From contig NZ_CP091716.1 in NCBI RefSeq assembly GCF_022009635.1, positions 697,001 to 761,000 of the forward strand: 64,000 nt of DNA, in the 5' to 3' direction. The position numbers and the translations under genes were made by a program. This document shows positions 1-64,000 of the stretch, piece by piece. Numbering within the stretch: the first letter of the stretch is position 1; the number at the start of each line of letters is the position of its first letter. The notes under the pieces are model-generated. The model was not told the DNA's origin, ran no database searches, and saw nothing but the letters and a program-made list of their open reading frames with translations. This DNA comes from Variovorax paradoxus. Its GTDB lineage: Bacteria; Pseudomonadota; Gammaproteobacteria; Burkholderiales; Burkholderiaceae_C.

Positions 1-1164
1 GCGGATCGCGGCAAGGTCGAGCACCGGGTGGTCGTAGTCGTATTCCGCCATGACCTGACTACGCTGGATCTCGCGGACCGGATTCAACGAAACGACGACC
101 GGCTGCTCCCAGGGCAGCGGCTGCAGCTTGTTCAGCAGGTAGTGCAGGCAGACGCGGCCCGATTCGCGCTCGCCGGCGGCGGCCCGCTCGTAGTTCCAGG
201 CAGCCCAGGCCGAGCGGCGCTGCGGCAGCACGGCGGCGTCGGTGTGGAGCACGGCGTGGTTCGGCTGGTAGCGGATCGCGCCGAGCACGGCGGCTTCGGC
301 GGGGCTGGCGTCGCCGAGCATCGCCAGCGACTGGTCGGAATGGGTGGCCAGCACGACGTGGTCGAAGCGCTCGGTGCCGGCGTCGGTCGCCAGCAGCACG
401 CCGTGCTCGGTGCGGGTGATGCGCCGCACGGGGGTGTTCAGGCGCTTGTCGGGCAGGCCCGCGACGATTTTCTCGACATAGTTGCGCGAGCCGCCGCGCA
501 CGGTGCGCCACTGGGGCCGGTTGGCGATCTGGATCAGGCCGTGGTTGTGGCAGAACCGGATCATGGTGGCCACCGGGAAGGCCAGCATCTGCGTGGTCGA
601 GCAGCTCCAGATGCAGCCCATCATCGGCAGGAAATACCAGTCGCGGAAGGCCGCGCCGAAGCGGTTGGCGTCGAGGAACTCGCCGAGCGGCTGGGCCAGC
701 TCGCCCTCGGTGCCGGCCACGGCGATGCGGGTGGTGAGGCGGTTGAAGCGCAGCAGGTCGCGCAGCATGCCTAGGAAGCGGGCATCGAACAGGTTGCGGC
801 GCTGCGCGAACACGGTGTCGAGGTTGTTGCCGCTCCACTCGAGCGGGCGGCCGTCGTCGCGCGTGGCCTGCACCGAGAACGACATGTCCGACGCCGCCGT
901 CTCGACGCCGAGATCGGAGAACAGTTGGATCAGGTGGGGATAGGTGCGGTCGTTGTAGACCAGGAAGCCGGTGTCCACGCCGTGCGCGACGCGGGTGGCG
1001 TCGGCGTGTGAGCGCGGAAGCTCGATGGTTGCCGTGTGGGCATGGCCACCGAAGTAGCCACTGGCTTCGAAGAGGGTGATGGCGGCCACGTCGCGCAGCG
1101 TGTGCGCAGCGGCCAGTCCGGAGATGCCGGCGCCGATGACGGCGATGCGAGGGGGCTGCGTCAT
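1..1164 (-). CDS. FAD/NAD(P)-binding oxidoreductase (amine-oxidase-like), 3' end outside window
   Basis: The ATG at 1164 opens a frame that stays open to the window edge (388 codons). The N-terminus MTQPPRIAVIGAGISGLAAA is a Rossmann dinucleotide-binding motif (GAGISG) for FAD. It is followed by the amine-oxidase-type stretch FEASGYFGGHAHT and, later, a substrate-domain stretch with FLPMMGCIWS. Such proteins belong to the protoporphyrinogen-oxidase-like/amine oxidase superfamily and are often encoded beside DUF1365 and cyclopropane-fatty-acid synthase genes in Burkholderiales. That neighbourhood would lie left of base 1 and cannot be seen. The real substrate is unknown. The C-terminus is missing only because the window ends. 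Confidence 0.8.
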   Translation of the reverse strand, partial: MTQPPRIAVIGAGISGLAAAHTLRDVAAITLFEASGYFGGHAHTATIELPRSHADATRVAHGVDTGFLVYNDRTYPHLIQLFSDLGVETAASDMSFSVQATRDDGRPLEWSGNNLDTVFAQRRNLFDARFLGMLRDLLRFNRLTTRIAVAGTEGELAQPLGEFLDANRFGAAFRDWYFLPMMGCIWSCSTTQMLAFPVATMIRFCHNHGLIQIANRPQWRTVRGGSRNYVEKIVAGLPDKRLNTPVRRITRTEHGVLLATDAGTERFDHVVLATHSDQSLAMLGDASPAEAAVLGAIRYQPNHAVLHTDAAVLPQRRSAWAAWNYERAAAGERESGRVCLHYLLNKLQPLPWEQPVVVSLNPVREIQRSQVMAEYDYDHPVLDLAAIR

Positions 1165-1390
1165 GGCGCGACCCCCGCCCGGCTGGAAGACAAAAATGCT
1201 GCGAGGCGCCCCGACGCGAAGGAGGGAGGGAGGGAGGAGGAGAAGAATCGCCTCGGGATTTCGACCGGACGGCAGGCGTCCGGAAGACCTCGCAACATGA
1301 AAACTGGTGGGCAATCACTGCCCACGCAAGTTAGGAGCGCGGCGCCCGCGGCACGGTTCCCACTGCAGTGGTAAACGTTTGTTTCGCTGA

Positions 1391-1448
1391 GTTCACGGAG
1401 GATTGGACGCATCGGTAAATAATATTACCGATCCGTCTTTTTGTGAAC
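1391..1448. promoter_or_regulatory. Nested inverted repeats between two minus-strand genes
   Basis: An inner dyad ATCGGTAA (1411-1418) / TTACCGAT (1425-1432) sits inside an outer dyad GTTCAC (1391-1396) / GTGAAC (1443-1448), starting 10 bp past the glutathione peroxidase stop. It could be a terminator-like structure for that gene or an operator for the oxidoreductase downstream. No clear T-tract follows on the minus strand. The rest of the 1165-1457 gap holds a GGA-rich tract (about 1219-1242) and no gene I can support. Confidence 0.35.
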
Positions 1449-1457
1449 TGCTCAGTC

Positions 1458-2072
1458 TCAATTTGGCCCGAGCTGCTTCTCGATGACGTTGACGAAGCCG
1501 TTCTCGTCGGGCGCCGTCATGCTCGACCACGCCTGCACGACCTTGCCGTCGCGCCCGATCAGGTACTTGTAGAAGTTCCACTTGGGCGTCGTGCCGGAGG
1601 CCTGCGCGAGCTGTTTGAACAACGGATTCGCCTCGGTGCCGCGCACCGACGACTTGGCGAACATCGGGAATTTCACACCGAAGGTGCTTTCGCAGAAGTC
1701 CGCGATTTCCTTGTTCGAGCCCGATTCCTGGGCGAAGTCGTTCGACGGGAAGCCCAGCACCACGAGGCCGCGCGAGCGGTACTTCATGTCCAGCGCCTCC
1801 AGGCCCTTGTACTGCGGCGTGAAGCCGCAAAAGCTGGCCGTATTGACCACCAGGACCACCTTGCCGGAGTACTGGCACAGTGTTTGGGGTTTTTCATCCT
1901 GCAGCCGCGGGAAGGTGTGTTGAAGGATGGCCGGGCACCCCGCGGCCTCCACCGGAGCGATGGCCGCCGGCGGTGTTTGCGCACTGGCCGGAAGGGCCGT
2001 AAACAGGCTCGCCAGGAGGGAGATAGCCGGTACGAGGCCGAGTAGAGTCGACAATGGGGAGTGGGTTCGCAT
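1458..2072 (-). CDS. Exported glutathione peroxidase-like thiol peroxidase (Cys type)
   Basis: 204 residues from ATG at 2072. It reduces peroxides, probably with thioredoxin-type donors, as Cys-type GPx homologues do. The N-terminus has a Sec signal peptide (basic MRTHS, then a hydrophobic core, ending about ALPASAQ), so the enzyme should act in the periplasm. The catalytic motif NTASFCGFTPQYKGLEAL has Cys in place of selenocysteine. The conserved FPSNDFAQ loop and the WNFYKYLI Trp/Asn motif complete the active site. A 70-residue insert between signal and catalytic motif is Ala/Pro-rich and contains Cys residues. It stands alone, divergent from the ferritin-like gene at 2202. Confidence 0.9.
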   Translation of the reverse strand: MRTHSPLSTLLGLVPAISLLASLFTALPASAQTPPAAIAPVEAAGCPAILQHTFPRLQDEKPQTLCQYSGKVVLVVNTASFCGFTPQYKGLEALDMKYRSRGLVVLGFPSNDFAQESGSNKEIADFCESTFGVKFPMFAKSSVRGTEANPLFKQLAQASGTTPKWNFYKYLIGRDGKVVQAWSSMTAPDENGFVNVIEKQLGPN

Positions 2073-2201
2073 GGCGGACTCCTGATCAAAAAGGGGGAAT
2101 GCGCATCCGTGCCGCGAGGGCGCGCGTATACGCATCATCGCGCGTCTGTCATGGTCGCGCCAAACGGGCCGACTAAAATCGACGGCCATAGAAAGACATT
2201 G

Positions 2202-3059
2202 ATGCTCTATCCGGAACTTTTCAGACAACTCGAATCCGTCCGCTGGGACATGGACAAGGACATTCCCTGGCAGTCGTTCGACGCTTCTTTGCTGACGGAA
2301 GAGCAGGCGCAGACCATCAAGATGAATGCCATCACGGAGTGGGCGGCGTTGCCGGCCACCGAGATGTTCCTGCGCGACAACCGCCACGATAGCGACTTTT
2401 CGGCTTTCATGTCGATCTGGTTCTTCGAAGAGCAGAAACACTCGCTGGTGCTCATGGAGTACCTCAAGCGCTTCAGCCCCAAGCACGCCCCCACCGAGGC
2501 CGAACTGCACGAAGTGCGCTTCGACTTCGACCCGGCGCCCCCGCTCGAAACCCTCATGCTGCACTTCTGCGGCGAGATCCGCCTCAACCACTGGTATCGC
2601 CGTGCCGCCCAGTGGCACACCGAGCCGGTCATCAAGCACATCTACACCACGCTGAGCCAGGACGAAGCCCGCCACGGCGGCGCCTACCTGCGCTACATGA
2701 AGCGCGCGATGGAAAAGTTCGGCGACGAGGCCCGCTCCGCCTTCACCAAGGTCGGCGTCCTGATGGCCAGCGCCCGCCGCACGGCGCAGGCCCTGCACCC
2801 GACGAACCTGCACGTCAACAAGGCGCTGTTCCCCAACGACACCATCCAGAGCCGCATGCCCGACCCTGACTGGCTCGAGCACTGGCTCGACAAGCAGATC
2901 AAGTTCGACGCCGTCTGGGAAACCAAGGTCGGCGAGCGCATCCTGCACAACCTGAGCCTGCTCATGAACCGCAGCTTCAAGACGGTCCAGGAACTGAACC
3001 GCTACCGCAAGGAACTGGCCGCTTCCCTCGGCCCCAAGCCCGAGTACCAGGGCGCATAA
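2202..3059 (+). CDS. Ferritin-like diiron protein (acyl-ACP desaturase-like fold)
   Basis: 285 residues from the ATG at 2202, chosen because the protein-like sequence begins MLYPELFRQLESVRW and a -10-like TAAAAT lies just upstream. An ATG at 2151 is the alternative (302 residues). Helical, with two Glu/His pairs typical of diiron centres: FEEQKH and QDEARHG, plus the acidic EWAALPATEMF helix. This arrangement resembles ferritin-like proteins related to acyl-ACP desaturases. The substrate is not predictable. It is a single-gene unit closed by a strong terminator. Confidence 0.75.
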   Translation: MLYPELFRQLESVRWDMDKDIPWQSFDASLLTEEQAQTIKMNAITEWAALPATEMFLRDNRHDSDFSAFMSIWFFEEQKHSLVLMEYLKRFSPKHAPTEAELHEVRFDFDPAPPLETLMLHFCGEIRLNHWYRRAAQWHTEPVIKHIYTTLSQDEARHGGAYLRYMKRAMEKFGDEARSAFTKVGVLMASARRTAQALHPTNLHVNKALFPNDTIQSRMPDPDWLEHWLDKQIKFDAVWETKVGERILHNLSLLMNRSFKTVQELNRYRKELAASLGPKPEYQGA

Positions 3060-3073
3060 ACAAAGAAAAGAAC

Positions 3074-3102
3074 TCGCCCCGCACCCCGGGGCGATTTTTT
3101 TT
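3074..3102 (+). terminator. Rho-independent terminator after the ferritin-like gene
   Basis: Perfect 8-bp stem TCGCCCCG (3074-3081) / CGGGGCGA (3087-3094), 5-nt loop, followed by eight T (3095-3102). It lies 15 bases after the stop codon at 3059. Confidence 0.9.
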
Positions 3103-3110
3103 GGGGCTCG

Positions 3111-3137
3111 TGTCACAAACCGCGCGTGCCAGCCGTC
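3111..3137 (+). promoter_or_regulatory. ECF41-type promoter of the sigma factor gene
   Basis: TGTCACA (3111-3117), 16-bp spacer, CGTC (3134-3137), ending 8 bases before the sigma gene ATG. This equals the published ECF41 consensus (TGTCACA at -35 and CGTC at -10), so the sigma factor probably drives its own gene. The short distance to the ATG implies a leaderless or nearly leaderless transcript, or a start further into the gene. Confidence 0.8.
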
Positions 3138-3145
3138 TAGCAGTC

Positions 3146-4036
3146 ATGGACGACGCCACCCTCACTTTCAACCGCCACCGCCCTCGCCTGCAGGGCATCG
3201 CCTACCGCATGCTCGGCTCGGTCGCCGAGGCGGAAGAAGTCGTGCAGGACGCCTGGCTGCGCTGGCACGAAGCCGCCAAGAACACGCTGGACAGCGCCGA
3301 AGCCTGGCTCGTGACGGTCGTCACGCGCCTGTCGATCGACCGGCTGCGCGCCGCCAAGGTCCAGCGCGAGCACTACATCGGCGCCTGGATGCCCGAGCCC
3401 ACGCTCACTGATGCATCCGACTCCCCGGCAACGCCGGAGCAGCTGCTCGAGCGGGCCGACAACATCTCCGTCGCCTTCCTGGCCGTGCTCGAGCGCCTGG
3501 CCCCCGAGGCCCGCGCCGCTTTCCTGCTGCGCGAGGTGTTCGATGCCGACTACGACGAAGTCGCCCGCACCCTCGGCAAGAGCGAGGCCGCCTGCCGGCA
3601 GCTGGTGCACCGCGCCAAGGCCCAGGTGCAGGAAGGGCGCCCCCGCTTCAGCGTGCCGCGCGAAACCCACGAGCGCCTTCTGCGCGCCTTTGCCGATGCC
3701 GCCGCGCGCGGCAGCCTGCAAGGCCTGAAGGCGCTGATGGCCGAAGACGCCGAGCTCATCGGCGACGGCGGCGGCAAGGTGCAGACCTTCAGCAAGAGCC
3801 TGCACGGCAGCCAGCGCGTGGCGCAGCTTTACTTTTCACTCTGGCGTCGCATGGGTCCGGCGGTGCGCATGGAAATTGTCGATATCAACGGCGAGCCGGG
3901 CATGCTGCGCTTTCTCGACGGCGAGCTCGAGTCGGCCCAGACCTTCGAGATCGAAGACGGCCGCATCGTGCGCATCCGCGCGCAGCGCAACCCCGACAAG
4001 CTGGCGCGCATCGCCAGCCTTTTTTCTTCGAAATAG
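3146..4036 (+). CDS. sigJ: ECF41-family RNA polymerase sigma factor (SigJ-like, SnoaL-type C-terminal domain)
   Basis: 296 residues from ATG at 3146. Sigma region 2 (about residues 10-75, AYRMLGSVAEAEEVVQDAWL) and region 4 (about 115-165, VFDADYDEVARTLGKSEAAC) are followed by a SnoaL/NTF2-like extension of about 125 residues. Such extensions control activity in ECF41 factors in place of an anti-sigma factor. All three family signatures are visible: WMPEP in the linker (family WLPEP), DGGGK, and NPDKL near the C-terminus. The next gene is a carboxymuconolactone decarboxylase with an identical promoter, the usual ECF41 partner. The signal sensed is unknown. Confidence 0.93.
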   Translation: MDDATLTFNRHRPRLQGIAYRMLGSVAEAEEVVQDAWLRWHEAAKNTLDSAEAWLVTVVTRLSIDRLRAAKVQREHYIGAWMPEPTLTDASDSPATPEQLLERADNISVAFLAVLERLAPEARAAFLLREVFDADYDEVARTLGKSEAACRQLVHRAKAQVQEGRPRFSVPRETHERLLRAFADAAARGSLQGLKALMAEDAELIGDGGGKVQTFSKSLHGSQRVAQLYFSLWRRMGPAVRMEIVDINGEPGMLRFLDGELESAQTFEIEDGRIVRIRAQRNPDKLARIASLFSSK

Positions 4037-4047
4037 TTCGCGCGGCA

Positions 4048-4074
4048 TGTCACAGGGCGCGGGGCTCGCCCGTC
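4048..4074 (+). promoter_or_regulatory. ECF41-type promoter of the AhpD-like target gene
   Basis: TGTCACA (4048-4054), exactly 16 bp, CGTC (4071-4074). Both boxes and spacer length match the promoter of the sigma gene at 3111-3137. The target gene starts at 4124, leaving about a 40-base leader. Confidence 0.85.
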
Positions 4075-4123
4075 TTCAGTGGGTAAGCAAGCAGATTTCA
4101 TCGCAACCCACCTGGAGAAAACC

Positions 4124-4585
4124 ATGCACAGCAACCTGCGCCTCAACTGGTCCAAGCTGGCCCCGAAGTCCTTCGAGGCCTTTCTTTCGGTCAACGCCAC
4201 GCTCGAGTCGAGCACGCTCGGCAAGGTGCTGATCGACCTTGTCTTCGCCCGCGTCTCGCAGATCAACGGCTGCGCCTACTGCCTCGACATGCATGTGCGC
4301 GACCTGCGCAAGCATGGCGAGCAATGGCAGCGCATCAACAGCCTGTCGACCTGGCGCGAAGTGAGCTTCTACAGCGAGCGCGAGCGTGCCGCGCTGGCCT
4401 GGGCCGAGTCGCTCACGCGGCTGGCCGACCGCCACGACGAACGCGATGCCGAGTTCGCCGCGCTCAAGGCCAACTTCAACGACCAGGAAATCGCCGAACT
4501 CTCGGTGGCGATTGCGCAGATCAACAGCTGGAACCGCCTGGGCGTCGGCATGCGCCTGCCGGTCGCGGCCAAGGCGCTGGACTGA
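4124..4585 (+). CDS. Carboxymuconolactone decarboxylase / AhpD-like protein
   Basis: 153 residues from ATG at 4124 with a CTGGAGAAAA ribosome site. The core has the AhpD-type redox motif CAYCLDMH (Cys-x-x-Cys with the downstream His), preceded by VSQINGC. AhpD-like proteins with this motif are small thiol peroxidases or peroxide-linked reductases. Control by an ECF41 sigma factor fits known ECF41 regulons. The strict enzymatic activity is not known. The gene is convergent with rlpA, separated by 3 bases. Confidence 0.88.
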   Translation: MHSNLRLNWSKLAPKSFEAFLSVNATLESSTLGKVLIDLVFARVSQINGCAYCLDMHVRDLRKHGEQWQRINSLSTWREVSFYSERERAALAWAESLTRLADRHDERDAEFAALKANFNDQEIAELSVAIAQINSWNRLGVGMRLPVAAKALD

Positions 4586-4588
4586 AGC

Positions 4589-5797
4589 TCAGCGCCGCTC
4601 CACCACCATCGGCGCGATGCGCAGGCTGTCGCGCAACTGCGTGACGACCTCGCCGGCCGCGCTGCGCGACGGGAACGGCCCGGCCTGCAGCCGGTGCGTG
4701 CCCGCCTCGCTGAACACGCGCAGCTGCGACGCCAGCGACGGCAGGCCGTGCGCGGCCTGGTTCAGCATGCTCTCGGCGCCGTCGCGTTCGCGAAACGCGC
4801 CGAGCTGCACCCAGAAGCCCTGCAGCGCCGTGGATGGCGACGGTGCGCCCGGGGGCAATGGCGGCGGTGACGAAGGCGCAGCCTGCAGCGGCGCCAGGTC
4901 GGTCACCACGATGGCGGGGCGCGACGGCGGAATGGACGGCGGCGACTGCGCCGATTCCGGCTCGGCCCCCACCGGCGGCATGGCGGCGATCGGCGTCTGC
5001 GGCGCGACCGGCATGGTGGACGCGGGCGGCGGTAGGTCGTTGTAGCCACTGCTGGTCGTGGCGACCGGCGTCGCCCACTGGGCGGGCACCACCACGGGCT
5101 GCTGCGCATTCGAGGGACGCGACGACGACGCCACGCGCACGGGAACGAACGGCGCGGCGGGCGCAACCGCCGCAGGCGCTGCCGCCGCATAAGCCGTTCC
5201 CGAATCCCGCCGCCATGCACCGGTGCGGATGTCTTCGTTCGTGATGCGTTCGATTTCCACCGGCGCCACGCCGCGCAGCAGGTCGAGCTTCAGCGCGGCG
5301 GTGTAGCTCAGGTCGATGACGCGGCCGTCGACGAAGGGGCCGCGGTCGTTCACGCGCACGATCACTTCGCGTCCGTTGGCCGGGTTGCGCACGCGCACGT
5401 AGCTTGGCAGCGGCAGCGTCTTGTGCGCGGCCGTCATGGCGTACATGTCGTAGGGCTCGCCGCTGGATGTCGACTGCGCGTGGAATTTGGTCCCGTACCA
5501 CGAGGCCAGTCCCGATTCGCGGAACGGTTGGTCGTCGGTGATCGGCGCATAGCCGCGCCCCAGCACCGAGTAAGGCTTGGCGGTGCCGCCGTTGGTGCGG
5601 ATGGGCTCGATGCGGGGTTCTGCGTCGGGCACGCGCGCCAGGTCGGACGGAATGTTCGTGCCCGGGCCGTCGCGGCCGGTGGCGGCACCGCTCCCGCTGG
5701 AGCGCGGACCGCTCGCGCAACCCGCGAGGAAGACGGCGACGGCCACCGCGCAGGCGGCCAGCGCGGTGGTCATGGGGGTGCGGGTGCCGTCAGCCAA
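4589..5797 (-). CDS. rlpA: RlpA-type septal lytic transglycosylase lipoprotein with SPOR domain
   Basis: 402 residues if started at the TTG at 5797, which has GGAAGG six bases upstream and gives an arginine-containing n-region. The ATG at 5773 (394 residues) is the alternative and lacks an obvious ribosome site. The lipobox VFLAGC marks it as an outer-membrane lipoprotein. The RlpA double-psi barrel lies at about residues 75-185 (GLASWYGTKFHAQSTSSGEP, TAAHKTLPLPSYVRV, VRVNDRGPF with the catalytic Asp). A Pro/Ala-rich linker leads to a C-terminal SPOR domain (about 325-400) that binds denuded septal glycan. It overlaps the glnE stop, suggesting co-transcription. Confidence 0.92.
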   Translation of the reverse strand: MADGTRTPMTTALAACAVAVAVFLAGCASGPRSSGSGAATGRDGPGTNIPSDLARVPDAEPRIEPIRTNGGTAKPYSVLGRGYAPITDDQPFRESGLASWYGTKFHAQSTSSGEPYDMYAMTAAHKTLPLPSYVRVRNPANGREVIVRVNDRGPFVDGRVIDLSYTAALKLDLLRGVAPVEIERITNEDIRTGAWRRDSGTAYAAAAPAAVAPAAPFVPVRVASSSRPSNAQQPVVVPAQWATPVATTSSGYNDLPPPASTMPVAPQTPIAAMPPVGAEPESAQSPPSIPPSRPAIVVTDLAPLQAAPSSPPPLPPGAPSPSTALQGFWVQLGAFRERDGAESMLNQAAHGLPSLASQLRVFSEAGTHRLQAGPFPSRSAAGEVVTQLRDSLRIAPMVVERR

Positions 5798-8585
5798 ATA
5801 CCGCCTTCCAGAGCGCCAGCATGGCGTCGCGTTCGGCGGCCAATGCGGGCGGGGTGACTTGCGTCGGTTCTTCGTTCAGGCGCGCGCGATGCTGCACGCG
5901 GCGCAGCTCTCGATAGGCCCGCGCCGCGCTGCGGCCCACGCCTTCGGGCAGCAGCCCGGCCAGTTCGGCGCGCAGCAGCAGCGCGATGTTGCCCACGTTC
6001 GGAATCAGCTCGGGGTGCTCGCCCGAGGACGACAGCACCAGGAACTGCACTGCGAACTCGGCATCGACCATGCCGCCGGGGCTGTGCTTCACGTCGAAGC
6101 GGCCGGCCTTCACCGGCCGCGCGCCGCGCAGCTTCTCGCGCATTGCGATGATCTCGGCCTTCAGCGCCTCGCGGTCGCGCGGTGCGACCAGCACGGCCTC
6201 GCGCACCTGGTCGAAGCGCGCGCCGAGTTCGGCGCCGTGGTCCGCGCTGCCCAGCACGAAGCGCGCGCGCGTCATGGCCTGGTGCTCCCAGGTCCACGCC
6301 GTGTTGCTGCCGCGGCCAAGCTGGTACTTCTCGTAGGCCTCGAAGCTGGTGGTCAGCAGGCCGGAGTTGCCGTTGGGGCGCAGCGCGGTGTCGATCTCGA
6401 AGAGGTCGCCTTCGCGCGTCTTCACCGTGAGCCAGTTGATGAGCTTGCGCACGTAGGCCGCATAGACCTCGCCGGCGCGCTCGTCGCTGTCGTCGTAGAC
6501 GAACACGATGTCGAGGTCGCTGCCGTAGCCCAGTTCCTTGCCGCCCAGCTTGCCGTAGCCGATGATCGCGAACTGCGGCACTTCGCGATGGCGGTTGCGC
6601 ACATGCGGCCAGCACCAGCGGGCGGTCACGCGCAGCGTGGTGTCTGCCAGCGCGCTCAGGTCGTCGGCCACCTGCTCGACGGTGATGCGGCCGTCCACGT
6701 CGCGCGCCAGCGTGCGGAACACCTCGGCATGGTGCGCGTGGCGCAGCAGGTTCAGCAGGCGCTCTTCGTCGGCCTCGCCGGTGCGGGTGAGCGAGGCATG
6801 GCGCGCCTCGAGCTCACGCTCGAACTCGGCGGCCACGAAGCGGCCGGAGAGCATTTCGTCGCTCGCCAGTTCGTCGATGACGCCGGGGTGCTGCATCAGG
6901 TAGCGCGCAGGCCAGCGGGCCGCGCCCAGCAGGCGTAGCAGGCGCTCCTGCACGGCCGGCCGCTCGACCAGCAGTGCCAGGTAGCTCTCGCGGCGCATCA
7001 GCGGTTCGATCCAGTCGGCCCAGCGCATGGCCGCATCGACATGGCGCGGGGTCTGCCCCGGCCCGTCGCCGTCGGCCTCCTTGAGCCACACGCCGGTGCG
7101 CTGCACCAGCTGACGCAGCCGCACGCGGGTTTCTTCGCGCAGGGCCAGCACGCGGGGCTGCTCGCACCAGTCGCGGATGCGTTCGGCAAAGACCTGCGGC
7201 AGGTCGTCGAGCAGGTCGGCCAGCTCGGCGGGCGCCGCGGCCTTCTTGCCGCTGCACTTGCCGTTGCACGGCTTCTCGCCGCCGAGCAGCTTGTCGAACT
7301 CCTGCGCGACGAACTCGCGGTGGGTGTCGAGCTGCGCGAGGAAGGCGCAGCAGTCGGCATAGCCGAGGGTCTGGGCAATCCAGCGCAGGTCGTCGTCGGC
7401 CACCGGCAGCACATGGGTCTGCTGGTCGTCGAGGTACTGGATGCGGTGCTCCACGCGGCGCAGGAACTCGTAGGCCGCGGCCAGCGTATCGGCGGTTTCC
7501 TGCGGCATCAGGTTGGCGCGCGCCAGGCGCTGCAGCGCGTCGAGCGTGGGCCGCGTGCGCAGTTCGGGGAACTGGCCGCCGCGCACCACCTGCAGCAGCT
7601 GCACGGTGAACTCGATCTCGCGGATGCCGCCGCGCGACAGCTTCACGTCGTTGGCCCGCTCGGGCCGTCCGGCGCTGCGGCGGGCCGACTGGTCGCGGAT
7701 CTGCCGGTGCAGCACGCGCAGCGAATCGAACACGCTGTAGTCGAGGTAGCGGCGGAACACGAAGGGCAGCACCGCGCCGCGCAGCGATTGGGCCTGGCCG
7801 GCCTGCACCACGTCGCGCGGGGCCACCACGCGGCTCTTCATCCAGGCAAAGCGCTCCCACTCGCGGCCCTGCACCTGGAAATATTCTTCCAGCGCGTCGA
7901 GCGAAACCACGCTCGGGCCCGAGTTGCCGTTGGGCCGCAGGGCCAGGTCGACGCGGAACACGAAGCCGTGCTCGGTGATGTCGCCCACCAGCGCATAGAT
8001 GCGCTTCACAGCCCGCGCGAAGTACTCCTGGTTGGACAGCCGGCCGCGCCCGTCGGCGTCGCCCCGGGTCTCGCCGTCCAGGTCGTAGAGGTAGATCAGG
8101 TCGATGTCGCTCGACACGTTGAGCTCGCGCGCGCCGAGCTTGCCCATGCCCACGATCCACAGCTGCGCGCGCTGGCCATCGGGGCCGAGCGGCGCGCCGT
8201 GCACGGCGTCGAGCTCGTGGCAGGCGTCCTGGCACGCGATGTCCAGGGCCAGCTCGGCCAGCTCGGTGACCGCGGTGGTCACCACGGCCAGCGGCGCCTG
8301 CTCGTCGCAATCAAGAGTTACAAGCCGCTCCATCACGAGCTGCCGCACAATCCTCAGGGCATCGCCGACGCTGTCCCCACGCAGGCGCAATGCCTCGTAA
8401 GCCACCGTCATCGATTCGCGCCGCGGCGCGCCAGGGGGAAGCAATGAAAGCTCGGCCGCATACCTGCGACGCAGGCGCTGCACGAAGCGTGAGTAGGAAG
8501 AGAACGCTGTTTGCGTCGAAGTGGCTGGCAACTGGTTCACACTGATGCTGGTTTCCGTGGAACCCCTCTGAATGCTGGCGGTCAT
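5790..8585 (-). CDS. glnE: Bifunctional glutamine synthetase adenylyltransferase / adenylyl-removing enzyme
   Basis: 931 residues, close to the usual 940-950. It adenylylates or de-adenylylates glutamine synthetase GlnA according to P-II signal. Two nucleotidyltransferase domains are visible: an N-terminal one with GMGKLGARELNVSSDIDLIY and a C-terminal one with GYGKLGGKELGYGSDLDIVF, each with the G-S/x-D-x-D metal-binding pattern, separated by helical regions. The start at 8585 is 25 bp from the divergent yhdP. P-II (glnK) and amtB lie about 49 kb away in the same window. Confidence 0.96.
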   Translation of the reverse strand: MTASIQRGSTETSISVNQLPATSTQTAFSSYSRFVQRLRRRYAAELSLLPPGAPRRESMTVAYEALRLRGDSVGDALRIVRQLVMERLVTLDCDEQAPLAVVTTAVTELAELALDIACQDACHELDAVHGAPLGPDGQRAQLWIVGMGKLGARELNVSSDIDLIYLYDLDGETRGDADGRGRLSNQEYFARAVKRIYALVGDITEHGFVFRVDLALRPNGNSGPSVVSLDALEEYFQVQGREWERFAWMKSRVVAPRDVVQAGQAQSLRGAVLPFVFRRYLDYSVFDSLRVLHRQIRDQSARRSAGRPERANDVKLSRGGIREIEFTVQLLQVVRGGQFPELRTRPTLDALQRLARANLMPQETADTLAAAYEFLRRVEHRIQYLDDQQTHVLPVADDDLRWIAQTLGYADCCAFLAQLDTHREFVAQEFDKLLGGEKPCNGKCSGKKAAAPAELADLLDDLPQVFAERIRDWCEQPRVLALREETRVRLRQLVQRTGVWLKEADGDGPGQTPRHVDAAMRWADWIEPLMRRESYLALLVERPAVQERLLRLLGAARWPARYLMQHPGVIDELASDEMLSGRFVAAEFERELEARHASLTRTGEADEERLLNLLRHAHHAEVFRTLARDVDGRITVEQVADDLSALADTTLRVTARWCWPHVRNRHREVPQFAIIGYGKLGGKELGYGSDLDIVFVYDDSDERAGEVYAAYVRKLINWLTVKTREGDLFEIDTALRPNGNSGLLTTSFEAYEKYQLGRGSNTAWTWEHQAMTRARFVLGSADHGAELGARFDQVREAVLVAPRDREALKAEIIAMREKLRGARPVKAGRFDVKHSPGGMVDAEFAVQFLVLSSSGEHPELIPNVGNIALLLRAELAGLLPEGVGRSAARAYRELRRVQHRARLNEEPTQVTPPALAAERDAMLALWKAVFG

Positions 8586-8610
8586 AATTCCCGACACAGC
8601 GCGATCCTCA

Positions 8611-11600
8611 ATGAACGACACGGCGTCTACCCCTTCACGTCTGCTCAAAATCACCGCTGTGACGGCGCGCTGGCTGCTGGGTCTGTTGATCGCTGCATGG
8701 CTTCTGCTGGCGCTGTCAGTCGTTGTCCTACACGCGTGGATTGTGCCGCGAATCGGTGATTTTCGCGGGGCTCTCGAGGCACAGGCTAGCAAGGCCATCG
8801 GCGTGCCGGTCCGCATCGGCTCGATCACCGCCCGCTCCGAAGGGCTTTTCCCGGCCTTCGAATTGCGCGACGTGGTGCTGCAGGACAGCGACAAGCGCGA
8901 GGCCCTTCGCCTCGTGCGCGTGGTGGCCAGCGTGTCGCCGCGTTCGCTCTGGCGCCTCAATTTCGAGCAGCTTTACATCGAGGGTCCGCAGCTCGACGTG
9001 CGCCGCGACACTCAGGGAAAACTCCATGTGGCTGGTTTGCACATGGACACCGAAACGAGCGGAGAGACCCGCGGCGCCGACTGGTTTTTCGCGCAGCGCG
9101 AGCTGGTCATCGAAGGCGGCACCGTGCGCTGGACCGACGAGCAGCGCCAGGCCGAACCCCTGCTGCTGACCGACGTGCGCTTCGTCGCGCGCAACACCGG
9201 CCTGCGCCACGGCGTGCGGCTCGACGCCACGCCGCCGGCCGGCTGGGGCGAGCGCTTCACGCTGCGCGGCCAGTTCCGCCAGCCGCTGCTGTCGATGCGC
9301 AGCGGCCACTGGCAGACCTGGGATGGCCAGCTCTATGCCGACCTGCCCTACATCGATGTGACCCGGCTCGGGCAGTACGTGTCGCTCGACGCCCGCATCC
9401 GCGAAGGCAACGGCGCGCTGCGCGTGTGGGCCGACGTGGACGACGGCCAGATCGTCGGCGGCGCGGCCGACCTGGGGCTCGACAAGGTCGACGTCTCGCT
9501 CGACAAGGGACTGCAGCCGCTGGTGCTGCGCGGCGTCACCGGCCGGCTGTCGGGCCAACTCACCGCGGACACGCTCGAGTTCGCGACCACCGCGCTGCAG
9601 TTCGACACCAGCGACGGCCTGCGCTGGCCCGGCGGCAACCTGTGGCTGCAGCACACGCCCGCCAAGGGCCGCACGCCCGAGCACGGCGCGTTGCGCGCCG
9701 ACCGGCTCGACCTCGCGGCGTTGGCCCTCATCGCCGACCGGCTGCCGTTGGGCGAAGCCTCGCATCGCATGCTCGATGCCTATGCGCCGCGCGGCCTGGT
9801 CGAGCACATCGACCTCAACTGGCAGGGCACCCTGGGCGCCCCCGACCGCTACCAGGCCAAGGGCCGCGTGAGCGGCCTGCGCGTGGCTTCGCAGCCCGGC
9901 ACGGCGCCACAACCGGCACCCGCCACCCCGCCGGCTCCGGCCGCCACCACGACGACGGCCAATGCCGGTGCCTCGGCGGCCCCTCCGAAGGTCCATGCCG
10001 GCACCCCCGGCCTGAGCGGCGCCACCGTCGACTTCGACGCCACCCACGCGGGCGGCACCGCCACGCTGGCCATCGCGCAGGGCACGCTCGAATTTCCGGG
10101 CGTGTTCGAGGAGCCCGTCATCCCCATCGACCGGCTCTCGGCCCAGCTGCAGTGGAAGCTCGACAACGGCAATGCGCAGCTGCAAGTCTCCAAGCTGCGC
10201 TTCGCCAACGTCGACGCCGAGGGCGACGCCGAAGCCAGTTGGCGCACCAGCAACCCCGCCACCTCCAGCAGCAAGGGCCACTACCCCGGCGTGCTCGACC
10301 TGCAGGGCAAGCTGACCCGTGCCGACGGCACGCGCGTGTTCCGCTACCTGCCGCTCGACATTCCCCAGCACACGCGCGACTACGTGCGCGATGCCGTCAC
10401 CAAGGGCACCGCCAGCAGCGTCGACTTCCGCGTGCGCGGCGACCTGCACGACATGCCCTTCCTGGACCCGAAGCTGGGCGAATTCCGCATCGTGGCCAAG
10501 GTGGCCGACGTCGACTACGCCTATTCGCCGCCCCATGTGCCGGCCACCCCGGCGCGCAACGGCAAGCCGCCGGCCGTGTGGCCGCCGCTCACCGCGCTGT
10601 CGGGCGAACTGGTGTTCGAGCGCGACAGCATGCTGGTGCGCAATGCGCGCGGCCGCCTGGCCGGCACCGCCGGCGTCGAGGTGACCAAGGCCGAGGCGCA
10701 CATCCCGGAGCTGTCGCACCATGCGCCGCAACTGCGCGTCGATGCCCAGGCCAAGGGCCCGCTGGCCGAGGTGCTGCGCGTTGGGGCGCCGCTGGCCGGT
10801 CTCGAGACGGGGGGTGTCGGCGAAATCATGCAGCGTGCGCGCGCCACCGGCTCGGCCGACTACAAGCTGCACCTGGACATGCCGCTCGCGGCCATGGACA
10901 ACACCAAGGTGCAGGCCAGCGTGACGCTGGCCGACAACGAGCTGCAGATCGTGCCCGAGGCACCGTCGTTCTCGCAGACCAGGGGCACGCTCAACTTCAC
11001 CGAGACCGGCTTCACGCTGGCCGGCGTGCAGGCAAGGCTGCTGGGCGGCGACATCCGCATCGAAGGCCGCGGCCGCTTCTCCGGCCCCAACCGCGAGGTC
11101 GCGCTCAAGGCGCAGGGCACAGCCACGGCCGACGGCCTGCGCGGCGCGCGCGAGGTCGACTGGCTCGCCCGCCTTGCGAAGAGCGCGACCGGCAGCACGC
11201 CCTTCGCCGCCACCTTCTCGACGCGCGACGGCACGCCCGAGTTCTCGCTCACCAGCAGCCTGCAGGGCCTGGCGCTGCAGCTGCCGCCGCCGCTCATGAA
11301 GACCGCCGAAGAGCAGATGCCGCTGCGCGTCGAAAAGAAAGTGCTGGCGCGCGAAGCCCGCCAGGGCGCCGCCAACCTGGGCGCGGCCACGCAGGACCAG
11401 CTCTCGTTCGACCTCGCCCGGGTCGGCTCGGTGCAGTACGTGCGCGACCTGGCCGGCGGCGAGGCGCGCGTGTCGCGCGGCAGCATCGGCATCGGACTGG
11501 CGCCGGGCGAAACCGCCAGCCTGCCCGACAAGGGCGTGTTCGCGAACATCAACGTCGGCAAGCTCGACATGGGCGCCTTGCAGTCGCTGGCCGGCGACGC

Positions 11601-12828
11601 CATCGGAGCCAGCACCGGCACGGAAGCCGCCGAGCGGCCCGACGACACCTCGCTGCTGGCCTACCTGCCCACGCGCATCGCGGTGCGCGCGCAGCAACTG
11701 GGCATCGCGGGCCGCACGCTGCACAACGTGGTGCTCGGCGGCACGCGCGACGGCACGCTCTGGCGCGCCAATATCGACGCCACCGAACTCAGCGGCTATG
11801 CCGAGTACAGCCACACGCAGGCCGGCCGTCTTTATGCGCGACTCGCGCGGCTGAAGATCGCGCCGTCCGAGGCCACGCAGGTCGAGACCCTGCTCGACGA
11901 ACAGCCCGGCACCTTGCCCGCCCTGGACATCGTGGTCGACGACTTCGAGCTGTTCGGCAAGCGCCTGGGCCGCGCCGAGATCGATGCCGTCAACCGCGGT
12001 GGGGCGGGTCGCGAATGGGCGCTCAACAAGCTGGCTTTCAACACGCCCGATGCCAGCTTCTCGGCCAAGGGCAGCTGGGCGGCCATTCCCGGCGCCGCGG
12101 CCGGCCAGCGCCGCACCGCAATGAGCTTCAAGCTCGAGATCGTCGACGCCGGCGACCTGCTCACCCGCTTCGGCATGCCGGGCGTGCTGCGGCGCGGGCG
12201 CGGCCGGCTCGAAGGCGACGTCAACTGGCGCGGTTCGCCGTTCTCGCTCGACTACCCGAGCCTGGGCGGGCAGCTGCAGGTCGACGTCGAGCAGGGACAG
12301 TTCCTCAAGGCCGATCCCGGCCTGGCCAAGCTGCTCGGCGTGCTGAGCCTGCAGGCCCTGCCCAGGCGGCTCACGCTTGACTTCCGCGATGTGTTCAGCC
12401 AAGGCTTCGCCTTCGACTTCATCCGCGGCGACGCGAAGATCAACAAGGGCATCGCCAGCACCAACAACCTGCAGATGAAGGGCGTGAACGCCGCCGCGCT
12501 GATGGACGGCTCGGCCGACATCGTGCGCGAGACGCAAGACCTGCGCGTGGTGGTGGTGCCCGAGATCAACGCCGGCACCGCCGCGCTGGTGGCCACCGCC
12601 ATCAATCCGGCGGTCGGGCTCGGCACCTTCCTGGCCCAGTGGGTGCTGAGCAAGCCGCTGTCGGCCGCGGCCACCCAGGAGTTCCATATCGAAGGCACCT
12701 GGGCCGACCCCAAAATAGCGAAGGTGCCGCGCTCGCTGCAGCTGCTGCCCCAGGGCATTCCCCACATGCCCGGGCTGCCCAGCACGCCGACCGCGGACGA
12801 AGGCAAGAAAACGGAGACCACGCAATGA
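8611..12828 (+). CDS. yhdP: YhdP-family AsmA-like envelope protein (DUF3971)
   Basis: 1405 residues from ATG at 8611. YhdP is an inner-membrane-anchored protein thought to bridge the periplasm and move phospholipids to the outer membrane. One N-terminal membrane anchor (about residues 15-45, WLLGLLIAAWLLLALSVV) is followed by a very long periplasmic region of repeating beta structure and an AsmA-type C-terminal domain (IEGTWADPKIAKVPR at the end). An Ala/Pro/Thr-rich insert lies at about 430-465. Divergent from glnE and overlapping the next gene by 4 bases (ATGA). Confidence 0.93.
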   Translation: MNDTASTPSRLLKITAVTARWLLGLLIAAWLLLALSVVVLHAWIVPRIGDFRGALEAQASKAIGVPVRIGSITARSEGLFPAFELRDVVLQDSDKREALRLVRVVASVSPRSLWRLNFEQLYIEGPQLDVRRDTQGKLHVAGLHMDTETSGETRGADWFFAQRELVIEGGTVRWTDEQRQAEPLLLTDVRFVARNTGLRHGVRLDATPPAGWGERFTLRGQFRQPLLSMRSGHWQTWDGQLYADLPYIDVTRLGQYVSLDARIREGNGALRVWADVDDGQIVGGAADLGLDKVDVSLDKGLQPLVLRGVTGRLSGQLTADTLEFATTALQFDTSDGLRWPGGNLWLQHTPAKGRTPEHGALRADRLDLAALALIADRLPLGEASHRMLDAYAPRGLVEHIDLNWQGTLGAPDRYQAKGRVSGLRVASQPGTAPQPAPATPPAPAATTTTANAGASAAPPKVHAGTPGLSGATVDFDATHAGGTATLAIAQGTLEFPGVFEEPVIPIDRLSAQLQWKLDNGNAQLQVSKLRFANVDAEGDAEASWRTSNPATSSSKGHYPGVLDLQGKLTRADGTRVFRYLPLDIPQHTRDYVRDAVTKGTASSVDFRVRGDLHDMPFLDPKLGEFRIVAKVADVDYAYSPPHVPATPARNGKPPAVWPPLTALSGELVFERDSMLVRNARGRLAGTAGVEVTKAEAHIPELSHHAPQLRVDAQAKGPLAEVLRVGAPLAGLETGGVGEIMQRARATGSADYKLHLDMPLAAMDNTKVQASVTLADNELQIVPEAPSFSQTRGTLNFTETGFTLAGVQARLLGGDIRIEGRGRFSGPNREVALKAQGTATADGLRGAREVDWLARLAKSATGSTPFAATFSTRDGTPEFSLTSSLQGLALQLPPPLMKTAEEQMPLRVEKKVLAREARQGAANLGAATQDQLSFDLARVGSVQYVRDLAGGEARVSRGSIGIGLAPGETASLPDKGVFANINVGKLDMGALQSLAGDAIGASTGTEAAERPDDTSLLAYLPTRIAVRAQQLGIAGRTLHNVVLGGTRDGTLWRANIDATELSGYAEYSHTQAGRLYARLARLKIAPSEATQVETLLDEQPGTLPALDIVVDDFELFGKRLGRAEIDAVNRGGAGREWALNKLAFNTPDASFSAKGSWAAIPGAAAGQRRTAMSFKLEIVDAGDLLTRFGMPGVLRRGRGRLEGDVNWRGSPFSLDYPSLGGQLQVDVEQGQFLKADPGLAKLLGVLSLQALPRRLTLDFRDVFSQGFAFDFIRGDAKINKGIASTNNLQMKGVNAAALMDGSADIVRETQDLRVVVVPEINAGTAALVATAINPAVGLGTFLAQWVLSKPLSAAATQEFHIEGTWADPKIAKVPRSLQLLPQGIPHMPGLPSTPTADEGKKTETTQ

Positions 12829-13640
12829 AAGTCGCAGCCATCCAGATGGTGTCGGCCATCGCCCGCGAAGCCAACCTCGCGCGCGCCCACGACCTGCTCG
12901 CCCAGGCCGCCGAAGCCGGCGCCGAGCTCGCGGTGCTGCCCGAGTATTTCTGCATGATGGGCGCGCGCGACACCGACAAGCTCGGCCTGCGCGAGACCGC
13001 CGGCGCGGGCACGGTGCAGGGCTTCCTGGCCGACGCGGCGCGCGAGTTCGGCCTGTGGATCGTCGGCGGCACGCTGCCCATCGAGAGCAACGACGCGGAG
13101 CACGTGTTCAACAGTTCGCTCGCCTTCTCGCCCGAAGGCCGATGCGTGGCGCGCTACGACAAGATCCATCTCTTCTTCTTCGACAACGGCACCGAGCGCT
13201 ACGACGAGCGCCGCGTCATCGCGCCCGGCGCCGAGCCCGTGGTGTTCGAGCTGCCATCGCGCGACGGCCACGCCTGGCGTGTCGGCATGAGCGTCTGCTA
13301 CGACCTGCGCTTTCCCGAGCTGTACCGCGCGCTGGCAAAGAAGGGCGCCGACCTGCTGCTGGTGCCCAGCGCCTTCACGCGCACTACCGGCGCCGCGCAC
13401 TGGGAAGTGCTGCTGCGCGCCCGCGCCATCGAGAACCTCGCCTGGGTGGTCGCGCCCGCGCAGGGCGGCACGCACGAGAACGGCCGCCAGACCTGGGGCC
13501 AGTCGCTGGTCGTCGACCCCTGGGGCACGGTGGTGGCGCAACAGGCCACCGAAGAAGGCGTGGTGCTGTTCGACATCGACGCCGGCCAGGTCGCGCGCAC
13601 GCGCACGCAACTGCCCGTGCTTTCGCACAGCGTTCTGTAG
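12825..13640 (+). CDS. Carbon-nitrogen hydrolase, Nit1-like deaminated-glutathione amidase
   Basis: 271 residues. The nitrilase-superfamily triad is visible as Glu in LPEYFCMMG, Lys in YDKIHLFFF and Cys in VCYDLRFPELY. The RYDKIHLF and VCYDLRFPELYR context is that of Nit1/omega-amidase-like enzymes, which repair deaminated glutathione. The start ATG overlaps the yhdP stop (ATGA), so translation is coupled. The sensor kinase gene starts 2 bases after its stop. The repair assignment is by family, not tested. Confidence 0.9.
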   Translation: MKVAAIQMVSAIAREANLARAHDLLAQAAEAGAELAVLPEYFCMMGARDTDKLGLRETAGAGTVQGFLADAAREFGLWIVGGTLPIESNDAEHVFNSSLAFSPEGRCVARYDKIHLFFFDNGTERYDERRVIAPGAEPVVFELPSRDGHAWRVGMSVCYDLRFPELYRALAKKGADLLLVPSAFTRTTGAAHWEVLLRARAIENLAWVVAPAQGGTHENGRQTWGQSLVVDPWGTVVAQQATEEGVVLFDIDAGQVARTRTQLPVLSHSVL

Positions 13641-15643
13641 CAATGCCCGATGCGCTGCTGACCGTCGCACCGAGGCGATGGGCGCTCATCGCGTTCGCGC
13701 GGCTGCGTTCGCTGTGGCAGCGCTGGTTCCTGTGGCTGCTGCTGGCGGTGCTGGTGTCGGCGCTGCTGGTCACGGTGGTGTGGCTCGCGGGGCGGCACGA
13801 GGTCGAGCAGGTGCAGGCCTCGCTCGACCGCGACACCGCCGACGCGGTCTCCGACCTGCGCAGCGGCTTCCAGCGCAACGCGCAGAGCCTGCGCGCCACG
13901 CAGGCGCCCGGCGCCAACCTGGGGCAGTGGAGCGACATCGCCGCCTCGCTGCTGCGCGAGCACCGCGAGTGGCTGCGGCTCGAATGGCGCGACGCCGCGC
14001 TGCGCCCGCTGCAGGCCGTCAACACGCCCTACCGCATGCGCATCCTCGACGAGGCCAGCCGCGGCCCCGAGCAGTCCGACGTCACGCTGGCCTGCGCGGC
14101 CGCGCGCAAGCTGGGCGCGCCGGCCTATTCGCCGAGCCACTACGTGCCGGTGGCGGGCGGCGGCGGTGTCGAGGTGATGGAGCTGTGCGTGCCGATCGAC
14201 GCGGGCGGCTACCTGGTGGCCAGCTATTCGCTTCGCGACGCACTGATCGAGCTGGTCGGCCCCACGCTCACGCGCGGGCAGGAAGTGGCCTTCACCGAGG
14301 CCGACGGCACGCGGCTGGTGGCGCTGGGCACCTCGCGGCGCACCGGCACGCGCGTGTTCACTTCGCAGCAGCTCATCGACCTGCCGGGCACCGCGCTGAT
14401 GTTGCGCGTGGACGGCTGGCGCGCCGCGCCCGACTTGTTCCCGAACATGCTCACCGCGCTGGTCACGGCGATCTCGATCGCGCTGGTGTCGGTGCTGGTG
14501 CTGCTGGCGCGCGACACCCGCCGCCGCCTGCGCGCCGAGCGCGATCTGGCCGACGCGCTGGCCTTTCGCAAGGCGATGGAAGACTCCGTCATCACCGGCC
14601 TGCGCGCGCGCGACCTGCAGGGCCGCATCACCTACGTGAACCCGGCCTTCTGCGAGATGGTGGGCTTCAGCCCCGAGGAGCTCATGGCCGGCAACGCCGA
14701 GGCGCCCGACGCGCCCTATTGGCCCACCGAGCTGGCGCACGAATACCAGCAGCGGCAGGCGCGGCGGCTCGCTGGCGGCATGCCGCCGCGCGAGGGTTTC
14801 GAGTCGGTCTTCATGCGCAAGGACGGCACGCGCTTTCCGGTGCTGATCTTCGAGGCGCCGCTGATCAACGCGCACAAGGTGCAGACCGGCTGGATGAGCG
14901 CGTTCATCGACGTGAGCGAGCAGCGCCGCATCGAGGAGCTGTCGCGCGCCAGCCAGGAGCGGCTGCAGGCCAGCGCGCGCCTGGCCACGGTGGGCGAGAT
15001 GGCCTCGCTGCTGAGCCACGAGCTCACGCAGCCGCTGGCGGCCATTGCCAGCTACGCGAGCGGCTCGCTCAACCTGCTCGGCCCGCATGCGCGCGGCGAC
15101 CAGGGCGAAGTGGCGATGGCGGTGCGGCGCATCGCCGAGCAGGCCGACCGCGCCGGCCAGGTGATCCGCAGCGTGCACGACTTCGTGCGCCGGCGCGACC
15201 GCACGCGCGAGCCGGTCGCGCCCCAGGCGCTGATCGACGCGGTGCTGCCGCTGGTGCGGCTGCAGGCGCGCAAGCTGGGCGTGATCATCGAGGTGGTGTT
15301 CGAAGACCGGCTGCCCGCCGCCATGTGCGACCGCACGCTGGTCGAGCAGGTGCTGCTGAACCTCGCGCGCAACGCGATGCAGGCCATGGACAGCCCCGAC
15401 AACGTCGGCAGCCGCGTGCTGCGCCTGCGCGTGGCGCGCGCCGCGGCGGTGGGCGGCACGGTGCAGGAAGACGGCCGGCGCTGGCTCGAGTTCTCGGTGG
15501 CCGACCTGGGCTGCGGCATCAGCGACGAAGTGGCCGAGCGGCTCTTCACGCCTTTCTTCACCACCCGCGCCGACGGCATGGGGCTGGGCCTCAGCCTGTG
15601 CCGCACGGTGGTGGAGCAACATGGCGGCGCGTTGGTGTTCGAG

Positions 15644-17810
<2,167 letters not shown>

Positions 17811-17825
17811 GGTGAACTCCTGTGA

Positions 17826-18176
17826 TCAATAGAAAAATGGCACGACGTAGGGAAATCCGAGCGCGACCAAAACCAGCACGGCCACGCCCCAGAAAATGAG
17901 CTTGTAAGTAGCTCGCACTTGGGGAATCGCGCAAACCTCACCCGGTTTGCAGGCGGCTGACGGCCGGTAGATGCGCCGCCAGGCGAAGAACAACGCCACC
18001 AGCGCCACGCCGATAAAGATGGGGCGATAGGGTTCCAACACCGTCAAGTTGCCGATCCAAGCGCCGCTGAACCCCAAGGCGATCAGAACCAGCGGCCCGA
18101 GGCAGCAAGCCGAGGCGAGGATGGCGGCCAGCCCGCCAGTGAAGAGCGCGCCGCGCCCGTTTTGAGGTTCAGACAT
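17826..18176 (-). CDS. merT: Mercuric ion transporter MerT
   Basis: 116 residues from ATG at 18176, the first gene of the structural mer operon. Three membrane helices, with the transport Cys pair in ILASACCLGPL (helix 1) and a cytoplasmic pair in AACKPGEVCAI. It imports Hg(II) for reduction by MerA. With MerA broken, import is no longer matched by detoxification. Confidence 0.95.
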   Translation of the reverse strand: MSEPQNGRGALFTGGLAAILASACCLGPLVLIALGFSGAWIGNLTVLEPYRPIFIGVALVALFFAWRRIYRPSAACKPGEVCAIPQVRATYKLIFWGVAVLVLVALGFPYVVPFFY

Positions 18177-18210
18177 ACGTTTGTCCTTTCGAATCTGAAT
18201 TGGATAGCTT

Positions 18211-18242
18211 AAGCTTACTTCCGTAGTTATGTACGGAGTCAA
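18211..18242 (-). promoter_or_regulatory. mer operator and promoter PmerT with 19-bp spacer
   Basis: On the minus strand TTGACT (18242-18237) and TAAGCT (18217-18212) are separated by 19 bp, the over-long spacer that MerR untwists. The MerR dyad CTCCGTACAT / ACTACGGAAG lies between them (about 18218-18238). The promoter drives merTPFA and is divergent to merR at 18248. Confidence 0.9.
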
Positions 18243-18247
18243 GCGAT

Positions 18248-18682
18248 ATGGAAAACAATTTGGAGAACCTGACCATTGGCGTTTTCGCCAGGACGGCCGG
18301 GGTCAATGTGGAGACCATCCGGTTCTATCAGCGCAAGGGCTTGCTCCCGGAACCGGACAAGCCTTACGGCAGCATTCGCCGCTATGGCGAGACGGATGTA
18401 ACGCGGGTGCGCTTCGTGAAATCAGCCCAGCGGTTGGGCTTCAGCCTGGATGAGATCGCCGAGCTGCTGCGGCTGGAGGATGGCACCCATTGCGAGGAAG
18501 CCAGCAGCCTGGCCGAGCACAAGCTCAAGGACGTGCGCGAGAGGATGGCTGACCTGGCGCGCATGGAGGCCGTGCTGTCTGATTTGGTGTGCGCCTGCCA
18601 TGCGCGGAAGGGGAACGTTTCCTGCCCGCTGATTGCGTCACTGCAAGGGAAGAAAGAACCGCGCAGTGCGGACGCGGTGTAG
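18248..18682 (+). CDS. merR: Mercury-responsive regulator MerR
   Basis: 144 residues, the normal length. It has an N-terminal winged helix-turn-helix (about residues 8-75), a dimer helix, and the three mercury ligands at exactly Cys82 (THCEE), Cys117 and Cys126 ([10 protein letters not shown]). It represses and, with Hg(II), activates the divergent merTPF operon through the operator at 18211-18242. All key residues are intact. Confidence 0.97.
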
Positions 18683-18698
18683 CCCGAGGGAACTACGC

Positions 18699-18736
18699 CT
18701 TAGCGTGCTTTATTTTCCGTTTTCTGAGGCGACTCC
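18699..18736. repeat. 38-bp Tn21-subgroup (Tn3 family) terminal inverted repeat
   Basis: On the minus strand it reads from GGAGTCGCCTCAGAAAACGG to ...AAAGCACGCTAAG, the terminal repeat type of Tn21/Tn501-like mercury transposons. It lies 17 bases past the merR stop, as in Tn21, where merR sits beside the terminal repeat. It marks the outer end of the former mer transposon. Confidence 0.85.
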
Positions 18737-18833
18737 AACGTCAGAAAAGACCGTGCGGTCGACTTTTGATATTTCGTGCTGTCGCCTTCTGAAAGTGACA
18801 CTTTGATTCTCAGAAACAGTTCTTGAAACTATA

Positions 18834-18869
18834 TTCTCGAAGCCCTACCATAACCACGAGTTTCGAGAA
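18834..18869. repeat. Candidate recombination (res-type) site upstream of the serine recombinase
   Basis: Perfect inverted 8-mers TTCTCGAA (18834-18841) and TTCGAGAA (18862-18869) lie 20 bases apart, about 37 bp before the recombinase start. Resolvase genes of Tn3-type elements are usually preceded by such dyad sub-sites. Nothing else is recognised in 18737-18905. Confidence 0.4.
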
Positions 18870-18905
18870 GGAAGAGCAGATGAATCAACTCAATCGAGGT
18901 CCGGC

Positions 18906-19463
18906 ATGCTGATCGGCTATGCGCGCGCCTCTACGCTGGATCAAAACCTTGATCTTCAGATCGACGCCTTGACCAAGGCGGGTTGCCACAGGCTCTTTGA
19001 TGACAAGATGAGCGGCAGCCGGGCCGAGCGGCCCGGTCTGGCCAGGGCGCTGGAAATGCTGCGTGAGGGCGACACCCTGGTCGTGTGGAAACTCGACCGG
19101 CTGGGCCGCAGCGTCAAGAATCTGGTGGAGCTGGTCGGCCAGTTGCACCAGCAAGGGGTGCAGTTCAAGAGCCTTACCGATGCCATCGACACAGGAACAC
19201 CCTCGGGCCGATTCTTCTTTCACGTCATGGCCAGCCTGGCCGAGATGGAGAGGGAACTGACGGCAGAGCGTACCCGCGCAGGACTGGAAGTGGCTCGCCA
19301 ATTGGGCCGCAAAGGCGGGCGCAAGCGGAAAATGACCGACAGCAAGATCGAATCAGCCAGGAAACTACTGGCCAACGGCGTGCCGCCGCGCGACGTGGCC
19401 AAGAACCTGGGCGTGTCCGTGCCAACTCTGTACCGCTGGATTCCGGCATCCTCGCAGGCTTAA
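18906..19463 (+). CDS. Serine recombinase (resolvase/invertase family)
   Basis: 185 residues from ATG at 18906. The catalytic serine is in GYARASTLDQN, with conserved Arg residues in GSRAERPGL and KLDRLGRS, and Met-Ala-Ser-Leu-Ala-Glu-Met-Glu in the E helix. A C-terminal helix-turn-helix (VPPRDVAKNLGVSVPTLYRW) binds DNA. Its last codons overlap a 38-bp Tn3-type terminal repeat, so it is the last gene of a second transposon end. Confidence 0.93.
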   Translation: MLIGYARASTLDQNLDLQIDALTKAGCHRLFDDKMSGSRAERPGLARALEMLREGDTLVVWKLDRLGRSVKNLVELVGQLHQQGVQFKSLTDAIDTGTPSGRFFFHVMASLAEMERELTAERTRAGLEVARQLGRKGGRKRKMTDSKIESARKLLANGVPPRDVAKNLGVSVPTLYRWIPASSQA

Positions 19464-19496
19464 CGTACGCTGTGATCCGTTTCCTGAAGTGACCCC
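19459..19496. repeat. Second 38-bp Tn3-family terminal repeat
   Basis: Minus strand begins GGGGTCACTTCAGGAAACGG and ends GCGTACGTTAAG, overlapping the end of the recombinase gene. It has the same orientation as the repeat at 18699-18736 but differs in sequence, so the two belong to different Tn3-family elements placed in tandem. Confidence 0.75.
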
Positions 19497-19514
19497 ACAT
19501 AGGGGGAACGCACC

Positions 19515-19853
19515 TTGAAAAGTCGAACGATTTACACAGTGATCGCGGTCTTTTTGGTTGTGTCCGTCGTGGCTACGTTCATCGGCAGATGGGCCGGTGA
19601 GTCCATGGCGAAGGAGGTCAAGGCGCGGCTGTCGCTGCTGTGGCCCGACGTGATGGGATTGCCGGAACAGGATCGCGCACTGTTGGCACTTCTCGCCTAC
19701 GAATGCCGACTTCAAGACCAGCCAGAGGGCCGGAGCGCCACGATTACCTGCCTTCGGTCAGCGACGAATGCAGACAGGGTTAAAAAAGTCAGTGCCGACC
19801 CGGCTGCGCACCTCGACAAGCTGCTGGACCAAGCCCGCGGGCGAGCCTCATAG
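19515..19853 (+). CDS. Small membrane-anchored protein of unknown function
   Basis: 112 residues from a TTG at 19515 with an AGGGGG ribosome site ten bases upstream. One N-terminal membrane helix (about residues 7-27, IYTVIAVFLVVSVVATFIG) is followed by a soluble helical domain with two Cys (ECRLQD, TCLRSATN). No family recognised. It starts 18 bases after a Tn3-type terminal repeat and is convergent with the gene at 19920, which suggests a plasmid or ICE origin. Confidence 0.6.
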   Translation: MKSRTIYTVIAVFLVVSVVATFIGRWAGESMAKEVKARLSLLWPDVMGLPEQDRALLALLAYECRLQDQPEGRSATITCLRSATNADRVKKVSADPAAHLDKLLDQARGRAS

Positions 19854-19859
19854 CGACAA

Positions 19860-19913
19860 CGCCGCGCACCAGGCGCGGCGTATGCCGGCGAGCATCGCCG
19901 TTCCCGGCGATGC
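19860..19913. terminator. Two back-to-back hairpins between convergent genes
   Basis: CGCCGCG/CGCGGCG (19860-19880) and GCATCGCCG/CGGCGATGC (19892-19913) are perfect stems in the 66-bp convergent gap. No long T tract, so termination is likely but not certain. Confidence 0.5.
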
Positions 19914-19919
19914 CGCTGG

Positions 19920-20249
19920 CTAGCGGCTCTTCCCAGCGAAGTAACCCGGCCTGGCCGACAGCTCGCGCTCGGCGAGCTCGTCGGCAAAGAGTGGCGCCGT
20001 CGCTTCGAGACGGCGCACCAGGTTGCGCCGGCGCGTGTCCGCCTTTCGGTCATCGCTCCATCGCTTGATCGTCAGCGGTTCGAGAAAGTCGATGCTGACG
20101 GCGTAGCCGGTGCCGGGCGTCCAGCGTTTCGCCACCTCGGGCGGGCAGGGTGTGCCGGCTGCGACCTCGGCCATCACCAGCTCGACCGGGCCAGGGCAGG
20201 GGCGATGGGGCATCGCCCACCGCAGCGAATAGCGCCACATTCTCGACAT
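19920..20249 (-). CDS. Hypothetical protein of plasmid/ICE type
   Basis: 109 residues from ATG at 20249, chosen for its GGGAGG ribosome site. The sequence starts MSRMWRYSLRWAMPHRPCPG and contains PLTIKRWSDDRKADTRRRN, with no recognised domain and no membrane segment. It follows the RMF-like gene by 11 bases and so forms a two-gene operon. The function is unknown. Confidence 0.55.
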   Translation of the reverse strand: MSRMWRYSLRWAMPHRPCPGPVELVMAEVAAGTPCPPEVAKRWTPGTGYAVSIDFLEPLTIKRWSDDRKADTRRRNLVRRLEATAPLFADELAERELSARPGYFAGKSR

Positions 20250-20260
20250 ACCGCCTCCCG

Positions 20261-20547
20261 TTAATCGACGCGTGCGATCGCGGCCGGATCGGCCAGCGAA
20301 AGCAGCATGCCGTTGGCGTGCACCTTGTAGCCGCGCGACATGCGCACGGCGCGGGGAGCGGGCTGGCCAGTGGAGCGCAACCACGCGCCCACGAGCCAGG
20401 CCATCGCGGCCGGACTGCTCTCCATGTAGGGGCACGCGGCCAGTGCCTGCTCGCCTTCGCAGCGTTCGGCAGAAAAGCCATCTTGTGGTAACCGGCCAGT
20501 GATCCCATCTTGAGGCCAGAGGCCAAGGCGCTGACCATGATGTCCAT
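20261..20547 (-). pseudogene. RMF/CrpP-like small protein gene, apparently frameshifted
   Basis: Two frames together make one plausible protein. The first runs from ATG at 20547 (MDIMVSALASGLKMGSLAGY, then HKMAFLPNA). The second continues EGEQALAACPYMESSPAAMA and WLVGAWLRSTG to the stop at 20261. The CPYM...AWLVGAW core resembles ribosome modulation factor-like proteins, which shut down or tune ribosomes. The frame changes near 20455. Either the gene is broken or there is a sequence error. The IS66 remnant begins just upstream (20567). Confidence 0.5.
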
Positions 20548-20566
20548 CTAAGTTTGATGGACGCCT

Positions 20567-20968
20567 ATGCATGTCAACAGGAAGCCGCGCCGTCGGCACA
20601 GCGAAGAATTCAAGGCACGCGTGATGGCCGCGTGTTCGGTCCCCGGTGCGTCGGTGGCGGCGGTGGCGCAGTCGTTCGGCGTGAACGACAACCTTGTTCA
20701 CCAGTGGCGCCGAGGTCGTGGCTTCTCTGTCGATTCACGCGTCGCTACTGCGCCCGTACTGACAACGGCGTGTGCACCGGACTTCGTTGCGTTGGCGATG
20801 CCGGCCACGTTGCCCGCGCCGGCAGAACTTCCTCCTGCTCCAGCTGCGCCGGTGCACGTCGAGAAGATCCAGTTGGAACTCAAGCGCGGCACGCTCGCGG
20901 TGAGCGTGGCGTGGCCGCTGTCGGCGGCGGCGGACTGCGCCGCTTGGCTGCGCGAGTTGCTGCGATGA
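20567..20968 (+). CDS. tnpA: IS66-family accessory protein TnpA
   Basis: 133 residues. The N-terminal helix-turn-helix (HSEEFKARVMAACSVPGASV and NDNLVHQWRRGRG) and the C-terminal LELKRGTLAVSVAWP segment match IS66 TnpA. It is the first gene of an IS66 tnpA-tnpB-tnpC set and overlaps tnpB by 4 bases. The left terminal repeat of this copy was not found; only 19 bp separate the tnpA start from the RMF-like gene. Confidence 0.88.
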   Translation: MHVNRKPRRRHSEEFKARVMAACSVPGASVAAVAQSFGVNDNLVHQWRRGRGFSVDSRVATAPVLTTACAPDFVALAMPATLPAPAELPPAPAAPVHVEKIQLELKRGTLAVSVAWPLSAAADCAAWLRELLR

Positions 20969-21303
20969 TCCGCATCGATGCCTTGTGGCTATGCACCCAG
21001 CCGCTGGACATGCGCTGCGGTGCCGAGCGCCTGATGGCGCACGTCGTGCACGCCATGGGCAGCGCCCGTGCGCATCACGGGTATCTCTTCGCCAATGGGC
21101 GCGCCACGCGCGTGAAGCTGCTCGTGCACGACGGCTTTGGCGTTTGGTGCGCTGCCAGGCGACTGAACTCCGGCCGGTTCATCTGGCCGCGCGAGATCGA
21201 CGGTACGGCGCCGCTGGCGTTGACGCAGGTGCAGTTCGATGCGCTGGTGGTAGGGCTGCCTTGGCAGCGGCTGCCCGAGATGAGCGTGATCACGCGGCTG
21301 TAA
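20965..21303 (+). CDS. tnpB: IS66 Orf2-like protein TnpB
   Basis: 112 residues from an ATG overlapping the tnpA stop. The IS66 TnpB core is clear: MIRIDALWLCTQPLDMRCG, GYLFANGRATRVKLLVHDGF and LPWQRLPE. Unrelated to the RNA-guided TnpB of IS200/IS605. Needed with TnpA and TnpC for IS66 transposition, but here the tnpC that follows is truncated. Confidence 0.9.
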   Translation: MIRIDALWLCTQPLDMRCGAERLMAHVVHAMGSARAHHGYLFANGRATRVKLLVHDGFGVWCAARRLNSGRFIWPREIDGTAPLALTQVQFDALVVGLPWQRLPEMSVITRL

Positions 21304-21417
21304 GTCGCGGCGTCAAGGACTTTGAAGGCGAGTCTCGCCGTCGCAGGAGCCGCACGGCGCGTTGACAGCACAACCCCCAGTGGCATGAGGCCGGCAGGAC
21401 TTGCATGATTCACCCCC

Positions 21418-22446
21418 ATGCCAGCCCTGCACGATCTCAAGGACGAGGACCTTCAAGGTCTCGCACCCGAGGCCGTCACGGCACTTGCTCAGCAGATGCT
21501 GCAGCGCATTCGCCAGCAGGCACATGAGATCCAGTTCAAGGACGCCAAGATCGAGAAGATCATGTTCCAGCTGGCGCAGCTGAAGGCGTGGAAGTTCGGT
21601 GCGAAGACTGAGGCGATGAACGCCGAGCAACGTCGCTTGTTCGAGGAGACCGTTGCCGAGGACGAGGCCAGTCTGCAGGCGCAGCTCGGTCAGCTGCGCG
21701 GTGCGACGCCGTCACCCGAGACCACGGGAGAGAACAACGACAACAAGCGCAAGCCGCGTCGTCGTCCGCTGCCTGAGCACCTGCGCCGTGTGGAACACCA
21801 CCACGAGCCCGAGGACACGAGCTGCCCGAGTTCCGAGATCGAAGCCGTCCTCGCTGCGCCCGATCGGACGACGTGGCTCGGCCGGCGCGATCACACATTG
21901 CTGCTGCTCGCGACCCAGACCGGCTTGCGCCTCTCCGAACTGATCGGCTTGAGCAGAGAAGCCATTCATCTCGGTACCGGTGCGCATGTGCGGTGTGTGG
22001 GCAAGGGCCGCAAGGAGCGATGTACCCCATTGACAAGATACGCCCGGATCGCGCTTCAGGCGTGGCTCAATGAACCCGCGCGCCGCGATGCCAAAGTCTT
22101 ATTTCCCAGCTTGCATGGCGGTCAGCTCAGCCCGGACAGCGTTCAATCGTTGCTGGCTAAGCATGTAGGCGTCGCCAGCAAGACATGTTCATCGCTGGCA
22201 ACCAAGCGGGTATCACCGCACGTCCTGAGGCACAGCGCCGCAATGGAACTCCTACAGGCGGGAGTCGACAGTTCGGTGATCGCGTTGTGGCTCGGTCATG
22301 AATCGATCGAGACCACGCAGACCTACCTTCATGCCCACCTCGGCCTCAAAGAGGCAGCGCTCGCGAAGCTCGAGCCGTACAAGCAGCACAAGCGACTTCG
22401 ATTCCGCCCTGACGATCACGTGCTCGCCTTTCTCGAGGCACTGTGA
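21418..22446 (+). CDS. Chimera: IS66 TnpC N-terminus fused in frame to a tyrosine recombinase
   Basis: 342 residues in one frame. Residues 1-137 are IS66 TnpC: leucine-rich coil, FGAKTEAMNAEQRRLF, and the start of the zinc-binding region EHHHEPEDTSCPS. From about residue 138 (near 21829) the sequence becomes a tyrosine recombinase catalytic domain: Arg in TGLRLSEL, Lys in GKGRKERC, HVLRHS, WLGHES and the nucleophile Tyr in TQTYLHAHL, all present. The N-terminal core-binding domain of the recombinase is replaced by the IS66 part. Whether the hybrid is active is unknown. It is followed by a cluster of GGCATAG repeats. Confidence 0.85.
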   Translation: MPALHDLKDEDLQGLAPEAVTALAQQMLQRIRQQAHEIQFKDAKIEKIMFQLAQLKAWKFGAKTEAMNAEQRRLFEETVAEDEASLQAQLGQLRGATPSPETTGENNDNKRKPRRRPLPEHLRRVEHHHEPEDTSCPSSEIEAVLAAPDRTTWLGRRDHTLLLLATQTGLRLSELIGLSREAIHLGTGAHVRCVGKGRKERCTPLTRYARIALQAWLNEPARRDAKVLFPSLHGGQLSPDSVQSLLAKHVGVASKTCSSLATKRVSPHVLRHSAAMELLQAGVDSSVIALWLGHESIETTQTYLHAHLGLKEAALAKLEPYKQHKRLRFRPDDHVLAFLEAL

Positions 22447-22454
22447 GCGGTCAA

Positions 22455-22565
22455 ACTATGCCGACTGGATCAACTGCAGCTTTCAGTGCATCCGGGGAGA
22501 AGCAAGGCCGCTCGGCATAGTTCGGCGGTCGGCATAGTCGGCCCTATGCCGCACGCGGCATAGGG
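22455..22565. repeat. Cluster of inverted CGGCATAG repeats after the recombinase
   Basis: ACTATGCCGAC (22455-22465) pairs perfectly with GTCGGCATAGT (22528-22538). A further CTCGGCATAGT lies at 22511-22521, and CCCTATGCCG/CGGCATAGGG (22542-22565) forms a perfect 10-bp hairpin. Five copies of one core in 111 bp, starting 9 bases after the recombinase stop, look like the end or recombination site of the tyrosine-recombinase element. Confidence 0.6.
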
Positions 22566-22659
22566 CTGACTGCACCAGGCTCATCACTACGGCGACGCGC
22601 TGGCCCGCCAACTCGCTGCTGCAGAAGAGCCATGCTTTCCTGTTATGTGCAACTGTACA
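22566..22659 (-). pseudogene. IS66 TnpC C-terminal remnant
   Basis: The minus strand encodes RKAWLFCSSELAGQRVAVVM, then SLVQSA, the C-terminal segment of an IS66 transposase. The same segment in the intact copy nearby is RRAWMFVGSELAGQRAAIVM. The remnant is cut by the recombinase repeats on one side and by the younger IS66 copy on the other. Confidence 0.75.
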
Positions 22660-22700
22660 GTGAGCGTCCAGTCCGACCATCTTGACCGGCCGCACGCGGG

Positions 22701-23204
22701 TCACTTGGACTGCAGCTGTGCTCCGACGTAGGCCACACACTCCACGAGGCTGAGGGCGGCCAGCAGCAAGAACTTCTCGGCGTCAGTTCTCACGCGCAAC
22801 AGATCGTGCTCGCCGAGATAGCCGTACACGAACGCAAGCAGGTAGCGCTCAGGGTGGTCGACGCAGGACTTCGTGATCATCTGCTCGACGAGGGCTGGCG
22901 GCACGCCTTCGGTGAACTCCATCGTCGCCGTCAGCCGCCGCAAGGAGGTTTCCTGGACGTCTTCAGAGATCGTCGGCACGGCGTGCCCGCAGTGCTTCAT
23001 GGCCTGGAAGGCGACCAGCAGAACGTGGATGGGCACTTCAAGCTGCAGCATGTCGACCCCGTAGCGAGGCAACACAAGGATGGAGGCCAGCAGGTTGGGC
23101 TGCTGGACGTGGATTTCGTCAGCCAGATCAACCTTCTGCTGCGCGCTCATGCGGTCGACGTCGATGTTCGCCCGGACCATCACGGTCTGCGTGAGCAAGG
23201 TCAT
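22701..23204 (-). CDS. IS66 passenger protein of unknown function
   Basis: 167 residues from ATG at 23204, which overlaps the tnpC stop (ATGA), so it is probably translated by coupling. It begins MTLLTQTVMVRANIDVDRMS and is helical and acidic, with HVLLVAFQAMKHCGHAV and VPPALVEQMITKSC. No signal peptide or catalytic motif recognised. Being inside the terminal repeats and target duplications, it is a true passenger of the IS rather than a flanking gene. Confidence 0.7.
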   Translation of the reverse strand: MTLLTQTVMVRANIDVDRMSAQQKVDLADEIHVQQPNLLASILVLPRYGVDMLQLEVPIHVLLVAFQAMKHCGHAVPTISEDVQETSLRRLTATMEFTEGVPPALVEQMITKSCVDHPERYLLAFVYGYLGEHDLLRVRTDAEKFLLLAALSLVECVAYVGAQLQSK

Positions 23205-24951
23205 GGTGCTGCGTCGCACGCGGGCTGCCATCGGTGCGGCAGCAAGTCCTCGATCTGGCTGGCGCGCTGCGTCGGCAGGCGCTGCAGCACGTCGCGCAGG
23301 TAGGCCCAGGGTCGTGGCCGTTCAGGCGCGCCGACTGCACCAGGCTCATCACGATGGCCGCTCGCTGGCCGGCCAGTTCGCTGCCCACGAACATCCATGC
23401 CCGGCGACCCATCGCCCACGGTTTGATTTGGCGCTCCAGGTGGTTGTTGTCGATGGCGACCGCGCCGTCGTTCAGGTGGCGCGTCAGCGCGGTCCAGTGC
23501 CCCAGCGTGTAGTCGATGGCCTTGGCCGTCGGGCCGCCGTCGGCCACCAGCCTGCGCTCCAGTTGCAGCCAGTGCTTGAGCTCTTCCCACAGCGGCCTGG
23601 CGAGCTGCTGGCGTTGTGCCCGGCGATCATCGTCGCTGAGGTCTTGGAGCTGCGCCTCGACGCCATAGATGCGCGCGAAGCGACGCACCGCCTCCAGGCC
23701 CACCACGCTGGTGCCGTCGTGCGTCAACTCTTCGAAGTTGCGGCGCGCGTGCGCGGCGCAGGCGGCGCCCAGGCGGTCCGGATACAGCCGGGGATCGACC
23801 ACAGTCTCGTAGGCGCTGTAGCGGTCACTCAGCAGCGTGCCCGACCATCGTCTGCCGTGTCTCTCTCGGCCTCCCAGGAAGGCCAGCGGGTACTGCGCCC
23901 CGCGTCCCGGGCAGAACTCGTAGATCACCCCAGGCACCTTGTCGTGCCAGCTTCTGGCGTAGGCCCAGACGTAGGCTCTTCGCGTCTTGCCCGCGCCTGG
24001 GTCCAGCAGGGACACGGGTGTCTCATCGGCGTGCAGCACCGCACAGCTGAGGATGAAGCGCCTGTGCGCCTCGTGCAGCGGCTGCAGCGCCGCGCCGGCC
24101 TGGCCGGTGATGGACGCCAGCGTGGAGCGCGGTGTGTGCACGCCGCTGCGGGCGTTGATGGTCGTTTGCCGGTAGTACGGCATGTGGTCCACGAAGCGGC
24201 TGATCAGCGTGTGCGCGACGAAGCCGCTGGCAGCGATACCGCCTTCGATGACCTCTGCCACGCTGGGCGCCTGGCGCAGCACCTGGCAGCAGCGGCAGGC
24301 CCACTTGCCATAGATGTGGCGGTGCACGAAGAACTCGGCCGGCACGATGTCCAGGCGCTCGCTGACCTCCTGGCCGATGCGCGTCATCGGGCGCCCGCAG
24401 CCGGGCTCCAGGCAGTCGGTGCGCTCGGGCTCGTGGTGGTGTTCGACACGGCGCAAGTGATCGGGGAACGGGTTGCGGCGCGGCCGGCGCGAGGGCGCCT
24501 TGGTCGTTGTGTCCGAGGCTGCTGCGGCGGCCGCAGCCGCGGCGGCTTCACGCCGAAGCCGCTCGAGCTGCTCGCGCAGGCCCGCCTCGTCCTCGGCCAG
24601 CGTCTCCTCGAACAGGCGGCGCTGCTCGGCGTTCATGGCCTCGGACTTGGCGCCGAACTTCCAGCGCTTGAGCCTGGCCAGCTCGAAGGTGATCTTCTCG
24701 ATCTTGGCCTCGCGCAGGGCGATCTCGCGGTCCTTGCGCTGCAGCAGCGCGTCGCGCTCGGCGAGCGCCTGGTCGCGCTGCGCAAGGACACGGCCATGCT
24801 CGGCCAGTTGCTGCTGCTGGTCTTGCACCCGCTGGAGCAGCTGAGCAACCAGCGCAGCTGTCTCGGCGGACAGTCCCGAAGGATTCGCTACAGGAAGATC
24901 ACGCGCACCAAGCATGCGTTGAATGATGCCAGTGCACGCCGATGCCAACAT
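23201..24951 (-). pseudogene. tnpC: IS66 transposase TnpC with a 1-base frameshift near its C-terminus
   Basis: From ATG at 24951: a coiled-coil N-terminus, the zinc-binding segment CLEPGCGRPM...WACRCC, then the DDE core with Asp in LHADETPVSLLD, Asp in LLSDRYSAYE and Glu in DNNHLERQIKPW. The frame breaks at about 23308, where GHDP should continue as WAYLRDVLQRLPTQ. One extra C in the run ACCCTGG would restore it, giving the normal end LLPHRWQPACDAAP at 23201. It is therefore a recent mutation or a sequencing error, about 583 codons in all. Confidence 0.85.
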
Positions 24952-25007
24952 CGGCACATCCCCCGTCAACGCTTGGGGCAGGTGGCGTTGGCGTTGGCGC
25001 CGGCTCC

Positions 25008-25346
25008 TCAGGCTCGCGTGATGACGCTCAGCTCGGGAAGCCGCTGCCAGGGCAGGCCCAGGACCAAGGCGTCGAACTGCGCAGGTGTGAGCGACAGCAA
25101 AGGCGTCGCATCGGTCGTGCTGGGCCAGACGAAGCGCCCCGCGTTGAGCCGGCGCGCCGCGCACCACACGCCGAAGCCGTCGTGCACCAGCAGCTTGACA
25201 CGCGTGCCGCGGGCGTTCGCGAACAGGTAGCCATGGTGCGCCTGCGCTGCGCCGAAGACTTGCACAACGCGCGCCAACAGGCGCTCGGCGCCGGCGCGCA
25301 TGTCGATAGGGTCTGCGGCCAGCCACATCGCGTCGATGCGGATCAT
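25008..25346 (-). CDS. tnpB: IS66 Orf2-like protein TnpB
   Basis: 112 residues from an ATG that overlaps the tnpA stop. Clear IS66 TnpB signature (MIRIDAMWLAADPIDMRAG, GYLFANARGTRVKLLVHDGF, LGLPWQRLPE). It is closely similar to the tnpB at 20965, so two related IS66 copies are present. Intact. Confidence 0.92.
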   Translation of the reverse strand: MIRIDAMWLAADPIDMRAGAERLLARVVQVFGAAQAHHGYLFANARGTRVKLLVHDGFGVWCAARRLNAGRFVWPSTTDATPLLSLTPAQFDALVLGLPWQRLPELSVITRA

Positions 25347-25744
25347 CGAAGCAACTCGCGCATCCAGGCCGCGCACTCGCTTGCGGCGCTCGCCGGCCAG
25401 GTCACGGTGACCGCGATCGGCCCACGTCGCAGCTCGATGCGAACGTCCGGGCTATGAGCCGGCTGCACTGGTGGCGGCAAGCTGACCGGGACGAACACTG
25501 TCTTGGCTTCTTGCGCCTTGGGGCCCTCGACGGTGGTCGCGCTGACGACGGTGGTTGCCGAGTTCATCTCTGCGTCGCGAACCCATCGGCGCAGCAGATT
25601 CGCGTTGACGCCGTGGGCCATTGCCACCGCCGCCATCGACATGCCCGGCTGCATGCAGCTGGCCACAGCGTTTGCCTTGAATTCGTCGCTGTGAATGCGA
25701 CGTCGCCGGCGTGTGCCGGCTTGCTGATCGGGGATAGTGCTCAC
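25343..25744 (-). CDS. tnpA: IS66-family accessory protein TnpA
   Basis: 133 residues, HTH protein with RRRIHSDEFKANAVASCMQP and AHGVNANLLRRWVRDAEM, ending in the IELRRGPIAVTVTWP segment typical of IS66 TnpA. It lies 80 bases inside the right terminal repeat and overlaps tnpB by 4 bases. Intact. Confidence 0.9.
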   Translation of the reverse strand: MSTIPDQQAGTRRRRRIHSDEFKANAVASCMQPGMSMAAVAMAHGVNANLLRRWVRDAEMNSATTVVSATTVEGPKAQEAKTVFVPVSLPPPVQPAHSPDVRIELRRGPIAVTVTWPASAASECAAWMRELLR

Positions 25745-25966
25745 GTGTCCACCAAGAGTTGTTGATGGGGACTAGGCTCCTATGCTCCGAGCAGGCTTTC
25801 AAGATGGTTGGACTGGACGCTCACACTGTACATAACATGCAGCGGTATGGGTGCCGGCGGACGGGCCACAGAAGCAGGAATGGCCTTTTCAGGCTGCCAT
25901 TGCCACTTGGTTCGCTACCCCTCCTGCCTTGGCACGCATGCCGAGTGGGGCCACCACGCCTAACTG

Positions 25967-26947
25967 CTATTTCAATATTTCAAAAATTCCGTATGCCCTG
26001 CTTCGTCGACTAGATATCTCGACGATGGGTTTCTTCTTCATGTGAAATTCATCGTCTATTTGCGCAACACTCTCAGGTATATCATTGGCAAATCTAGAAA
26101 GGAACAATGATGCGGCGTTTGAAGCCAATATAATCGAAATTGGATCGATTTTCCTGCGCTCTAATTCTCGTTTTCCGCTTAACATTCGCTCCAGTGGCCT
26201 TTGCTGGTCGAGGCGGCATCCGCACAGAAGCAGCACGTCGTGCAGATCAGGCGCATTCCAGGCCGCGCAAAAGAACGCGAGCGGGTCAGTTTTAATTCGC
26301 GCAGCTGTTAGGTGCATCAAAGTTTGGTCTACAAGTCGCTTGCGAGGCCGAAAAAGGGATTCGCAACCCGTAACCGCTTCGAAGAGTGATTGACTAAAAA
26401 TGGCATAACCCTCGGAGAGTGGGCGTGTAATGTCTTCCCCCGCTGTGCGCCCGCAAAGCTTGCACCGTTCAAGGTCCTCGGTCGAAAAACCTCCTTTCGT
26501 TGATCCAAATTGTGGTCCGCAATGGGCACAAGTATCCTGAATAGGGGAGTCATGCCAAGCACAATGAAGCACGCCTCTGAATTGATGCAACACACGAGAA
26601 TATGCAAATCCGTAATGTTCTAAGTCTTCTGCCACGCAAAAGACGCATCTTCGTTCTGATCGTGAAAAATTCTTTGACCTGTTTCCCCAGCCTTTGTCTT
26701 GTTGAAATCTGCTAATAAAAGCATCTTCGTCTGCCTCGGCAATCAGTATGCGATTGATCGTTGCGGCGGCATGACGCAGACCGTTCCCTCGCTTTATCGG
26801 GAAAGAGCCGCTAAGCTTCTCGACATTTTTTATTATTGATCTTCGAGGGTGCTTAAATCGTCCTTCCGGCTCGATATGGTTGTGCAGAGCAAATGTGGCC
26901 GCGCAAATGGAATGGGAAGTGGCGAACAAAGGATACGCTGGCGTCAT
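25967..26947 (-). CDS. tniQ: TniQ/TnsD-family target-selection protein (short form)
   Basis: 326 residues from ATG at 26947. The TniQ zinc-binding core is visible: CVFCVAEDLEHYGFAYSRVL, then HQFRGVLHCAWHDSPIQDTC and AHC. TniQ proteins bridge target DNA to TnsC. It follows tnsC in the operon after a 100-bp gap that contains an 8-bp tandem repeat. Shorter than Tn7 TnsD (508 residues) and like the short TniQ proteins of Tn5053/Tn6022-type elements. Confidence 0.8.
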   Translation of the reverse strand: MTPAYPLFATSHSICAATFALHNHIEPEGRFKHPRRSIIKNVEKLSGSFPIKRGNGLRHAAATINRILIAEADEDAFISRFQQDKGWGNRSKNFSRSERRCVFCVAEDLEHYGFAYSRVLHQFRGVLHCAWHDSPIQDTCAHCGPQFGSTKGGFSTEDLERCKLCGRTAGEDITRPLSEGYAIFSQSLFEAVTGCESLFRPRKRLVDQTLMHLTAARIKTDPLAFFCAAWNAPDLHDVLLLCGCRLDQQRPLERMLSGKRELERRKIDPISIILASNAASLFLSRFANDIPESVAQIDDEFHMKKKPIVEISSRRSRAYGIFEILK

Positions 26948-26999
26948 ATCGAAGAAGTATGTAAATTGCGGTCGATATAAGAGAGTTATTATAGGTCCT

Positions 27000-27055
27000 G
27001 CTAATGCGCTAATGCGCTAATGCGCTAATGCGCTAATGCGCCAATGCGCTAATGC
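27000..27055. repeat. Seven tandem copies of GCTAATGC
   Basis: Head-to-tail 8-mers from 27000 to 27055, six perfect and one GCCAATGC (sixth). The tnsC stop codon (27049-27051) lies inside the seventh unit. An 8-bp unit changes frame with each gain or loss, but each unit also supplies a TAG on the minus strand, so slippage would hardly change the protein end. Confidence 0.95.
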
Positions 27056-28347
27056 GATGTCGAAGCGTGGTGCTCAATTGCCTTTTTACGCATGCTTCGA
27101 CGTGATTCTTCGGCCATCCAATTACGTTGTAACCACGCTATGGGCTGATCGCCCCATTTCATAAGTGCGTCGATGTTGTGATCGGCATAGGCAGCGCCGA
27201 GTGCGTGCAACGGTCTCATCGCTGCGGATCCCCACGCTAGTGAAAGATCCACTTGCTCCACACGTTTTGCAGAGCGCCTCAAGGCGCTGATGAGACACTC
27301 GCGCCGATATGTAGTCAGAACGTCGAGAATCGCACCAGTTCGTTGAAAAAGCAGTCCAACAAGGTCGGCTGCCGGAATTTCGTCAGGCTCGGAAAAAATC
27401 GTCCAAGACCAAATCTGAGGGACCAAAACTTGCGACCAATCCTTGTCGTCAACTGCATAAGCCGGGTAAAAATCGAAAATTCCCCCTTGAGAAAAACGTC
27501 GCAAATCTTGCGAAAATTCAAGAACTTTTTGCATTCCCAAAGGATTTCCAACCAAGACAACGGGAATTCCAGCATTCAATAGCCGCAAAAATGTACTGAC
27601 AAATTCTTTTCCCAGCACTGGAGAGGAGACGTTCCTTTCTTGGATCTCTTCTATGATTATCAGCCCGCATCTATGGATCGAAAGAATATGAAGCAAAAGC
27701 AACAACATCGGCCCATTCTTCGTGCGCTCTTTAAACAAAGCTATGTAATTGGTTCCAAGTAGACGATCAATCTCACGAATAATGGTTAAATACAACGTTC
27801 GTCGATTAGCATCGTCAGGCATAAAAACTCGGAGCCAAACGAGTTGCTTTAGGCTGAGCCAGCCGCACGCCTCGTTTTCTCCATGTTCTATCACTTGCGG
27901 CAACTGCCGAGTGATGCACTCAAGTGAGCGGGTTTTTGAAACGCCCGTAGGTCCTTGCACAATGGCGCCGGCCGCTCCTTCAGTGAGCTTTGGGAGTTCC
28001 TCAAGGTCATCCGTCAGATTGGTTTTTTTCGTAAGGCGCGCCATTTCAAATAGATGCCTACGATTCTCTCCAACTCGAGGGTCGCGTGTTCGCAGCGACT
28101 TTCGAAGCATGCTCTGCAGGCGCATGGCGACATCGGCGGCCGCTGTTGAAGGGACATAGAGGTCTTTGACGAGTTCTGCGTGGCTTTCCATCAAAATCGA
28201 GGGGAGCTTGAAATGCTTTAATGGATCTTCGCCAAGAGATTGATACCACTCGCTATGGGTACGCTCTTGAGGTAATCCTCGCAGTAGCGGATTTTCGTTA
28301 TCGTGCACGCCTAAGTCGATTCTAATGTTCACGGGTAATTCAGACAT
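27049..28347 (-). CDS. tnsC: TnsC/TniB-like AAA+ transposition ATPase
   Basis: 432 residues. Walker A is GPTGVSKTRSLE (about residues 132-143) and Walker B is CGLIIIEEIQE, followed by a sensor-type Asn in VVLVGNPLG. In Tn7-like systems this ATPase polymerises on target DNA, receives the target signal from TniQ and activates TnsAB. The N-terminal WYQSLGEDP and C-terminal basic tail fit TnsC. It starts 21 bases after the tnsB stop, in the same operon. Confidence 0.9.
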   Translation of the reverse strand: MSELPVNIRIDLGVHDNENPLLRGLPQERTHSEWYQSLGEDPLKHFKLPSILMESHAELVKDLYVPSTAAADVAMRLQSMLRKSLRTRDPRVGENRRHLFEMARLTKKTNLTDDLEELPKLTEGAAGAIVQGPTGVSKTRSLECITRQLPQVIEHGENEACGWLSLKQLVWLRVFMPDDANRRTLYLTIIREIDRLLGTNYIALFKERTKNGPMLLLLLHILSIHRCGLIIIEEIQERNVSSPVLGKEFVSTFLRLLNAGIPVVLVGNPLGMQKVLEFSQDLRRFSQGGIFDFYPAYAVDDKDWSQVLVPQIWSWTIFSEPDEIPAADLVGLLFQRTGAILDVLTTYRRECLISALRRSAKRVEQVDLSLAWGSAAMRPLHALGAAYADHNIDALMKWGDQPIAWLQRNWMAEESRRSMRKKAIEHHASTSH

Positions 28348-28368
28348 TGAAGTTGTAGACGCAGTGCT

Positions 28369-30747
28369 CTATTTCCGGCCCGCGGCGCGAAGTTCGTCCA
28401 TCAAGGCTTCCGCAGCTTCTGCGGCTTCGACGGCCGCCTGACTGCTCAGTGTGAAGGGCTTAGGCTCGTATGCGCCTCCAAATTGCTCGGCGGAAACTGC
28501 CGAATCTGCGCTCGCAGCGATCCGCGAAGACGGTTTTTTCTTCGTGCGGGCAAATTCGGGATTCAGTCCGAGGTTTTCATAGCGAGCCGCCTCAAGCTCG
28601 CGCGCTTTTCCCTCTGTCTTGCTTAACGCGGGCGACTTTGTGTTGCCGGCAGCCGCTTCGTTTTCTTGCGCCGCTTTCCGGGCTTTCGTTGCATCACGAT
28701 TCGCCTTGCGGTTGTCCACGATCCGATGCACATCTTGTTCATCGAGATTTTCTTTAAGCGGTTCCACTAAATCTTTGTCCGAATCCGTCATAAGCAAGTG
28801 CTCACAAAGCGTCAGTTCGTTCGCGAGCGAGTCGTTCGTGCGCCGTTCCAGACAACGGAGTTGCGCGTCTCTAAAAAAGAAAATTCGAGACAAATCGTTT
28901 GGATCTATCATGGCCTCGATGTAATCGCTTTTGCCAAAAGAATCCTCGCAATAGCCAGACTCAATAAGCCATTCGCTCGAATAGACAAGTCCTTTGATTA
29001 AGCGTTCGTGGTGCCCGAATCGCGGATCAAAGAGGTAGACGCCGTCACGGTGGAGTACAGCCTCAAGTCGAGGCAAGCATTGGCTGCGCAAATCATCAAG
29101 ATTTTGGGGCTCGCTTGCTGCGTATCCTCGGTTAACGTGCCACTCGTAAATGGCGCGTCGCGTTGGTTGAACATTTTCCTGTCGCATTTCGACCGTTAAA
29201 AGATGGGGAACTGGGACCTCATTGTTATGCCGCAGAATGCTGCGAATAACAAACTCCATATTGGTAAAATGTGTCCTACTGGCACTCTTGTTTTTATCCG
29301 GTTCACCACGACCTCTTTTCTTCCCTAGTGTTGAGCCGACATTTTGATGATCCGCGTGAGCATGCGCGCTGCGATGATGTGCCTCGAGCAATCCCTTCGA
29401 GGAGCCAGAATAGGATCGTACAAATTCAATTGTGACTTCAGCTGTGTTCAATGTCCTAATGCCGTTCATGCTTTTGAGTTCGCCGTTGTCGGCGCGAACT
29501 CGTTTTGCCACGCGGTGGTGCCACTCTCCTTCAACAATTGAAACGTTGTGGCGGGCGCAAAATTCGATCTTCGGAGTTCCTGCGTTATTGAGTGCCAAAA
29601 GCGACGTTAGGGTGCTAGGCGACTCGAAGCCTGAATACACCCCGAAGATATACTCAGTTTTGACGTCAAATACCACCGTTCGCCACGTGCTTGGGAGGAC
29701 ATCGTTGATGTTGAATCTAGACACTGGCGTTTGATCCTCGCTCGTGCTATCAATCAAAACGAGCTGCCCGGCCAACACTACGTTGTCTTTCGCTGTGCCA
29801 CGTAGAGCACGGCGGCACTCCTTAAAGACACGTTCGCCCATATTGACGCGCGTTGCGTCTGCCTTTTCTTTAAGAGCGGCACTACGAAACTGTCGGAACG
29901 ACGGTCGCATCAGCTGAGGCGCCAGCAAAAAACGTTCTCCGGTTTCCTTCACAGCTTCATTCCCAGGCCAGTGATCGAGACATGTGAGAAGGTAGGCTCG
30001 GCGCTCGGATACTCCCGCCTTCTTGTAGGTCCGCCAACCGCGTGCAAGCCAACGTCTATCCTGTGCAGTGCATTTGTAGCCGTTATTTGTTGACTTTCCA
30101 CGACGAACGGCGTCTCGCTGTCTGCCAGGTTTGGTTTTGAAATTTTTCTCTGCGCCTTTTCCTCCGCGAATTCCAAAGGCCGGCAGATGAGCATTTCGGT
30201 GATCATTGCCAAGGAAATGCCGAAGCACTGCCTGCGTAAGTTTGCGACGAGAAATGCCGATGGCTTTCGCCTGCTGAGCAACGATCTCGTTAAACAGGCC
30301 GCACTCCAAAAGTTCGTACGCCCCCTGATCTTTAAAGATTGGCTCAATCCATAGCTTGTGCAGTTCGCGGTACTCCAACCAACCTTTTAAATTTGTACGA
30401 GAACCTACTATGTTCGATTTTGAGATCCCAGTCGCTAGCTCTTCTTCGCTAACGTACCAGTGGACCGGCTGCACGAATTCCACGAATGAATAATCTTGTG
30501 GCAAACTACTGAGCGAAATGCGCCTCGGCATGCGCAGTGCATGGTCTAAAACAGGCTTCGCGGAGAAATTCGCCCCATCTGGCTTCGCACGATTGTCGCC
30601 AGCTTTTTCTGGGCTCCGCCGCGGTGGTGGAAAAGGCAAATACCATAAAGCGTTATCGTCAGGCACGATAAGAATAACTCGTCCTTCGTCGTGATAGCCA
30701 ACGTCTTTAAAGTACCTCAGCACTGATCCCATAATTGGAAGTTTCAT
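28369..30747 (-). CDS. tnsB: TnsB-like DDE transposase (rve / Mu-transposase core)
   Basis: 792 residues, near the usual TnsB size. The integrase core carries Asp in GQLVLIDSTSEDQ, Asp in RVRADNGELKS, and Glu in GLLEAHHRSAHAH (about 450). An N-terminal helix-turn-helix region and a Mu-type C-terminal beta-barrel (HRDGVYLFDPRF) follow the family plan. A charged, Ala-rich C-terminal tail may be the segment that recruits TnsC. Starts 3 bases after tnsA. Confidence 0.9.
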   Translation of the reverse strand: MKLPIMGSVLRYFKDVGYHDEGRVILIVPDDNALWYLPFPPPRRSPEKAGDNRAKPDGANFSAKPVLDHALRMPRRISLSSLPQDYSFVEFVQPVHWYVSEEELATGISKSNIVGSRTNLKGWLEYRELHKLWIEPIFKDQGAYELLECGLFNEIVAQQAKAIGISRRKLTQAVLRHFLGNDHRNAHLPAFGIRGGKGAEKNFKTKPGRQRDAVRRGKSTNNGYKCTAQDRRWLARGWRTYKKAGVSERRAYLLTCLDHWPGNEAVKETGERFLLAPQLMRPSFRQFRSAALKEKADATRVNMGERVFKECRRALRGTAKDNVVLAGQLVLIDSTSEDQTPVSRFNINDVLPSTWRTVVFDVKTEYIFGVYSGFESPSTLTSLLALNNAGTPKIEFCARHNVSIVEGEWHHRVAKRVRADNGELKSMNGIRTLNTAEVTIEFVRSYSGSSKGLLEAHHRSAHAHADHQNVGSTLGKKRGRGEPDKNKSASRTHFTNMEFVIRSILRHNNEVPVPHLLTVEMRQENVQPTRRAIYEWHVNRGYAASEPQNLDDLRSQCLPRLEAVLHRDGVYLFDPRFGHHERLIKGLVYSSEWLIESGYCEDSFGKSDYIEAMIDPNDLSRIFFFRDAQLRCLERRTNDSLANELTLCEHLLMTDSDKDLVEPLKENLDEQDVHRIVDNRKANRDATKARKAAQENEAAAGNTKSPALSKTEGKARELEAARYENLGLNPEFARTKKKPSSRIAASADSAVSAEQFGGAYEPKPFTLSSQAAVEAAEAAEALMDELRAAGRK

Positions 30748-30750
30748 ACG

Positions 30751-31647
30751 TTAGAGTAATTCGTTTCGCAGTTTGGACTTGACCATCCGCGTATCGATTT
30801 GCAGCAGGCGGGACATCACAATGGGTTTTTCCATATCTATATCAATTCGACCACACCAAGCTGCAGCGCGGAAATATGTTTCCCGATCTTTCTCGTCGAG
30901 TCGAGTGAGGCGTGCAGCATGCTCCTTTGCGTCGCTCACAGTTGCTTCATGTGCCACATCCATAAACGCGCTGCCGTAGTCGAGGAATCGGGACGAGTCT
31001 TTCAAGGTGAGGTATTCGCTTCGTAGTGGGCATAGAGCATCTAAATTCGCGGCCAAAACCCCGTTGAAATGACTGCCATCGATAACCACGTGCTTTCCGC
31101 CGACACTATGGCTGTAAAGCTGCTCCATCAATATTCGTTCTTTCATGCGCTCCCGATTCGGAGCGGACTCCAGCAAGCCGCGCGGTTTGCAACTCCAGTG
31201 GATGAGGCGGTTAGTCGACCAGTGGCCAGTGCCCAAGGTAAAATCGATCGTCGCAACGAACGGAATTTTTGTTCCTGGGTAAACTCCGTGGTTGATGCCG
31301 GCATCTTTGGCGATCTCGAGGAGTCCGGGCACTGTCCCAAGTTGCCGATCGAGGTCAGGATTTATTCCCGAAGCTGGATGCCGGTGTGGATAGGGCCAGG
31401 CGGGATGCTGCTCCCGTACCTCGGTGACTCCTAGCCATACAGCTACATTCGCGGTCGTGTGCTCTAGACCGGAGAGCAGTTGAAGCGCGCGGGTATGCAA
31501 CGGGTTGGGCCAAGAGTACTGATTGGATACAGGTGAAGATGCCCTCCGCCGAATGCGGATCCACGATTGGTATGTTTCCATTCGCCCCGAGCCGCACCCA
31601 TTGGCAATGCTCGAGTCGAGTTTTTTTTGGCTCATCGCGCGACTCAT
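30751..31647 (-). CDS. tnsA: TnsA-like transposon endonuclease
   Basis: 298 residues from ATG at 31647, chosen for its AAAGG site (the frame is open to 31848). TnsA cuts the 5' strands so that the element moves by cut-and-paste. The nuclease domain has WPNPLHTRALQLLSGLEHTT, VREQHPAW, the catalytic Asp in FVATIDFTLG and the Lys in HWSCKPRG. A helical C-terminal domain follows that contacts TnsC. First gene of the tnsABC operon. Confidence 0.85.
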   Translation of the reverse strand: MSRAMSQKKLDSSIANGCGSGRMETYQSWIRIRRRASSPVSNQYSWPNPLHTRALQLLSGLEHTTANVAVWLGVTEVREQHPAWPYPHRHPASGINPDLDRQLGTVPGLLEIAKDAGINHGVYPGTKIPFVATIDFTLGTGHWSTNRLIHWSCKPRGLLESAPNRERMKERILMEQLYSHSVGGKHVVIDGSHFNGVLAANLDALCPLRSEYLTLKDSSRFLDYGSAFMDVAHEATVSDAKEHAARLTRLDEKDRETYFRAAAWCGRIDIDMEKPIVMSRLLQIDTRMVKSKLRNELL

Positions 31648-32023
31648 GCGAAGAGACCTTTCCACTTGTGCGGAGCAACAGGAGCCTCCCCTGCTTGCCC
31701 AGAGAAAAAATGGGTGCGCGCGGTCTGATGGGCGATTACCAAATTGCCACGCACGCAGACGACACAGCGAAGCTGATGTTTCATAGATAAGCTGCTCGGA
31801 CGCAAAATTAGAGAAAACGATGCGCCGGTGATTCCAAAAGGCGAGCATCGGCCTTGACCCGTGCCGCTTGGGCAGCTAACCTATGGGTGTCTACTCCGTT
31901 TCGGTTATGCCGTGCGGGCAAGAGCCATCAGACTCGCGAGGGTTTGATGGTTTTTGTTTTTTTAAGTTTTCAGTCTGTTTTTCACTCCCTTTGAATCAGA
32001 TCTTGTCTTTCTGAAGTGAAAAA

Positions 32024-32338
32024 TTAGTATGGCTCTTCAGCCGGCTGACTGGTTTTGGAGTTTCGGACTACATCGCTCCTCAGCCAGTGCCCGACATCTT
32101 TAGTCGACCAAGCAGTTATATTCTGAGAGATTTTCTGAGGGGCGGGAAAGGTCCCCGCTCTCACTTTTCTCCATAAAGTGGAGTGCGAAAATGGGAGGCG
32201 CTGCAATAGTGTTTTCTCTCTTATGTAGGCTCTGTCCGGGAATTGCGACTTTTCGGATGTACCGGAACTAGAAAAACTTCTTCCGCACGCGACACAGAAA
32301 TCGTCGCCGTAGATGAGTGCTGGGTGAGTCGTTGACAT
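32024..32338 (-). CDS. AlpA-like DNA-binding regulator
   Basis: 104 residues. The N-terminal part has a CVAC motif. The C-terminal part (about 38-88) is an AlpA/excisionase-type winged helix: IREKTLLQRLPFSHSTLWRK, AGTFPAPQKI, then W..KDVGHWL. Such small regulators sit in many Tn7-like elements and integrative elements and control transposition genes or cargo. Palindromes directly upstream (32368-32452) may be its operators. The gap 31849-32023 before tnsA is AT-rich with no gene I can support. Confidence 0.7.
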   Translation of the reverse strand: MSTTHPALIYGDDFCVACGRSFSSSGTSEKSQFPDRAYIREKTLLQRLPFSHSTLWRKVRAGTFPAPQKISQNITAWSTKDVGHWLRSDVVRNSKTSQPAEEPY

Positions 32339-32367
32339 GCGCTGGTACGGGGTGAAACAACCTGCAG

Positions 32368-32452
32368 TGTCAGCTGGTTTTATCTGACATCAAAATTTTT
32401 TTGCTTGTCGAAAAGTTTTGCTTGGCAGGGTAGTTACTTTGCCTGGCAAAGT
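32368..32452. promoter_or_regulatory. Palindromes and related repeats upstream of the AlpA-like gene
   Basis: A perfect 17-bp palindrome ACTTTGCCTGGCAAAGT (32436-32452) is preceded by two half-like repeats, TTGCTTGTCG (32401) and TTGCTTGGCA (32418), spaced 17-21 bp. A separate dyad TGTCAG (32368-32373) / CTGACA (32384-32389) lies closer to the gene. Likely operators. The TGT...ACA dyad also resembles transposon termini but is wrongly placed. Confidence 0.5.
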
Positions 32453-32457
32453 TGTCG

Positions 32458-33369
32458 TCAAAGTGCTGAACGCTCTTCCATCTCGTCGAACTCCTTGAGA
32501 TATTTCAATACTGTTGATCGTGCCAGCGCGCCGCCTTCTTGAAGCAACAAAGCGTAGATTTGGTCTGCCGCGGCACTACGTGACTTGTAGGCGGAGCTTC
32601 TGTACAGAGCGTGGATTCGTCGACGCTGGGGCAGGTAGATCGCCGCGCGGGCCTCTGCCCCTGCTTGGGCGGCCAACTTTCTTTCCTGTTTGTGACTCGT
32701 CCCAGCAACCGCCAATGTGCTCGCACGGCAGATTTCGCCGGCGATTTCCATCAGCTGTTCGAATTGAGGTACAAGACCGACAACGTATTCGGCCCATGCT
32801 CGCCGAAGGACTTCGGGAGAACGTTTATGCCCGAAATCGGTTTCTGGTGCCGCCAGGACCATGTACTCTCCGATCCCACCGCCCATTCGAAGGTGCAACT
32901 GTCCCTTCCACAGTGCTAGGACAGCCAGCATTTCGGAGTTCGTAGCGGGTCGATCCTTCACATCAATCTGATCAACCGTCTGGATCCACAGGTTCAAATC
33001 GCCTGCCTGCCAGCGCAGATGGTATGCGCGCTCCGCTAATGTCGGTTGTCCCTCGCCATTGGTGTCGATTTCTTCTAGACTGCACCGAAGAATCTCGATG
33101 GCCGATAGCTGAAGCTTTTCCTCTATAAAACACGCAACCCGATGAAGCTTTTCAAGCGAAAAATCGCCGATGACCTTGACGGCGCTTTTGAGAGCCTGCT
33201 GCGCTTCGAAGCCATAACCAATTACATATAATCCTTTCCTATCAGGCCGAATGTTTTCGAGCAATGATGGGGTCGAATGCAGCAGGCTCTGCAACTCTTG
33301 CTGTGCTTGCCGCTCCTGCTCAATCAACGTTGGGTTAATAAAAAAATCTTGGTAGTGAGACTGAGGCAA
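32458..33369 (-). CDS. Unknown protein of the Tn7-like module
   Basis: 303 residues from a TTG at 33369 with a GGGGGG ribosome site (no ATG near the start). Mostly helical. The C-terminal 60 residues (RSAAADQIYALLLQEGGALA, RSTVLKYLKEFD) look like a helix-turn-helix. It lies between tniQ (55-bp gap) and the AlpA-like gene, on the same strand. I do not recognise a family; a DNA-binding accessory role in transposition is a guess from place and shape. Confidence 0.65.
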   Translation of the reverse strand: MPQSHYQDFFINPTLIEQERQAQQELQSLLHSTPSLLENIRPDRKGLYVIGYGFEAQQALKSAVKVIGDFSLEKLHRVACFIEEKLQLSAIEILRCSLEEIDTNGEGQPTLAERAYHLRWQAGDLNLWIQTVDQIDVKDRPATNSEMLAVLALWKGQLHLRMGGGIGEYMVLAAPETDFGHKRSPEVLRRAWAEYVVGLVPQFEQLMEIAGEICRASTLAVAGTSHKQERKLAAQAGAEARAAIYLPQRRRIHALYRSSAYKSRSAAADQIYALLLQEGGALARSTVLKYLKEFDEMEERSAL

Positions 33370-33424
33370 AACACCCCCCCGAGGCAGGAACTAAAAAATC
33401 AAAAACTATTTGATGAGCGGCCCG

Positions 33425-34744
33425 TCATTGCCAATTGAATGAAAGCTGTACTTGAGTGCTCGGGCTACGGCTTGGTGGAAGGGCGTTTTCTAAAGCCTCC
33501 GGCGCGTGGATTCGAAGCCACCTGAAGTGCAGCGCGCAGGCCGACATAATTTCCAATCTGCCGTAGTGAGGATGATTCTGCACAACCTGCTTGAGCGTGG
33601 AAAGCGAATGTTCGAGTCGCCGAGCCCGTTTGTAGTATGTCCAATGTGCGACAAGCGCCTTGTCCTTTCTTAACCAATGGGTGATCTCATACTCGGTCAA
33701 AGTGACTTCCTTTAAAATCTGTGTTTTAAGGTCGCAAGTTTCAAAAGCGTCGTACAGCGCTTGCGGCGCCCTTGTAAGCCTCGGAGTCAAAATTGCAGGG
33801 GGAAAAAGTTCAGCCAACGGTAAGCGCGTCGCGGCATGCGAATACTCATCCTCTAAATTACCTCGTTGGGTCGCTCCAATCCAGGCAAAAGCCATTGCCC
33901 ACGGCAGCGGGTTGTATTGCGCAGTTTTAAACAGAGGGCTCAGCCAGTTTCTTTGATTAACCCACGCGACGTCAACCGCGGGCAAATCGCTAAAATATGC
34001 GCTTGCAAGGGCTGCCAAATGCTTGGATTCATCGGTGCGAAGCTTTATTTCGCTTCGACAAAATCCTGCTGCTCGACACCGACTCCTAAGCATCACTTGC
34101 AAAACGGTAGTGTCTAGGGCGTTTTTTCCGACGATCCATGAAATGACTTCATAAAGTCTATGGAGTTTTAGAAAATTCTCTGTAGAAACCACATCTAATT
34201 TCGCGTCGGCTGCAAAGTACTCCGGAAGAGCCCATCCGACGTTACGACTATTCTGTTCAATATGAGACAGTATTGAGAAGTGCAAATCACACACCCATAC
34301 GCCTGGATATTGATGGGAAGTTCTCCAGTAGGTGAAATGGCTGCGGGCTAGGCTCTCATCCACGCATCTTGGGCACCATTTCAAGAGCCGAGCACTCTCG
34401 GGGCTGCAGTTCAAGCCGGATGCCGCTCGACTCGCGGCCGAGTTGCTCGAGAGCTTGCACGCGCTTAAGAGTTCACGGCGTCGCACCTCGGGTAGAAGCG
34501 GAATGTAAGCACCCAGCAGGCTCCGAAATCGAAGAGTGGATTCGTGGGTTGGAATTACCCCCTTCGATGCGAGCGTGAGGCTAGATAGAGCGGAGGGCAC
34601 AGCAACGTGCCTGGCCTCCCGGCGGCCGAACAGGTGCGCATCCAGCGAAGGCTCGCCAGACCCGTTTGCATGAAGCACGAGGCGCGCGTATATGCTGTAG
34701 ATGGTCTCGTCGTCGAAAACGGAGGGAAAGAACGCCGCAGGCAT
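33425..34744 (-). CDS. tniQ: TniQ/TnsD-family target-selection protein (long form)
   Basis: 439 residues from ATG at 34744. N-terminal TniQ domain FFPSVFDDETIYSIYARLVL and the zinc motif CPRCVDESLARSHFTYWRTS, then HQYPGVWVCDLH, followed by a TnsD-like C-terminal region of about 250 residues that would read a specific DNA site. It is separated from tnsABC by two genes. A long TnsD-like protein plus a short TniQ suggests two target-choice routes, one of them site-specific. Confidence 0.85.
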   Translation of the reverse strand: MPAAFFPSVFDDETIYSIYARLVLHANGSGEPSLDAHLFGRREARHVAVPSALSSLTLASKGVIPTHESTLRFRSLLGAYIPLLPEVRRRELLSACKLSSNSAASRAASGLNCSPESARLLKWCPRCVDESLARSHFTYWRTSHQYPGVWVCDLHFSILSHIEQNSRNVGWALPEYFAADAKLDVVSTENFLKLHRLYEVISWIVGKNALDTTVLQVMLRSRCRAAGFCRSEIKLRTDESKHLAALASAYFSDLPAVDVAWVNQRNWLSPLFKTAQYNPLPWAMAFAWIGATQRGNLEDEYSHAATRLPLAELFPPAILTPRLTRAPQALYDAFETCDLKTQILKEVTLTEYEITHWLRKDKALVAHWTYYKRARRLEHSLSTLKQVVQNHPHYGRLEIMSACALHFRWLRIHAPEALENALPPSRSPSTQVQLSFNWQ

Positions 34745-34761
34745 GACTGCATTCGCGTTGG

Positions 34762-35073
34762 CTAGGTCACCGCTCGTGCAAGCTCGGACGCGCTGTCGTT
34801 GTGAGCGAAGGATGGGTTCTGCGGGGCGCTCTTGAGCACGGCGGGGCAGGAGCCGTCGACGCCAGCGAGCGACTTGTCGCCGCCTTCCTTCACAAAATCG
34901 AGCAAGCGAGTGAAGCGCAAGCCCTTGCGCACGTCAGTGTCCAAGATCAGTTCGGCCCCGCCCGGATACGCCTCGATGTCGCGCACAAGGATGAGCAGGT
35001 GGCTAGTGATGTCGTCTGTCGATTTCGTTGCGCTGCACAGGCCAATGGCCTCTTTCTCGGGATGGGTGATCAT
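34762..35073 (-). pseudogene. Truncated second copy of the 35459-36280 gene (N-terminal 100 residues)
   Basis: From MITHPEKEAIGLC to SASELARAV it matches the start of the neighbouring full-length gene closely, then stops at TAG (34762) just where the Tn7-like module begins. DNA similarity extends from about 34767 to 35110, against 35974-36317 in the full copy. The 3' two-thirds are gone. The 35110-35357 stretch beside it holds one small signal-peptide-like frame (35070-35318) that I cannot support as a gene. Confidence 0.75.
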
Positions 35074-35357
35074 CGCGTCAGCGTAACCGCGAAGTGCGGA
35101 CGTCGCTGAGAACAGGGTTGCACGCGTATGAAGGCAGGCACCGGCCGGGCGGTTTTGTGAATCGTCGCCGTGCTGTCGCACAATAGCCGATCGGCTGCGG
35201 TCTGCGTAGTCGCAGAGGCTGCCAGCACGGCAGCAGCTGCCAGAAGCACACAGAACCCAGCCGACTTCGCGGCGAGATCGCAAGAGAAACGAACCGCGTC
35301 GGCAGCGAACCAGAGCATGTTTTCAGATTCGGGAGTGGGTAACGGATCGTAGCGGGC

Positions 35358-35462
35358 TCACGGTCGCTTAAACCGCTTCGCCAGCAGCGCTCCTTTCCGC
35401 TTCCCTTTGATCCAGTCCGTGCCGCGCATACCTGCCCGGTAGGCACCGTCCAATCGCTTCAT
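35358..35462 (-). CDS. 34-residue basic peptide coupled to the upstream gene
   Basis: The ATG at 35462 overlaps the stop of the 35459-36280 gene (ATGA). The peptide, starting MKRLDGAYRAGMRGTDWIKG, is strongly basic, with many Lys and Arg, and ends KRFKRP. Too short for a family call. The stop-start overlap is the main evidence that it is translated. Confidence 0.4.
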   Translation of the reverse strand: MKRLDGAYRAGMRGTDWIKGKRKGALLAKRFKRP

Positions 35463-36280
35463 TCGAGTGAGCTTTCGTTCTTCAAGTAGCGAGCGCCTTT
35501 GAACTTCTTCAAGTTCGGTCCGCGTCGCACGTTGTTCATCAGGCGCCAGAACCACTGGCGCGGAATCTTGCCCGTAATCGACGGCGGGTAGTCGTAGCGA
35601 TACATGTCATCAGGCTCCCGCTGGATGGACGCATCGAAGGTGGGCTGAAGGTAAGTCTGCAGGCCCCATCGGATGTTGTTTAGCAACTCGGCAAGCCACG
35701 TGCTGTAGTAGAGAAAATAGTTCTCGGCCAAGTGGTTGCGAAAGTCATCAAGAGCCAGAGGCAACATCTCATCGTCGACTTGGTACCCGTGATCCTTGAG
35801 CGCTGAGGCAGCGATCCCTGAAACGCCCGTTAACCGCGACAGGTTGTGCTTTGAATGATTGCCGGAGATCGTGATGAGAACAAGGTTGGAGATCGACAAC
35901 TTCGCCTGCAGGTCGAGGGTCGGGAGCCACAGGCTGACCGTCGGCTTGGCATCCAGCCACTCCTCGAGCTCGATCACCGCTCGTGCAAGCTCGGACGCGC
36001 TGCCGTTGTGATCAAAGGATGGGTTCTGCGCGGCGCTCTTGAGGACAGCGAGGCAAGAACCGCTAACGCCAGTGAGCGACTTGTCGCCGCCTTCTTTCAC
36101 AAAATCGAGCAAGCGAATGAGGAACAAGTCCTTGTGCACGCCAGTGTCGAAGATCAGCTCGGCCTCGCCTGGATACGCCTTGACGTCGCGCACGTGGAAG
36201 ATCAGGTGATTGGCGATGTCGTCGATCGCTTCCATTGCGATGCATAGGCCAATGGCCTCCTTTTCGGGATGGGTGGTCAT
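35459..36280 (-). CDS. Unknown helical protein, possible defence gene
   Basis: 273 residues from ATG at 36280; a TTG at 36352 would add 24 residues and no start has a good ribosome site. The sequence runs MTTHPEKEAIGLCIAMEAID through LTGVSGIAASALKDHGYQVD to a C-terminal IPRQWFWRLMNNVRRGPNLK. Soluble, no nuclease or NTPase motif seen and no family recognised. A partial duplicate at 34762 and a coupled 34-residue peptide accompany it. It is divergent from the helicase operon. Confidence 0.6.
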   Translation of the reverse strand: MTTHPEKEAIGLCIAMEAIDDIANHLIFHVRDVKAYPGEAELIFDTGVHKDLFLIRLLDFVKEGGDKSLTGVSGSCLAVLKSAAQNPSFDHNGSASELARAVIELEEWLDAKPTVSLWLPTLDLQAKLSISNLVLITISGNHSKHNLSRLTGVSGIAASALKDHGYQVDDEMLPLALDDFRNHLAENYFLYYSTWLAELLNNIRWGLQTYLQPTFDASIQREPDDMYRYDYPPSITGKIPRQWFWRLMNNVRRGPNLKKFKGARYLKNESSLE

Positions 36281-36554
36281 CGCGTCAGCGTAACCGCGAA
36301 GCGCGGCCGTCGCTGAGCACTGGGTCCAGTCGTCCAAGAAGAGGCGGGGCAAGCCCAGACGTTGGTTAGAGAGTCATCCAACCGATGTCCGTGCTGTTGA
36401 TTCAACGACTTCGACAGCGACCGAAACACCGCCGATGGCGCGTCGACATGGTCAACCTCACCAACGACTCAGCGTCAAGCATCCCTCCGATGCATCGTGT
36501 GTGCGAGCTGACGATCAAAATATTGTGAGAGCACACAGTGATCGCGAGTTATTC

Positions 36555-36575
36555 TGTATTGCTAATCGCTATACA
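36555..36575 (+). promoter_or_regulatory. Dyad TGTAT(T)GC...GC(T)ATACA before the RHH gene
   Basis: A 21-bp imperfect dyad, TGTATTGCTAATCGCTATACA, lies 59 bp before the RHH start and includes a -10-like TATACA. A small ribbon-helix-helix protein encoded first in the operon would be a natural ligand. The remaining 36281-36634 gap shows no gene. Confidence 0.4.
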
Positions 36576-36634
36576 AGCGAGCCCAGCCGGCCCAGTGCGT
36601 GGGCCCGGCGATCAAGCAGGCAACGAGGAGATCA

Positions 36635-36832
36635 ATGGCCGCAGAGAAGAACGTATCCGTGAGCTTCCGAGTCACCCCCGAGTTCAAGTCTCTTTTGGAA
36701 CTGGCGGCAATGCGCGAGCAGCGTAGCCAAACCAACCTGTTGGAGCGGCTGCTCTTCGACCACTGTCGCAAGCAAGGCATCGCAGCTCCCGTTGCCAGCA
36801 AATTGGTGACGCGCGAGAAGGCAGGTGCGTGA
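36635..36832 (+). CDS. Small ribbon-helix-helix (CopG-like) protein
   Basis: 65 residues from ATG at 36635 with a CGAGGAG ribosome site. The N-terminal strand NVSVSFRVTPEFKSLLELAA followed by helices with QRSQTNLLERLLFDHCRKQG matches RHH DNA-binding folds. It ends one base before the helicase ATG, so the two are translationally linked. Probable autoregulator of the operon. Confidence 0.65.
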   Translation: MAAEKNVSVSFRVTPEFKSLLELAAMREQRSQTNLLERLLFDHCRKQGIAAPVASKLVTREKAGA

Positions 36833-36833
36833 G

Positions 36834-39800
36834 ATGAGTGCAGCCGACCTGATGAAGAAGTTGCTCGACTACGTTCTCGAGCAAGCCAAGACCGTCGATC
36901 CGAAAGCTTTCAAGCTGGCCGGACACGCCGGGTTCTTAAAGGGGTACGCCGACCTGCAAGGCCTGCCTGGCGTCGACTTCGACGTGCAGGAGGATGGCGA
37001 CCACATCTGGCTCAAAACGGCCCGGCTGGAAGCACATCCACCACCGGCACTTCCGCCGCTCGCATTGCTGGGCGCTTCGAAGGCAACTCAACCGCCCATC
37101 ATCGTGAGCGCGGCACCCCATGGGACCCGGCCAAACATCGATGAGGCTGCGTTCCAGCGCCTTGTGGCCCTTCTGCCGCCCGCTCAGCCCGAGAAACTGG
37201 CCGAACGCGAAGAATTCATTGACATCAACCGCTCGAAGCTCGTGAGTGCCCTCAACCAGTACGTCCCGCTCTGGGAAGCCTGGGCTGAAGGTGAAAAGCC
37301 CCGGCGCCGGACCATCTCGCTCTATGGCGACCTCTTCGCCCTAAAGCACCAGTTGGAAGCAGAAGAGACCGCCAAACCGCAGGAGCTCGTCTGGGGCCTT
37401 GGCGTTTCGGCTTGGAAGCTTAGCTACGCCGCGCGCCTTCAAACGTCCATCATCGACTTCCAATACCCGCTCATCACCCAGGCCATGGAGATTGGCATGG
37501 ATGACCGCACACTGGCATTGGAAGTTCGACCCCGCTCGGTCGGCCCGCAGTTCTCTTTCGATGCCTTCGCGGCATGCCAATTGATGAGCGCACCGGAAGT
37601 CGAGAAGGCCGCGCGCGAGGCCTTGGTCAAGGGTGCGGACCGTCCAGTCAGCCCATTCGATCCGGGCAGCTTCGAACATCTGCTCAAGCTCATTGCCGGA
37701 AACCTGCACGACAAGGGGCGCTACGAGCAGAACTTCGAGGGTTTTCCCAAGGCCAACGATGAGCTTGTGGTCACCGACGCATGGGTTCTCCTGTCCCGCC
37801 CGAAATCCGTCAACTTCTTGCAGGAGGACATCGAGCGCCTCAAAACACGCCTGACACCGGACGTCTCGATTCCGCTTGGACCACTGGCACTCGTGACACC
37901 GCCCTCAGACGATCCATCGACGCACGCCTCGTCTGCGTTTCGCGGGCTCTCTGGCACGTCCGGTGGTCACGGCGCCACCGGCAAGGTGCAGGAGCTGTTC
38001 TTCCCCCTGCCCTACAACCACGAGCAAGTCACCATCGTCGAGCAGCTTGAGCGCGCTGCGGGGGTCACGGTTCAGGGGCCGCCCGGCACTGGCAAGACGC
38101 ACACGATCGCGAACATCGTTTGCCATTACCTGGCCACGGGCCGCAAGGTGTTGGTGACCTCCAAGGGCGAGCAAGCACTCGAGGTGCTTCAGTCGAAGAT
38201 TCCCGAGATGATCCGGCCGTTGACGGTCGCGCTCCTCTCCGGGGACCGCGAGGGCATGCGCCAGTTTCAGGGCTCCATCGAAGCCATCATTCACAACGTC
38301 TCGCAGCTCAACCTTGAAGTGGTTCGAGATCAGATTCGCAATGAGCACAGTGGCATCGACCGCGCGCATTCCGAGCTCGCAACCATCGACCGCCGCGTGG
38401 ACACCATCGCGATGGCGCAACTCTCCGACATCGAAGTCGATGGGATAGGCATGCGGGCCCAAAAGATGGCGGAGCTCGTCATCTCTGGCGAAGAGAAGCA
38501 CGCTTGGTTCGACGACGTGCTGTCGCTCGACCCGGCCCATGCGCCCCCTATCGACGCGGGGGTGGCGGCCCAGACGCGCGAAGCTCGCCGCCGGCTCGGC
38601 AAGGACCTTGGCTACGCGCTCTCCCGCATCCCGGCGAGCGTGAACATGTTGGCGGCCGAGCAGGTCTCTCAGCTGCACGACGCGCTGGTGAGCCTTCGTC
38701 AGATTGAAGCGGCGGAGGCGGACGGTGGCCTTCTGGCGTTGCGCGCCATGACGCCCGACGTCCTGGAAGATGCCCGCAAGTTGCTGAGCAAGGTCGAGTC
38801 GGCTCGCCAGCTGGCGCACGAACTTGAAGAGACAGGCGAGATGTGGACTCGCGAGCTCCGCAAGAAATGCGGACAGGCCACGTTTGCCAGCGAGCGCGCG
38901 GCTTTCGAGGCCCTCTTTGGTGACATTGACAAACTGGTCGCAGCGCGCGCTGAACTCCTGAAGACGCCCATCGATGTGCCCGAACTCGCACTCGCCTCGG
39001 CCAAGGTCCGGGAAGCTGTGCAACGCGCGGCGGAGACCGGCAAGCCATTCGGCCTCATGAGCTTCGGCGGTGGCGACGTCAAGGAACTGGTCGCAGGCAT
39101 TCGCGTCAGCGGTCTTGTGCCATCTTCCGTCGAGCACTGGAAGCACGTGCAGCGCTACCTCGTCCTCCACGAACAGATCCTTTCATTCGGGGTGCGCTGG
39201 AACCAGGTCGCAGACCTTCTGTCTCTGCCCAGCCTCCAGGGCGGCGTGGTCGCGCTGCGCCAGGTCGAGCTGGTCACCACGATGGCACGCAAGGTCCACA
39301 CGCTCGCGACCGTCTACGACGGCCATACGCCCGGCCTTGGAGAACGCGTTTTTGCGAAGCCGCCGACGGCCCAATTGCTCGGAACGTCCAGTCAGCTCGG
39401 AGAAGTGCAACAGCACCTGCGAAGCCACCTGACCCGCGTCGAGCTGGCGAGGGCTGCGACCACGTTGGTCATTCTCCAGGAAAAACTGGCAGGCACCACC
39501 GGGGCGGTGGCGGACGCGTTGCGAGAGTTTGTCGACAAGGACCTGGGCAATGTCGCCATGCCAGGCGAGCGCGCCACGGCCCGCTACGCCGAACTCGTGG
39601 GCGAAATCCGTCGCGTCGAAGCTTTGGTGCATGACCTCGCTCTGGTCAACGACGTGTCCGACCGCCTTGAGCAAGCCGGCGCCGCGAAGTTGTCGGTGCG
39701 TGTTCGCAGCCAATTGGTCGATGCATCCGGGGAGGATTTGGCGCTGCCGGTCGGCTGGCGCGAGGCCTGGACCTGGTCCCGTGTGCGGGCCCACCTCGAT

Positions 39801-41480
39801 GCCATCGAGTCGCGCGAAGAGCTGCGCACCCTTGCTGCGCGACGGCGTGACCTCGAAGCGGGCCTGGCGCGTCTCTACGAAAGCGTGGTCTCGAAGTCGG
39901 CCTGGCTGTCGACAAAGCTGAGCGCATCGCCGAAGGTGCTGGCGGCACTTGGCAAGTACAGCACCGCGATGCGGCGCATCGGCCAAGGCACGGGCCCCAA
40001 CGCGACCCGATACCGCCGTGATGCTCAAGCGGCCATGATGGAAGCCCAAGGTGCCATCCCCTGCTGGGTGATGAGCCACTCGAAAGTCTCCGAAACCTTG
40101 CCGGCGCACCTTGGCGCGTTCGATCTGGTCATCGTCGACGAGGCCAGCCAGTCCGACTTGTGGGCGCTGCCCGCGGTGCTGCGAGGCAAGAAGATTCTGG
40201 TGGTGGGCGACGACAAGCAGGTCTCGCCGGATGGCGGGTTCATCTCGTCGGTCCGCATTCAGGAGCTGCGCGACCGGTTTCTGAGCGAGCAGCCCTACGC
40301 TGCGGTTCTAACGCCGGAGATGTCGCTGTACGACATCGCGTCGGCCGTGTTCGCTTCCAACAAGGTGATGCTGCGAGAGCACTTCCGCTGCGTGCCGCCC
40401 ATCATTGGCTACAGCAACACGTTCTACGACCATCAGATTCAACCCTTGCGCATCCCGAAGGCGTCGGAACGCATCGACCCGCCACTCGTGGACATCTTCG
40501 TTCCTGGTGGAACGCGCGGCGCGAAAGCCGAGAACATGATGGAAGCCGAGTGCATTGTTGAGGAAATCGCCGCCATCGTGGCCAACCCTCAACTGGTTGG
40601 CCGGACCATCGGTGTCGTCTCGATGCTCGGTCTCGAGCAGGCCAAACGCATCGACTCGATGGTGCGCCAGCGCATGGATGCCAAGGAGCTCATGCGCCGG
40701 AAGTTTGACGTCGGCGATGCCCGCCTCTTCCAGGGCAGCGAGCGCGACATCATGTTTCTGTCGATGGTCGTGGGCCAGGAGGGCGCCAAGGCGGTTTCGG
40801 GCAATGCCTTCGAACAGCGATTCAACGTCGCGGCGAGCCGGGCGCGCGACCGGATGTACCTTGTGCGCTCGGTGCAGATGGCAGACCTTTCACACTTGGA
40901 CTTGCGTCGCGGGCTGCTGGAGCATTTCAGCAAACCGGATGCAGGGCCGCAAATGGAGGGAGATGCCAAGTCGCTCATCGACCTGTGCGAGTCGGGCTTC
41001 GAGAAGCAGGTCTATTCTGAGCTCTACAGCCGCGGTTACCGCGTGGTCCCGCAGGTGAAGGCTGGTGCGTTCCGCATCGACATGGTCGTTGAGAGCGCCG
41101 ATGACGCTCGCTTGGCGATCGAGTGCGATGGCGACGAGTATCACGGGCCTGATCGGTGGCAGGCCGACATGGGTCGCCAGCGGGTCCTGGAACGCGCGGG
41201 CTGGACCTTCTGGCGCTGCTTCGCGTCGGCTTGGTCCCTGCAACGCGAAGCCATCGTCGAAGAATTGCTGGCAAGGCTGAGTGCAATGGGCATCGAGCCG
41301 CTTGGCAAGCTGGAGCGCGTGCCGTCCCTGGTTGAGTATCGGGAATGGCGCCCGGCGGAGTTCGCAAAGACAGCGGAAGGCGCATCCGCGGACGCTTTGG
41401 AGGATGCCATTGCAGCGGCATTGACTACGCCAGACATGAACACGGGGGCCGTCGCGGACAGCATATCGCTCAAGGCCTGA
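36834..41480 (+). CDS. Large SF1 helicase with C-terminal Vsr/DUF559-like nuclease domain
   Basis: 1548 residues. Walker A is QGPPGTGKTHTIAN (about residue 413). A helical insert of about 600 residues precedes motif II LVIVDEASQSDLW (about 1100). Then come GDDKQVSPDG (motif III), REHFRC, FQGSERDIMFLSM and NVAASRARDRMYLV (motif VI), as in UvrD/Upf1-type SF1 helicases. The last domain (about 1370-1475: IDMVVESADDARLAIECDGD, EYHGPDRWQADMGRQRVLER, AGWTFWR) is a Vsr/DUF559 (REase_MTES_1575-like) endonuclease with the Asp and His metal ligands. It should unwind and cut nucleic acid, and probably acts with the YhaO/YhaN pair downstream. Confidence 0.88.
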   Translation: MSAADLMKKLLDYVLEQAKTVDPKAFKLAGHAGFLKGYADLQGLPGVDFDVQEDGDHIWLKTARLEAHPPPALPPLALLGASKATQPPIIVSAAPHGTRPNIDEAAFQRLVALLPPAQPEKLAEREEFIDINRSKLVSALNQYVPLWEAWAEGEKPRRRTISLYGDLFALKHQLEAEETAKPQELVWGLGVSAWKLSYAARLQTSIIDFQYPLITQAMEIGMDDRTLALEVRPRSVGPQFSFDAFAACQLMSAPEVEKAAREALVKGADRPVSPFDPGSFEHLLKLIAGNLHDKGRYEQNFEGFPKANDELVVTDAWVLLSRPKSVNFLQEDIERLKTRLTPDVSIPLGPLALVTPPSDDPSTHASSAFRGLSGTSGGHGATGKVQELFFPLPYNHEQVTIVEQLERAAGVTVQGPPGTGKTHTIANIVCHYLATGRKVLVTSKGEQALEVLQSKIPEMIRPLTVALLSGDREGMRQFQGSIEAIIHNVSQLNLEVVRDQIRNEHSGIDRAHSELATIDRRVDTIAMAQLSDIEVDGIGMRAQKMAELVISGEEKHAWFDDVLSLDPAHAPPIDAGVAAQTREARRRLGKDLGYALSRIPASVNMLAAEQVSQLHDALVSLRQIEAAEADGGLLALRAMTPDVLEDARKLLSKVESARQLAHELEETGEMWTRELRKKCGQATFASERAAFEALFGDIDKLVAARAELLKTPIDVPELALASAKVREAVQRAAETGKPFGLMSFGGGDVKELVAGIRVSGLVPSSVEHWKHVQRYLVLHEQILSFGVRWNQVADLLSLPSLQGGVVALRQVELVTTMARKVHTLATVYDGHTPGLGERVFAKPPTAQLLGTSSQLGEVQQHLRSHLTRVELARAATTLVILQEKLAGTTGAVADALREFVDKDLGNVAMPGERATARYAELVGEIRRVEALVHDLALVNDVSDRLEQAGAAKLSVRVRSQLVDASGEDLALPVGWREAWTWSRVRAHLDAIESREELRTLAARRRDLEAGLARLYESVVSKSAWLSTKLSASPKVLAALGKYSTAMRRIGQGTGPNATRYRRDAQAAMMEAQGAIPCWVMSHSKVSETLPAHLGAFDLVIVDEASQSDLWALPAVLRGKKILVVGDDKQVSPDGGFISSVRIQELRDRFLSEQPYAAVLTPEMSLYDIASAVFASNKVMLREHFRCVPPIIGYSNTFYDHQIQPLRIPKASERIDPPLVDIFVPGGTRGAKAENMMEAECIVEEIAAIVANPQLVGRTIGVVSMLGLEQAKRIDSMVRQRMDAKELMRRKFDVGDARLFQGSERDIMFLSMVVGQEGAKAVSGNAFEQRFNVAASRARDRMYLVRSVQMADLSHLDLRRGLLEHFSKPDAGPQMEGDAKSLIDLCESGFEKQVYSELYSRGYRVVPQVKAGAFRIDMVVESADDARLAIECDGDEYHGPDRWQADMGRQRVLERAGWTFWRCFASAWSLQREAIVEELLARLSAMGIEPLGKLERVPSLVEYREWRPAEFAKTAEGASADALEDAIAAALTTPDMNTGAVADSISLKA

Positions 41481-41567
41481 ACGACAGCATGTGGTGGGGC
41501 GGATCGCGTTGCGGCGACGGTCCACGCGCACGGTACATAACGAAGGTTCCTGGAAGGGGAGATCGGC

Positions 41568-42824
41568 GTGGGATTCAAATTCATTCACACAGCGGACATT
41601 CACCTTGACAGCCCGCTCCGCGGGCTGAGTGCCTACGAGAATGCACCCGCAGAGCGTCTGCGCAATGTTTCGCGCGAAGCACTCAAGGAACTGGTGACCA
41701 GGGCCATCGATGAAGAGGTCTCCTTCGTCGTGATCTCCGGTGACCTCTACGACGGCGACTGGCGGGACTACAACACGGGCATCTTTTTCGCCGGCCAGAT
41801 GGGTCGGTTGGCGAAGGCCAACATCCGTGTGTTTCTGCTGCATGGCAACCACGATGCGGAGAGCGAGATGACAAGGAAGCTCGCACTTCCCTCCAACGTC
41901 ACGGTGTTCTCTTCGAAATCGGCGCACGTTCACAAGATTGACGATTTCAAGGTCGCGCTGCACGGACAGAGCTTTGCCAATCGCGCCGTGCTCGAGAACC
42001 TGGCCTCGGGTTACAAGCCGAAAGTGGACGGCTACTACAACATCGGAATGCTGCATACCGCGCTCGAAGGGTATGTGGCCCACCCGACCTACGCGCCATG
42101 CACGATCAATGAACTGCACGGGAAGGGCTACGACTATTGGGCGCTCGGCCATGTTCACGATTACCAGATGTGGGAAGGTGCTTCGACCATCGTGTTTCCT
42201 GGCAATCTTCAGGGTCGGCATGTGCGTGAGACGGGTCGCAAGGGTGCCGTGTGCGTCTCGGTCGACGATGCGGGGCATGCCACTGTCGACCGGCTTTACC
42301 TCGACATCCTGCGCTGGGAAAAGCTCGGGGTGGACGTCGGCGCGTGCGCCAACATCGACGAGGTCGCTCACGCGGTGGGAGCGGGACTGACGGGCCTGCT
42401 GGAGGCGGACAGCGTTCCGCGCGCCGTGCGCGTCGTCCTTGAAGGACAGACCCGGCTCCACGGCGCGCTTGTCGGCGCACCGGCCTTGGTGCGCGCACAG
42501 GTTTTGGCGCAGGTCGAGGCCATCGATCCGGAGCAGTTCTGGATCGAGAAAGTGAGGGTCGCGACCACCGCGATGGACGCGCCCGCGCCGGGGGAGTCTC
42601 GCGAGGCGATGGCCGATTTGCAAGCCATCTTTGCCGAGGCGAGTTCCGACCCCGACTTCATGGCGCACCTACAGCAGCAGCTGCAGCCGTTCCTGAACAA
42701 AGTTTCCGACGAAATGAACGAGGACGTGCCGCTGCTGGAACTCGCGCGTCAGAAGCGCTTTTCGGAAATGGTCCTGGAGGTCGCGCCCGCGCTTCTCTCC
42801 CAGTTGAACGCAAAGGGGTTGTGA
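41568..42824 (+). CDS. YhaO/SbcD-like metallophosphoesterase (DNA exonuclease family)
   Basis: 418 residues from a GTG at 41568 with a strong GGAAGGGGAG site. The five phosphoesterase motifs are present: HTADIHLDSPL, SGDLYDGDW, LLHGNHDAES, IGMLHT and ALGHVHDYQ, so a two-metal nuclease site is likely. The C-terminal 150 residues (capping and helical part) fit YhaO rather than short SbcD. It overlaps the YhaN-like gene by one base and would form an Mre11-Rad50-like complex with it. Confidence 0.9.
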   Translation: MGFKFIHTADIHLDSPLRGLSAYENAPAERLRNVSREALKELVTRAIDEEVSFVVISGDLYDGDWRDYNTGIFFAGQMGRLAKANIRVFLLHGNHDAESEMTRKLALPSNVTVFSSKSAHVHKIDDFKVALHGQSFANRAVLENLASGYKPKVDGYYNIGMLHTALEGYVAHPTYAPCTINELHGKGYDYWALGHVHDYQMWEGASTIVFPGNLQGRHVRETGRKGAVCVSVDDAGHATVDRLYLDILRWEKLGVDVGACANIDEVAHAVGAGLTGLLEADSVPRAVRVVLEGQTRLHGALVGAPALVRAQVLAQVEAIDPEQFWIEKVRVATTAMDAPAPGESREAMADLQAIFAEASSDPDFMAHLQQQLQPFLNKVSDEMNEDVPLLELARQKRFSEMVLEVAPALLSQLNAKGL

Positions 42825-45800
42825 TGCGACTGGCCGAACTCGATCTGCTTGCCTACGGCAAATTCACCGACACGAAGCTGCCGTTCCCCAAGGCCGAGCA
42901 CGACTTCCACATCGTCATCGGCCCGAACGAGGCCGGGAAGTCCACCGTACGCCGCGCCATCACCGAGCTGCTCTTCGGCATGGAGGTGCGCTCCCCACTG
43001 GGCTTCAAGCATGCGCAGAGTGACCTGCGACTGGCTGGCGTGCTCGAGGGCGGACCGTCCAGACTCGCCTTCATCCGCACCAAGCAGCAAAAGTCATTGC
43101 GCTCGATGTCCGACGAGGTGCTCCAGGAAAGCTATCTGGCAGGCACTCTCGGCGCATTGACCCAGGAAACCTTCGAAGAGCTGCACTGCCTGGACCATGG
43201 AAGATTGCTCAGGGGCGGACAAGGCATCGTCGACCCGAAGAACTCCGTCAGCCAGATCCTGTTCCAGGCGGCCTCGGGCCTCGAGGACTTCGCCGTCATC
43301 CGCGAGGCCCTCGGGGAACGCGCCAGCGCGCTCTTTGCCAAGACAGGAAAAAACAATCGGTTCGCCAAGGCCTCGGAAAAATTCACCTCCGCGCATCGAA
43401 CGCTGAGGGAAGTGCAGGTGCGCACCAAGGTATGGGTCGACACGCGAGAAGCGCTGCAGGCCGCAGAGGATGCGCTTGAGAGTGAGCGCGACAGAAGACG
43501 AGCTCTGGAACTGCAACGAACGGCCTGGGATCGGGCAAGGCGCCTGGCACACCTGATCTCGGCCCTGGATCAGTTGCAGGCCGAGGACGCGCAACGCGGC
43601 GAGGTGACTGTCTTTGCGCCAGGTGCGAGGGAGGTGCTCGAGAGCGGCATCGAGCAGATCAACGCGGCGTCGGCCACCCATTTGACCCGCGAGGAAGATG
43701 CCATCCGGGCGCAGACGGCTTTCGATGGGATAGACACCAACGAGGACATCCTCCAGGAATCCGCTTTGATCACCCGGCTGGGCGCCCTGTGCGGCCTGCA
43801 TCCCAACCACGCCCGCGACCTCCCGCTGCGCCGTGCGGAAGTCAACGCTTGGTTGGCCGACATCATCGAGCGCAGCGAGCAGTTTGGCTGGGGGGTGAGC
43901 GAAGCCGAGGTGCGCGCCAGTCTTCCGCAGGACAAAGTCGTGCGATCGATCGATGCGCTCCTGAAGAGCCGTGGTGCCTACGTGGCGGAGGAGCGCGCAG
44001 CGCGCGACACCCTGGCGGAGCGCCAGACAACGGTTGATACATTGAAGGAGAAGCTTGCCGCGTCCGCAAGCCAGGGCCCAGATGCGCTGCTCGTGGAGTC
44101 CCTCGAGATGGCGCTCCCGTTCAAAGCGAGCGACGCGAACTTGAAAGCTTTGGCGGCCGCCGCGCAGAGCGCACGGACCCTTGCGCGCAACGCCTTGACG
44201 AGCTTGGGAAGGCCTGCGCTCACCGAAGACCTCCTCCGGTCGCTGCGCCTTCCGTCCCTTGAGCGCGTGAACGCCTACCGTCAGGGCCGGCAGGATGTGG
44301 CTCAGGCCTTGGAGCTCGGGCGATCCCTCGCAACGCAGAGTCAGACCACCGCGGACGGCATTGCGCTGAGCCTGAAACAGTTTGAGCGCTCGCACCAGGT
44401 TGTGACCGTCGCACAAGTGTCGGACGCCCGCCGCGATCGGGATCACCATTGGGCCGGCATCAAGGCGGGAAGCTTGTCGCTCACCGAAGGCGCACCTCGG
44501 CTGGACACTGCCATTCGGCTGGCCGACGAGTTGGGCGACTCTCGCACACGATCCGAAGCCGACGCTGCGGAGGTGCAGGCCCTGCGCGACCAGATCGAAC
44601 GGGCAACGCAGGAGCAGGCCCGGCACGACGGCGTCGTCGAACAGAAGGGCATCGAACTCGACGCGCTCGATGCACGATGGCGCGAGACCGCCGCCGCCAT
44701 GGGCCTTGAGGGCATGGAGCTCGACGATCTCCCTGAATGGCTCAGCCTGAGGGATGCCGCCTTGCGCGCGGCCGACACGGCCGAGCAGAAAAAAGGGGAA
44801 TGCGACGACGCGCAGGAGGCTGCGCGTCTGGCCCAGGAGGCACTTGCCCAAGCCGTGAGCGCTGCGGGTCTCGTCGTGACCGGCGCCTCAGGCATCGCAG
44901 CGCTTTGCGCAATCGCGGACAACCACGTCCAGGCTGCGAACGTCAATCGCACGCGTCGTCTGGATCTGCAGCAGCAGCTGGAAAGCGCGGAGACGGCGTT
45001 GCGGGTCGCCACGACGGCCAAAGAAGCGAAGGGGCAGGCCCTGCTCGAATGGAACACGAAATGGGAAGCGACGCTCGCCCGTGCCAATCTCACTGGCCTC
45101 GGTGGCGACATCGGCGAAGCCGAGGCCGCCATCCGGGCTTGCGAGTTCATTCGCCAGCGCATGGAGCGGGTCGACACGATGCGGTTGGAGCGAATCGAAA
45201 CGATGGAGGCCGACCTGCGCACAATGCAAGAGGCTGCTGCGACTCTGACCGAGAAGATGGCTCCGGAACTGGCAGGAAACGCGCCTGAGGAGGTGTTCGG
45301 CATCCTGAATGCGAGGCTCGAGGAGGCGAAGCGGGGGGCGGATCGCAAGTCGCATGCGCAGAAATACCTCGACGACGCCTTGCGTCGCCGCGACGACGCG
45401 AACTCGGATCTGCTGCAGGCCAGACGGAGTCTGGCGCCTTTGCTCGGTATCGCGGGCGTCGATGAGCCGAAGCTTGCGCTGCCCCTGATTGAGCGATGGG
45501 AGACAAGCAACAAACAGCAGGCGGAGATCAGCCGAATCCAGAAAGAAATCGATTCGCACTCCGACGGCCTGCCGCTCTCAAAAATTCGACAGGAGGTCGC
45601 CAGTCATCCGGCCGACCAGGCGGCCGATCAGGTCCTGCGCTTGAAGGACCTGCTCAGCGATTCCGATCTCAAGCTCACGTCGCTCGTAACGAGCCAGATC
45701 CAGGCGAGGGCCGCATTCGACACGATCAACGGCGGCGACAAAGCAGCCGTTGCCGAAGCCGAGCGGCACGAAGCATTGGCCGAGATGTCGGAAGTGAGTG

Positions 45801-46294
45801 AGGAGTACCTGCAGCTTGCAACCGCAGGCAGCTTGCTGAAGTGGGCGGTGGACCGCTACCGCGACCGGAAGCAAGGGCCGCTTTTGGACCAGGCCAGCGA
45901 AATTTTCAGGGACCTGACGCTCGGTGCCTTCCAGAAGCTGCGTGTCGATTTTGAGCAGACGCCTCCAGCCCTCGTCGCCTACAGGCCGAACTCGCTGGCG
46001 GTCAAGGTTTCTGGCCTGAGCGACGGGACGCGAGACCAGCTCTTCCTGGCGCTGAGGATTGCCGCGCTGGAGCTTCAGTCGGATCAAGGAACACCGGTCC
46101 CCTTCATCGCGGACGACCTCTTCATCAACTTCGATGACAGGCGATCGCAGGCGGGTCTGGAGGCCCTGTTCGCTCTCTCGGCCAGCACCCAAGTGATCTT
46201 CCTTAGCCATCAGGAACACCTGCTGCCGGTGGTCCAAAAGCTGTTTCCGCAAGCGAATCTGCTCCAGTTGAGCGCCGATGAGGTTGCTGCGTAA
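42824..46294 (+). CDS. YhaN/SbcC-like SMC-type ATPase
   Basis: 1156 residues from the ATG at 42824 in TGATG; an in-frame GTG lies one codon earlier. N-terminal Walker A IGPNEAGKSTVRRA, long coiled-coil arms (about 180-950), then the ABC signature VSGLSDGTRDQLFLALR and Walker B PFIADDLFINFDDRR with the D-loop region. No zinc-hook CxxC was noticed at the centre, in line with YhaN rather than SbcC. Partner of the phosphoesterase just upstream. Confidence 0.88.
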   Translation: MRLAELDLLAYGKFTDTKLPFPKAEHDFHIVIGPNEAGKSTVRRAITELLFGMEVRSPLGFKHAQSDLRLAGVLEGGPSRLAFIRTKQQKSLRSMSDEVLQESYLAGTLGALTQETFEELHCLDHGRLLRGGQGIVDPKNSVSQILFQAASGLEDFAVIREALGERASALFAKTGKNNRFAKASEKFTSAHRTLREVQVRTKVWVDTREALQAAEDALESERDRRRALELQRTAWDRARRLAHLISALDQLQAEDAQRGEVTVFAPGAREVLESGIEQINAASATHLTREEDAIRAQTAFDGIDTNEDILQESALITRLGALCGLHPNHARDLPLRRAEVNAWLADIIERSEQFGWGVSEAEVRASLPQDKVVRSIDALLKSRGAYVAEERAARDTLAERQTTVDTLKEKLAASASQGPDALLVESLEMALPFKASDANLKALAAAAQSARTLARNALTSLGRPALTEDLLRSLRLPSLERVNAYRQGRQDVAQALELGRSLATQSQTTADGIALSLKQFERSHQVVTVAQVSDARRDRDHHWAGIKAGSLSLTEGAPRLDTAIRLADELGDSRTRSEADAAEVQALRDQIERATQEQARHDGVVEQKGIELDALDARWRETAAAMGLEGMELDDLPEWLSLRDAALRAADTAEQKKGECDDAQEAARLAQEALAQAVSAAGLVVTGASGIAALCAIADNHVQAANVNRTRRLDLQQQLESAETALRVATTAKEAKGQALLEWNTKWEATLARANLTGLGGDIGEAEAAIRACEFIRQRMERVDTMRLERIETMEADLRTMQEAAATLTEKMAPELAGNAPEEVFGILNARLEEAKRGADRKSHAQKYLDDALRRRDDANSDLLQARRSLAPLLGIAGVDEPKLALPLIERWETSNKQQAEISRIQKEIDSHSDGLPLSKIRQEVASHPADQAADQVLRLKDLLSDSDLKLTSLVTSQIQARAAFDTINGGDKAAVAEAERHEALAEMSEVSEEYLQLATAGSLLKWAVDRYRDRKQGPLLDQASEIFRDLTLGAFQKLRVDFEQTPPALVAYRPNSLAVKVSGLSDGTRDQLFLALRIAALELQSDQGTPVPFIADDLFINFDDRRSQAGLEALFALSASTQVIFLSHQEHLLPVVQKLFPQANLLQLSADEVAA

Positions 46295-46351
46295 TGTGCG
46301 GTACGAAATGACGACGGCTCAAAAGCGGCGGCGACCGGCCAGGAGGGTGCA

Positions 46352-47404
46352 ATGTTCATCAAACGATTTCTGACTGGCCTGTTCGGTGGCCGCTCACAAC
46401 GGCCGAACTCGCCGGCGAATCTCTCTGCAAACCCCTCCGGTGGAACGGCGTCAACTCGGCCGGCGGCGCGACCGAAAAAGACTGACCGTGACACCCGCTT
46501 CGATCACTCCGTGTTGACGGTCGGCTCGCTGCGCTTCGTCGGGCAAGGTGTCCGTTCGCCCAACAAGCGGTGGGTGGTTGGCTGTTCAGACCGCTTGCCT
46601 GGCATGAACGCACGCCTCGATGAACTCGACGGATCTGCCGTGCTCGTGGACTACTTAGAAGACCGCATCCTGGCGAGGTTGACAGGGCTGTATCGTCCAA
46701 TGGACGCTGCGGTGGCAGACGATGGCACGTTCGTGGTGAACGACGCCAACTTCGGCAACCGGTTGAGCGCCGAGGTTCAGGCATTCGACGTCAAGGGGCG
46801 CAAGCTGTTCGGACGGAAATACAAAGCCAACGTCTTCAACCTGGCCATTTCTAAGTGCGGACGCTACGCCGTTGTCCAAACAGCCAACGCCGACAACCAA
46901 GACGGTCACCTGCTCGAGTTGTTCGACTTGCAGGCAGGAGGCCCCATGTTCTCGCGCACCCCGGCGACGGGCTGGGCAGACCAGTACAGCTTCGTTGTCG
47001 ACGACCGCGGCAACTTGAAGCATCTGACAGTTGTCCACAATGACATCGGTCGCTTCAACTATTCGCCAGAGGGAGAGTTCCTTGAGGCCGCCGCCTATCA
47101 GAATGCTCGCCTGAAAAAGGGAGCGCCGGAGATGCGTATTTATGCGGCCAAGGAGGCGCAAAAGGCTGACCCCGAGAACCACCAACTTGCGCAGGAACTG
47201 ATCGCTGTCCTCGATGCTGCGCTGGGTGAGCTGACCATCGATCGCACAGACTATCGTGCGATCGGACTGCGTGTGAAGGGCGAAGCCATGGAGTTGACAG
47301 GTCGGCCGGGTGACGCTCTTGCTGCTTACGCAGAGGCCGTGAAACTGAATCCAAAAATAGGTGTGGCCAAACGGCTTGCTGCGCTGAAGAAGGGAATGCC
47401 GTGA
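46352..47404 (+). CDS. Beta-propeller-like protein with C-terminal TPR
   Basis: 350 residues from ATG at 46352 with an AGGAGG site, 57 bp after the YhaN-like stop. After a basic N-terminus, residues about 50-240 show repeated WD/NHL-like blades (RFVGQGVRSPNKRWVVGCSD, AAVADDGTFVVNDANFGNRL, LAISKCGRYAVVQTANADNQ). The last 60 residues contain a TPR-like helix pair (GDALAAYAEAVKLNPKIGVA). It may sense or bind a partner. No enzyme motif. Likely the last main gene of the helicase operon. Confidence 0.65.
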   Translation: MFIKRFLTGLFGGRSQRPNSPANLSANPSGGTASTRPAARPKKTDRDTRFDHSVLTVGSLRFVGQGVRSPNKRWVVGCSDRLPGMNARLDELDGSAVLVDYLEDRILARLTGLYRPMDAAVADDGTFVVNDANFGNRLSAEVQAFDVKGRKLFGRKYKANVFNLAISKCGRYAVVQTANADNQDGHLLELFDLQAGGPMFSRTPATGWADQYSFVVDDRGNLKHLTVVHNDIGRFNYSPEGEFLEAAAYQNARLKKGAPEMRIYAAKEAQKADPENHQLAQELIAVLDAALGELTIDRTDYRAIGLRVKGEAMELTGRPGDALAAYAEAVKLNPKIGVAKRLAALKKGMP

Positions 47405-47535
47405 TCAGGAAGCGCTATGAGGGGCCCGTCGAGCGTTCGCTAGTACCCATCCGAGATGCTGCGCAGGACGCTCGAGCCGAGCGCAAGATCGCAACAGAGC
47501 CTCTTCTGATGGACGCGCGCTGGGTGACGGGCTGA
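47401..47535 (+). CDS. 44-residue peptide overlapping the propeller gene stop
   Basis: A GTG at 47401 overlaps the previous TGA (GTGA) and reads 44 codons, beginning IRKRYEGPVERSLVPIRDAA after the start and ending LLMDARWVTG. Charged, no known family. The coupled start argues for translation. It ends 37 bp before the convergent S-4TM gene. Confidence 0.4.
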   Translation: MIRKRYEGPVERSLVPIRDAAQDARAERKIATEPLLMDARWVTG

Positions 47536-47572
47536 ATGGGACCAAGCTTTTGCCTTTATAGAGATTTGGCTC

Positions 47573-48481
47573 TCAGGGCTTCATGGCCTGCTCCGCTTCA
47601 GCTACGAGATGCGCTGCCCCCGAGTTCATCTGCACCTCATGTTCATCGCGCAAGCGTTTGAAGAGGAAATCGAAGACCAGTGGATTGCGCTTCCGCCCAT
47701 CAAAAATCTCTCCTTGCAAAGCTCGTGACTCATTTTCTAGCGTACGGTCGTCTGCTCCGCTGAGCGCGGCCTTCCAGGATTTCTCTGCGCACGCGCGGAG
47801 AATGTCCAGCCTGTTGGCGGCCTCACGGTTGTCGCTCCATTGTTGATAGGCTTGCTTTAAAGTCGACAACATGGGGAACAGCACAATCAAGATCAACTCA
47901 TTGACCGAAAGCTTTGCAAAGACGCCCAGGGCAAGGACGACGAGGAAACTCGTGAGCAGAATTCCGCCCATGACGGACGCGTATTTGCGGCGCTGCTCGG
48001 CATCCCACCAGCAGTTCGTGCGCTGACAGATTAGACGGGCCATTGGCATGGGCAGGCTGCCCACCACCACCGAGTACCAGTCCTCCAGCGACGTCATCGT
48101 GTGGGCGATCTTTTGATAGCGGGCAGACTGTCGGATCACGTTTTCATGCGGCTCCTGGCTGCCCACTCGCGTTGCATCCCAACTCAGGTTCAACACCTCG
48201 CAGTCGAAGCGTTCCTGGATTCGGGCACCGGATTCACGAAGACGTTTTTGCTTTGGTGTGAAGTACGCGAGATCGAGCACAAGGACGATCACTCCCCACA
48301 GCGCAACAATGATCTTCCAGTCGGGCACGAAGATGCTCACCATGGCCGTCGCTGCTGCCAGTGGCCCAATCAGCACCAGTTGGAAAGCCAGCAAGCACTT
48401 GGCGTCCGAATAAGTTTGCCGTTGCGCGCTGAGTAGCTGCAGTGAATACCGCTCGTTCTGCTTCGTGATGATCTGGTTCAT
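47573..48481 (-). CDS. CBASS effector, S-4TM family pore-forming protein
   Basis: 302 residues from ATG at 48481 with an AGAGGG site; a TTG at 48523 would add 14. N-terminal ITKQNERYSLQLLSAQRQTY and four membrane helices (about residues 32-56, 60-78, 175-197, 200-218) match S-4TM (SMODS-associated 4TM) effectors, which open the inner membrane when a cyclic nucleotide binds. Last gene of the CD-NTase operon. Confidence 0.88.
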   Translation of the reverse strand: MNQIITKQNERYSLQLLSAQRQTYSDAKCLLAFQLVLIGPLAAATAMVSIFVPDWKIIVALWGVIVLVLDLAYFTPKQKRLRESGARIQERFDCEVLNLSWDATRVGSQEPHENVIRQSARYQKIAHTMTSLEDWYSVVVGSLPMPMARLICQRTNCWWDAEQRRKYASVMGGILLTSFLVVLALGVFAKLSVNELILIVLFPMLSTLKQAYQQWSDNREAANRLDILRACAEKSWKAALSGADDRTLENESRALQGEIFDGRKRNPLVFDFLFKRLRDEHEVQMNSGAAHLVAEAEQAMKP

Positions 48482-48533
48482 GCGATCCCTCTGCTCCCAT
48501 TGTTTTTGACTGACGTAGTTCAATTTGGCGGCG

Positions 48534-48986
48534 TCACCGCCACCGCTTCTTCTTCGGCACTGGATGCTCGCCGCCGCCCGCCCACTGGTCGGTCACGAGC
48601 CACTCTTCAAAATAATTCAGCCACTCGCTGGTCCACGCGATGTAGGTCTCCAGCAGTCGCATGTGAGAAGACCATTCGCTCTTGCGAGGGAGCCAGAGGC
48701 AGAGCTTGGTGCCACCACCATCGTGTCGGTAGATGTGCGGAAGCGTTCGTCCATCTGACAGTTCGAGCAGATTGGGCGACAGGATGAACATTTCCGGGAA
48801 GCCAGTCCGCGTCATCACCAGCAGGCATTGATATTGACGGGAGAAGGCCGTCGGCGAGATCGCAAACCGGAAGCGCAGCTCGCGACCTTGAACCAGTTGC
48901 ACTTGCGCATCGGGAAAGCGTAGCGCCCGCAGCTCGTAAGCCCGCTCGGGCAGGGTCGGCGCCGGCATGCTCGGTCTGCGACCCAT
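48534..48986 (-). CDS. CBASS E2-like protein (Cap2 E2-only type)
   Basis: 150 residues from the ATG at 48986, which shares a base with the CD-NTase stop. The E2-like features are the HIYRHDGGGTKLCLWLPRKS stretch, with the likely catalytic Cys in KLCLW, and the C-terminal IAWTSEWLNYFEEWLVTDQW, then GGGEHP. E2-only proteins define short type II CBASS, where they ligate the CD-NTase C-terminus to a target and raise its activity. No E1 or JAB gene is present. Confidence 0.78.
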   Translation of the reverse strand: MGRRPSMPAPTLPERAYELRALRFPDAQVQLVQGRELRFRFAISPTAFSRQYQCLLVMTRTGFPEMFILSPNLLELSDGRTLPHIYRHDGGGTKLCLWLPRKSEWSSHMRLLETYIAWTSEWLNYFEEWLVTDQWAGGGEHPVPKKKRWR

Positions 48987-50242
48987 CAATCACCGAAATT
49001 GGTGTGGGCGCGGCTCGGTGTGGAAATCGCAGCAGATCCGCCAGCGATGAAGACAGCCTGGCCCGACGTCCTCTTTTCCTCGCGCCGTGCGGCGTTGTCC
49101 TCGAGCACCGCGTTCTTTGCACGGTCTCCGAATGCGCGTTCGGCAGCCTTGGCAATGACGTCGAGGCCGGCGCTTTGATCGATGGCATCAACGAGGGCGG
49201 TCAGGTCCGTCTGCAGGCGTTCGTGCCAAGCATCGAACGCCTTCTGCTTGGAGCTCGTGTCCATGCAACCTGCCAGGTTGTCGTTCAGGGCGGTCGGGTT
49301 GCTGAGATACCAAAACTCCCTGCCTTCAGGCAACTGGAGGCGCTGGAAAAGCTTGGGCATCAGCGACACCATGTCCAGCAGCAGGTCCATGGGGCCATCG
49401 TGTGGCTTGGGCGCTTCAATCGCGTAGGCATTGGCGACAAGGGTCGTGAGGAAACTCGAGGGCGGTGCCAGATCCAACGTGCCCGAGGGTGCACCGAACC
49501 GAATGTTGCGATTGATCTTGGTGAGCTGCACCAGACGCGACAGCAGGCGGCCAAAAACTTCGTCCGCATCAGGCAGCGGCACCAGTTCGGACTTTCGCAT
49601 CGAGTCGAATGTCATGTGCATCGCGGTGGAGCGTTCGAACGCCGGCGAGATCTGCGCGATGAGGTCGAAGGCTTTGCAGTACCCACGCGGGTTGGTTGAG
49701 ATGTAGCGCTGCAGGTCGCGGTCGGGGATGCTTGCGTGCGTGTCGCCGTGCATCACCACCTGCGAGGGGTCGTCGATGATCGGCGCGAAGTCGGCCGTCA
49801 TGCCACCGGCGTAGGTCAGCGTGACGCACCGTTCGTGTCGCTTGATTTCCAGACCGTGCCGGTCGGCGTAGCGCTTCAACGCGACGTAGAGGTGTTCAAT
49901 GAGGAGTGCGGGGCCGGTCGAGCCACTGTAGCGGCGCATGCCGGCTGCTTCCAGGCAGGCGGCCAAGTCGATGTCGTAGCCGGTCCGGCATGCGTCAATG
50001 GGTCGAACCATCGTTCCGAGCTGCCGGGAGCCGTGCGCATGAACCCGGTACAGCAAGCCATCGAATTCCGGGCAAGTCGCCAGGTAGTCGCCTGTGCTCC
50101 CGTAGGCTCGGTCGAGCTCCTCGAGTTGGGTGGTGGTCGGCTCGTAGACCCGCGCGATCTTCTCGGCGAGGTAGAAGAATTTCGCAGACGCCGCATCGGA
50201 AAAACGGCGGCGGGTCGGAAGCTGGGGAAGATCGCGTTGCAT
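48986..50242 (-). CDS. CD-NTase (cGAS/DncV-like nucleotidyltransferase) of a CBASS
   Basis: 418 residues. The active-site pattern is complete: VHAHGSRQLGTMVRP (G-S), TGYDIDLAACLE (D-x-D) and the third Asp in GGMTADFAPIID. A helical OAS1-C-like domain follows. The C-terminus ends AHTNFGD after a flexible tail, a tail type used by E2 proteins for conjugation. It would make a cyclic oligonucleotide on infection to trigger the S-4TM effector. Confidence 0.92.
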   Translation of the reverse strand: MQRDLPQLPTRRRFSDAASAKFFYLAEKIARVYEPTTTQLEELDRAYGSTGDYLATCPEFDGLLYRVHAHGSRQLGTMVRPIDACRTGYDIDLAACLEAAGMRRYSGSTGPALLIEHLYVALKRYADRHGLEIKRHERCVTLTYAGGMTADFAPIIDDPSQVVMHGDTHASIPDRDLQRYISTNPRGYCKAFDLIAQISPAFERSTAMHMTFDSMRKSELVPLPDADEVFGRLLSRLVQLTKINRNIRFGAPSGTLDLAPPSSFLTTLVANAYAIEAPKPHDGPMDLLLDMVSLMPKLFQRLQLPEGREFWYLSNPTALNDNLAGCMDTSSKQKAFDAWHERLQTDLTALVDAIDQSAGLDVIAKAAERAFGDRAKNAVLEDNAARREEKRTSGQAVFIAGGSAAISTPSRAHTNFGD

Positions 50243-50299
50243 GTGTAGGTCTCCGTGCGAGGGGGTGGAGACCGCAAGCGCCGGTCCTTCCCGCCCGCG

Positions 50300-50482
50300 T
50301 TAGTTGCTGGGTTTTTCCTTGCGAACGCCCTTGAACGGTTCGCCGTCTGCCTTCTGGTCCATGAAGCGCCCGGAGTCCGAATCGCGCTTGGTCCAGACCT
50401 GGTTGGTCGGGTTGAACACTTGGGAGCGGTCTTTCACCGCGCCGACGCGAGCGTCGTCACCGATCGGTTTGTTCTTCGCCAT
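50300..50482 (-). CDS. Small conserved-looking protein ahead of the CBASS genes
   Basis: 60 residues, MAKNKPIGDDARVGAVKDRS...TNQVWTKRDSDSGRFMDQK, hydrophilic and basic. It is the first gene of the CBASS transcript (57 bp before the CD-NTase) and starts near the divergent promoter. I cannot assign a function. Its leading place suggests a widespread partner of such operons rather than a chance frame. Confidence 0.6.
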   Translation of the reverse strand: MAKNKPIGDDARVGAVKDRSQVFNPTNQVWTKRDSDSGRFMDQKADGEPFKGVRKEKPSN

Positions 50483-50503
50483 GGAAGCTCCTGTTGCTGT
50501 AAT

Positions 50504-50548
50504 GCCTAAATCTTAGGCGATCATTTTGGGTATGTCAACGGATCTTAG
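50504..50548. promoter_or_regulatory. Candidate operator between CBASS and its WYL regulator
   Basis: A perfect dyad GCCTAA (50504-50509) ATC TTAGGC (50513-50518), and the half-site ATCTTAG repeated at 50510-50516 and 50542-50548. It lies in the 99-bp divergent gap, where a CapW-like WYL repressor would be expected to bind. Confidence 0.5.
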
Positions 50549-50581
50549 TGGTTCTGTATTCTGATCGAATATGATTGCCCC

Positions 50582-51517
50582 ATGCCATACCTCGATCAAG
50601 AAGCGCGTCGCCGTGAGGTCGACGAAATTCCGCGCACTCAACGTGAGCGTCTGGCATTCATCGACTTCCAGCTCTACTTTTTGGGTGAGCTTCGGCGACA
50701 GGACCTGATCGATCGATTCGAGTCCGGACCCGCCGGTGCAACGCGCGACATCGCTCAGTACAAGGAGATCGCCTCCGAAAACCTGGAGCTCGACAAGGCA
50801 GCGAAGCTCTATCGACCTACCAAAGCCTTTGAGCCGCTTTTTGACCACGCGCCCCAGCGCGTGCTGACAGCGCTTTCGCAGGGCTTTGGTCAAGGTCTTG
50901 ATGCGCAGTCGCAACCCATGGTGCGATGCGAATACCCGACTGCGTTGAATCTGCCAGCGGCTTCCGTGATCGCGCCGATCACCCGGGCGATCCGTCTGGG
51001 GAAGGCTGTGCGGCTCCACTACACCTCCGTCGCAAGTGGCCGGACCCTCAAGGAACTGGTACCTCTGGCACTGGTCGACATCGGTCTGATGTGGCAGGTG
51101 AGGGCGTTCGACCGGAAGCATCGCCAGTTTCGAGACTACGTACTCACGCGCATGCAAGATCCCAAGGTGCTGGATGACCGCCCTGTGCTCAAGGAAGAGA
51201 CCGTAGAGCAAGACGTGCTGTGGAATCGTGTCATCGAGCTGGAACTGGTCACGCACCCGAATCATCCAAGATCTGAAATCGTCGAGATGGACTACCCAAT
51301 GGTGGACGGTATGCTTAAGGTACGAGTGCGCGCTGCGCACTCGGGCTACATGCTCCGACGCTGGTGCGTGGACTGTTCTCCAGACCACAGCCTTGCCGCT
51401 CGCGATTTTCCACTGTGGCTCAAAGAACCGTTGGATTTGTACGGGAGCGAAGCCGAGCTTGCTCCCGGCTATGTCGATCCTCGCGCAGGCAACGGAAAAA
51501 AGATTCGCGCAATGTAG
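50582..51517 (+). CDS. capW: WYL-domain transcriptional regulator (CapW/BrxR-like)
   Basis: 311 residues from ATG at 50582. N-terminal winged helix (RERLAFIDFQLYFLGELRRQ, DLIDRFESGP), central WYL domain (about 120-200: AIRLGKAVRLHYTS, LVDIGLMWQVRAFDRKHRQF) and a C-terminal WCX domain. CapW proteins repress CBASS operons and BrxR proteins repress BREX until infection. Its divergent position to the CBASS genes supports CapW. Confidence 0.85.
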   Translation: MPYLDQEARRREVDEIPRTQRERLAFIDFQLYFLGELRRQDLIDRFESGPAGATRDIAQYKEIASENLELDKAAKLYRPTKAFEPLFDHAPQRVLTALSQGFGQGLDAQSQPMVRCEYPTALNLPAASVIAPITRAIRLGKAVRLHYTSVASGRTLKELVPLALVDIGLMWQVRAFDRKHRQFRDYVLTRMQDPKVLDDRPVLKEETVEQDVLWNRVIELELVTHPNHPRSEIVEMDYPMVDGMLKVRVRAAHSGYMLRRWCVDCSPDHSLAARDFPLWLKEPLDLYGSEAELAPGYVDPRAGNGKKIRAM

Positions 51518-51632
51518 GGGATGATTGGGTTGAGGCAGTTTCGCAACCGGCCAACAACGTAGATTGTCGAGCGAGCCAGCTCGCAACGCAGCGATAGTTG
51601 CAGTGGCCAACTCATTGTGCGAGCCTTGGCGC

Positions 51633-52292
51633 ATGGACATCGAACACCTCCTGCGCCGATCCGATGAACTCGACGACACCATCGTTCGAATGCTCGAGCT
51701 CGACCGGTACCCCGAACACGGTGAAGATGCGGAAAAATTGGCACTCAGCGTCACTGCCGCGTCTCTCTCAATCGACCACGCACGCGCGCTGCGATCGCTG
51801 ATTGCCGACGGGTTTGTCTCGTCGGCGGTGCCCCTGATGCGACTTCAGTTTGAATCGACAACGCGCTCGGCATGGCTTCTGTTTGCAGCTTCAGATGGGC
51901 AAGTGGCCTTGGCGGCGGCGCCGCTCAGCACAGCGGGTGACGAAGCTGCACGAAAGCTGCCGGCAGCGCGAGAAATGATCAAACAGCTGCGTGGCGCCTC
52001 GATTGCCGTGCCGGCCGCTGCGCCACCTGCAGCGATGTTGGGCCGGTTCGAGGACATGCAGCGGCATGCCTTGAACTCCTTCGTCCATGTCGGCGTGCAT
52101 GCACTGCGACGCCATCAAGACGGCTTTCCGGTGCAGCTGGTCTGCCAACTGATCGAATGCTCAAACGGCCTTGTTACGATCGCTGCGATGATGTTGGCAA
52201 TACTGACCGGGGACCGTGTTCTGGCAGCTCGGATGAACCGCGTGCATGTCGGATTTGAGGACTGTCTCACGCCATTACTGCCATCCTACTGA
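51633..52292 (+). CDS. DUF6988-like protein
   Basis: 219 residues from ATG at 51633; the frame is open back to a TTG at 51564. All-helical, with IEHLLRRSDELDDTIVRMLE, HARALRSLIADGFVSSAVPL, MRLQFESTTRSAWLLFA and NSFVHVGVHALRR, the pattern of a family I know as DUF6988, found in accessory regions. The NSFVHVG...HALRR part may bind a ligand. No role is known. Downstream, 52293-52499 holds only an H-NS promoter region. Confidence 0.6.
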   Translation: MDIEHLLRRSDELDDTIVRMLELDRYPEHGEDAEKLALSVTAASLSIDHARALRSLIADGFVSSAVPLMRLQFESTTRSAWLLFAASDGQVALAAAPLSTAGDEAARKLPAAREMIKQLRGASIAVPAAAPPAAMLGRFEDMQRHALNSFVHVGVHALRRHQDGFPVQLVCQLIECSNGLVTIAAMMLAILTGDRVLAARMNRVHVGFEDCLTPLLPSY

Positions 52293-52499
52293 AGCCTAAA
52301 GCGGCGCTTCCCAGGGAGTGTTGGCACAATCATCCGAACAACAAGACGACACGCGAACTACCTTTACCCAGTCAGTGCTTTGCGGCATGACTCAACGCTT
52401 AGGGTAGGAATTGGATGCATTATTTCAATCGCTAGGATCTGCGGGGAGCAGTGAGCGAATGCAAGTATCCTTGCCTTTTTACCGAGAGGAATCTCAGCA

Positions 52500-52856
52500 A
52501 TGGCAAAGAAGACATTCATTGAAGTTCAGAAGCAAATTGAACAACTTCAGAAAGAGGCTGAACTGCTACGCAAACAAGAGGCCCACGAAGTCTTGGCGAG
52601 GATCAAGGAGGCGATCGCTGTCTATGGATTTACTGCCGCCGAACTCGGTTTCGAGGGGGGTGCTGGAAAGCGGTCTGCTAGGCCGGTCAAGAGCCCGAAG
52701 CGTGGTCTTAAGGCAAGCGGGAAAGCTGCGACGACTGCGGCTGCGAAGTTTCGTGATCAGAACGGCAACATCTGGAGCGGCCGTGGTCCGCGGCCAGCAT
52801 GGTTTAAGGCCGCGCTTGAAGCAGGCAAAGCCCCAGAGGACTTTCTCGCCAAGTAA
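52500..52856 (+). CDS. H-NS-family nucleoid protein
   Basis: 118 residues with a GAGGAAT ribosome site. N-terminal coiled-coil oligomerisation region (residues 5-40, FIEVQKQIEQLQKEAELLRK), a basic linker, then the DNA-binding motif in FRDQNGNIWSGRGPRPAWFK. H-NS proteins silence AT-rich foreign DNA. Carried on an island, it may modulate the island's own genes or the host network. 52857-53091 has no gene that I can support. Confidence 0.93.
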   Translation: MAKKTFIEVQKQIEQLQKEAELLRKQEAHEVLARIKEAIAVYGFTAAELGFEGGAGKRSARPVKSPKRGLKASGKAATTAAAKFRDQNGNIWSGRGPRPAWFKAALEAGKAPEDFLAK

Positions 52857-53091
52857 ATCTCGTCTCCCGCGCACTTTGTACCAAGCCCTGGGTTGAGTCT
52901 CGATGGTCGAGACCGATGATGCGAAGAGTGCCTCCGGCTTCGTCGAGAAGACTTGCTCTGCGATTTGAGGAAGGCCGAGGAGCGACCGCCAGAGCAACCT
53001 GCTTCAATGGTTGGACGCAGGACGATAGAGACTTCGATCAATCGTCACGAGAGAAAGGACCTATAACTTTTCCTTCTGGATCTTGAAGAGC

Positions 53092-54405
53092 TCAAGTGAC
53101 TCGATTGGGGTCCCGGAAAGAGAACTTATGCGCAATGTACTTCGCCGAATTCTCGATGTACGGGAACACGGTGCTTTCGTTGATATTCAGCTGATCCAGT
53201 TGCTTCAAGACGGCGCCCTTGTTCTTGACCGAAATCCGCTGCACAGAAATCTCGGGGCTACCGCCTTCGTCCAGGGTGGCGTCGGAGCCGAATAGAAGGA
53301 ATGCACCCGACTGGAAGGCAATCCGGTTATTGGTGTGCTTGCCCTTGACGCATACGATAGAGCGGAGGTGCTTTGGCTCCAGCCGCGGCTCGAAGAAAGG
53401 CTTCTCTTCTTTGACGAAATGAAGGAGCTGCTTTACAGGCTGAAGCTTGTTGAACTTGCGAACATCCAGGCTGCTGAAGTCCAACGCGTCTTTGGAAGAC
53501 TTTGGCAGTCTGGTCAAATTGGCGATGCAACTCGCGGTATCGGAATCGAAGTACTTGATTTTCTCGCGCTCCATCGAGAAGACGATAACTTCACCGTCTT
53601 GGTCAAGGTTACTCTTGCAAGCAAAGTACAAGGCAATCAGAGGGTTCGAAGTGATGTCTAGCAAGCGCGTCGGCAGCGAATAGTGCTGCATCCGCACAAG
53701 CCGGTCTAGCGTGTAGACATCGCCTTGGAAGTCGATTGAATTCGAAACCAACAGCTCCCGATACATCCGATCTTCGGCGTCCCGGTACATGTAGTTCCCG
53801 TGCTCGTCCTTGCGAAGAATGGATGGCTCAAGGCGGTACTTGGTTCTGTTTGAATGGCCGCGGTAGAACACTTCCTTGCCACCATGGTTCAGCCCCAGGA
53901 CGTGGCCGATAAATGCTCCCACGGTGTCGGCCTGAAAAGGGGCGTCGGCCGGTGGAGGAAGATCTGTCTTGGCAACCTTGGGCGTGGCGGCGGCCTGCAG
54001 GCCGATGCCAGCATGTGTCAACGCCTGATTAAGGTCTTCGTCCTTGATGGCCCAGTGGGTACGGTTCAGCTCCCACGTTCGAATATCAAGTGCGGCTTGG
54101 AGTGGCTTGATAGCGTCAAAAGGGATAGGCGGAACGGCCGGATCGAACTCAGGCGCAACGAAGAGCAGGCGACCATCGTTGCGCAGCTTGACGCTTTTCA
54201 AGCGGCCGACCCGCATCGGCTCATTAGTGCCCTCATACGCAAAGAGACAAGGCAGACTCAGCAACGTCTCGATTTGCGCCGCCTTCAGCTCACGAAAGCT
54301 AGCCGCAATGTCGTCGCTCGTGTATTCGAGAAACCTGCTGCGTTCGTACTCGTAGCCCGGCTGGTCCCAAGCGCCCTCAGCGGAGGTGACAAGAAAGTTG
54401 AACAT
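53092..54405 (-). CDS. FRG-domain protein, probable defence effector
   Basis: 437 residues. The FRG domain (about 175-300) is clear: VFYRGHSNRTKYRLEPSILR, DRLVRMQHYSLPTRLLDITS, NPLIALYFAC. The N-terminal 150 residues are a separate beta-rich domain. FRG domains occur in abortive-infection genes and resemble ADP-ribosyltransferases, so a toxic effector is plausible. It is a stand-alone gene; no antitoxin candidate lies beside it. Confidence 0.82.
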   Translation of the reverse strand: MFNFLVTSAEGAWDQPGYEYERSRFLEYTSDDIAASFRELKAAQIETLLSLPCLFAYEGTNEPMRVGRLKSVKLRNDGRLLFVAPEFDPAVPPIPFDAIKPLQAALDIRTWELNRTHWAIKDEDLNQALTHAGIGLQAAATPKVAKTDLPPPADAPFQADTVGAFIGHVLGLNHGGKEVFYRGHSNRTKYRLEPSILRKDEHGNYMYRDAEDRMYRELLVSNSIDFQGDVYTLDRLVRMQHYSLPTRLLDITSNPLIALYFACKSNLDQDGEVIVFSMEREKIKYFDSDTASCIANLTRLPKSSKDALDFSSLDVRKFNKLQPVKQLLHFVKEEKPFFEPRLEPKHLRSIVCVKGKHTNNRIAFQSGAFLLFGSDATLDEGGSPEISVQRISVKNKGAVLKQLDQLNINESTVFPYIENSAKYIAHKFSFRDPNRVT

Positions 54406-54629
54406 CTATTTAGCGAAGGAGAGTTGGGAGCACTGTAAACGCTGGTGCCGGTGCTGAGAGCCGGGACGACGAGGGCTGCGACAGCGCAACAAACTCCGGC
54501 GGCGACTCTTGATAGCCGCATTGCAGGCGCAAGTTGCCCCGATGGAGCCTCTACGGATCAGCGAAGCAACCGAGCGGGGCGAGCAACGCGCCGCTCGGTT
54601 GGTCTGCTCACCTGCGGCGGAAAGCGTGG

Positions 54630-54881
54630 GCCGTTGAAAGATGCGTCCAGCGTGTCGACCCACACAGCGGTGGTTACGTCTACATAAAGGACTTGCGAAA
54701 GGCCCAAAAATACGGTTGCTCGGTCGACCGCATGACTATAGTTGACGACTCTCCGGAAAAGGTAGCCCGACAGCAGCGCAATCATCTGCAAATTGCTCCT
54801 TTCGAGGGGCAAGCCGGTGACCGAGAACTTCTTTCACTTAGTGACCAGCTTCTCGCTCGACGCAGAGGGACCGCCCAATGA
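54630..54881 (+). pseudogene. C-terminal remnant of a NIF/FCP1-like HAD phosphatase
   Basis: The frame encodes YVYIKDLRKAQKYGCSVDRM, TIVDDSPEKVARQQRNHLQI and DRELLSLSDQLL, the C-terminal half of NLI-interacting-factor-type HAD phosphatases (motif III/IV K-DL and VDDSP). The N-terminal DxDxT motif is absent upstream, where the frame has no matching protein (54534-54630). A broken gene. Confidence 0.55.
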
Positions 54882-55136
54882 CTGCCTTCGCGGACAAGCT
54901 TGTTACCGCCCGCGCCCGGGGCGTTCAAGATGGAGCGGCCAGCCCGTTATGCGCAATGCATTCGTGCCGCGTTGGAGACAAGGTGCCCAAGCAGCGAGTC
55001 TGGTTGCTGTCGCCAAAACTCGTCGAGCAAATCAAGCGCCCCGGAGGTTCTTGCAGGATCGCGCATTGATGGCTGCCACCTTCAAAAGTATTGAGTAAAC
55101 GTCTAACCCTACTGTTTCGGCAGTTGGGCAGTAAGC

Positions 55137-55565
55137 AATGGGATGAACGCCCTCGCAGGCCGCATTGTCGGGCGAACAGCCTTTGGGGGACATCGAACGC
55201 GTCAGCTCGGCATCCGCGATACGTGCCAGCCATCCCGGCCATCGATAGTGGGCACCGCGAGCCGAATGCACAACAGGCCGGTTGCTGATGTCGATCGTCT
55301 CGATAGCGACATCCAGCATCGTGTTCACGAGCTGCGCGTCCGGGCGCATGCTGATCGTCCAACTGACCACCTTGCCATCGAAGCAGTCGATCACAGGCGA
55401 CAGATACACCTTGCCTGCCGGAATGTGGAACTCCGAGATGTCGGTGAGCCATTTCTCGTTGGGAGCACCAGCGGTGAAGTCGCGGTTGACGAGGTTCTCT
55501 GGCGCTGGACTGATCTCGCCCAGATAGGAGCCATGCCGACGCCGCTTGGGCGTCGCGGCGACCAA
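55137..55565 (-). pseudogene. IS3-family transposase (OrfB) fragment
   Basis: The frame reads VAATPKRRRHGSYLGEISPA, FTAGAPNEKWLTDISEFHIP, VYLSPVIDCFDGKVVSWTIS and SPKGCSPDNAACEG, the rve core of an IS3-group transposase. It has lost its ends, shows a frame break near 55565 and has SARGAHYRW in place of the usual SDRG, losing a catalytic Asp. Dead relic near the island edge. Confidence 0.85.
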
Positions 55566-55590
55566 GCGAGAAGTGCTTCATTAACCATCG

Positions 55591-55995
55591 CGAGGCTCGG
55601 GCGCAGCCGGTGATCCGCGGGTGTTGGATTCCGCCGATTACTGATCCTGGATGGACAGAGAGCAAGCCCAATAAGAGTCCTTCTTCGTGGCGAGCGCTTG
55701 AAACTTTTTCACCAGGACGGCTGCCGGAGATTTTTTAGTTGGCGTGTTCTGGTGCGCCGATTTCAGTTTTCTGGCATTCCCGCCTAGGTCGGGCTCAAGC
55801 AGCAAATCTTCCAAATCGGTATTTCATTTGGCGGTTCATCGGTGACTACGGTCCGTCGACCGATAACCGCAAGATGTTGCATCAGCCCAAAGTCGAGACC
55901 GTTTGACCGCACGGCGCTTCGCTCACGCTGAGTTTGGGTCCGTCGAAAGCCGCATGGGGCCGTGGGTTGCTAACCGCACTTTGTTGGAAAGGACC
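55591..55995. other. Unassigned DNA between the IS3 relic and yifB
   Basis: About 400 bp without a gene that I recognise. No terminal repeat of a Tn7-like element was found at the junction with yifB (55995/55996), and no direct repeat could be matched to the left island edge. Confidence 0.6.
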
Positions 55996-56136
55996 ATCGC
56001 GGGCTTCCTTGACCTCGGTTTCCGCCAGGCCGACCAGCGTGAAGCTGGGCAGACCGTTGGCCAGATGCACCTCGACCGTGACACTGGCCGCTTCCAGCCC
56101 CAGCAAGGCTCGGCCCTGCACCAAAGACAAACTCAT
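55882..56136 (-). pseudogene. comM: yifB/comM (Mg-chelatase-like ATPase), only the first 47 codons remain
   Basis: From ATG at 56136 the sequence MSLSLVQGRALLGLEAASVT and on to GLAETEVKEARD is the start of YifB/ComM. At 55996 it changes to unrelated residues (GPFQQSAVSN...) and stops at 55882. ComM is a branch-migration helicase in natural transformation, and its gene is a known insertion target for Tn6022/AbaR-type islands. The other 450 or so codons are not in the window, so the gene is inactivated. Confidence 0.9.
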
Positions 56137-56159
56137 TTCTCTCCCTGTCCCCAAGATGG

Positions 56160-56178
56160 TGCAACCATCTTTGGTGTG
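56160..56178. promoter_or_regulatory. NtrC-like enhancer site upstream of torF-glnK-amtB
   Basis: TGCAACCATCTTTGGTGTG approaches the NtrC consensus TGCACC-N5-GGTGCA as an imperfect dyad, about 115-130 bp upstream of the sigma-54 promoter, a normal enhancer distance. It overlaps the yifB translation start region. Confidence 0.5.
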
Positions 56179-56292
56179 TCCGCGGTGGTGCGATGCCGGT
56201 GAAAGCTGCAACCGCTCGAAACAAGCGTTGTAACGATTTGGCTCACAAAGCGACGCTCGCGAGTCGCATGGGGCACAGGTATTTGTGCAGTT

Positions 56293-56307
56293 TGGCACGC
56301 TCCCTGC
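56293..56307 (+). promoter_or_regulatory. Sigma-54 promoter for torF-glnK-amtB
   Basis: TGGCACGCTCCCTGC has the -24 GG (56294-56295) and -12 GC (56306-56307) with exactly 10 bases between, matching TGGCACG-N4-YTGC. It lies 46 bp before the torF ATG. Confidence 0.85.
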
Positions 56308-56352
56308 TTTGAGCCTCTCAGGTCCAACAACACACTTGCGAGGAGTTTCCCG

Positions 56353-57625
<1,273 letters not shown>

Positions 57626-57654
57626 TCGAGTCCTGGCCCGAAAGAACAACGACT

Positions 57655-59094
57655 ATGAAAAAACTGCTTGTCTCTCTTGCGCTCGGCTTGAGCGTGCTCG
57701 CCGCCGGTACTTCCGGCTTCGCACAGACCCCGGCAGCGCCTGCTGCCGATGCACCCGCCGCAACGGCTCCCGCAGCTGCTGCGGCAGCACCCGCTGCGGC
57801 CCCGGCCGCCGATGCGGCAGCTCCGGCCGCGGCAGCGCCCGCAGCCGCGCCCGCCGCGGCCCCGGCACCGAAGATCGACTCCGGCGACACCGCCTGGATG
57901 CTGACTTCGACCCTCCTCGTGATCCTGATGACCATCCCCGGCCTCGCGCTGTTCTACGGCGGCCTGGGCCGCTCGAAGAACATGCTGTCGGTGCTGATGC
58001 AGGTCTTCGTGATCTTCTCGCTGATCAGCATCCTGTGGGCCGTGTACGGCTACAGCCTGGCCTTCTCTGGTGACGGCAACTTCTTCGGCACCTTCGACAA
58101 GATCTTCATGAAGGGCATCACGCAGGAGACCTTCGGCGCGCTGACCACGATTCCCGAATACGTGTTCGTCGCCTTCCAGGGCACCTTCGCGGCCATCACC
58201 GTGGCGCTGATCGTCGGCGCCTTCGCGGAACGCGCCAAGTTCTCGGCCGTGCTGCTGTTCTCGGTGCTGTGGTTCACCTTCAGCTATGTGCCGATCGCCC
58301 ACATCGTGTGGGGCGGCGGCCTGCTGGGCAAGGACGGCGCGCTGGACTTCGCCGGCGGCACCGTGGTGCACATCAACGCCGGTGTGGCCGGCCTCGTGGG
58401 TGCCTACATGGTCGGCAAGCGCGTCGGCTACGGCAAGGAAGCCTTCACGCCTCACTCGCTCACGCTCACCATGGTCGGCGCCTCGCTGCTGTGGGTCGGC
58501 TGGTTCGGCTTCAACGCCGGCTCGGCGGGTGCCGCCAACGCGCTGGCCGGCCTGGCCTTCATCAACACGGTGCTCGCCACCGCTGCCGCCGCGCTGTCGT
58601 GGATCCTGGGCGAGAGCCTGCACAAGGGCAAGGCCTCGATGCTGGGCGCCGCGTCCGGTGCTGTTGCCGGCCTCGTGGCTGTCACGCCCGCCGCCGGTTT
58701 CGTCGGCCCGATGGGTTCGATCGTGCTGGGCCTGCTGGCCGGCCTGGTCTGCCTGTGGGGCGTGGGTGGCCTGAAGCGCATGCTGGGTGCGGACGACGCA
58801 TTCGACGTGTTCGGCGTGCACGGCGTGGGCGGTATCCTGGGTGCCATCCTGACCGGCGTGTTCGCTGCCAAGGGCCTGGGCGGCACCGGCGGCGCGACGC
58901 CCGACACCTTCTCGATGGGCGCGCAAGTCTGGATCCAGATCAAGAGCGTGGCGCTCACGGTCGTGTGGTCCGGCGTGGTGGCCTTCATCGCCTACAAGAT
59001 CGCCGACCTGACCCTCGGCCTGCGTGTGTCGGAAGAAGAAGAGCGCGAAGGCCTCGACATCTCCTCGCACGGCGAAACCGCATACAACAGGTAA
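57655..59094 (+). CDS. amtB: Ammonium transporter AmtB with Ala/Pro-rich N-terminal extension
   Basis: 479 residues. A signal-like N-terminus is followed by about 50 residues almost wholly Ala and Pro before the transporter begins (DSGDTAWMLTSTLLVILMTI). Amt signatures include PGLALFYGGLGRSKN, GTVVHINAGVAGLVGAYMVG (pore His) and VFGVHGVGGILGAILTGVFA (second pore His). Eleven helices are expected. Co-transcribed with glnK, 30 bp downstream. Confidence 0.95.
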   Translation: MKKLLVSLALGLSVLAAGTSGFAQTPAAPAADAPAATAPAAAAAAPAAAPAADAAAPAAAAPAAAPAAAPAPKIDSGDTAWMLTSTLLVILMTIPGLALFYGGLGRSKNMLSVLMQVFVIFSLISILWAVYGYSLAFSGDGNFFGTFDKIFMKGITQETFGALTTIPEYVFVAFQGTFAAITVALIVGAFAERAKFSAVLLFSVLWFTFSYVPIAHIVWGGGLLGKDGALDFAGGTVVHINAGVAGLVGAYMVGKRVGYGKEAFTPHSLTLTMVGASLLWVGWFGFNAGSAGAANALAGLAFINTVLATAAAALSWILGESLHKGKASMLGAASGAVAGLVAVTPAAGFVGPMGSIVLGLLAGLVCLWGVGGLKRMLGADDAFDVFGVHGVGGILGAILTGVFAAKGLGGTGGATPDTFSMGAQVWIQIKSVALTVVWSGVVAFIAYKIADLTLGLRVSEEEEREGLDISSHGETAYNR

Positions 59095-59206
59095 ACCCCA
59101 AGCCCCCTTGCAGGGGGCGGCACCTGCGGCTCGGCGAAGCCGGTTCCGCGGTGCTTACCGACTGACTGAAAAAAGTTTTTCAAGCGAGGTCTCCTTTGGA
59201 TGTTCA

Positions 59207-59242
59207 GCCCGCAAGCGCTCCGGCGCCGGCGGGCTTTTTTTT
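59207..59242 (+). terminator. Terminator after amtB
   Basis: Stem GCCCGC (59207-59212) / GCGGGC (59229-59234), with a GC-rich inner part, followed by eight T (59235-59242). It lies about 110 bp past the amtB stop. A second hairpin, GCCCCC/GGGGGC, lies nearer (59102-59118) without a T tract. Confidence 0.65.
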
Positions 59243-59269
59243 GCCCGTCGGGAGCACAATCGGCCCACC

Positions 59270-60202
59270 ATGTGGACCTCCATCGAAGACAGCCTCTGCG
59301 AGCTCGGCGAATCGCCGTTCTGGCACCCTCAGGAACGATCGCTCTACTGGCTCGACATTCCGGGCCGCGCCGTGCTGCGAACGCGCGGCGACATCGGAAC
59401 GCCGGACGCCACCGTCGAGCGCTGGGCGCTGCCCACCGAGCCCGGCTGCATGGCGCCGGCGCGCCGCGGCGGCCTGGTGATCGCGCTGCGCGACGGCATC
59501 TACCGCGCGCGGGAATGGGGCGGCCCGCTGGTCGCGATGGCGCGCGTGGAGCACGACGTGCGCACCATGCGCTTCAACGACGGCAAGTGCGACGCGCTGG
59601 GCCGCTTCTGGGGCGGCTCGCTCAACGAGGCGAAAGACCGCGCCAACGCCGCGCTCTACTGCCTCGACGCGCGCAGCGACACCGGCATCTCGCCCACCAT
59701 CACGCAAATGGCCAACCAGGCCACCACCGCCAACGGCCTGGCTTTCTCGCCCGACGCCCGCACGCTCTACTGGGCCGACACCGCGGCCCATGTGGTGCAT
59801 GCGTGGGACTGGGACGCCGAGGCCAATTCGCTCTCGCACGCCCGCGTGTTCCAGCAGTTCGGCGCCAAGCCCGAAGGCTGGACGCCCGCGTCGCCGCTGC
59901 ACTACGACGGCCGCCCCGACGGCGCCACCATCGACGCGCAGGGTCACTACTGGGTGGCCATGTTCGAAGGCGCGCAGCTGCTGCGCTTTTCTCCCTCGGG
60001 CGAACGCGTGGCTTCGGTCGCGGTGCCGGTGCAGTGCCCGACCATGCCCTGCTTCGGCGGCGACGACCTGAAGACCCTGTTCGTCACCAGCGCCCGCAAG
60101 GGCCGGCCGGCCGACGAGATCGCGCAGCGCCCGGCTTCGGGCATGGTGATCGCGATGCGGGTCGACACGCCGGGCCTGCCCGTGAGCTTCTTCGAAGACT
60201 GA
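59270..60202 (+). CDS. SMP-30/gluconolactonase-family sugar lactonase
   Basis: 310 residues from ATG at 59270. The six-bladed propeller motifs are visible: LGESPFWHPQERSLYWLDIP, RFNDGKCDALGRFWGGSLN (metal ligands Asn and Asp), NGLAFSPDARTLYWADT and RPDGATIDAQGHYWVA. Such enzymes open sugar lactones. The exact sugar cannot be told. It precedes the LysR gene by 28 bp. Confidence 0.9.
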   Translation: MWTSIEDSLCELGESPFWHPQERSLYWLDIPGRAVLRTRGDIGTPDATVERWALPTEPGCMAPARRGGLVIALRDGIYRAREWGGPLVAMARVEHDVRTMRFNDGKCDALGRFWGGSLNEAKDRANAALYCLDARSDTGISPTITQMANQATTANGLAFSPDARTLYWADTAAHVVHAWDWDAEANSLSHARVFQQFGAKPEGWTPASPLHYDGRPDGATIDAQGHYWVAMFEGAQLLRFSPSGERVASVAVPVQCPTMPCFGGDDLKTLFVTSARKGRPADEIAQRPASGMVIAMRVDTPGLPVSFFED

Positions 60203-60230
60203 AGGCGAAAAAGAGGGTTTCCAGCCGCGC

Positions 60231-61115
60231 ATGGCTCTGCAACACATTCCGCCGATCCAGTGCCTGCTGACCTTCGAGGCCGTGGCGCGGCTGCGGCATG
60301 CGGGCCGCGCGGCCGACGAGCTGTGCGTCACGCCCAGCGCCGTGAGCCACCGCATCCGCCAGCTCGAGGCGCATGTGGGCTTCAAGCTGTTCGGTCGCAG
60401 CGACTTCAGCCTCACGGCCGACGGCGCGGCCTATCTCGCGAACGTGCGCACCGGCCTCGCGGCGCTGCAGGCCACGCCGCTGGGCGCCAATGCGGCCCAG
60501 CGCGCGACGCGCCTGCGCATTGCCGTCACGCCGACCTTCAGCCGCCAGTTCCTGATGCCCCGCCTGGAGCTGTTCCGCAACATCTACCCCGACATCGAGC
60601 TGGTGCTGCAGGTGTCGATCCCGCTGCTCGACGTGACGGCCGAACAGGCCGACCTGGAAGTGCGCTACGGCCCCGGCGGGTACGCCGACTGCGAGCATCG
60701 CCTGGTGCTCGAGGAGCAGGTGGTGCCCGCCTGCAGCCCGAGCTATCTCAACGAGTTCGGCCCGTTCCAGGGCTTTCGCAGCGCGGCCGAAATTGAGGGC
60801 GCGCGGCTGATCCGCAGCCCGCTGGAGCCCTGGGGCACCTGGTTCGCGAGCTGCGGGCTCGACCAGCCCGAGCCGCACGTCGGCTCGCAGTTCAACGACC
60901 TGGGGCTGGTGTACGACGCCGCCGCCAGCGGCTTCGGCGTGGCGCTGGTGCGGCAGAAGATGGGCGCGGCGTGGTTCGAATCGGGGCGGCTGGTGGCGCT
61001 GTCCGACCAGGCGGTGCCCTCGCCGCACCGGCACTACATCTGCTGGCAGCCGGGCACGCTGGAGCGCTGGGAGTGCGCTGCCTTTGCCGACTGGCTCGAA
61101 CAGAGCCTGCGCTGA
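60231..61115 (+). CDS. LysR-family transcriptional regulator (GcvA-like)
   Basis: 294 residues. N-terminal winged helix-turn-helix (LLTFEAVARLRHAGRAADEL, then CVTPSAVSHRIRQLEAHVGF) and a type 2 periplasmic-binding effector domain (about 90-290). It follows the lactonase gene and precedes glcDEF on the same strand, so either could be its target; LysR genes more often regulate divergent neighbours. Confidence 0.92.
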   Translation: MALQHIPPIQCLLTFEAVARLRHAGRAADELCVTPSAVSHRIRQLEAHVGFKLFGRSDFSLTADGAAYLANVRTGLAALQATPLGANAAQRATRLRIAVTPTFSRQFLMPRLELFRNIYPDIELVLQVSIPLLDVTAEQADLEVRYGPGGYADCEHRLVLEEQVVPACSPSYLNEFGPFQGFRSAAEIEGARLIRSPLEPWGTWFASCGLDQPEPHVGSQFNDLGLVYDAAASGFGVALVRQKMGAAWFESGRLVALSDQAVPSPHRHYICWQPGTLERWECAAFADWLEQSLR

Positions 61116-61241
61116 CCGGCCGGACTCGCGAATTTCTCTCAAGCACCCGGCAAAAAACCATCAACCCGGGGCGGCGGGAATGTCCGTAGAGTGCGGTACA
61201 CCCGAGACATCCGCGAACAGAAGAAAAGAAAGGGCCCGCCG

Positions 61242-62744
61242 ATGAACGCGCCGCTCACCCCCACGCAACACGATTCGCTACAGAAAACGGAGCGCCAGTC
61301 CCATGTGGTCCGCGCGCTGCAGGTGCACCTGCCCACACACGCGCTGATCTGGCACGACGAAGACACCACGCCCTACGAGTGCGACGGCCTCACCGCCTAC
61401 CGCGCCCGCCCGCTGGTGGTGGCCTTGCCCGAGACCGAGGCGCAGGTCGCCGCCGTGCTCAAGACCTGCCACCAGCTCGGCGTGCCCGTGGTGGCGCGCG
61501 GCGCGGGTACCGGGCTCTCGGGCGGCGCCATGCCGCACACCATGGGCGTCACGATGTCGCTCGCCAAGTTCAACCGCATCCTGAAGATCGATCCGGTGAG
61601 CCGCACGGCGGTGGTGCAGTGCGGCGTGCGCAACCTCGCCATCAGCGAGGCGGCCGCGCCCTTCAACCTCTACTACGCGCCCGATCCTTCGAGCCAGATC
61701 GCCTGCACCATCGGCGGCAACGTGGCCGAGAACTCGGGCGGCGTGCACTGCCTCAAGTACGGCCTGACGCTGCACAACGTGCTGCGCGTGCGCGGCTTCA
61801 CGGCCGAGGGCGAGGCGATCGAATTCGGCGGCGACGCGCTCGACGCGCCAGGGCTCGACCTGCTGGCGCTGGTCATCGGCAGCGAGGGCATGCTGGCCGT
61901 GACCACCGAGGTGACCGTCAAGCTCGTGCCCAAGCCGCAGCTCGCGCGCTGCATCATGGCCAGCTTCGACGATGTGCGAAAGGCCGGCGACGCGGTGGCG
62001 GCGGTGATCGCGGCGGGCATCATCCCGGCGGGGCTGGAGATGATGGACAAGCCCATGACCGCCGCGGTCGAAGACTTCGTGCGCGCGGGCTACGACCTCG
62101 ATGCCGCCGCCATCCTGCTGTGCGAATCGGACGGCACGCCCGAGGAGGTGGAAGAAGAAATCGGCCGAATGACCGCCGTGCTGCGCGGCTGCGGCGCCAC
62201 CGCCATCACGTGCAGCAACAGCGAAGAGGAGCGCATGAAGTTCTGGAGCGGGCGCAAGAACGCGTTCCCCGCCTCGGGCCGCATCAGCCCGGACTACATG
62301 TGCCTCGACTCGACGATTCCGCGCAAGCGGCTCGCCGACATCCTGCTGGCGATCCAGGAAATGGAGAAAAAGTACGACCTGCGCTGCTGCAACGTGTTCC
62401 ACGCGGGCGACGGCAACCTGCACCCGCTGGTGCTGTTCGACGCCAACGACCCCGACGAGCTGCACCGCTGCGAGCTCTTCGGCGCCGACATCCTGGAGAC
62501 CAGTGTCGCGATGGGCGGCACGGTGTCGGGCGAGCATGGCGTGGGCGTGGAAAAGCTCAACAGCATGTGCGTTCAATTCACGGCGGCGGAGAACGAGCAG
62601 ATGTTCGGGGTGAAGCGTGCGTTCGATCCCGAGGGAATGTTGAACCCCGGCAAGGTGATTCCCACGTTGCAGCGATGTGCCGAGTACGGCAAGCAGGTGG
62701 TGCGCGGGGGGAAGTTGTCGCATCCCGATCTGCCGAGGTTCTGA
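61242..62744 (+). CDS. glcD: Glycolate oxidase subunit GlcD (FAD-linked)
   Basis: 500 residues from ATG at 61242. FAD-binding PCMH domain (VPVVARGAGTGLSGGAMPHT, YYAPDPSSQIACTIGGNVAE, NSGGVHCLKYGLT) and a C-terminal FAD-oxidase domain (HAGDGNLHPLVLFD, SGEHGVGVEKLNSM). It oxidises glycolate to glyoxylate with GlcE and GlcF. Overlaps glcE by one base (TGATG). Confidence 0.96.
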   Translation: MNAPLTPTQHDSLQKTERQSHVVRALQVHLPTHALIWHDEDTTPYECDGLTAYRARPLVVALPETEAQVAAVLKTCHQLGVPVVARGAGTGLSGGAMPHTMGVTMSLAKFNRILKIDPVSRTAVVQCGVRNLAISEAAAPFNLYYAPDPSSQIACTIGGNVAENSGGVHCLKYGLTLHNVLRVRGFTAEGEAIEFGGDALDAPGLDLLALVIGSEGMLAVTTEVTVKLVPKPQLARCIMASFDDVRKAGDAVAAVIAAGIIPAGLEMMDKPMTAAVEDFVRAGYDLDAAAILLCESDGTPEEVEEEIGRMTAVLRGCGATAITCSNSEEERMKFWSGRKNAFPASGRISPDYMCLDSTIPRKRLADILLAIQEMEKKYDLRCCNVFHAGDGNLHPLVLFDANDPDELHRCELFGADILETSVAMGGTVSGEHGVGVEKLNSMCVQFTAAENEQMFGVKRAFDPEGMLNPGKVIPTLQRCAEYGKQVVRGGKLSHPDLPRF

Positions 62745-63862
62745 TGGCGATGGGCAACGACACCGCACTCCACCAGATAGTCGAGCGCATCCATGCGGCC
62801 ACGACCGACGCCACGGCCCTGCGCATTCGCGGTGGTGGCACGAAGGACTTCTACGGCGAAGCACCGCAAGGCGAGTTGCTCGACACGCGCTCGCTCACCG
62901 GCATCACGAGCTACGAACCGAGCGAACTGGTCGTCACCGTGCGCGCCGGCACGCCGCTCGCCGAACTCGAAGCGGCACTTGCCGAGAAAGGCCAGTGCCT
63001 GCCTTTCGAGCCGCCTCGCTTCGGCGACGGCAACGGCACCGTCGGCGGGATGGTCGCGGCGGGGCTCAGCGGGCCCGCGCGAGCCAGCGTGGGTGCCGTG
63101 CGCGACTACGTGCTCGGCGCCACGCTCGTCAACGGACGCGGCGAGGTGCTGAGCTTCGGCGGGCAGGTGATGAAGAACGTCGCGGGTTATGACGTGTCGC
63201 GCGTGCTCGCGGGTTCGCTGGGCACGCTGGGCGTGATCGCGGAGGTGAGCCTCAAGGTGCTGCCGGTTCCGCCGGCCGAGGTCACGCTCGAATTCGCCTG
63301 CGGCCAGGCCGATGCGCTGCGGCTGCTCAACGAATGGGGTGGCCGGCCGCTGCCGCTGAATGCGAGCTGCTGGTTCGAATACGCCGGCGCGGGCGCGTTG
63401 TACCTGCGGTTGCGGGGCGCGGTCGCTGCCGTGGAAGCCGCGTGCGCGCATCTCGGCGGCGAGCGCAAGGACAACACACGCGCGGCCGCCGACTGGCAAT
63501 CGCTGCGCGACCAGCAGCTGCCATGGTTTGCTACCGATGAAGGCGGCGATGCGCTGTGGCGCCTCTCCGTGCCCCAGACCGCACCCGCGCTGGCGCTCGA
63601 CGGCGCCGCGCCGCTGATCGAATGGCATGGCGGCCAGCGCTGGTACAAGGCGCCGGTCGAACAGGCCGCGCGCATCCGCGAGATCGCGCGCGCGGCGGGC
63701 GGCCACGCCACGCTGTTCCGCCTGCCCGGCTCGGGCACGCAAAGCGGAGTGCCGCGCTTCGACGCCATGAGCGCGCCCGTCGAACGCATCCAGCGCGCGC
63801 TGATGCGCGAGTTCGATCCGCACGGCCTCTTCAACCGCGGCCGCCTGCTCGCCACCGACTAA
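62744..63862 (+). CDS. glcE: Glycolate oxidase subunit GlcE (FAD-binding)
   Basis: 372 residues. PCMH-type FAD-binding domain: ALRIRGGGTKDFYG, GQCLPFEPPRFGDGNGTVGG and KNVAGYDVSRVLAGSLGTLG. Shorter than GlcD, as usual. Between glcD and glcF in one operon. Confidence 0.95.
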   Translation: MAMGNDTALHQIVERIHAATTDATALRIRGGGTKDFYGEAPQGELLDTRSLTGITSYEPSELVVTVRAGTPLAELEAALAEKGQCLPFEPPRFGDGNGTVGGMVAAGLSGPARASVGAVRDYVLGATLVNGRGEVLSFGGQVMKNVAGYDVSRVLAGSLGTLGVIAEVSLKVLPVPPAEVTLEFACGQADALRLLNEWGGRPLPLNASCWFEYAGAGALYLRLRGAVAAVEAACAHLGGERKDNTRAAADWQSLRDQQLPWFATDEGGDALWRLSVPQTAPALALDGAAPLIEWHGGQRWYKAPVEQAARIREIARAAGGHATLFRLPGSGTQSGVPRFDAMSAPVERIQRALMREFDPHGLFNRGRLLATD

Positions 63863-63879
63863 GAACAAGAACCGAAGAC

Positions 63880-64000
63880 ATGCAAACCGAGCTCGCCCCC
63901 GAATTCAAAGGCACCGACGAAGGCCGCGAGGCCGAAGCCATCCTGCGCAAGTGCGTGCACTGCGGCTTCTGCACCGCCACCTGCCCGACCTACCAGCTGC
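63880..64000 (+). CDS. glcF: Glycolate oxidase iron-sulfur subunit GlcF, start only
   Basis: 40 codons before the window ends. The first 4Fe-4S cluster motif CVHCGFCTATCPTY is present 25 residues in, in the position expected for GlcF. Operon place after glcDE confirms the call. Confidence 0.92.
   Translation, partial: MQTELAPEFKGTDEGREAEAILRKCVHCGFCTATCPTYQL

Follow-up and report, generated by a model that had tools for sequence, protein, structure and literature searches.

Five open reading frames, all intact and on the plus strand, were found in succession at 36635-47404 of the window, which is the whole 64,000-nucleotide stretch of Variovorax paradoxus DNA that was analysed:

36635..36832, plus strand: gene 1, a small RHH-like protein (65 aa from ATG; weak match to Pfam RHH_10)
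36834..41480, plus strand: gene 2, an SF1 (UPF1/SEN1-like) helicase with a C-terminal MTES_1575 Vsr-type nuclease (1548 aa; Pfam, motifs and PDB sequence matches)
41568..42824, plus strand: gene 3, a YhaO/Mre11-like phosphoesterase nuclease (418 aa; Metallophos and motifs)
42821..46294, plus strand: gene 4, a YhaN/Rad50-like ABC ATPase with a presumed coiled coil (1157 aa; AAA_27 and motifs)
46352..47404, plus strand: gene 5, a beta-propeller and TPR protein (350 aa; AlphaFold2 model and Foldseek)

The helicase was taken to start at the ATG at 36834, and a GTG three codons upstream is also possible. A sequence-only reading had described five consecutive genes on one strand, as the coordinates confirm, joined by one-base gaps or overlaps. 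The latter holds at two of the four junctions, RHH/helicase (a one-base gap) and YhaO/YhaN (an overlap), but not at helicase/YhaO (87 nt) or YhaN/TPR (57 nt). The operon had been drawn to 47535, but the last gene stops at 47404. The dyad that had been seen before the first gene was rejected as an operator since its score was within the chance range: when some 200 upstream bases were shuffled 100 times with their dinucleotides approximately preserved, 30 shuffles reached it. The repeat search before the first gene listed a single item, a 14-bp palindrome at 36515-36528. Downstream of the five genes is a CBASS pair (a cyclase and an S_4TM effector), which fits the island full of defence genes first described; upstream, in contrast, are TniQ-type genes, IS elements and an apparent broken mercury-resistance region. 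Repeats that could mark the ends of an element enclosing the island were sought, and none was clear.

That first description was largely right about which genes are present and about their place in a defence island. The 1548-residue helicase does carry its own nuclease domain: Pfam matches were AAA_11/AAA_12 (SF1) and MTES_1575 (PF18741), the latter above its cut-off with 110.2 bits against 38.2 at residues 1392-1485 (GTG-start numbering). The MTES_1575 nuclease domain is described in PMC3710099. PDB sequence matches of the helicase were SEN1, UPF1/NAM7 and SMUBP-2. It contains GPPGTGKT, DEAS, GDDKQ, EHFRC, QGSERD and AASRAR, the motif set of UPF1-like SF1 helicases, which we take to be Walker A, the DEAS box and motifs III-VI. 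Genes 3 and 4 form the Mre11-Rad50-type pair that had been proposed, a Metallophos gene (48.4 bits, cut-off 21.5) followed by an overlapping AAA_27 ATPase gene (206.6 bits, cut-off 22). YhaO has the DxH, GDxYD, GNHD and GHxH motifs and matched SbcD/Mre11 profiles below threshold; YhaN has Walker A, signature and Walker B motifs. For gene 5, the propeller-TPR label finds support in its AlphaFold2 model, which has strands at 48-237 and helices at 246-348 (mean pLDDT 86). Foldseek returned WD40-type matches of low TM for this model, and Pfam TPR matches were below the cut-off. The RHH label of gene 1 is weaker, with RHH_10 at E 0.074 and 13.8 bits where the cut-off is 27, and similar small genes precede some helicase relatives.

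No named system with the same gene set was found in PADLOC 2.0 or NCBIfam, in line with the earlier reading, which knew of none. Among papers judged by title and the start of the abstract, in a collection that lacks most subscription papers and preprints, none appears to deal with YhaN/YhaO as defence. The helicase shares its large size, SF1 core and C-terminal nuclease with Hhe, PDC-S37 and ProA and matches their profiles in part (PADLOC, 208 bits for PDC-S37 and 104 bits for Hhe), but it is shorter than the Hhe (1797, 1911) and ProA (1903) profiles, and an RHH-like gene precedes it here. In NCBIfam it scored 151.1 bits against the 2000 required for Hhe (NF042953; best stretch residues 1077-1489) and 230.1 bits against 1500 for ProA (NF058533). 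No DUF4011, a mark of Hhe, was detected in the helicase with Pfam at E values up to 0.1. The PDC-S37 score of 208 bits was the sum of two stretches, the better one 701-1340 of 1550, rather than a whole-profile match; for comparison, a Caballeronia protein (in L111) scored 1822. Identity with any of the three was therefore rejected. Mokosh has PLD nuclease and kinase parts. Its MkoA/MkoC models matched the SF1 core of the helicase with 67-113 bits in PADLOC, but the best stretches covered the helicase core only, and no Pfam match to a PLD nuclease or kinase was found here. The second pair resembles YhaO-YhaN and SbcCD/Mre11-Rad50 in its adjoining nuclease and ABC-ATPase genes and key motifs. 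It differs in that YhaO missed the SbcD cut-off (TIGR00619, 50 bits against 77.65), the YhaN protein has no CxxC anywhere and thus lacks the zinc hook of Rad50/SbcC, and a third gene, for the propeller-TPR protein, follows. In PADLOC, YhaN matched PtuA, mad3 and some other models weakly (13-32 bits), mostly in the ATPase head.

Co-occurrence of the two halves was examined in three partly overlapping samples that exclude the window's own genome. In the order sample (299 genomes), 22 had the helicase (long matches), 19 had YhaN and two had both, with 1.4 expected (Fisher p 0.42). The family sample (149) gave seven, four and none with both (0.2 expected), and the class sample (184) two, eight and none (0.1 expected). 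Relatives of the helicase and of YhaO/YhaN were adjacent in none of the sampled genomes, and the other half was absent from all 21 helicase stretches and all 19 YhaN stretches fetched. In one genome (G224) the two relatives lie 14.4 kb apart on the same strand, so an association at the level of the island is possible. By blastn, 36620..41364 (plus strand) is 75.8% identical to a Variovorax plasmid locus (L122), and 41532..47427 (plus strand) is 88.0% identical to a locus in Acidovorax sp. SUPP3334 (L109). For each half, the closest relative found comes from a locus that lacks the other. Aligned across the junction, the L109 similarity takes in the bases immediately ahead of YhaO, which are likely its ribosome-binding region. 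We conclude that the five genes are two independently inherited cassettes, 36635-41480 and 41568-47404, joined head-to-tail, and put the probability of this reading at about 0.7. Both are under purifying selection, with dN/dS of about 0.12 for the helicase (against L122), 0.07 for YhaO, 0.13 for YhaN and 0.18 for the TPR protein. Neither a promoter-like site nor a plus-strand terminator-like site was found between the halves, so that a joint transcript is possible at this locus.

The first cassette recurs with varying company. Helicase relatives were found at 79% identity on four Variovorax plasmids; the one opened (L122) carries the RHH-helicase pair and then a GIY-YIG gene, with no YhaO/YhaN. 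Relatives of the RHH-like gene with 70% (L122), 56% (L147) and 56% (L095) identity directly precede helicase relatives, and L071 has a doubtful candidate of 22%. The RHH-like gene was matched at two of eight family loci and gave no tblastn match at the 21 helicase stretches. Since it is missing at most helicase relatives, it is not supported as an obligate partner, and the cassette is firm only for this helicase and its RHH-bearing relatives. Elsewhere helicase relatives follow other defence genes: on Acinetobacter plasmids (3/3 opened) they start 63 nt after brxL, and in Sphingobium a BPTD_3080 restriction endonuclease gene ends 127 nt before the helicase relative.

In the second cassette, YhaO adjoins YhaN in 18 of the 19 YhaN stretches from the sampled genomes, and some YhaN relatives of 38% identity are annotated as "YhaN family protein". 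In the window as in L109, the TPR protein accompanies YhaO-YhaN and not the helicase. In L109 the relatives are 94% (YhaO), 90% (YhaN) and 81% (TPR) identical, with the same 57-nt gap before the TPR gene. The TPR protein is rare (1/398), and the trio was seen in two genomes, this one and L109, a count that leaves out four other TPR proteins in the databases (82-86% identity). As a general YhaO-YhaN partner it was rejected, with one of 13 loci (L109) in a scan of genome contigs. Some of the others lie near AbiE, SAVED or efflux genes, as seen by ORF calling at eight of them (L115, L118, L120 and L121 were left out).

An antiviral role for both cassettes is inferred, and the surroundings of YhaO-YhaN bear on it in two ways. 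A possible, though unlikely, alternative is that the YhaO-YhaN-TPR nuclease complex serves DNA repair or plasmid maintenance, is carried along by mobile elements and has no direct antiviral role, the helicase cassette alone being defensive. At the three Burkholderia plasmid loci opened, HD-domain and DUF429 genes follow YhaO-YhaN, and no defence gene is annotated alongside; in two of them a RES-type toxin gene is some 4-6 kb away. This setting suits a repair role. YhaO relatives were also found on 228 plasmid records, with 23 among the 30 listed annotated as "DNA repair exonuclease", and several pairs in sampled genomes had no obvious neighbouring operon by a rough ORF call. However, the pair lies directly downstream of ZorC-ZorD of Zorya in L109 (followed by a DUF3584 gene, and without the helicase), 134 nt after BREX brxL in Methylomonas (L143), and 91 nt after an MmeI gene of 1020 bp, probably a fragment, in Sphingobium cloacae (L154). 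A Paraburkholderia locus has a divergent Hhe/PDC-S37-like gene 1.1 kb away from the pair.

These same positions and orientations, in L143, L109, L154 and the window, could also mean that YhaO-YhaN is a portable accessory at the 3' end of helicase-containing defence operons (BREX, Zorya, RHH-helicase), which it would make more effective by trimming the ends that they expose, the window being one more docking. We consider this improbable since few loci show the arrangement: a named defence gene is directly adjacent in three of nine annotated plasmid loci, one of them divergent. No BREX, Zorya, Wadjet, Shedu or Hhe marker gave a tblastn match at the 19 YhaN and 21 helicase loci of the sampled genomes except in L072, where the Hhe marker matched the helicase itself. 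Relatives of the helicase and of YhaO-YhaN stand directly behind the last BREX genes at some loci; in the window, a PADLOC scan of 15 proteins identified no BREX or Zorya protein.

A single five-gene system, in which helicase-nuclease, YhaO/YhaN and propeller-TPR protein (a partner or specificity subunit in the earlier reading) jointly attack invading DNA and the RHH protein controls them, would suit the shared strand, short gaps, presence of the motifs and lack of promoter-like or terminator-like sites between the halves, but was rejected as very unlikely on the chance-level co-occurrence, the lack of adjacency in the sampled genomes and the break in DNA similarity at the junction.

With two cassettes, the helicase-nuclease would probably bind abnormal or unmodified invading nucleic acid, translocate on it and cut it through the Vsr-type domain; control of the helicase's expression probably falls to the RHH protein. 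YhaO and YhaN would form an Mre11-Rad50-like complex, probably one for opening and trimming DNA ends, in which the propeller-TPR protein is the probable scaffold or recruiting subunit. The cassettes would lie side by side because defence islands gather such cassettes. More speculatively, and doubtful as it stands, YhaO-YhaN, here with a propeller-TPR adaptor, might be a mobile plug-in nuclease behind BREX, Zorya or RHH-helicase that degrades the DNA on which they stall, the TPR family being an interchangeable adaptor also used by AbiE pairs, SAVED proteins and a VRR-nuclease fusion.

The analysis sets right an inviting "new operon" call: genes that adjoin within a defence island do not thereby form a system. 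What it leaves is a YhaO-YhaN-TPR cassette that is movable, has clear borders and occurs behind two different gene sets, along with a family of helicase-nucleases found with an RHH gene in some lineages and behind BREX in Acinetobacter. Both cassettes can be cloned as exact units, and, if they are add-ons, the fate of invading DNA after its recognition by systems such as BREX, which appear to have no nuclease of their own (abstract of PMC9122589), would become testable.

The window carries five ORFs at 36635-47404, all on the plus strand, which we read as two cassettes:

36635-41480, plus strand: cassette 1, a small RHH-like gene and an SF1 helicase-nuclease gene
41568-47404, plus strand: cassette 2, YhaO-like and YhaN-like genes and the gene of a predicted beta-propeller and TPR protein (TPR protein)

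A sequence-only reading had proposed a single five-gene operon ending at 47535, but the last gene stops at 47404. The tight junctions claimed throughout were confirmed for two of the four, but the other two gaps are 87 and 57 nt, and the dyad noted upstream of the first gene is at chance level, since 30 of 100 shuffles equalled its score. The ATG at 36834 is the best-placed helicase start and gives 1548 residues, the length claimed earlier; a Variovorax helicase relative starts at the equivalent position.

Domain scans and motif checks bore out the helicase-nuclease, YhaO-like and YhaN-like assignments. The scans found an SF1 helicase whose C-terminal part is an MTES_1575 nuclease, Metallophos in the YhaO-like protein and an AAA_27 (YhaN-type) ATPase in the YhaN-like protein. 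Helicase, Mre11-type phosphoesterase and ABC-ATPase motifs were all found, while a CxxC hook was absent from YhaN by motif check. TPR matches in the last gene were sub-cut-off only. Its AlphaFold2 model, built from a 22-sequence alignment (mean pLDDT 86.3; residues 8-42 below 50), has beta strands at 48-237 followed by helices at 246-348, and Foldseek returned mostly WD40-type propellers with low TM-scores. For the small gene, the RHH label has a Pfam match, but a sub-threshold one.

The five genes were not borne out as a single new system, since similarity borders and near-expected co-occurrence both indicate two cassettes. Borders were drawn by comparing the entire window with the fetched loci in blastn. 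Similarity to a Variovorax plasmid locus (L122) spans 36620 to 41364 at 75.8%, and similarity to an Acidovorax sp. SUPP3334 locus (L109) spans 41532 to 47427 at 88.0%. The latter border lies 36 bases 5' of the YhaO start and, thus, cassette 2 probably includes a ribosome-binding region of its own. A GIY-YIG nuclease gene comes next after the RHH-helicase pair in L122, where the 28.5 kb fetched contained no YhaO or YhaN match. In L109, the trio comes after genes that match ZorD (1550 bits) and, truncated at the locus end, ZorC (582 bits), and it is followed by a DUF3584 gene and three more genes in series; no helicase match was present in the 19.4 kb fetched.

Co-occurrence was counted with YhaN as query in the order sample and YhaO in the family and class samples; these samples have a few genomes in common. 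With its own genome included, the order sample of 300 gave YhaN matches in 20 genomes and helicase matches (E up to 1e-30) in 39, of which 16 cover the C-terminal part only and 23, the own genome among them, are long (at least 760 bits). Without it, 22 long helicase and 19 YhaN matches remained in 299 genomes, with two genomes having both against 1.4 expected (Fisher p 0.42); the relatives lie 14.4 kb apart in one (G224) and on separate contigs in the other (G114). None of the 16 partial matches was in a YhaN-bearing genome. No genome had both in the family sample (helicase 7, YhaO 4 of 149) or the class sample (helicase 2, YhaO 8 of 184). Stretches, some short at contig ends, were fetched for all 19 YhaN matches and for every long helicase match except that in G153 (21 of 22); none held both helicase and YhaN, and YhaO adjoins YhaN at 18 of the 19. 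Five helicase loci and one YhaO locus in the viral collection showed the same separation.

The small gene has relatives immediately 5' of helicase relatives in L122 (70%), L147 (56%) and L095 (56%), a fragment-like match in L091 and a doubtful one (22%) in L071. The pairing is recurrent, not general, because none of the 21 order-sample helicase stretches gave a tblastn match to the small gene and the family search matched it at only 2 of 8 helicase loci.

The TPR protein is rare. It was found in one of 299 non-own genomes of the order (33% identity) and one of 398 of the family (81%), the latter, judged by its contig position, probably the L109 record. A protein search gave 57 matches, the window's own included, and a scan of genome contigs gave 13 loci, with YhaO-YhaN in L109 only. 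Its relative stands directly behind an AbiEii gene (Pfam), ends overlapping, in L113, L114 and L117, and 2 kb behind one in L111. A SAVED-domain gene lies beside it in L111 (Pfam) and L112 (via its relative). It is fused to a VRR nuclease domain in L113, an Erythrobacter contig where DUF6088, AbiEii and the fusion are overlapping genes at 8197-11656. Other relatives lie amid efflux genes (L110), next to a DUF11 protein (L119), in three related viral-collection contigs (L104-L106) and on a Pantoea plasmid, where no neighbour is clearly a defence gene.

The surroundings of the cassettes are as follows:

15699-25230: DDE transposase, heavy-metal-associated and reductase-type domains, with resolvase, IS66-type and integrase-type matches
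25967-26947, minus strand: TniQ-type gene (Pfam, sub-threshold)
33425-34744, minus strand: TniQ-type gene (Pfam, above cut-off)
34761-35118 and 35968-36325: direct repeat, 358 bp, 86% identity, just 5' of cassette 1
47573-50242, minus strand: CBASS pair (PADLOC), S_4TM effector (E 8e-132) and oligonucleotide cyclase (E 4e-198)
about 55966-56136, minus strand: YifB/ComM-type gene, N-terminal part only (profile positions 1-55)

The domains at 15699-25230 are apparently a broken mercury-resistance region. Between the TniQ-type genes, minus-strand ORFs at 30751-31848, 28369-30747 and 27049-28347 resemble a Tn7-like TnsA/B/C set by eye; NCBIfam matched none of them, and Pfam gave nothing for the first two. 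Another ORF (48534-48989) lies between the CBASS effector and cyclase. The YifB/ComM-type piece borders the GC-rich flank and is possibly the point at which the island inserted.

Plasmid loci were picked by hand from match lists and, thus, their counts are not frequencies. Seven helicase loci (six annotated) and ten YhaO-YhaN loci (nine annotated) were opened. A defence gene lies directly upstream on the same strand at four helicase loci, three of which are one Acinetobacter BREX layout with the brxL end 63 nt upstream. In these three plasmids (L148-L150) the helicase relative (about 36-38% identity) is a possible BREX add-on. For YhaO-YhaN, brxL lies 134 nt upstream in Methylomonas, an MmeI gene (1020 bp, behind an IS, probably a fragment) lies 91 nt upstream in Sphingobium cloacae, and a divergent DUF3320 gene lies 1.1 kb off in Paraburkholderia. 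At the other six annotated loci no named defence gene directly adjoins the pair: uncharacterised ATPase and helicase genes are directly upstream in Methylotuvimicrobium, toxin-antitoxin type genes are nearby in Tardibacter and Sphingopyxis, and HD-domain and DUF429 genes are downstream in three Burkholderia loci.

Purifying selection maintains the proteins of all four large genes. By NG86, dN/dS against L109 was 0.07 for YhaO, 0.13 for YhaN and 0.18 for the TPR protein, and that of the helicase against L122 was 0.12 at a dS of 1.17, near saturation; the RHH gene gave no usable dS. Helicases of the UPF1 type translocate along single strands; complexes of the Mre11-Rad50 type open DNA ends and cut them. 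Cassette 1 would form a self-contained translocase-nuclease, accompanied here by a small regulator that binds DNA, and cassette 2 would form a nuclease for end processing, together with a scaffold protein. A role of cassette 2 in repair is a serious rival to defence. The main claim is an ordinary one, two cassettes in an island and not one new system; the YhaO-YhaN variant with a propeller-TPR third gene is modestly new, and the idea that such cassettes dock behind other defence genes is testable.
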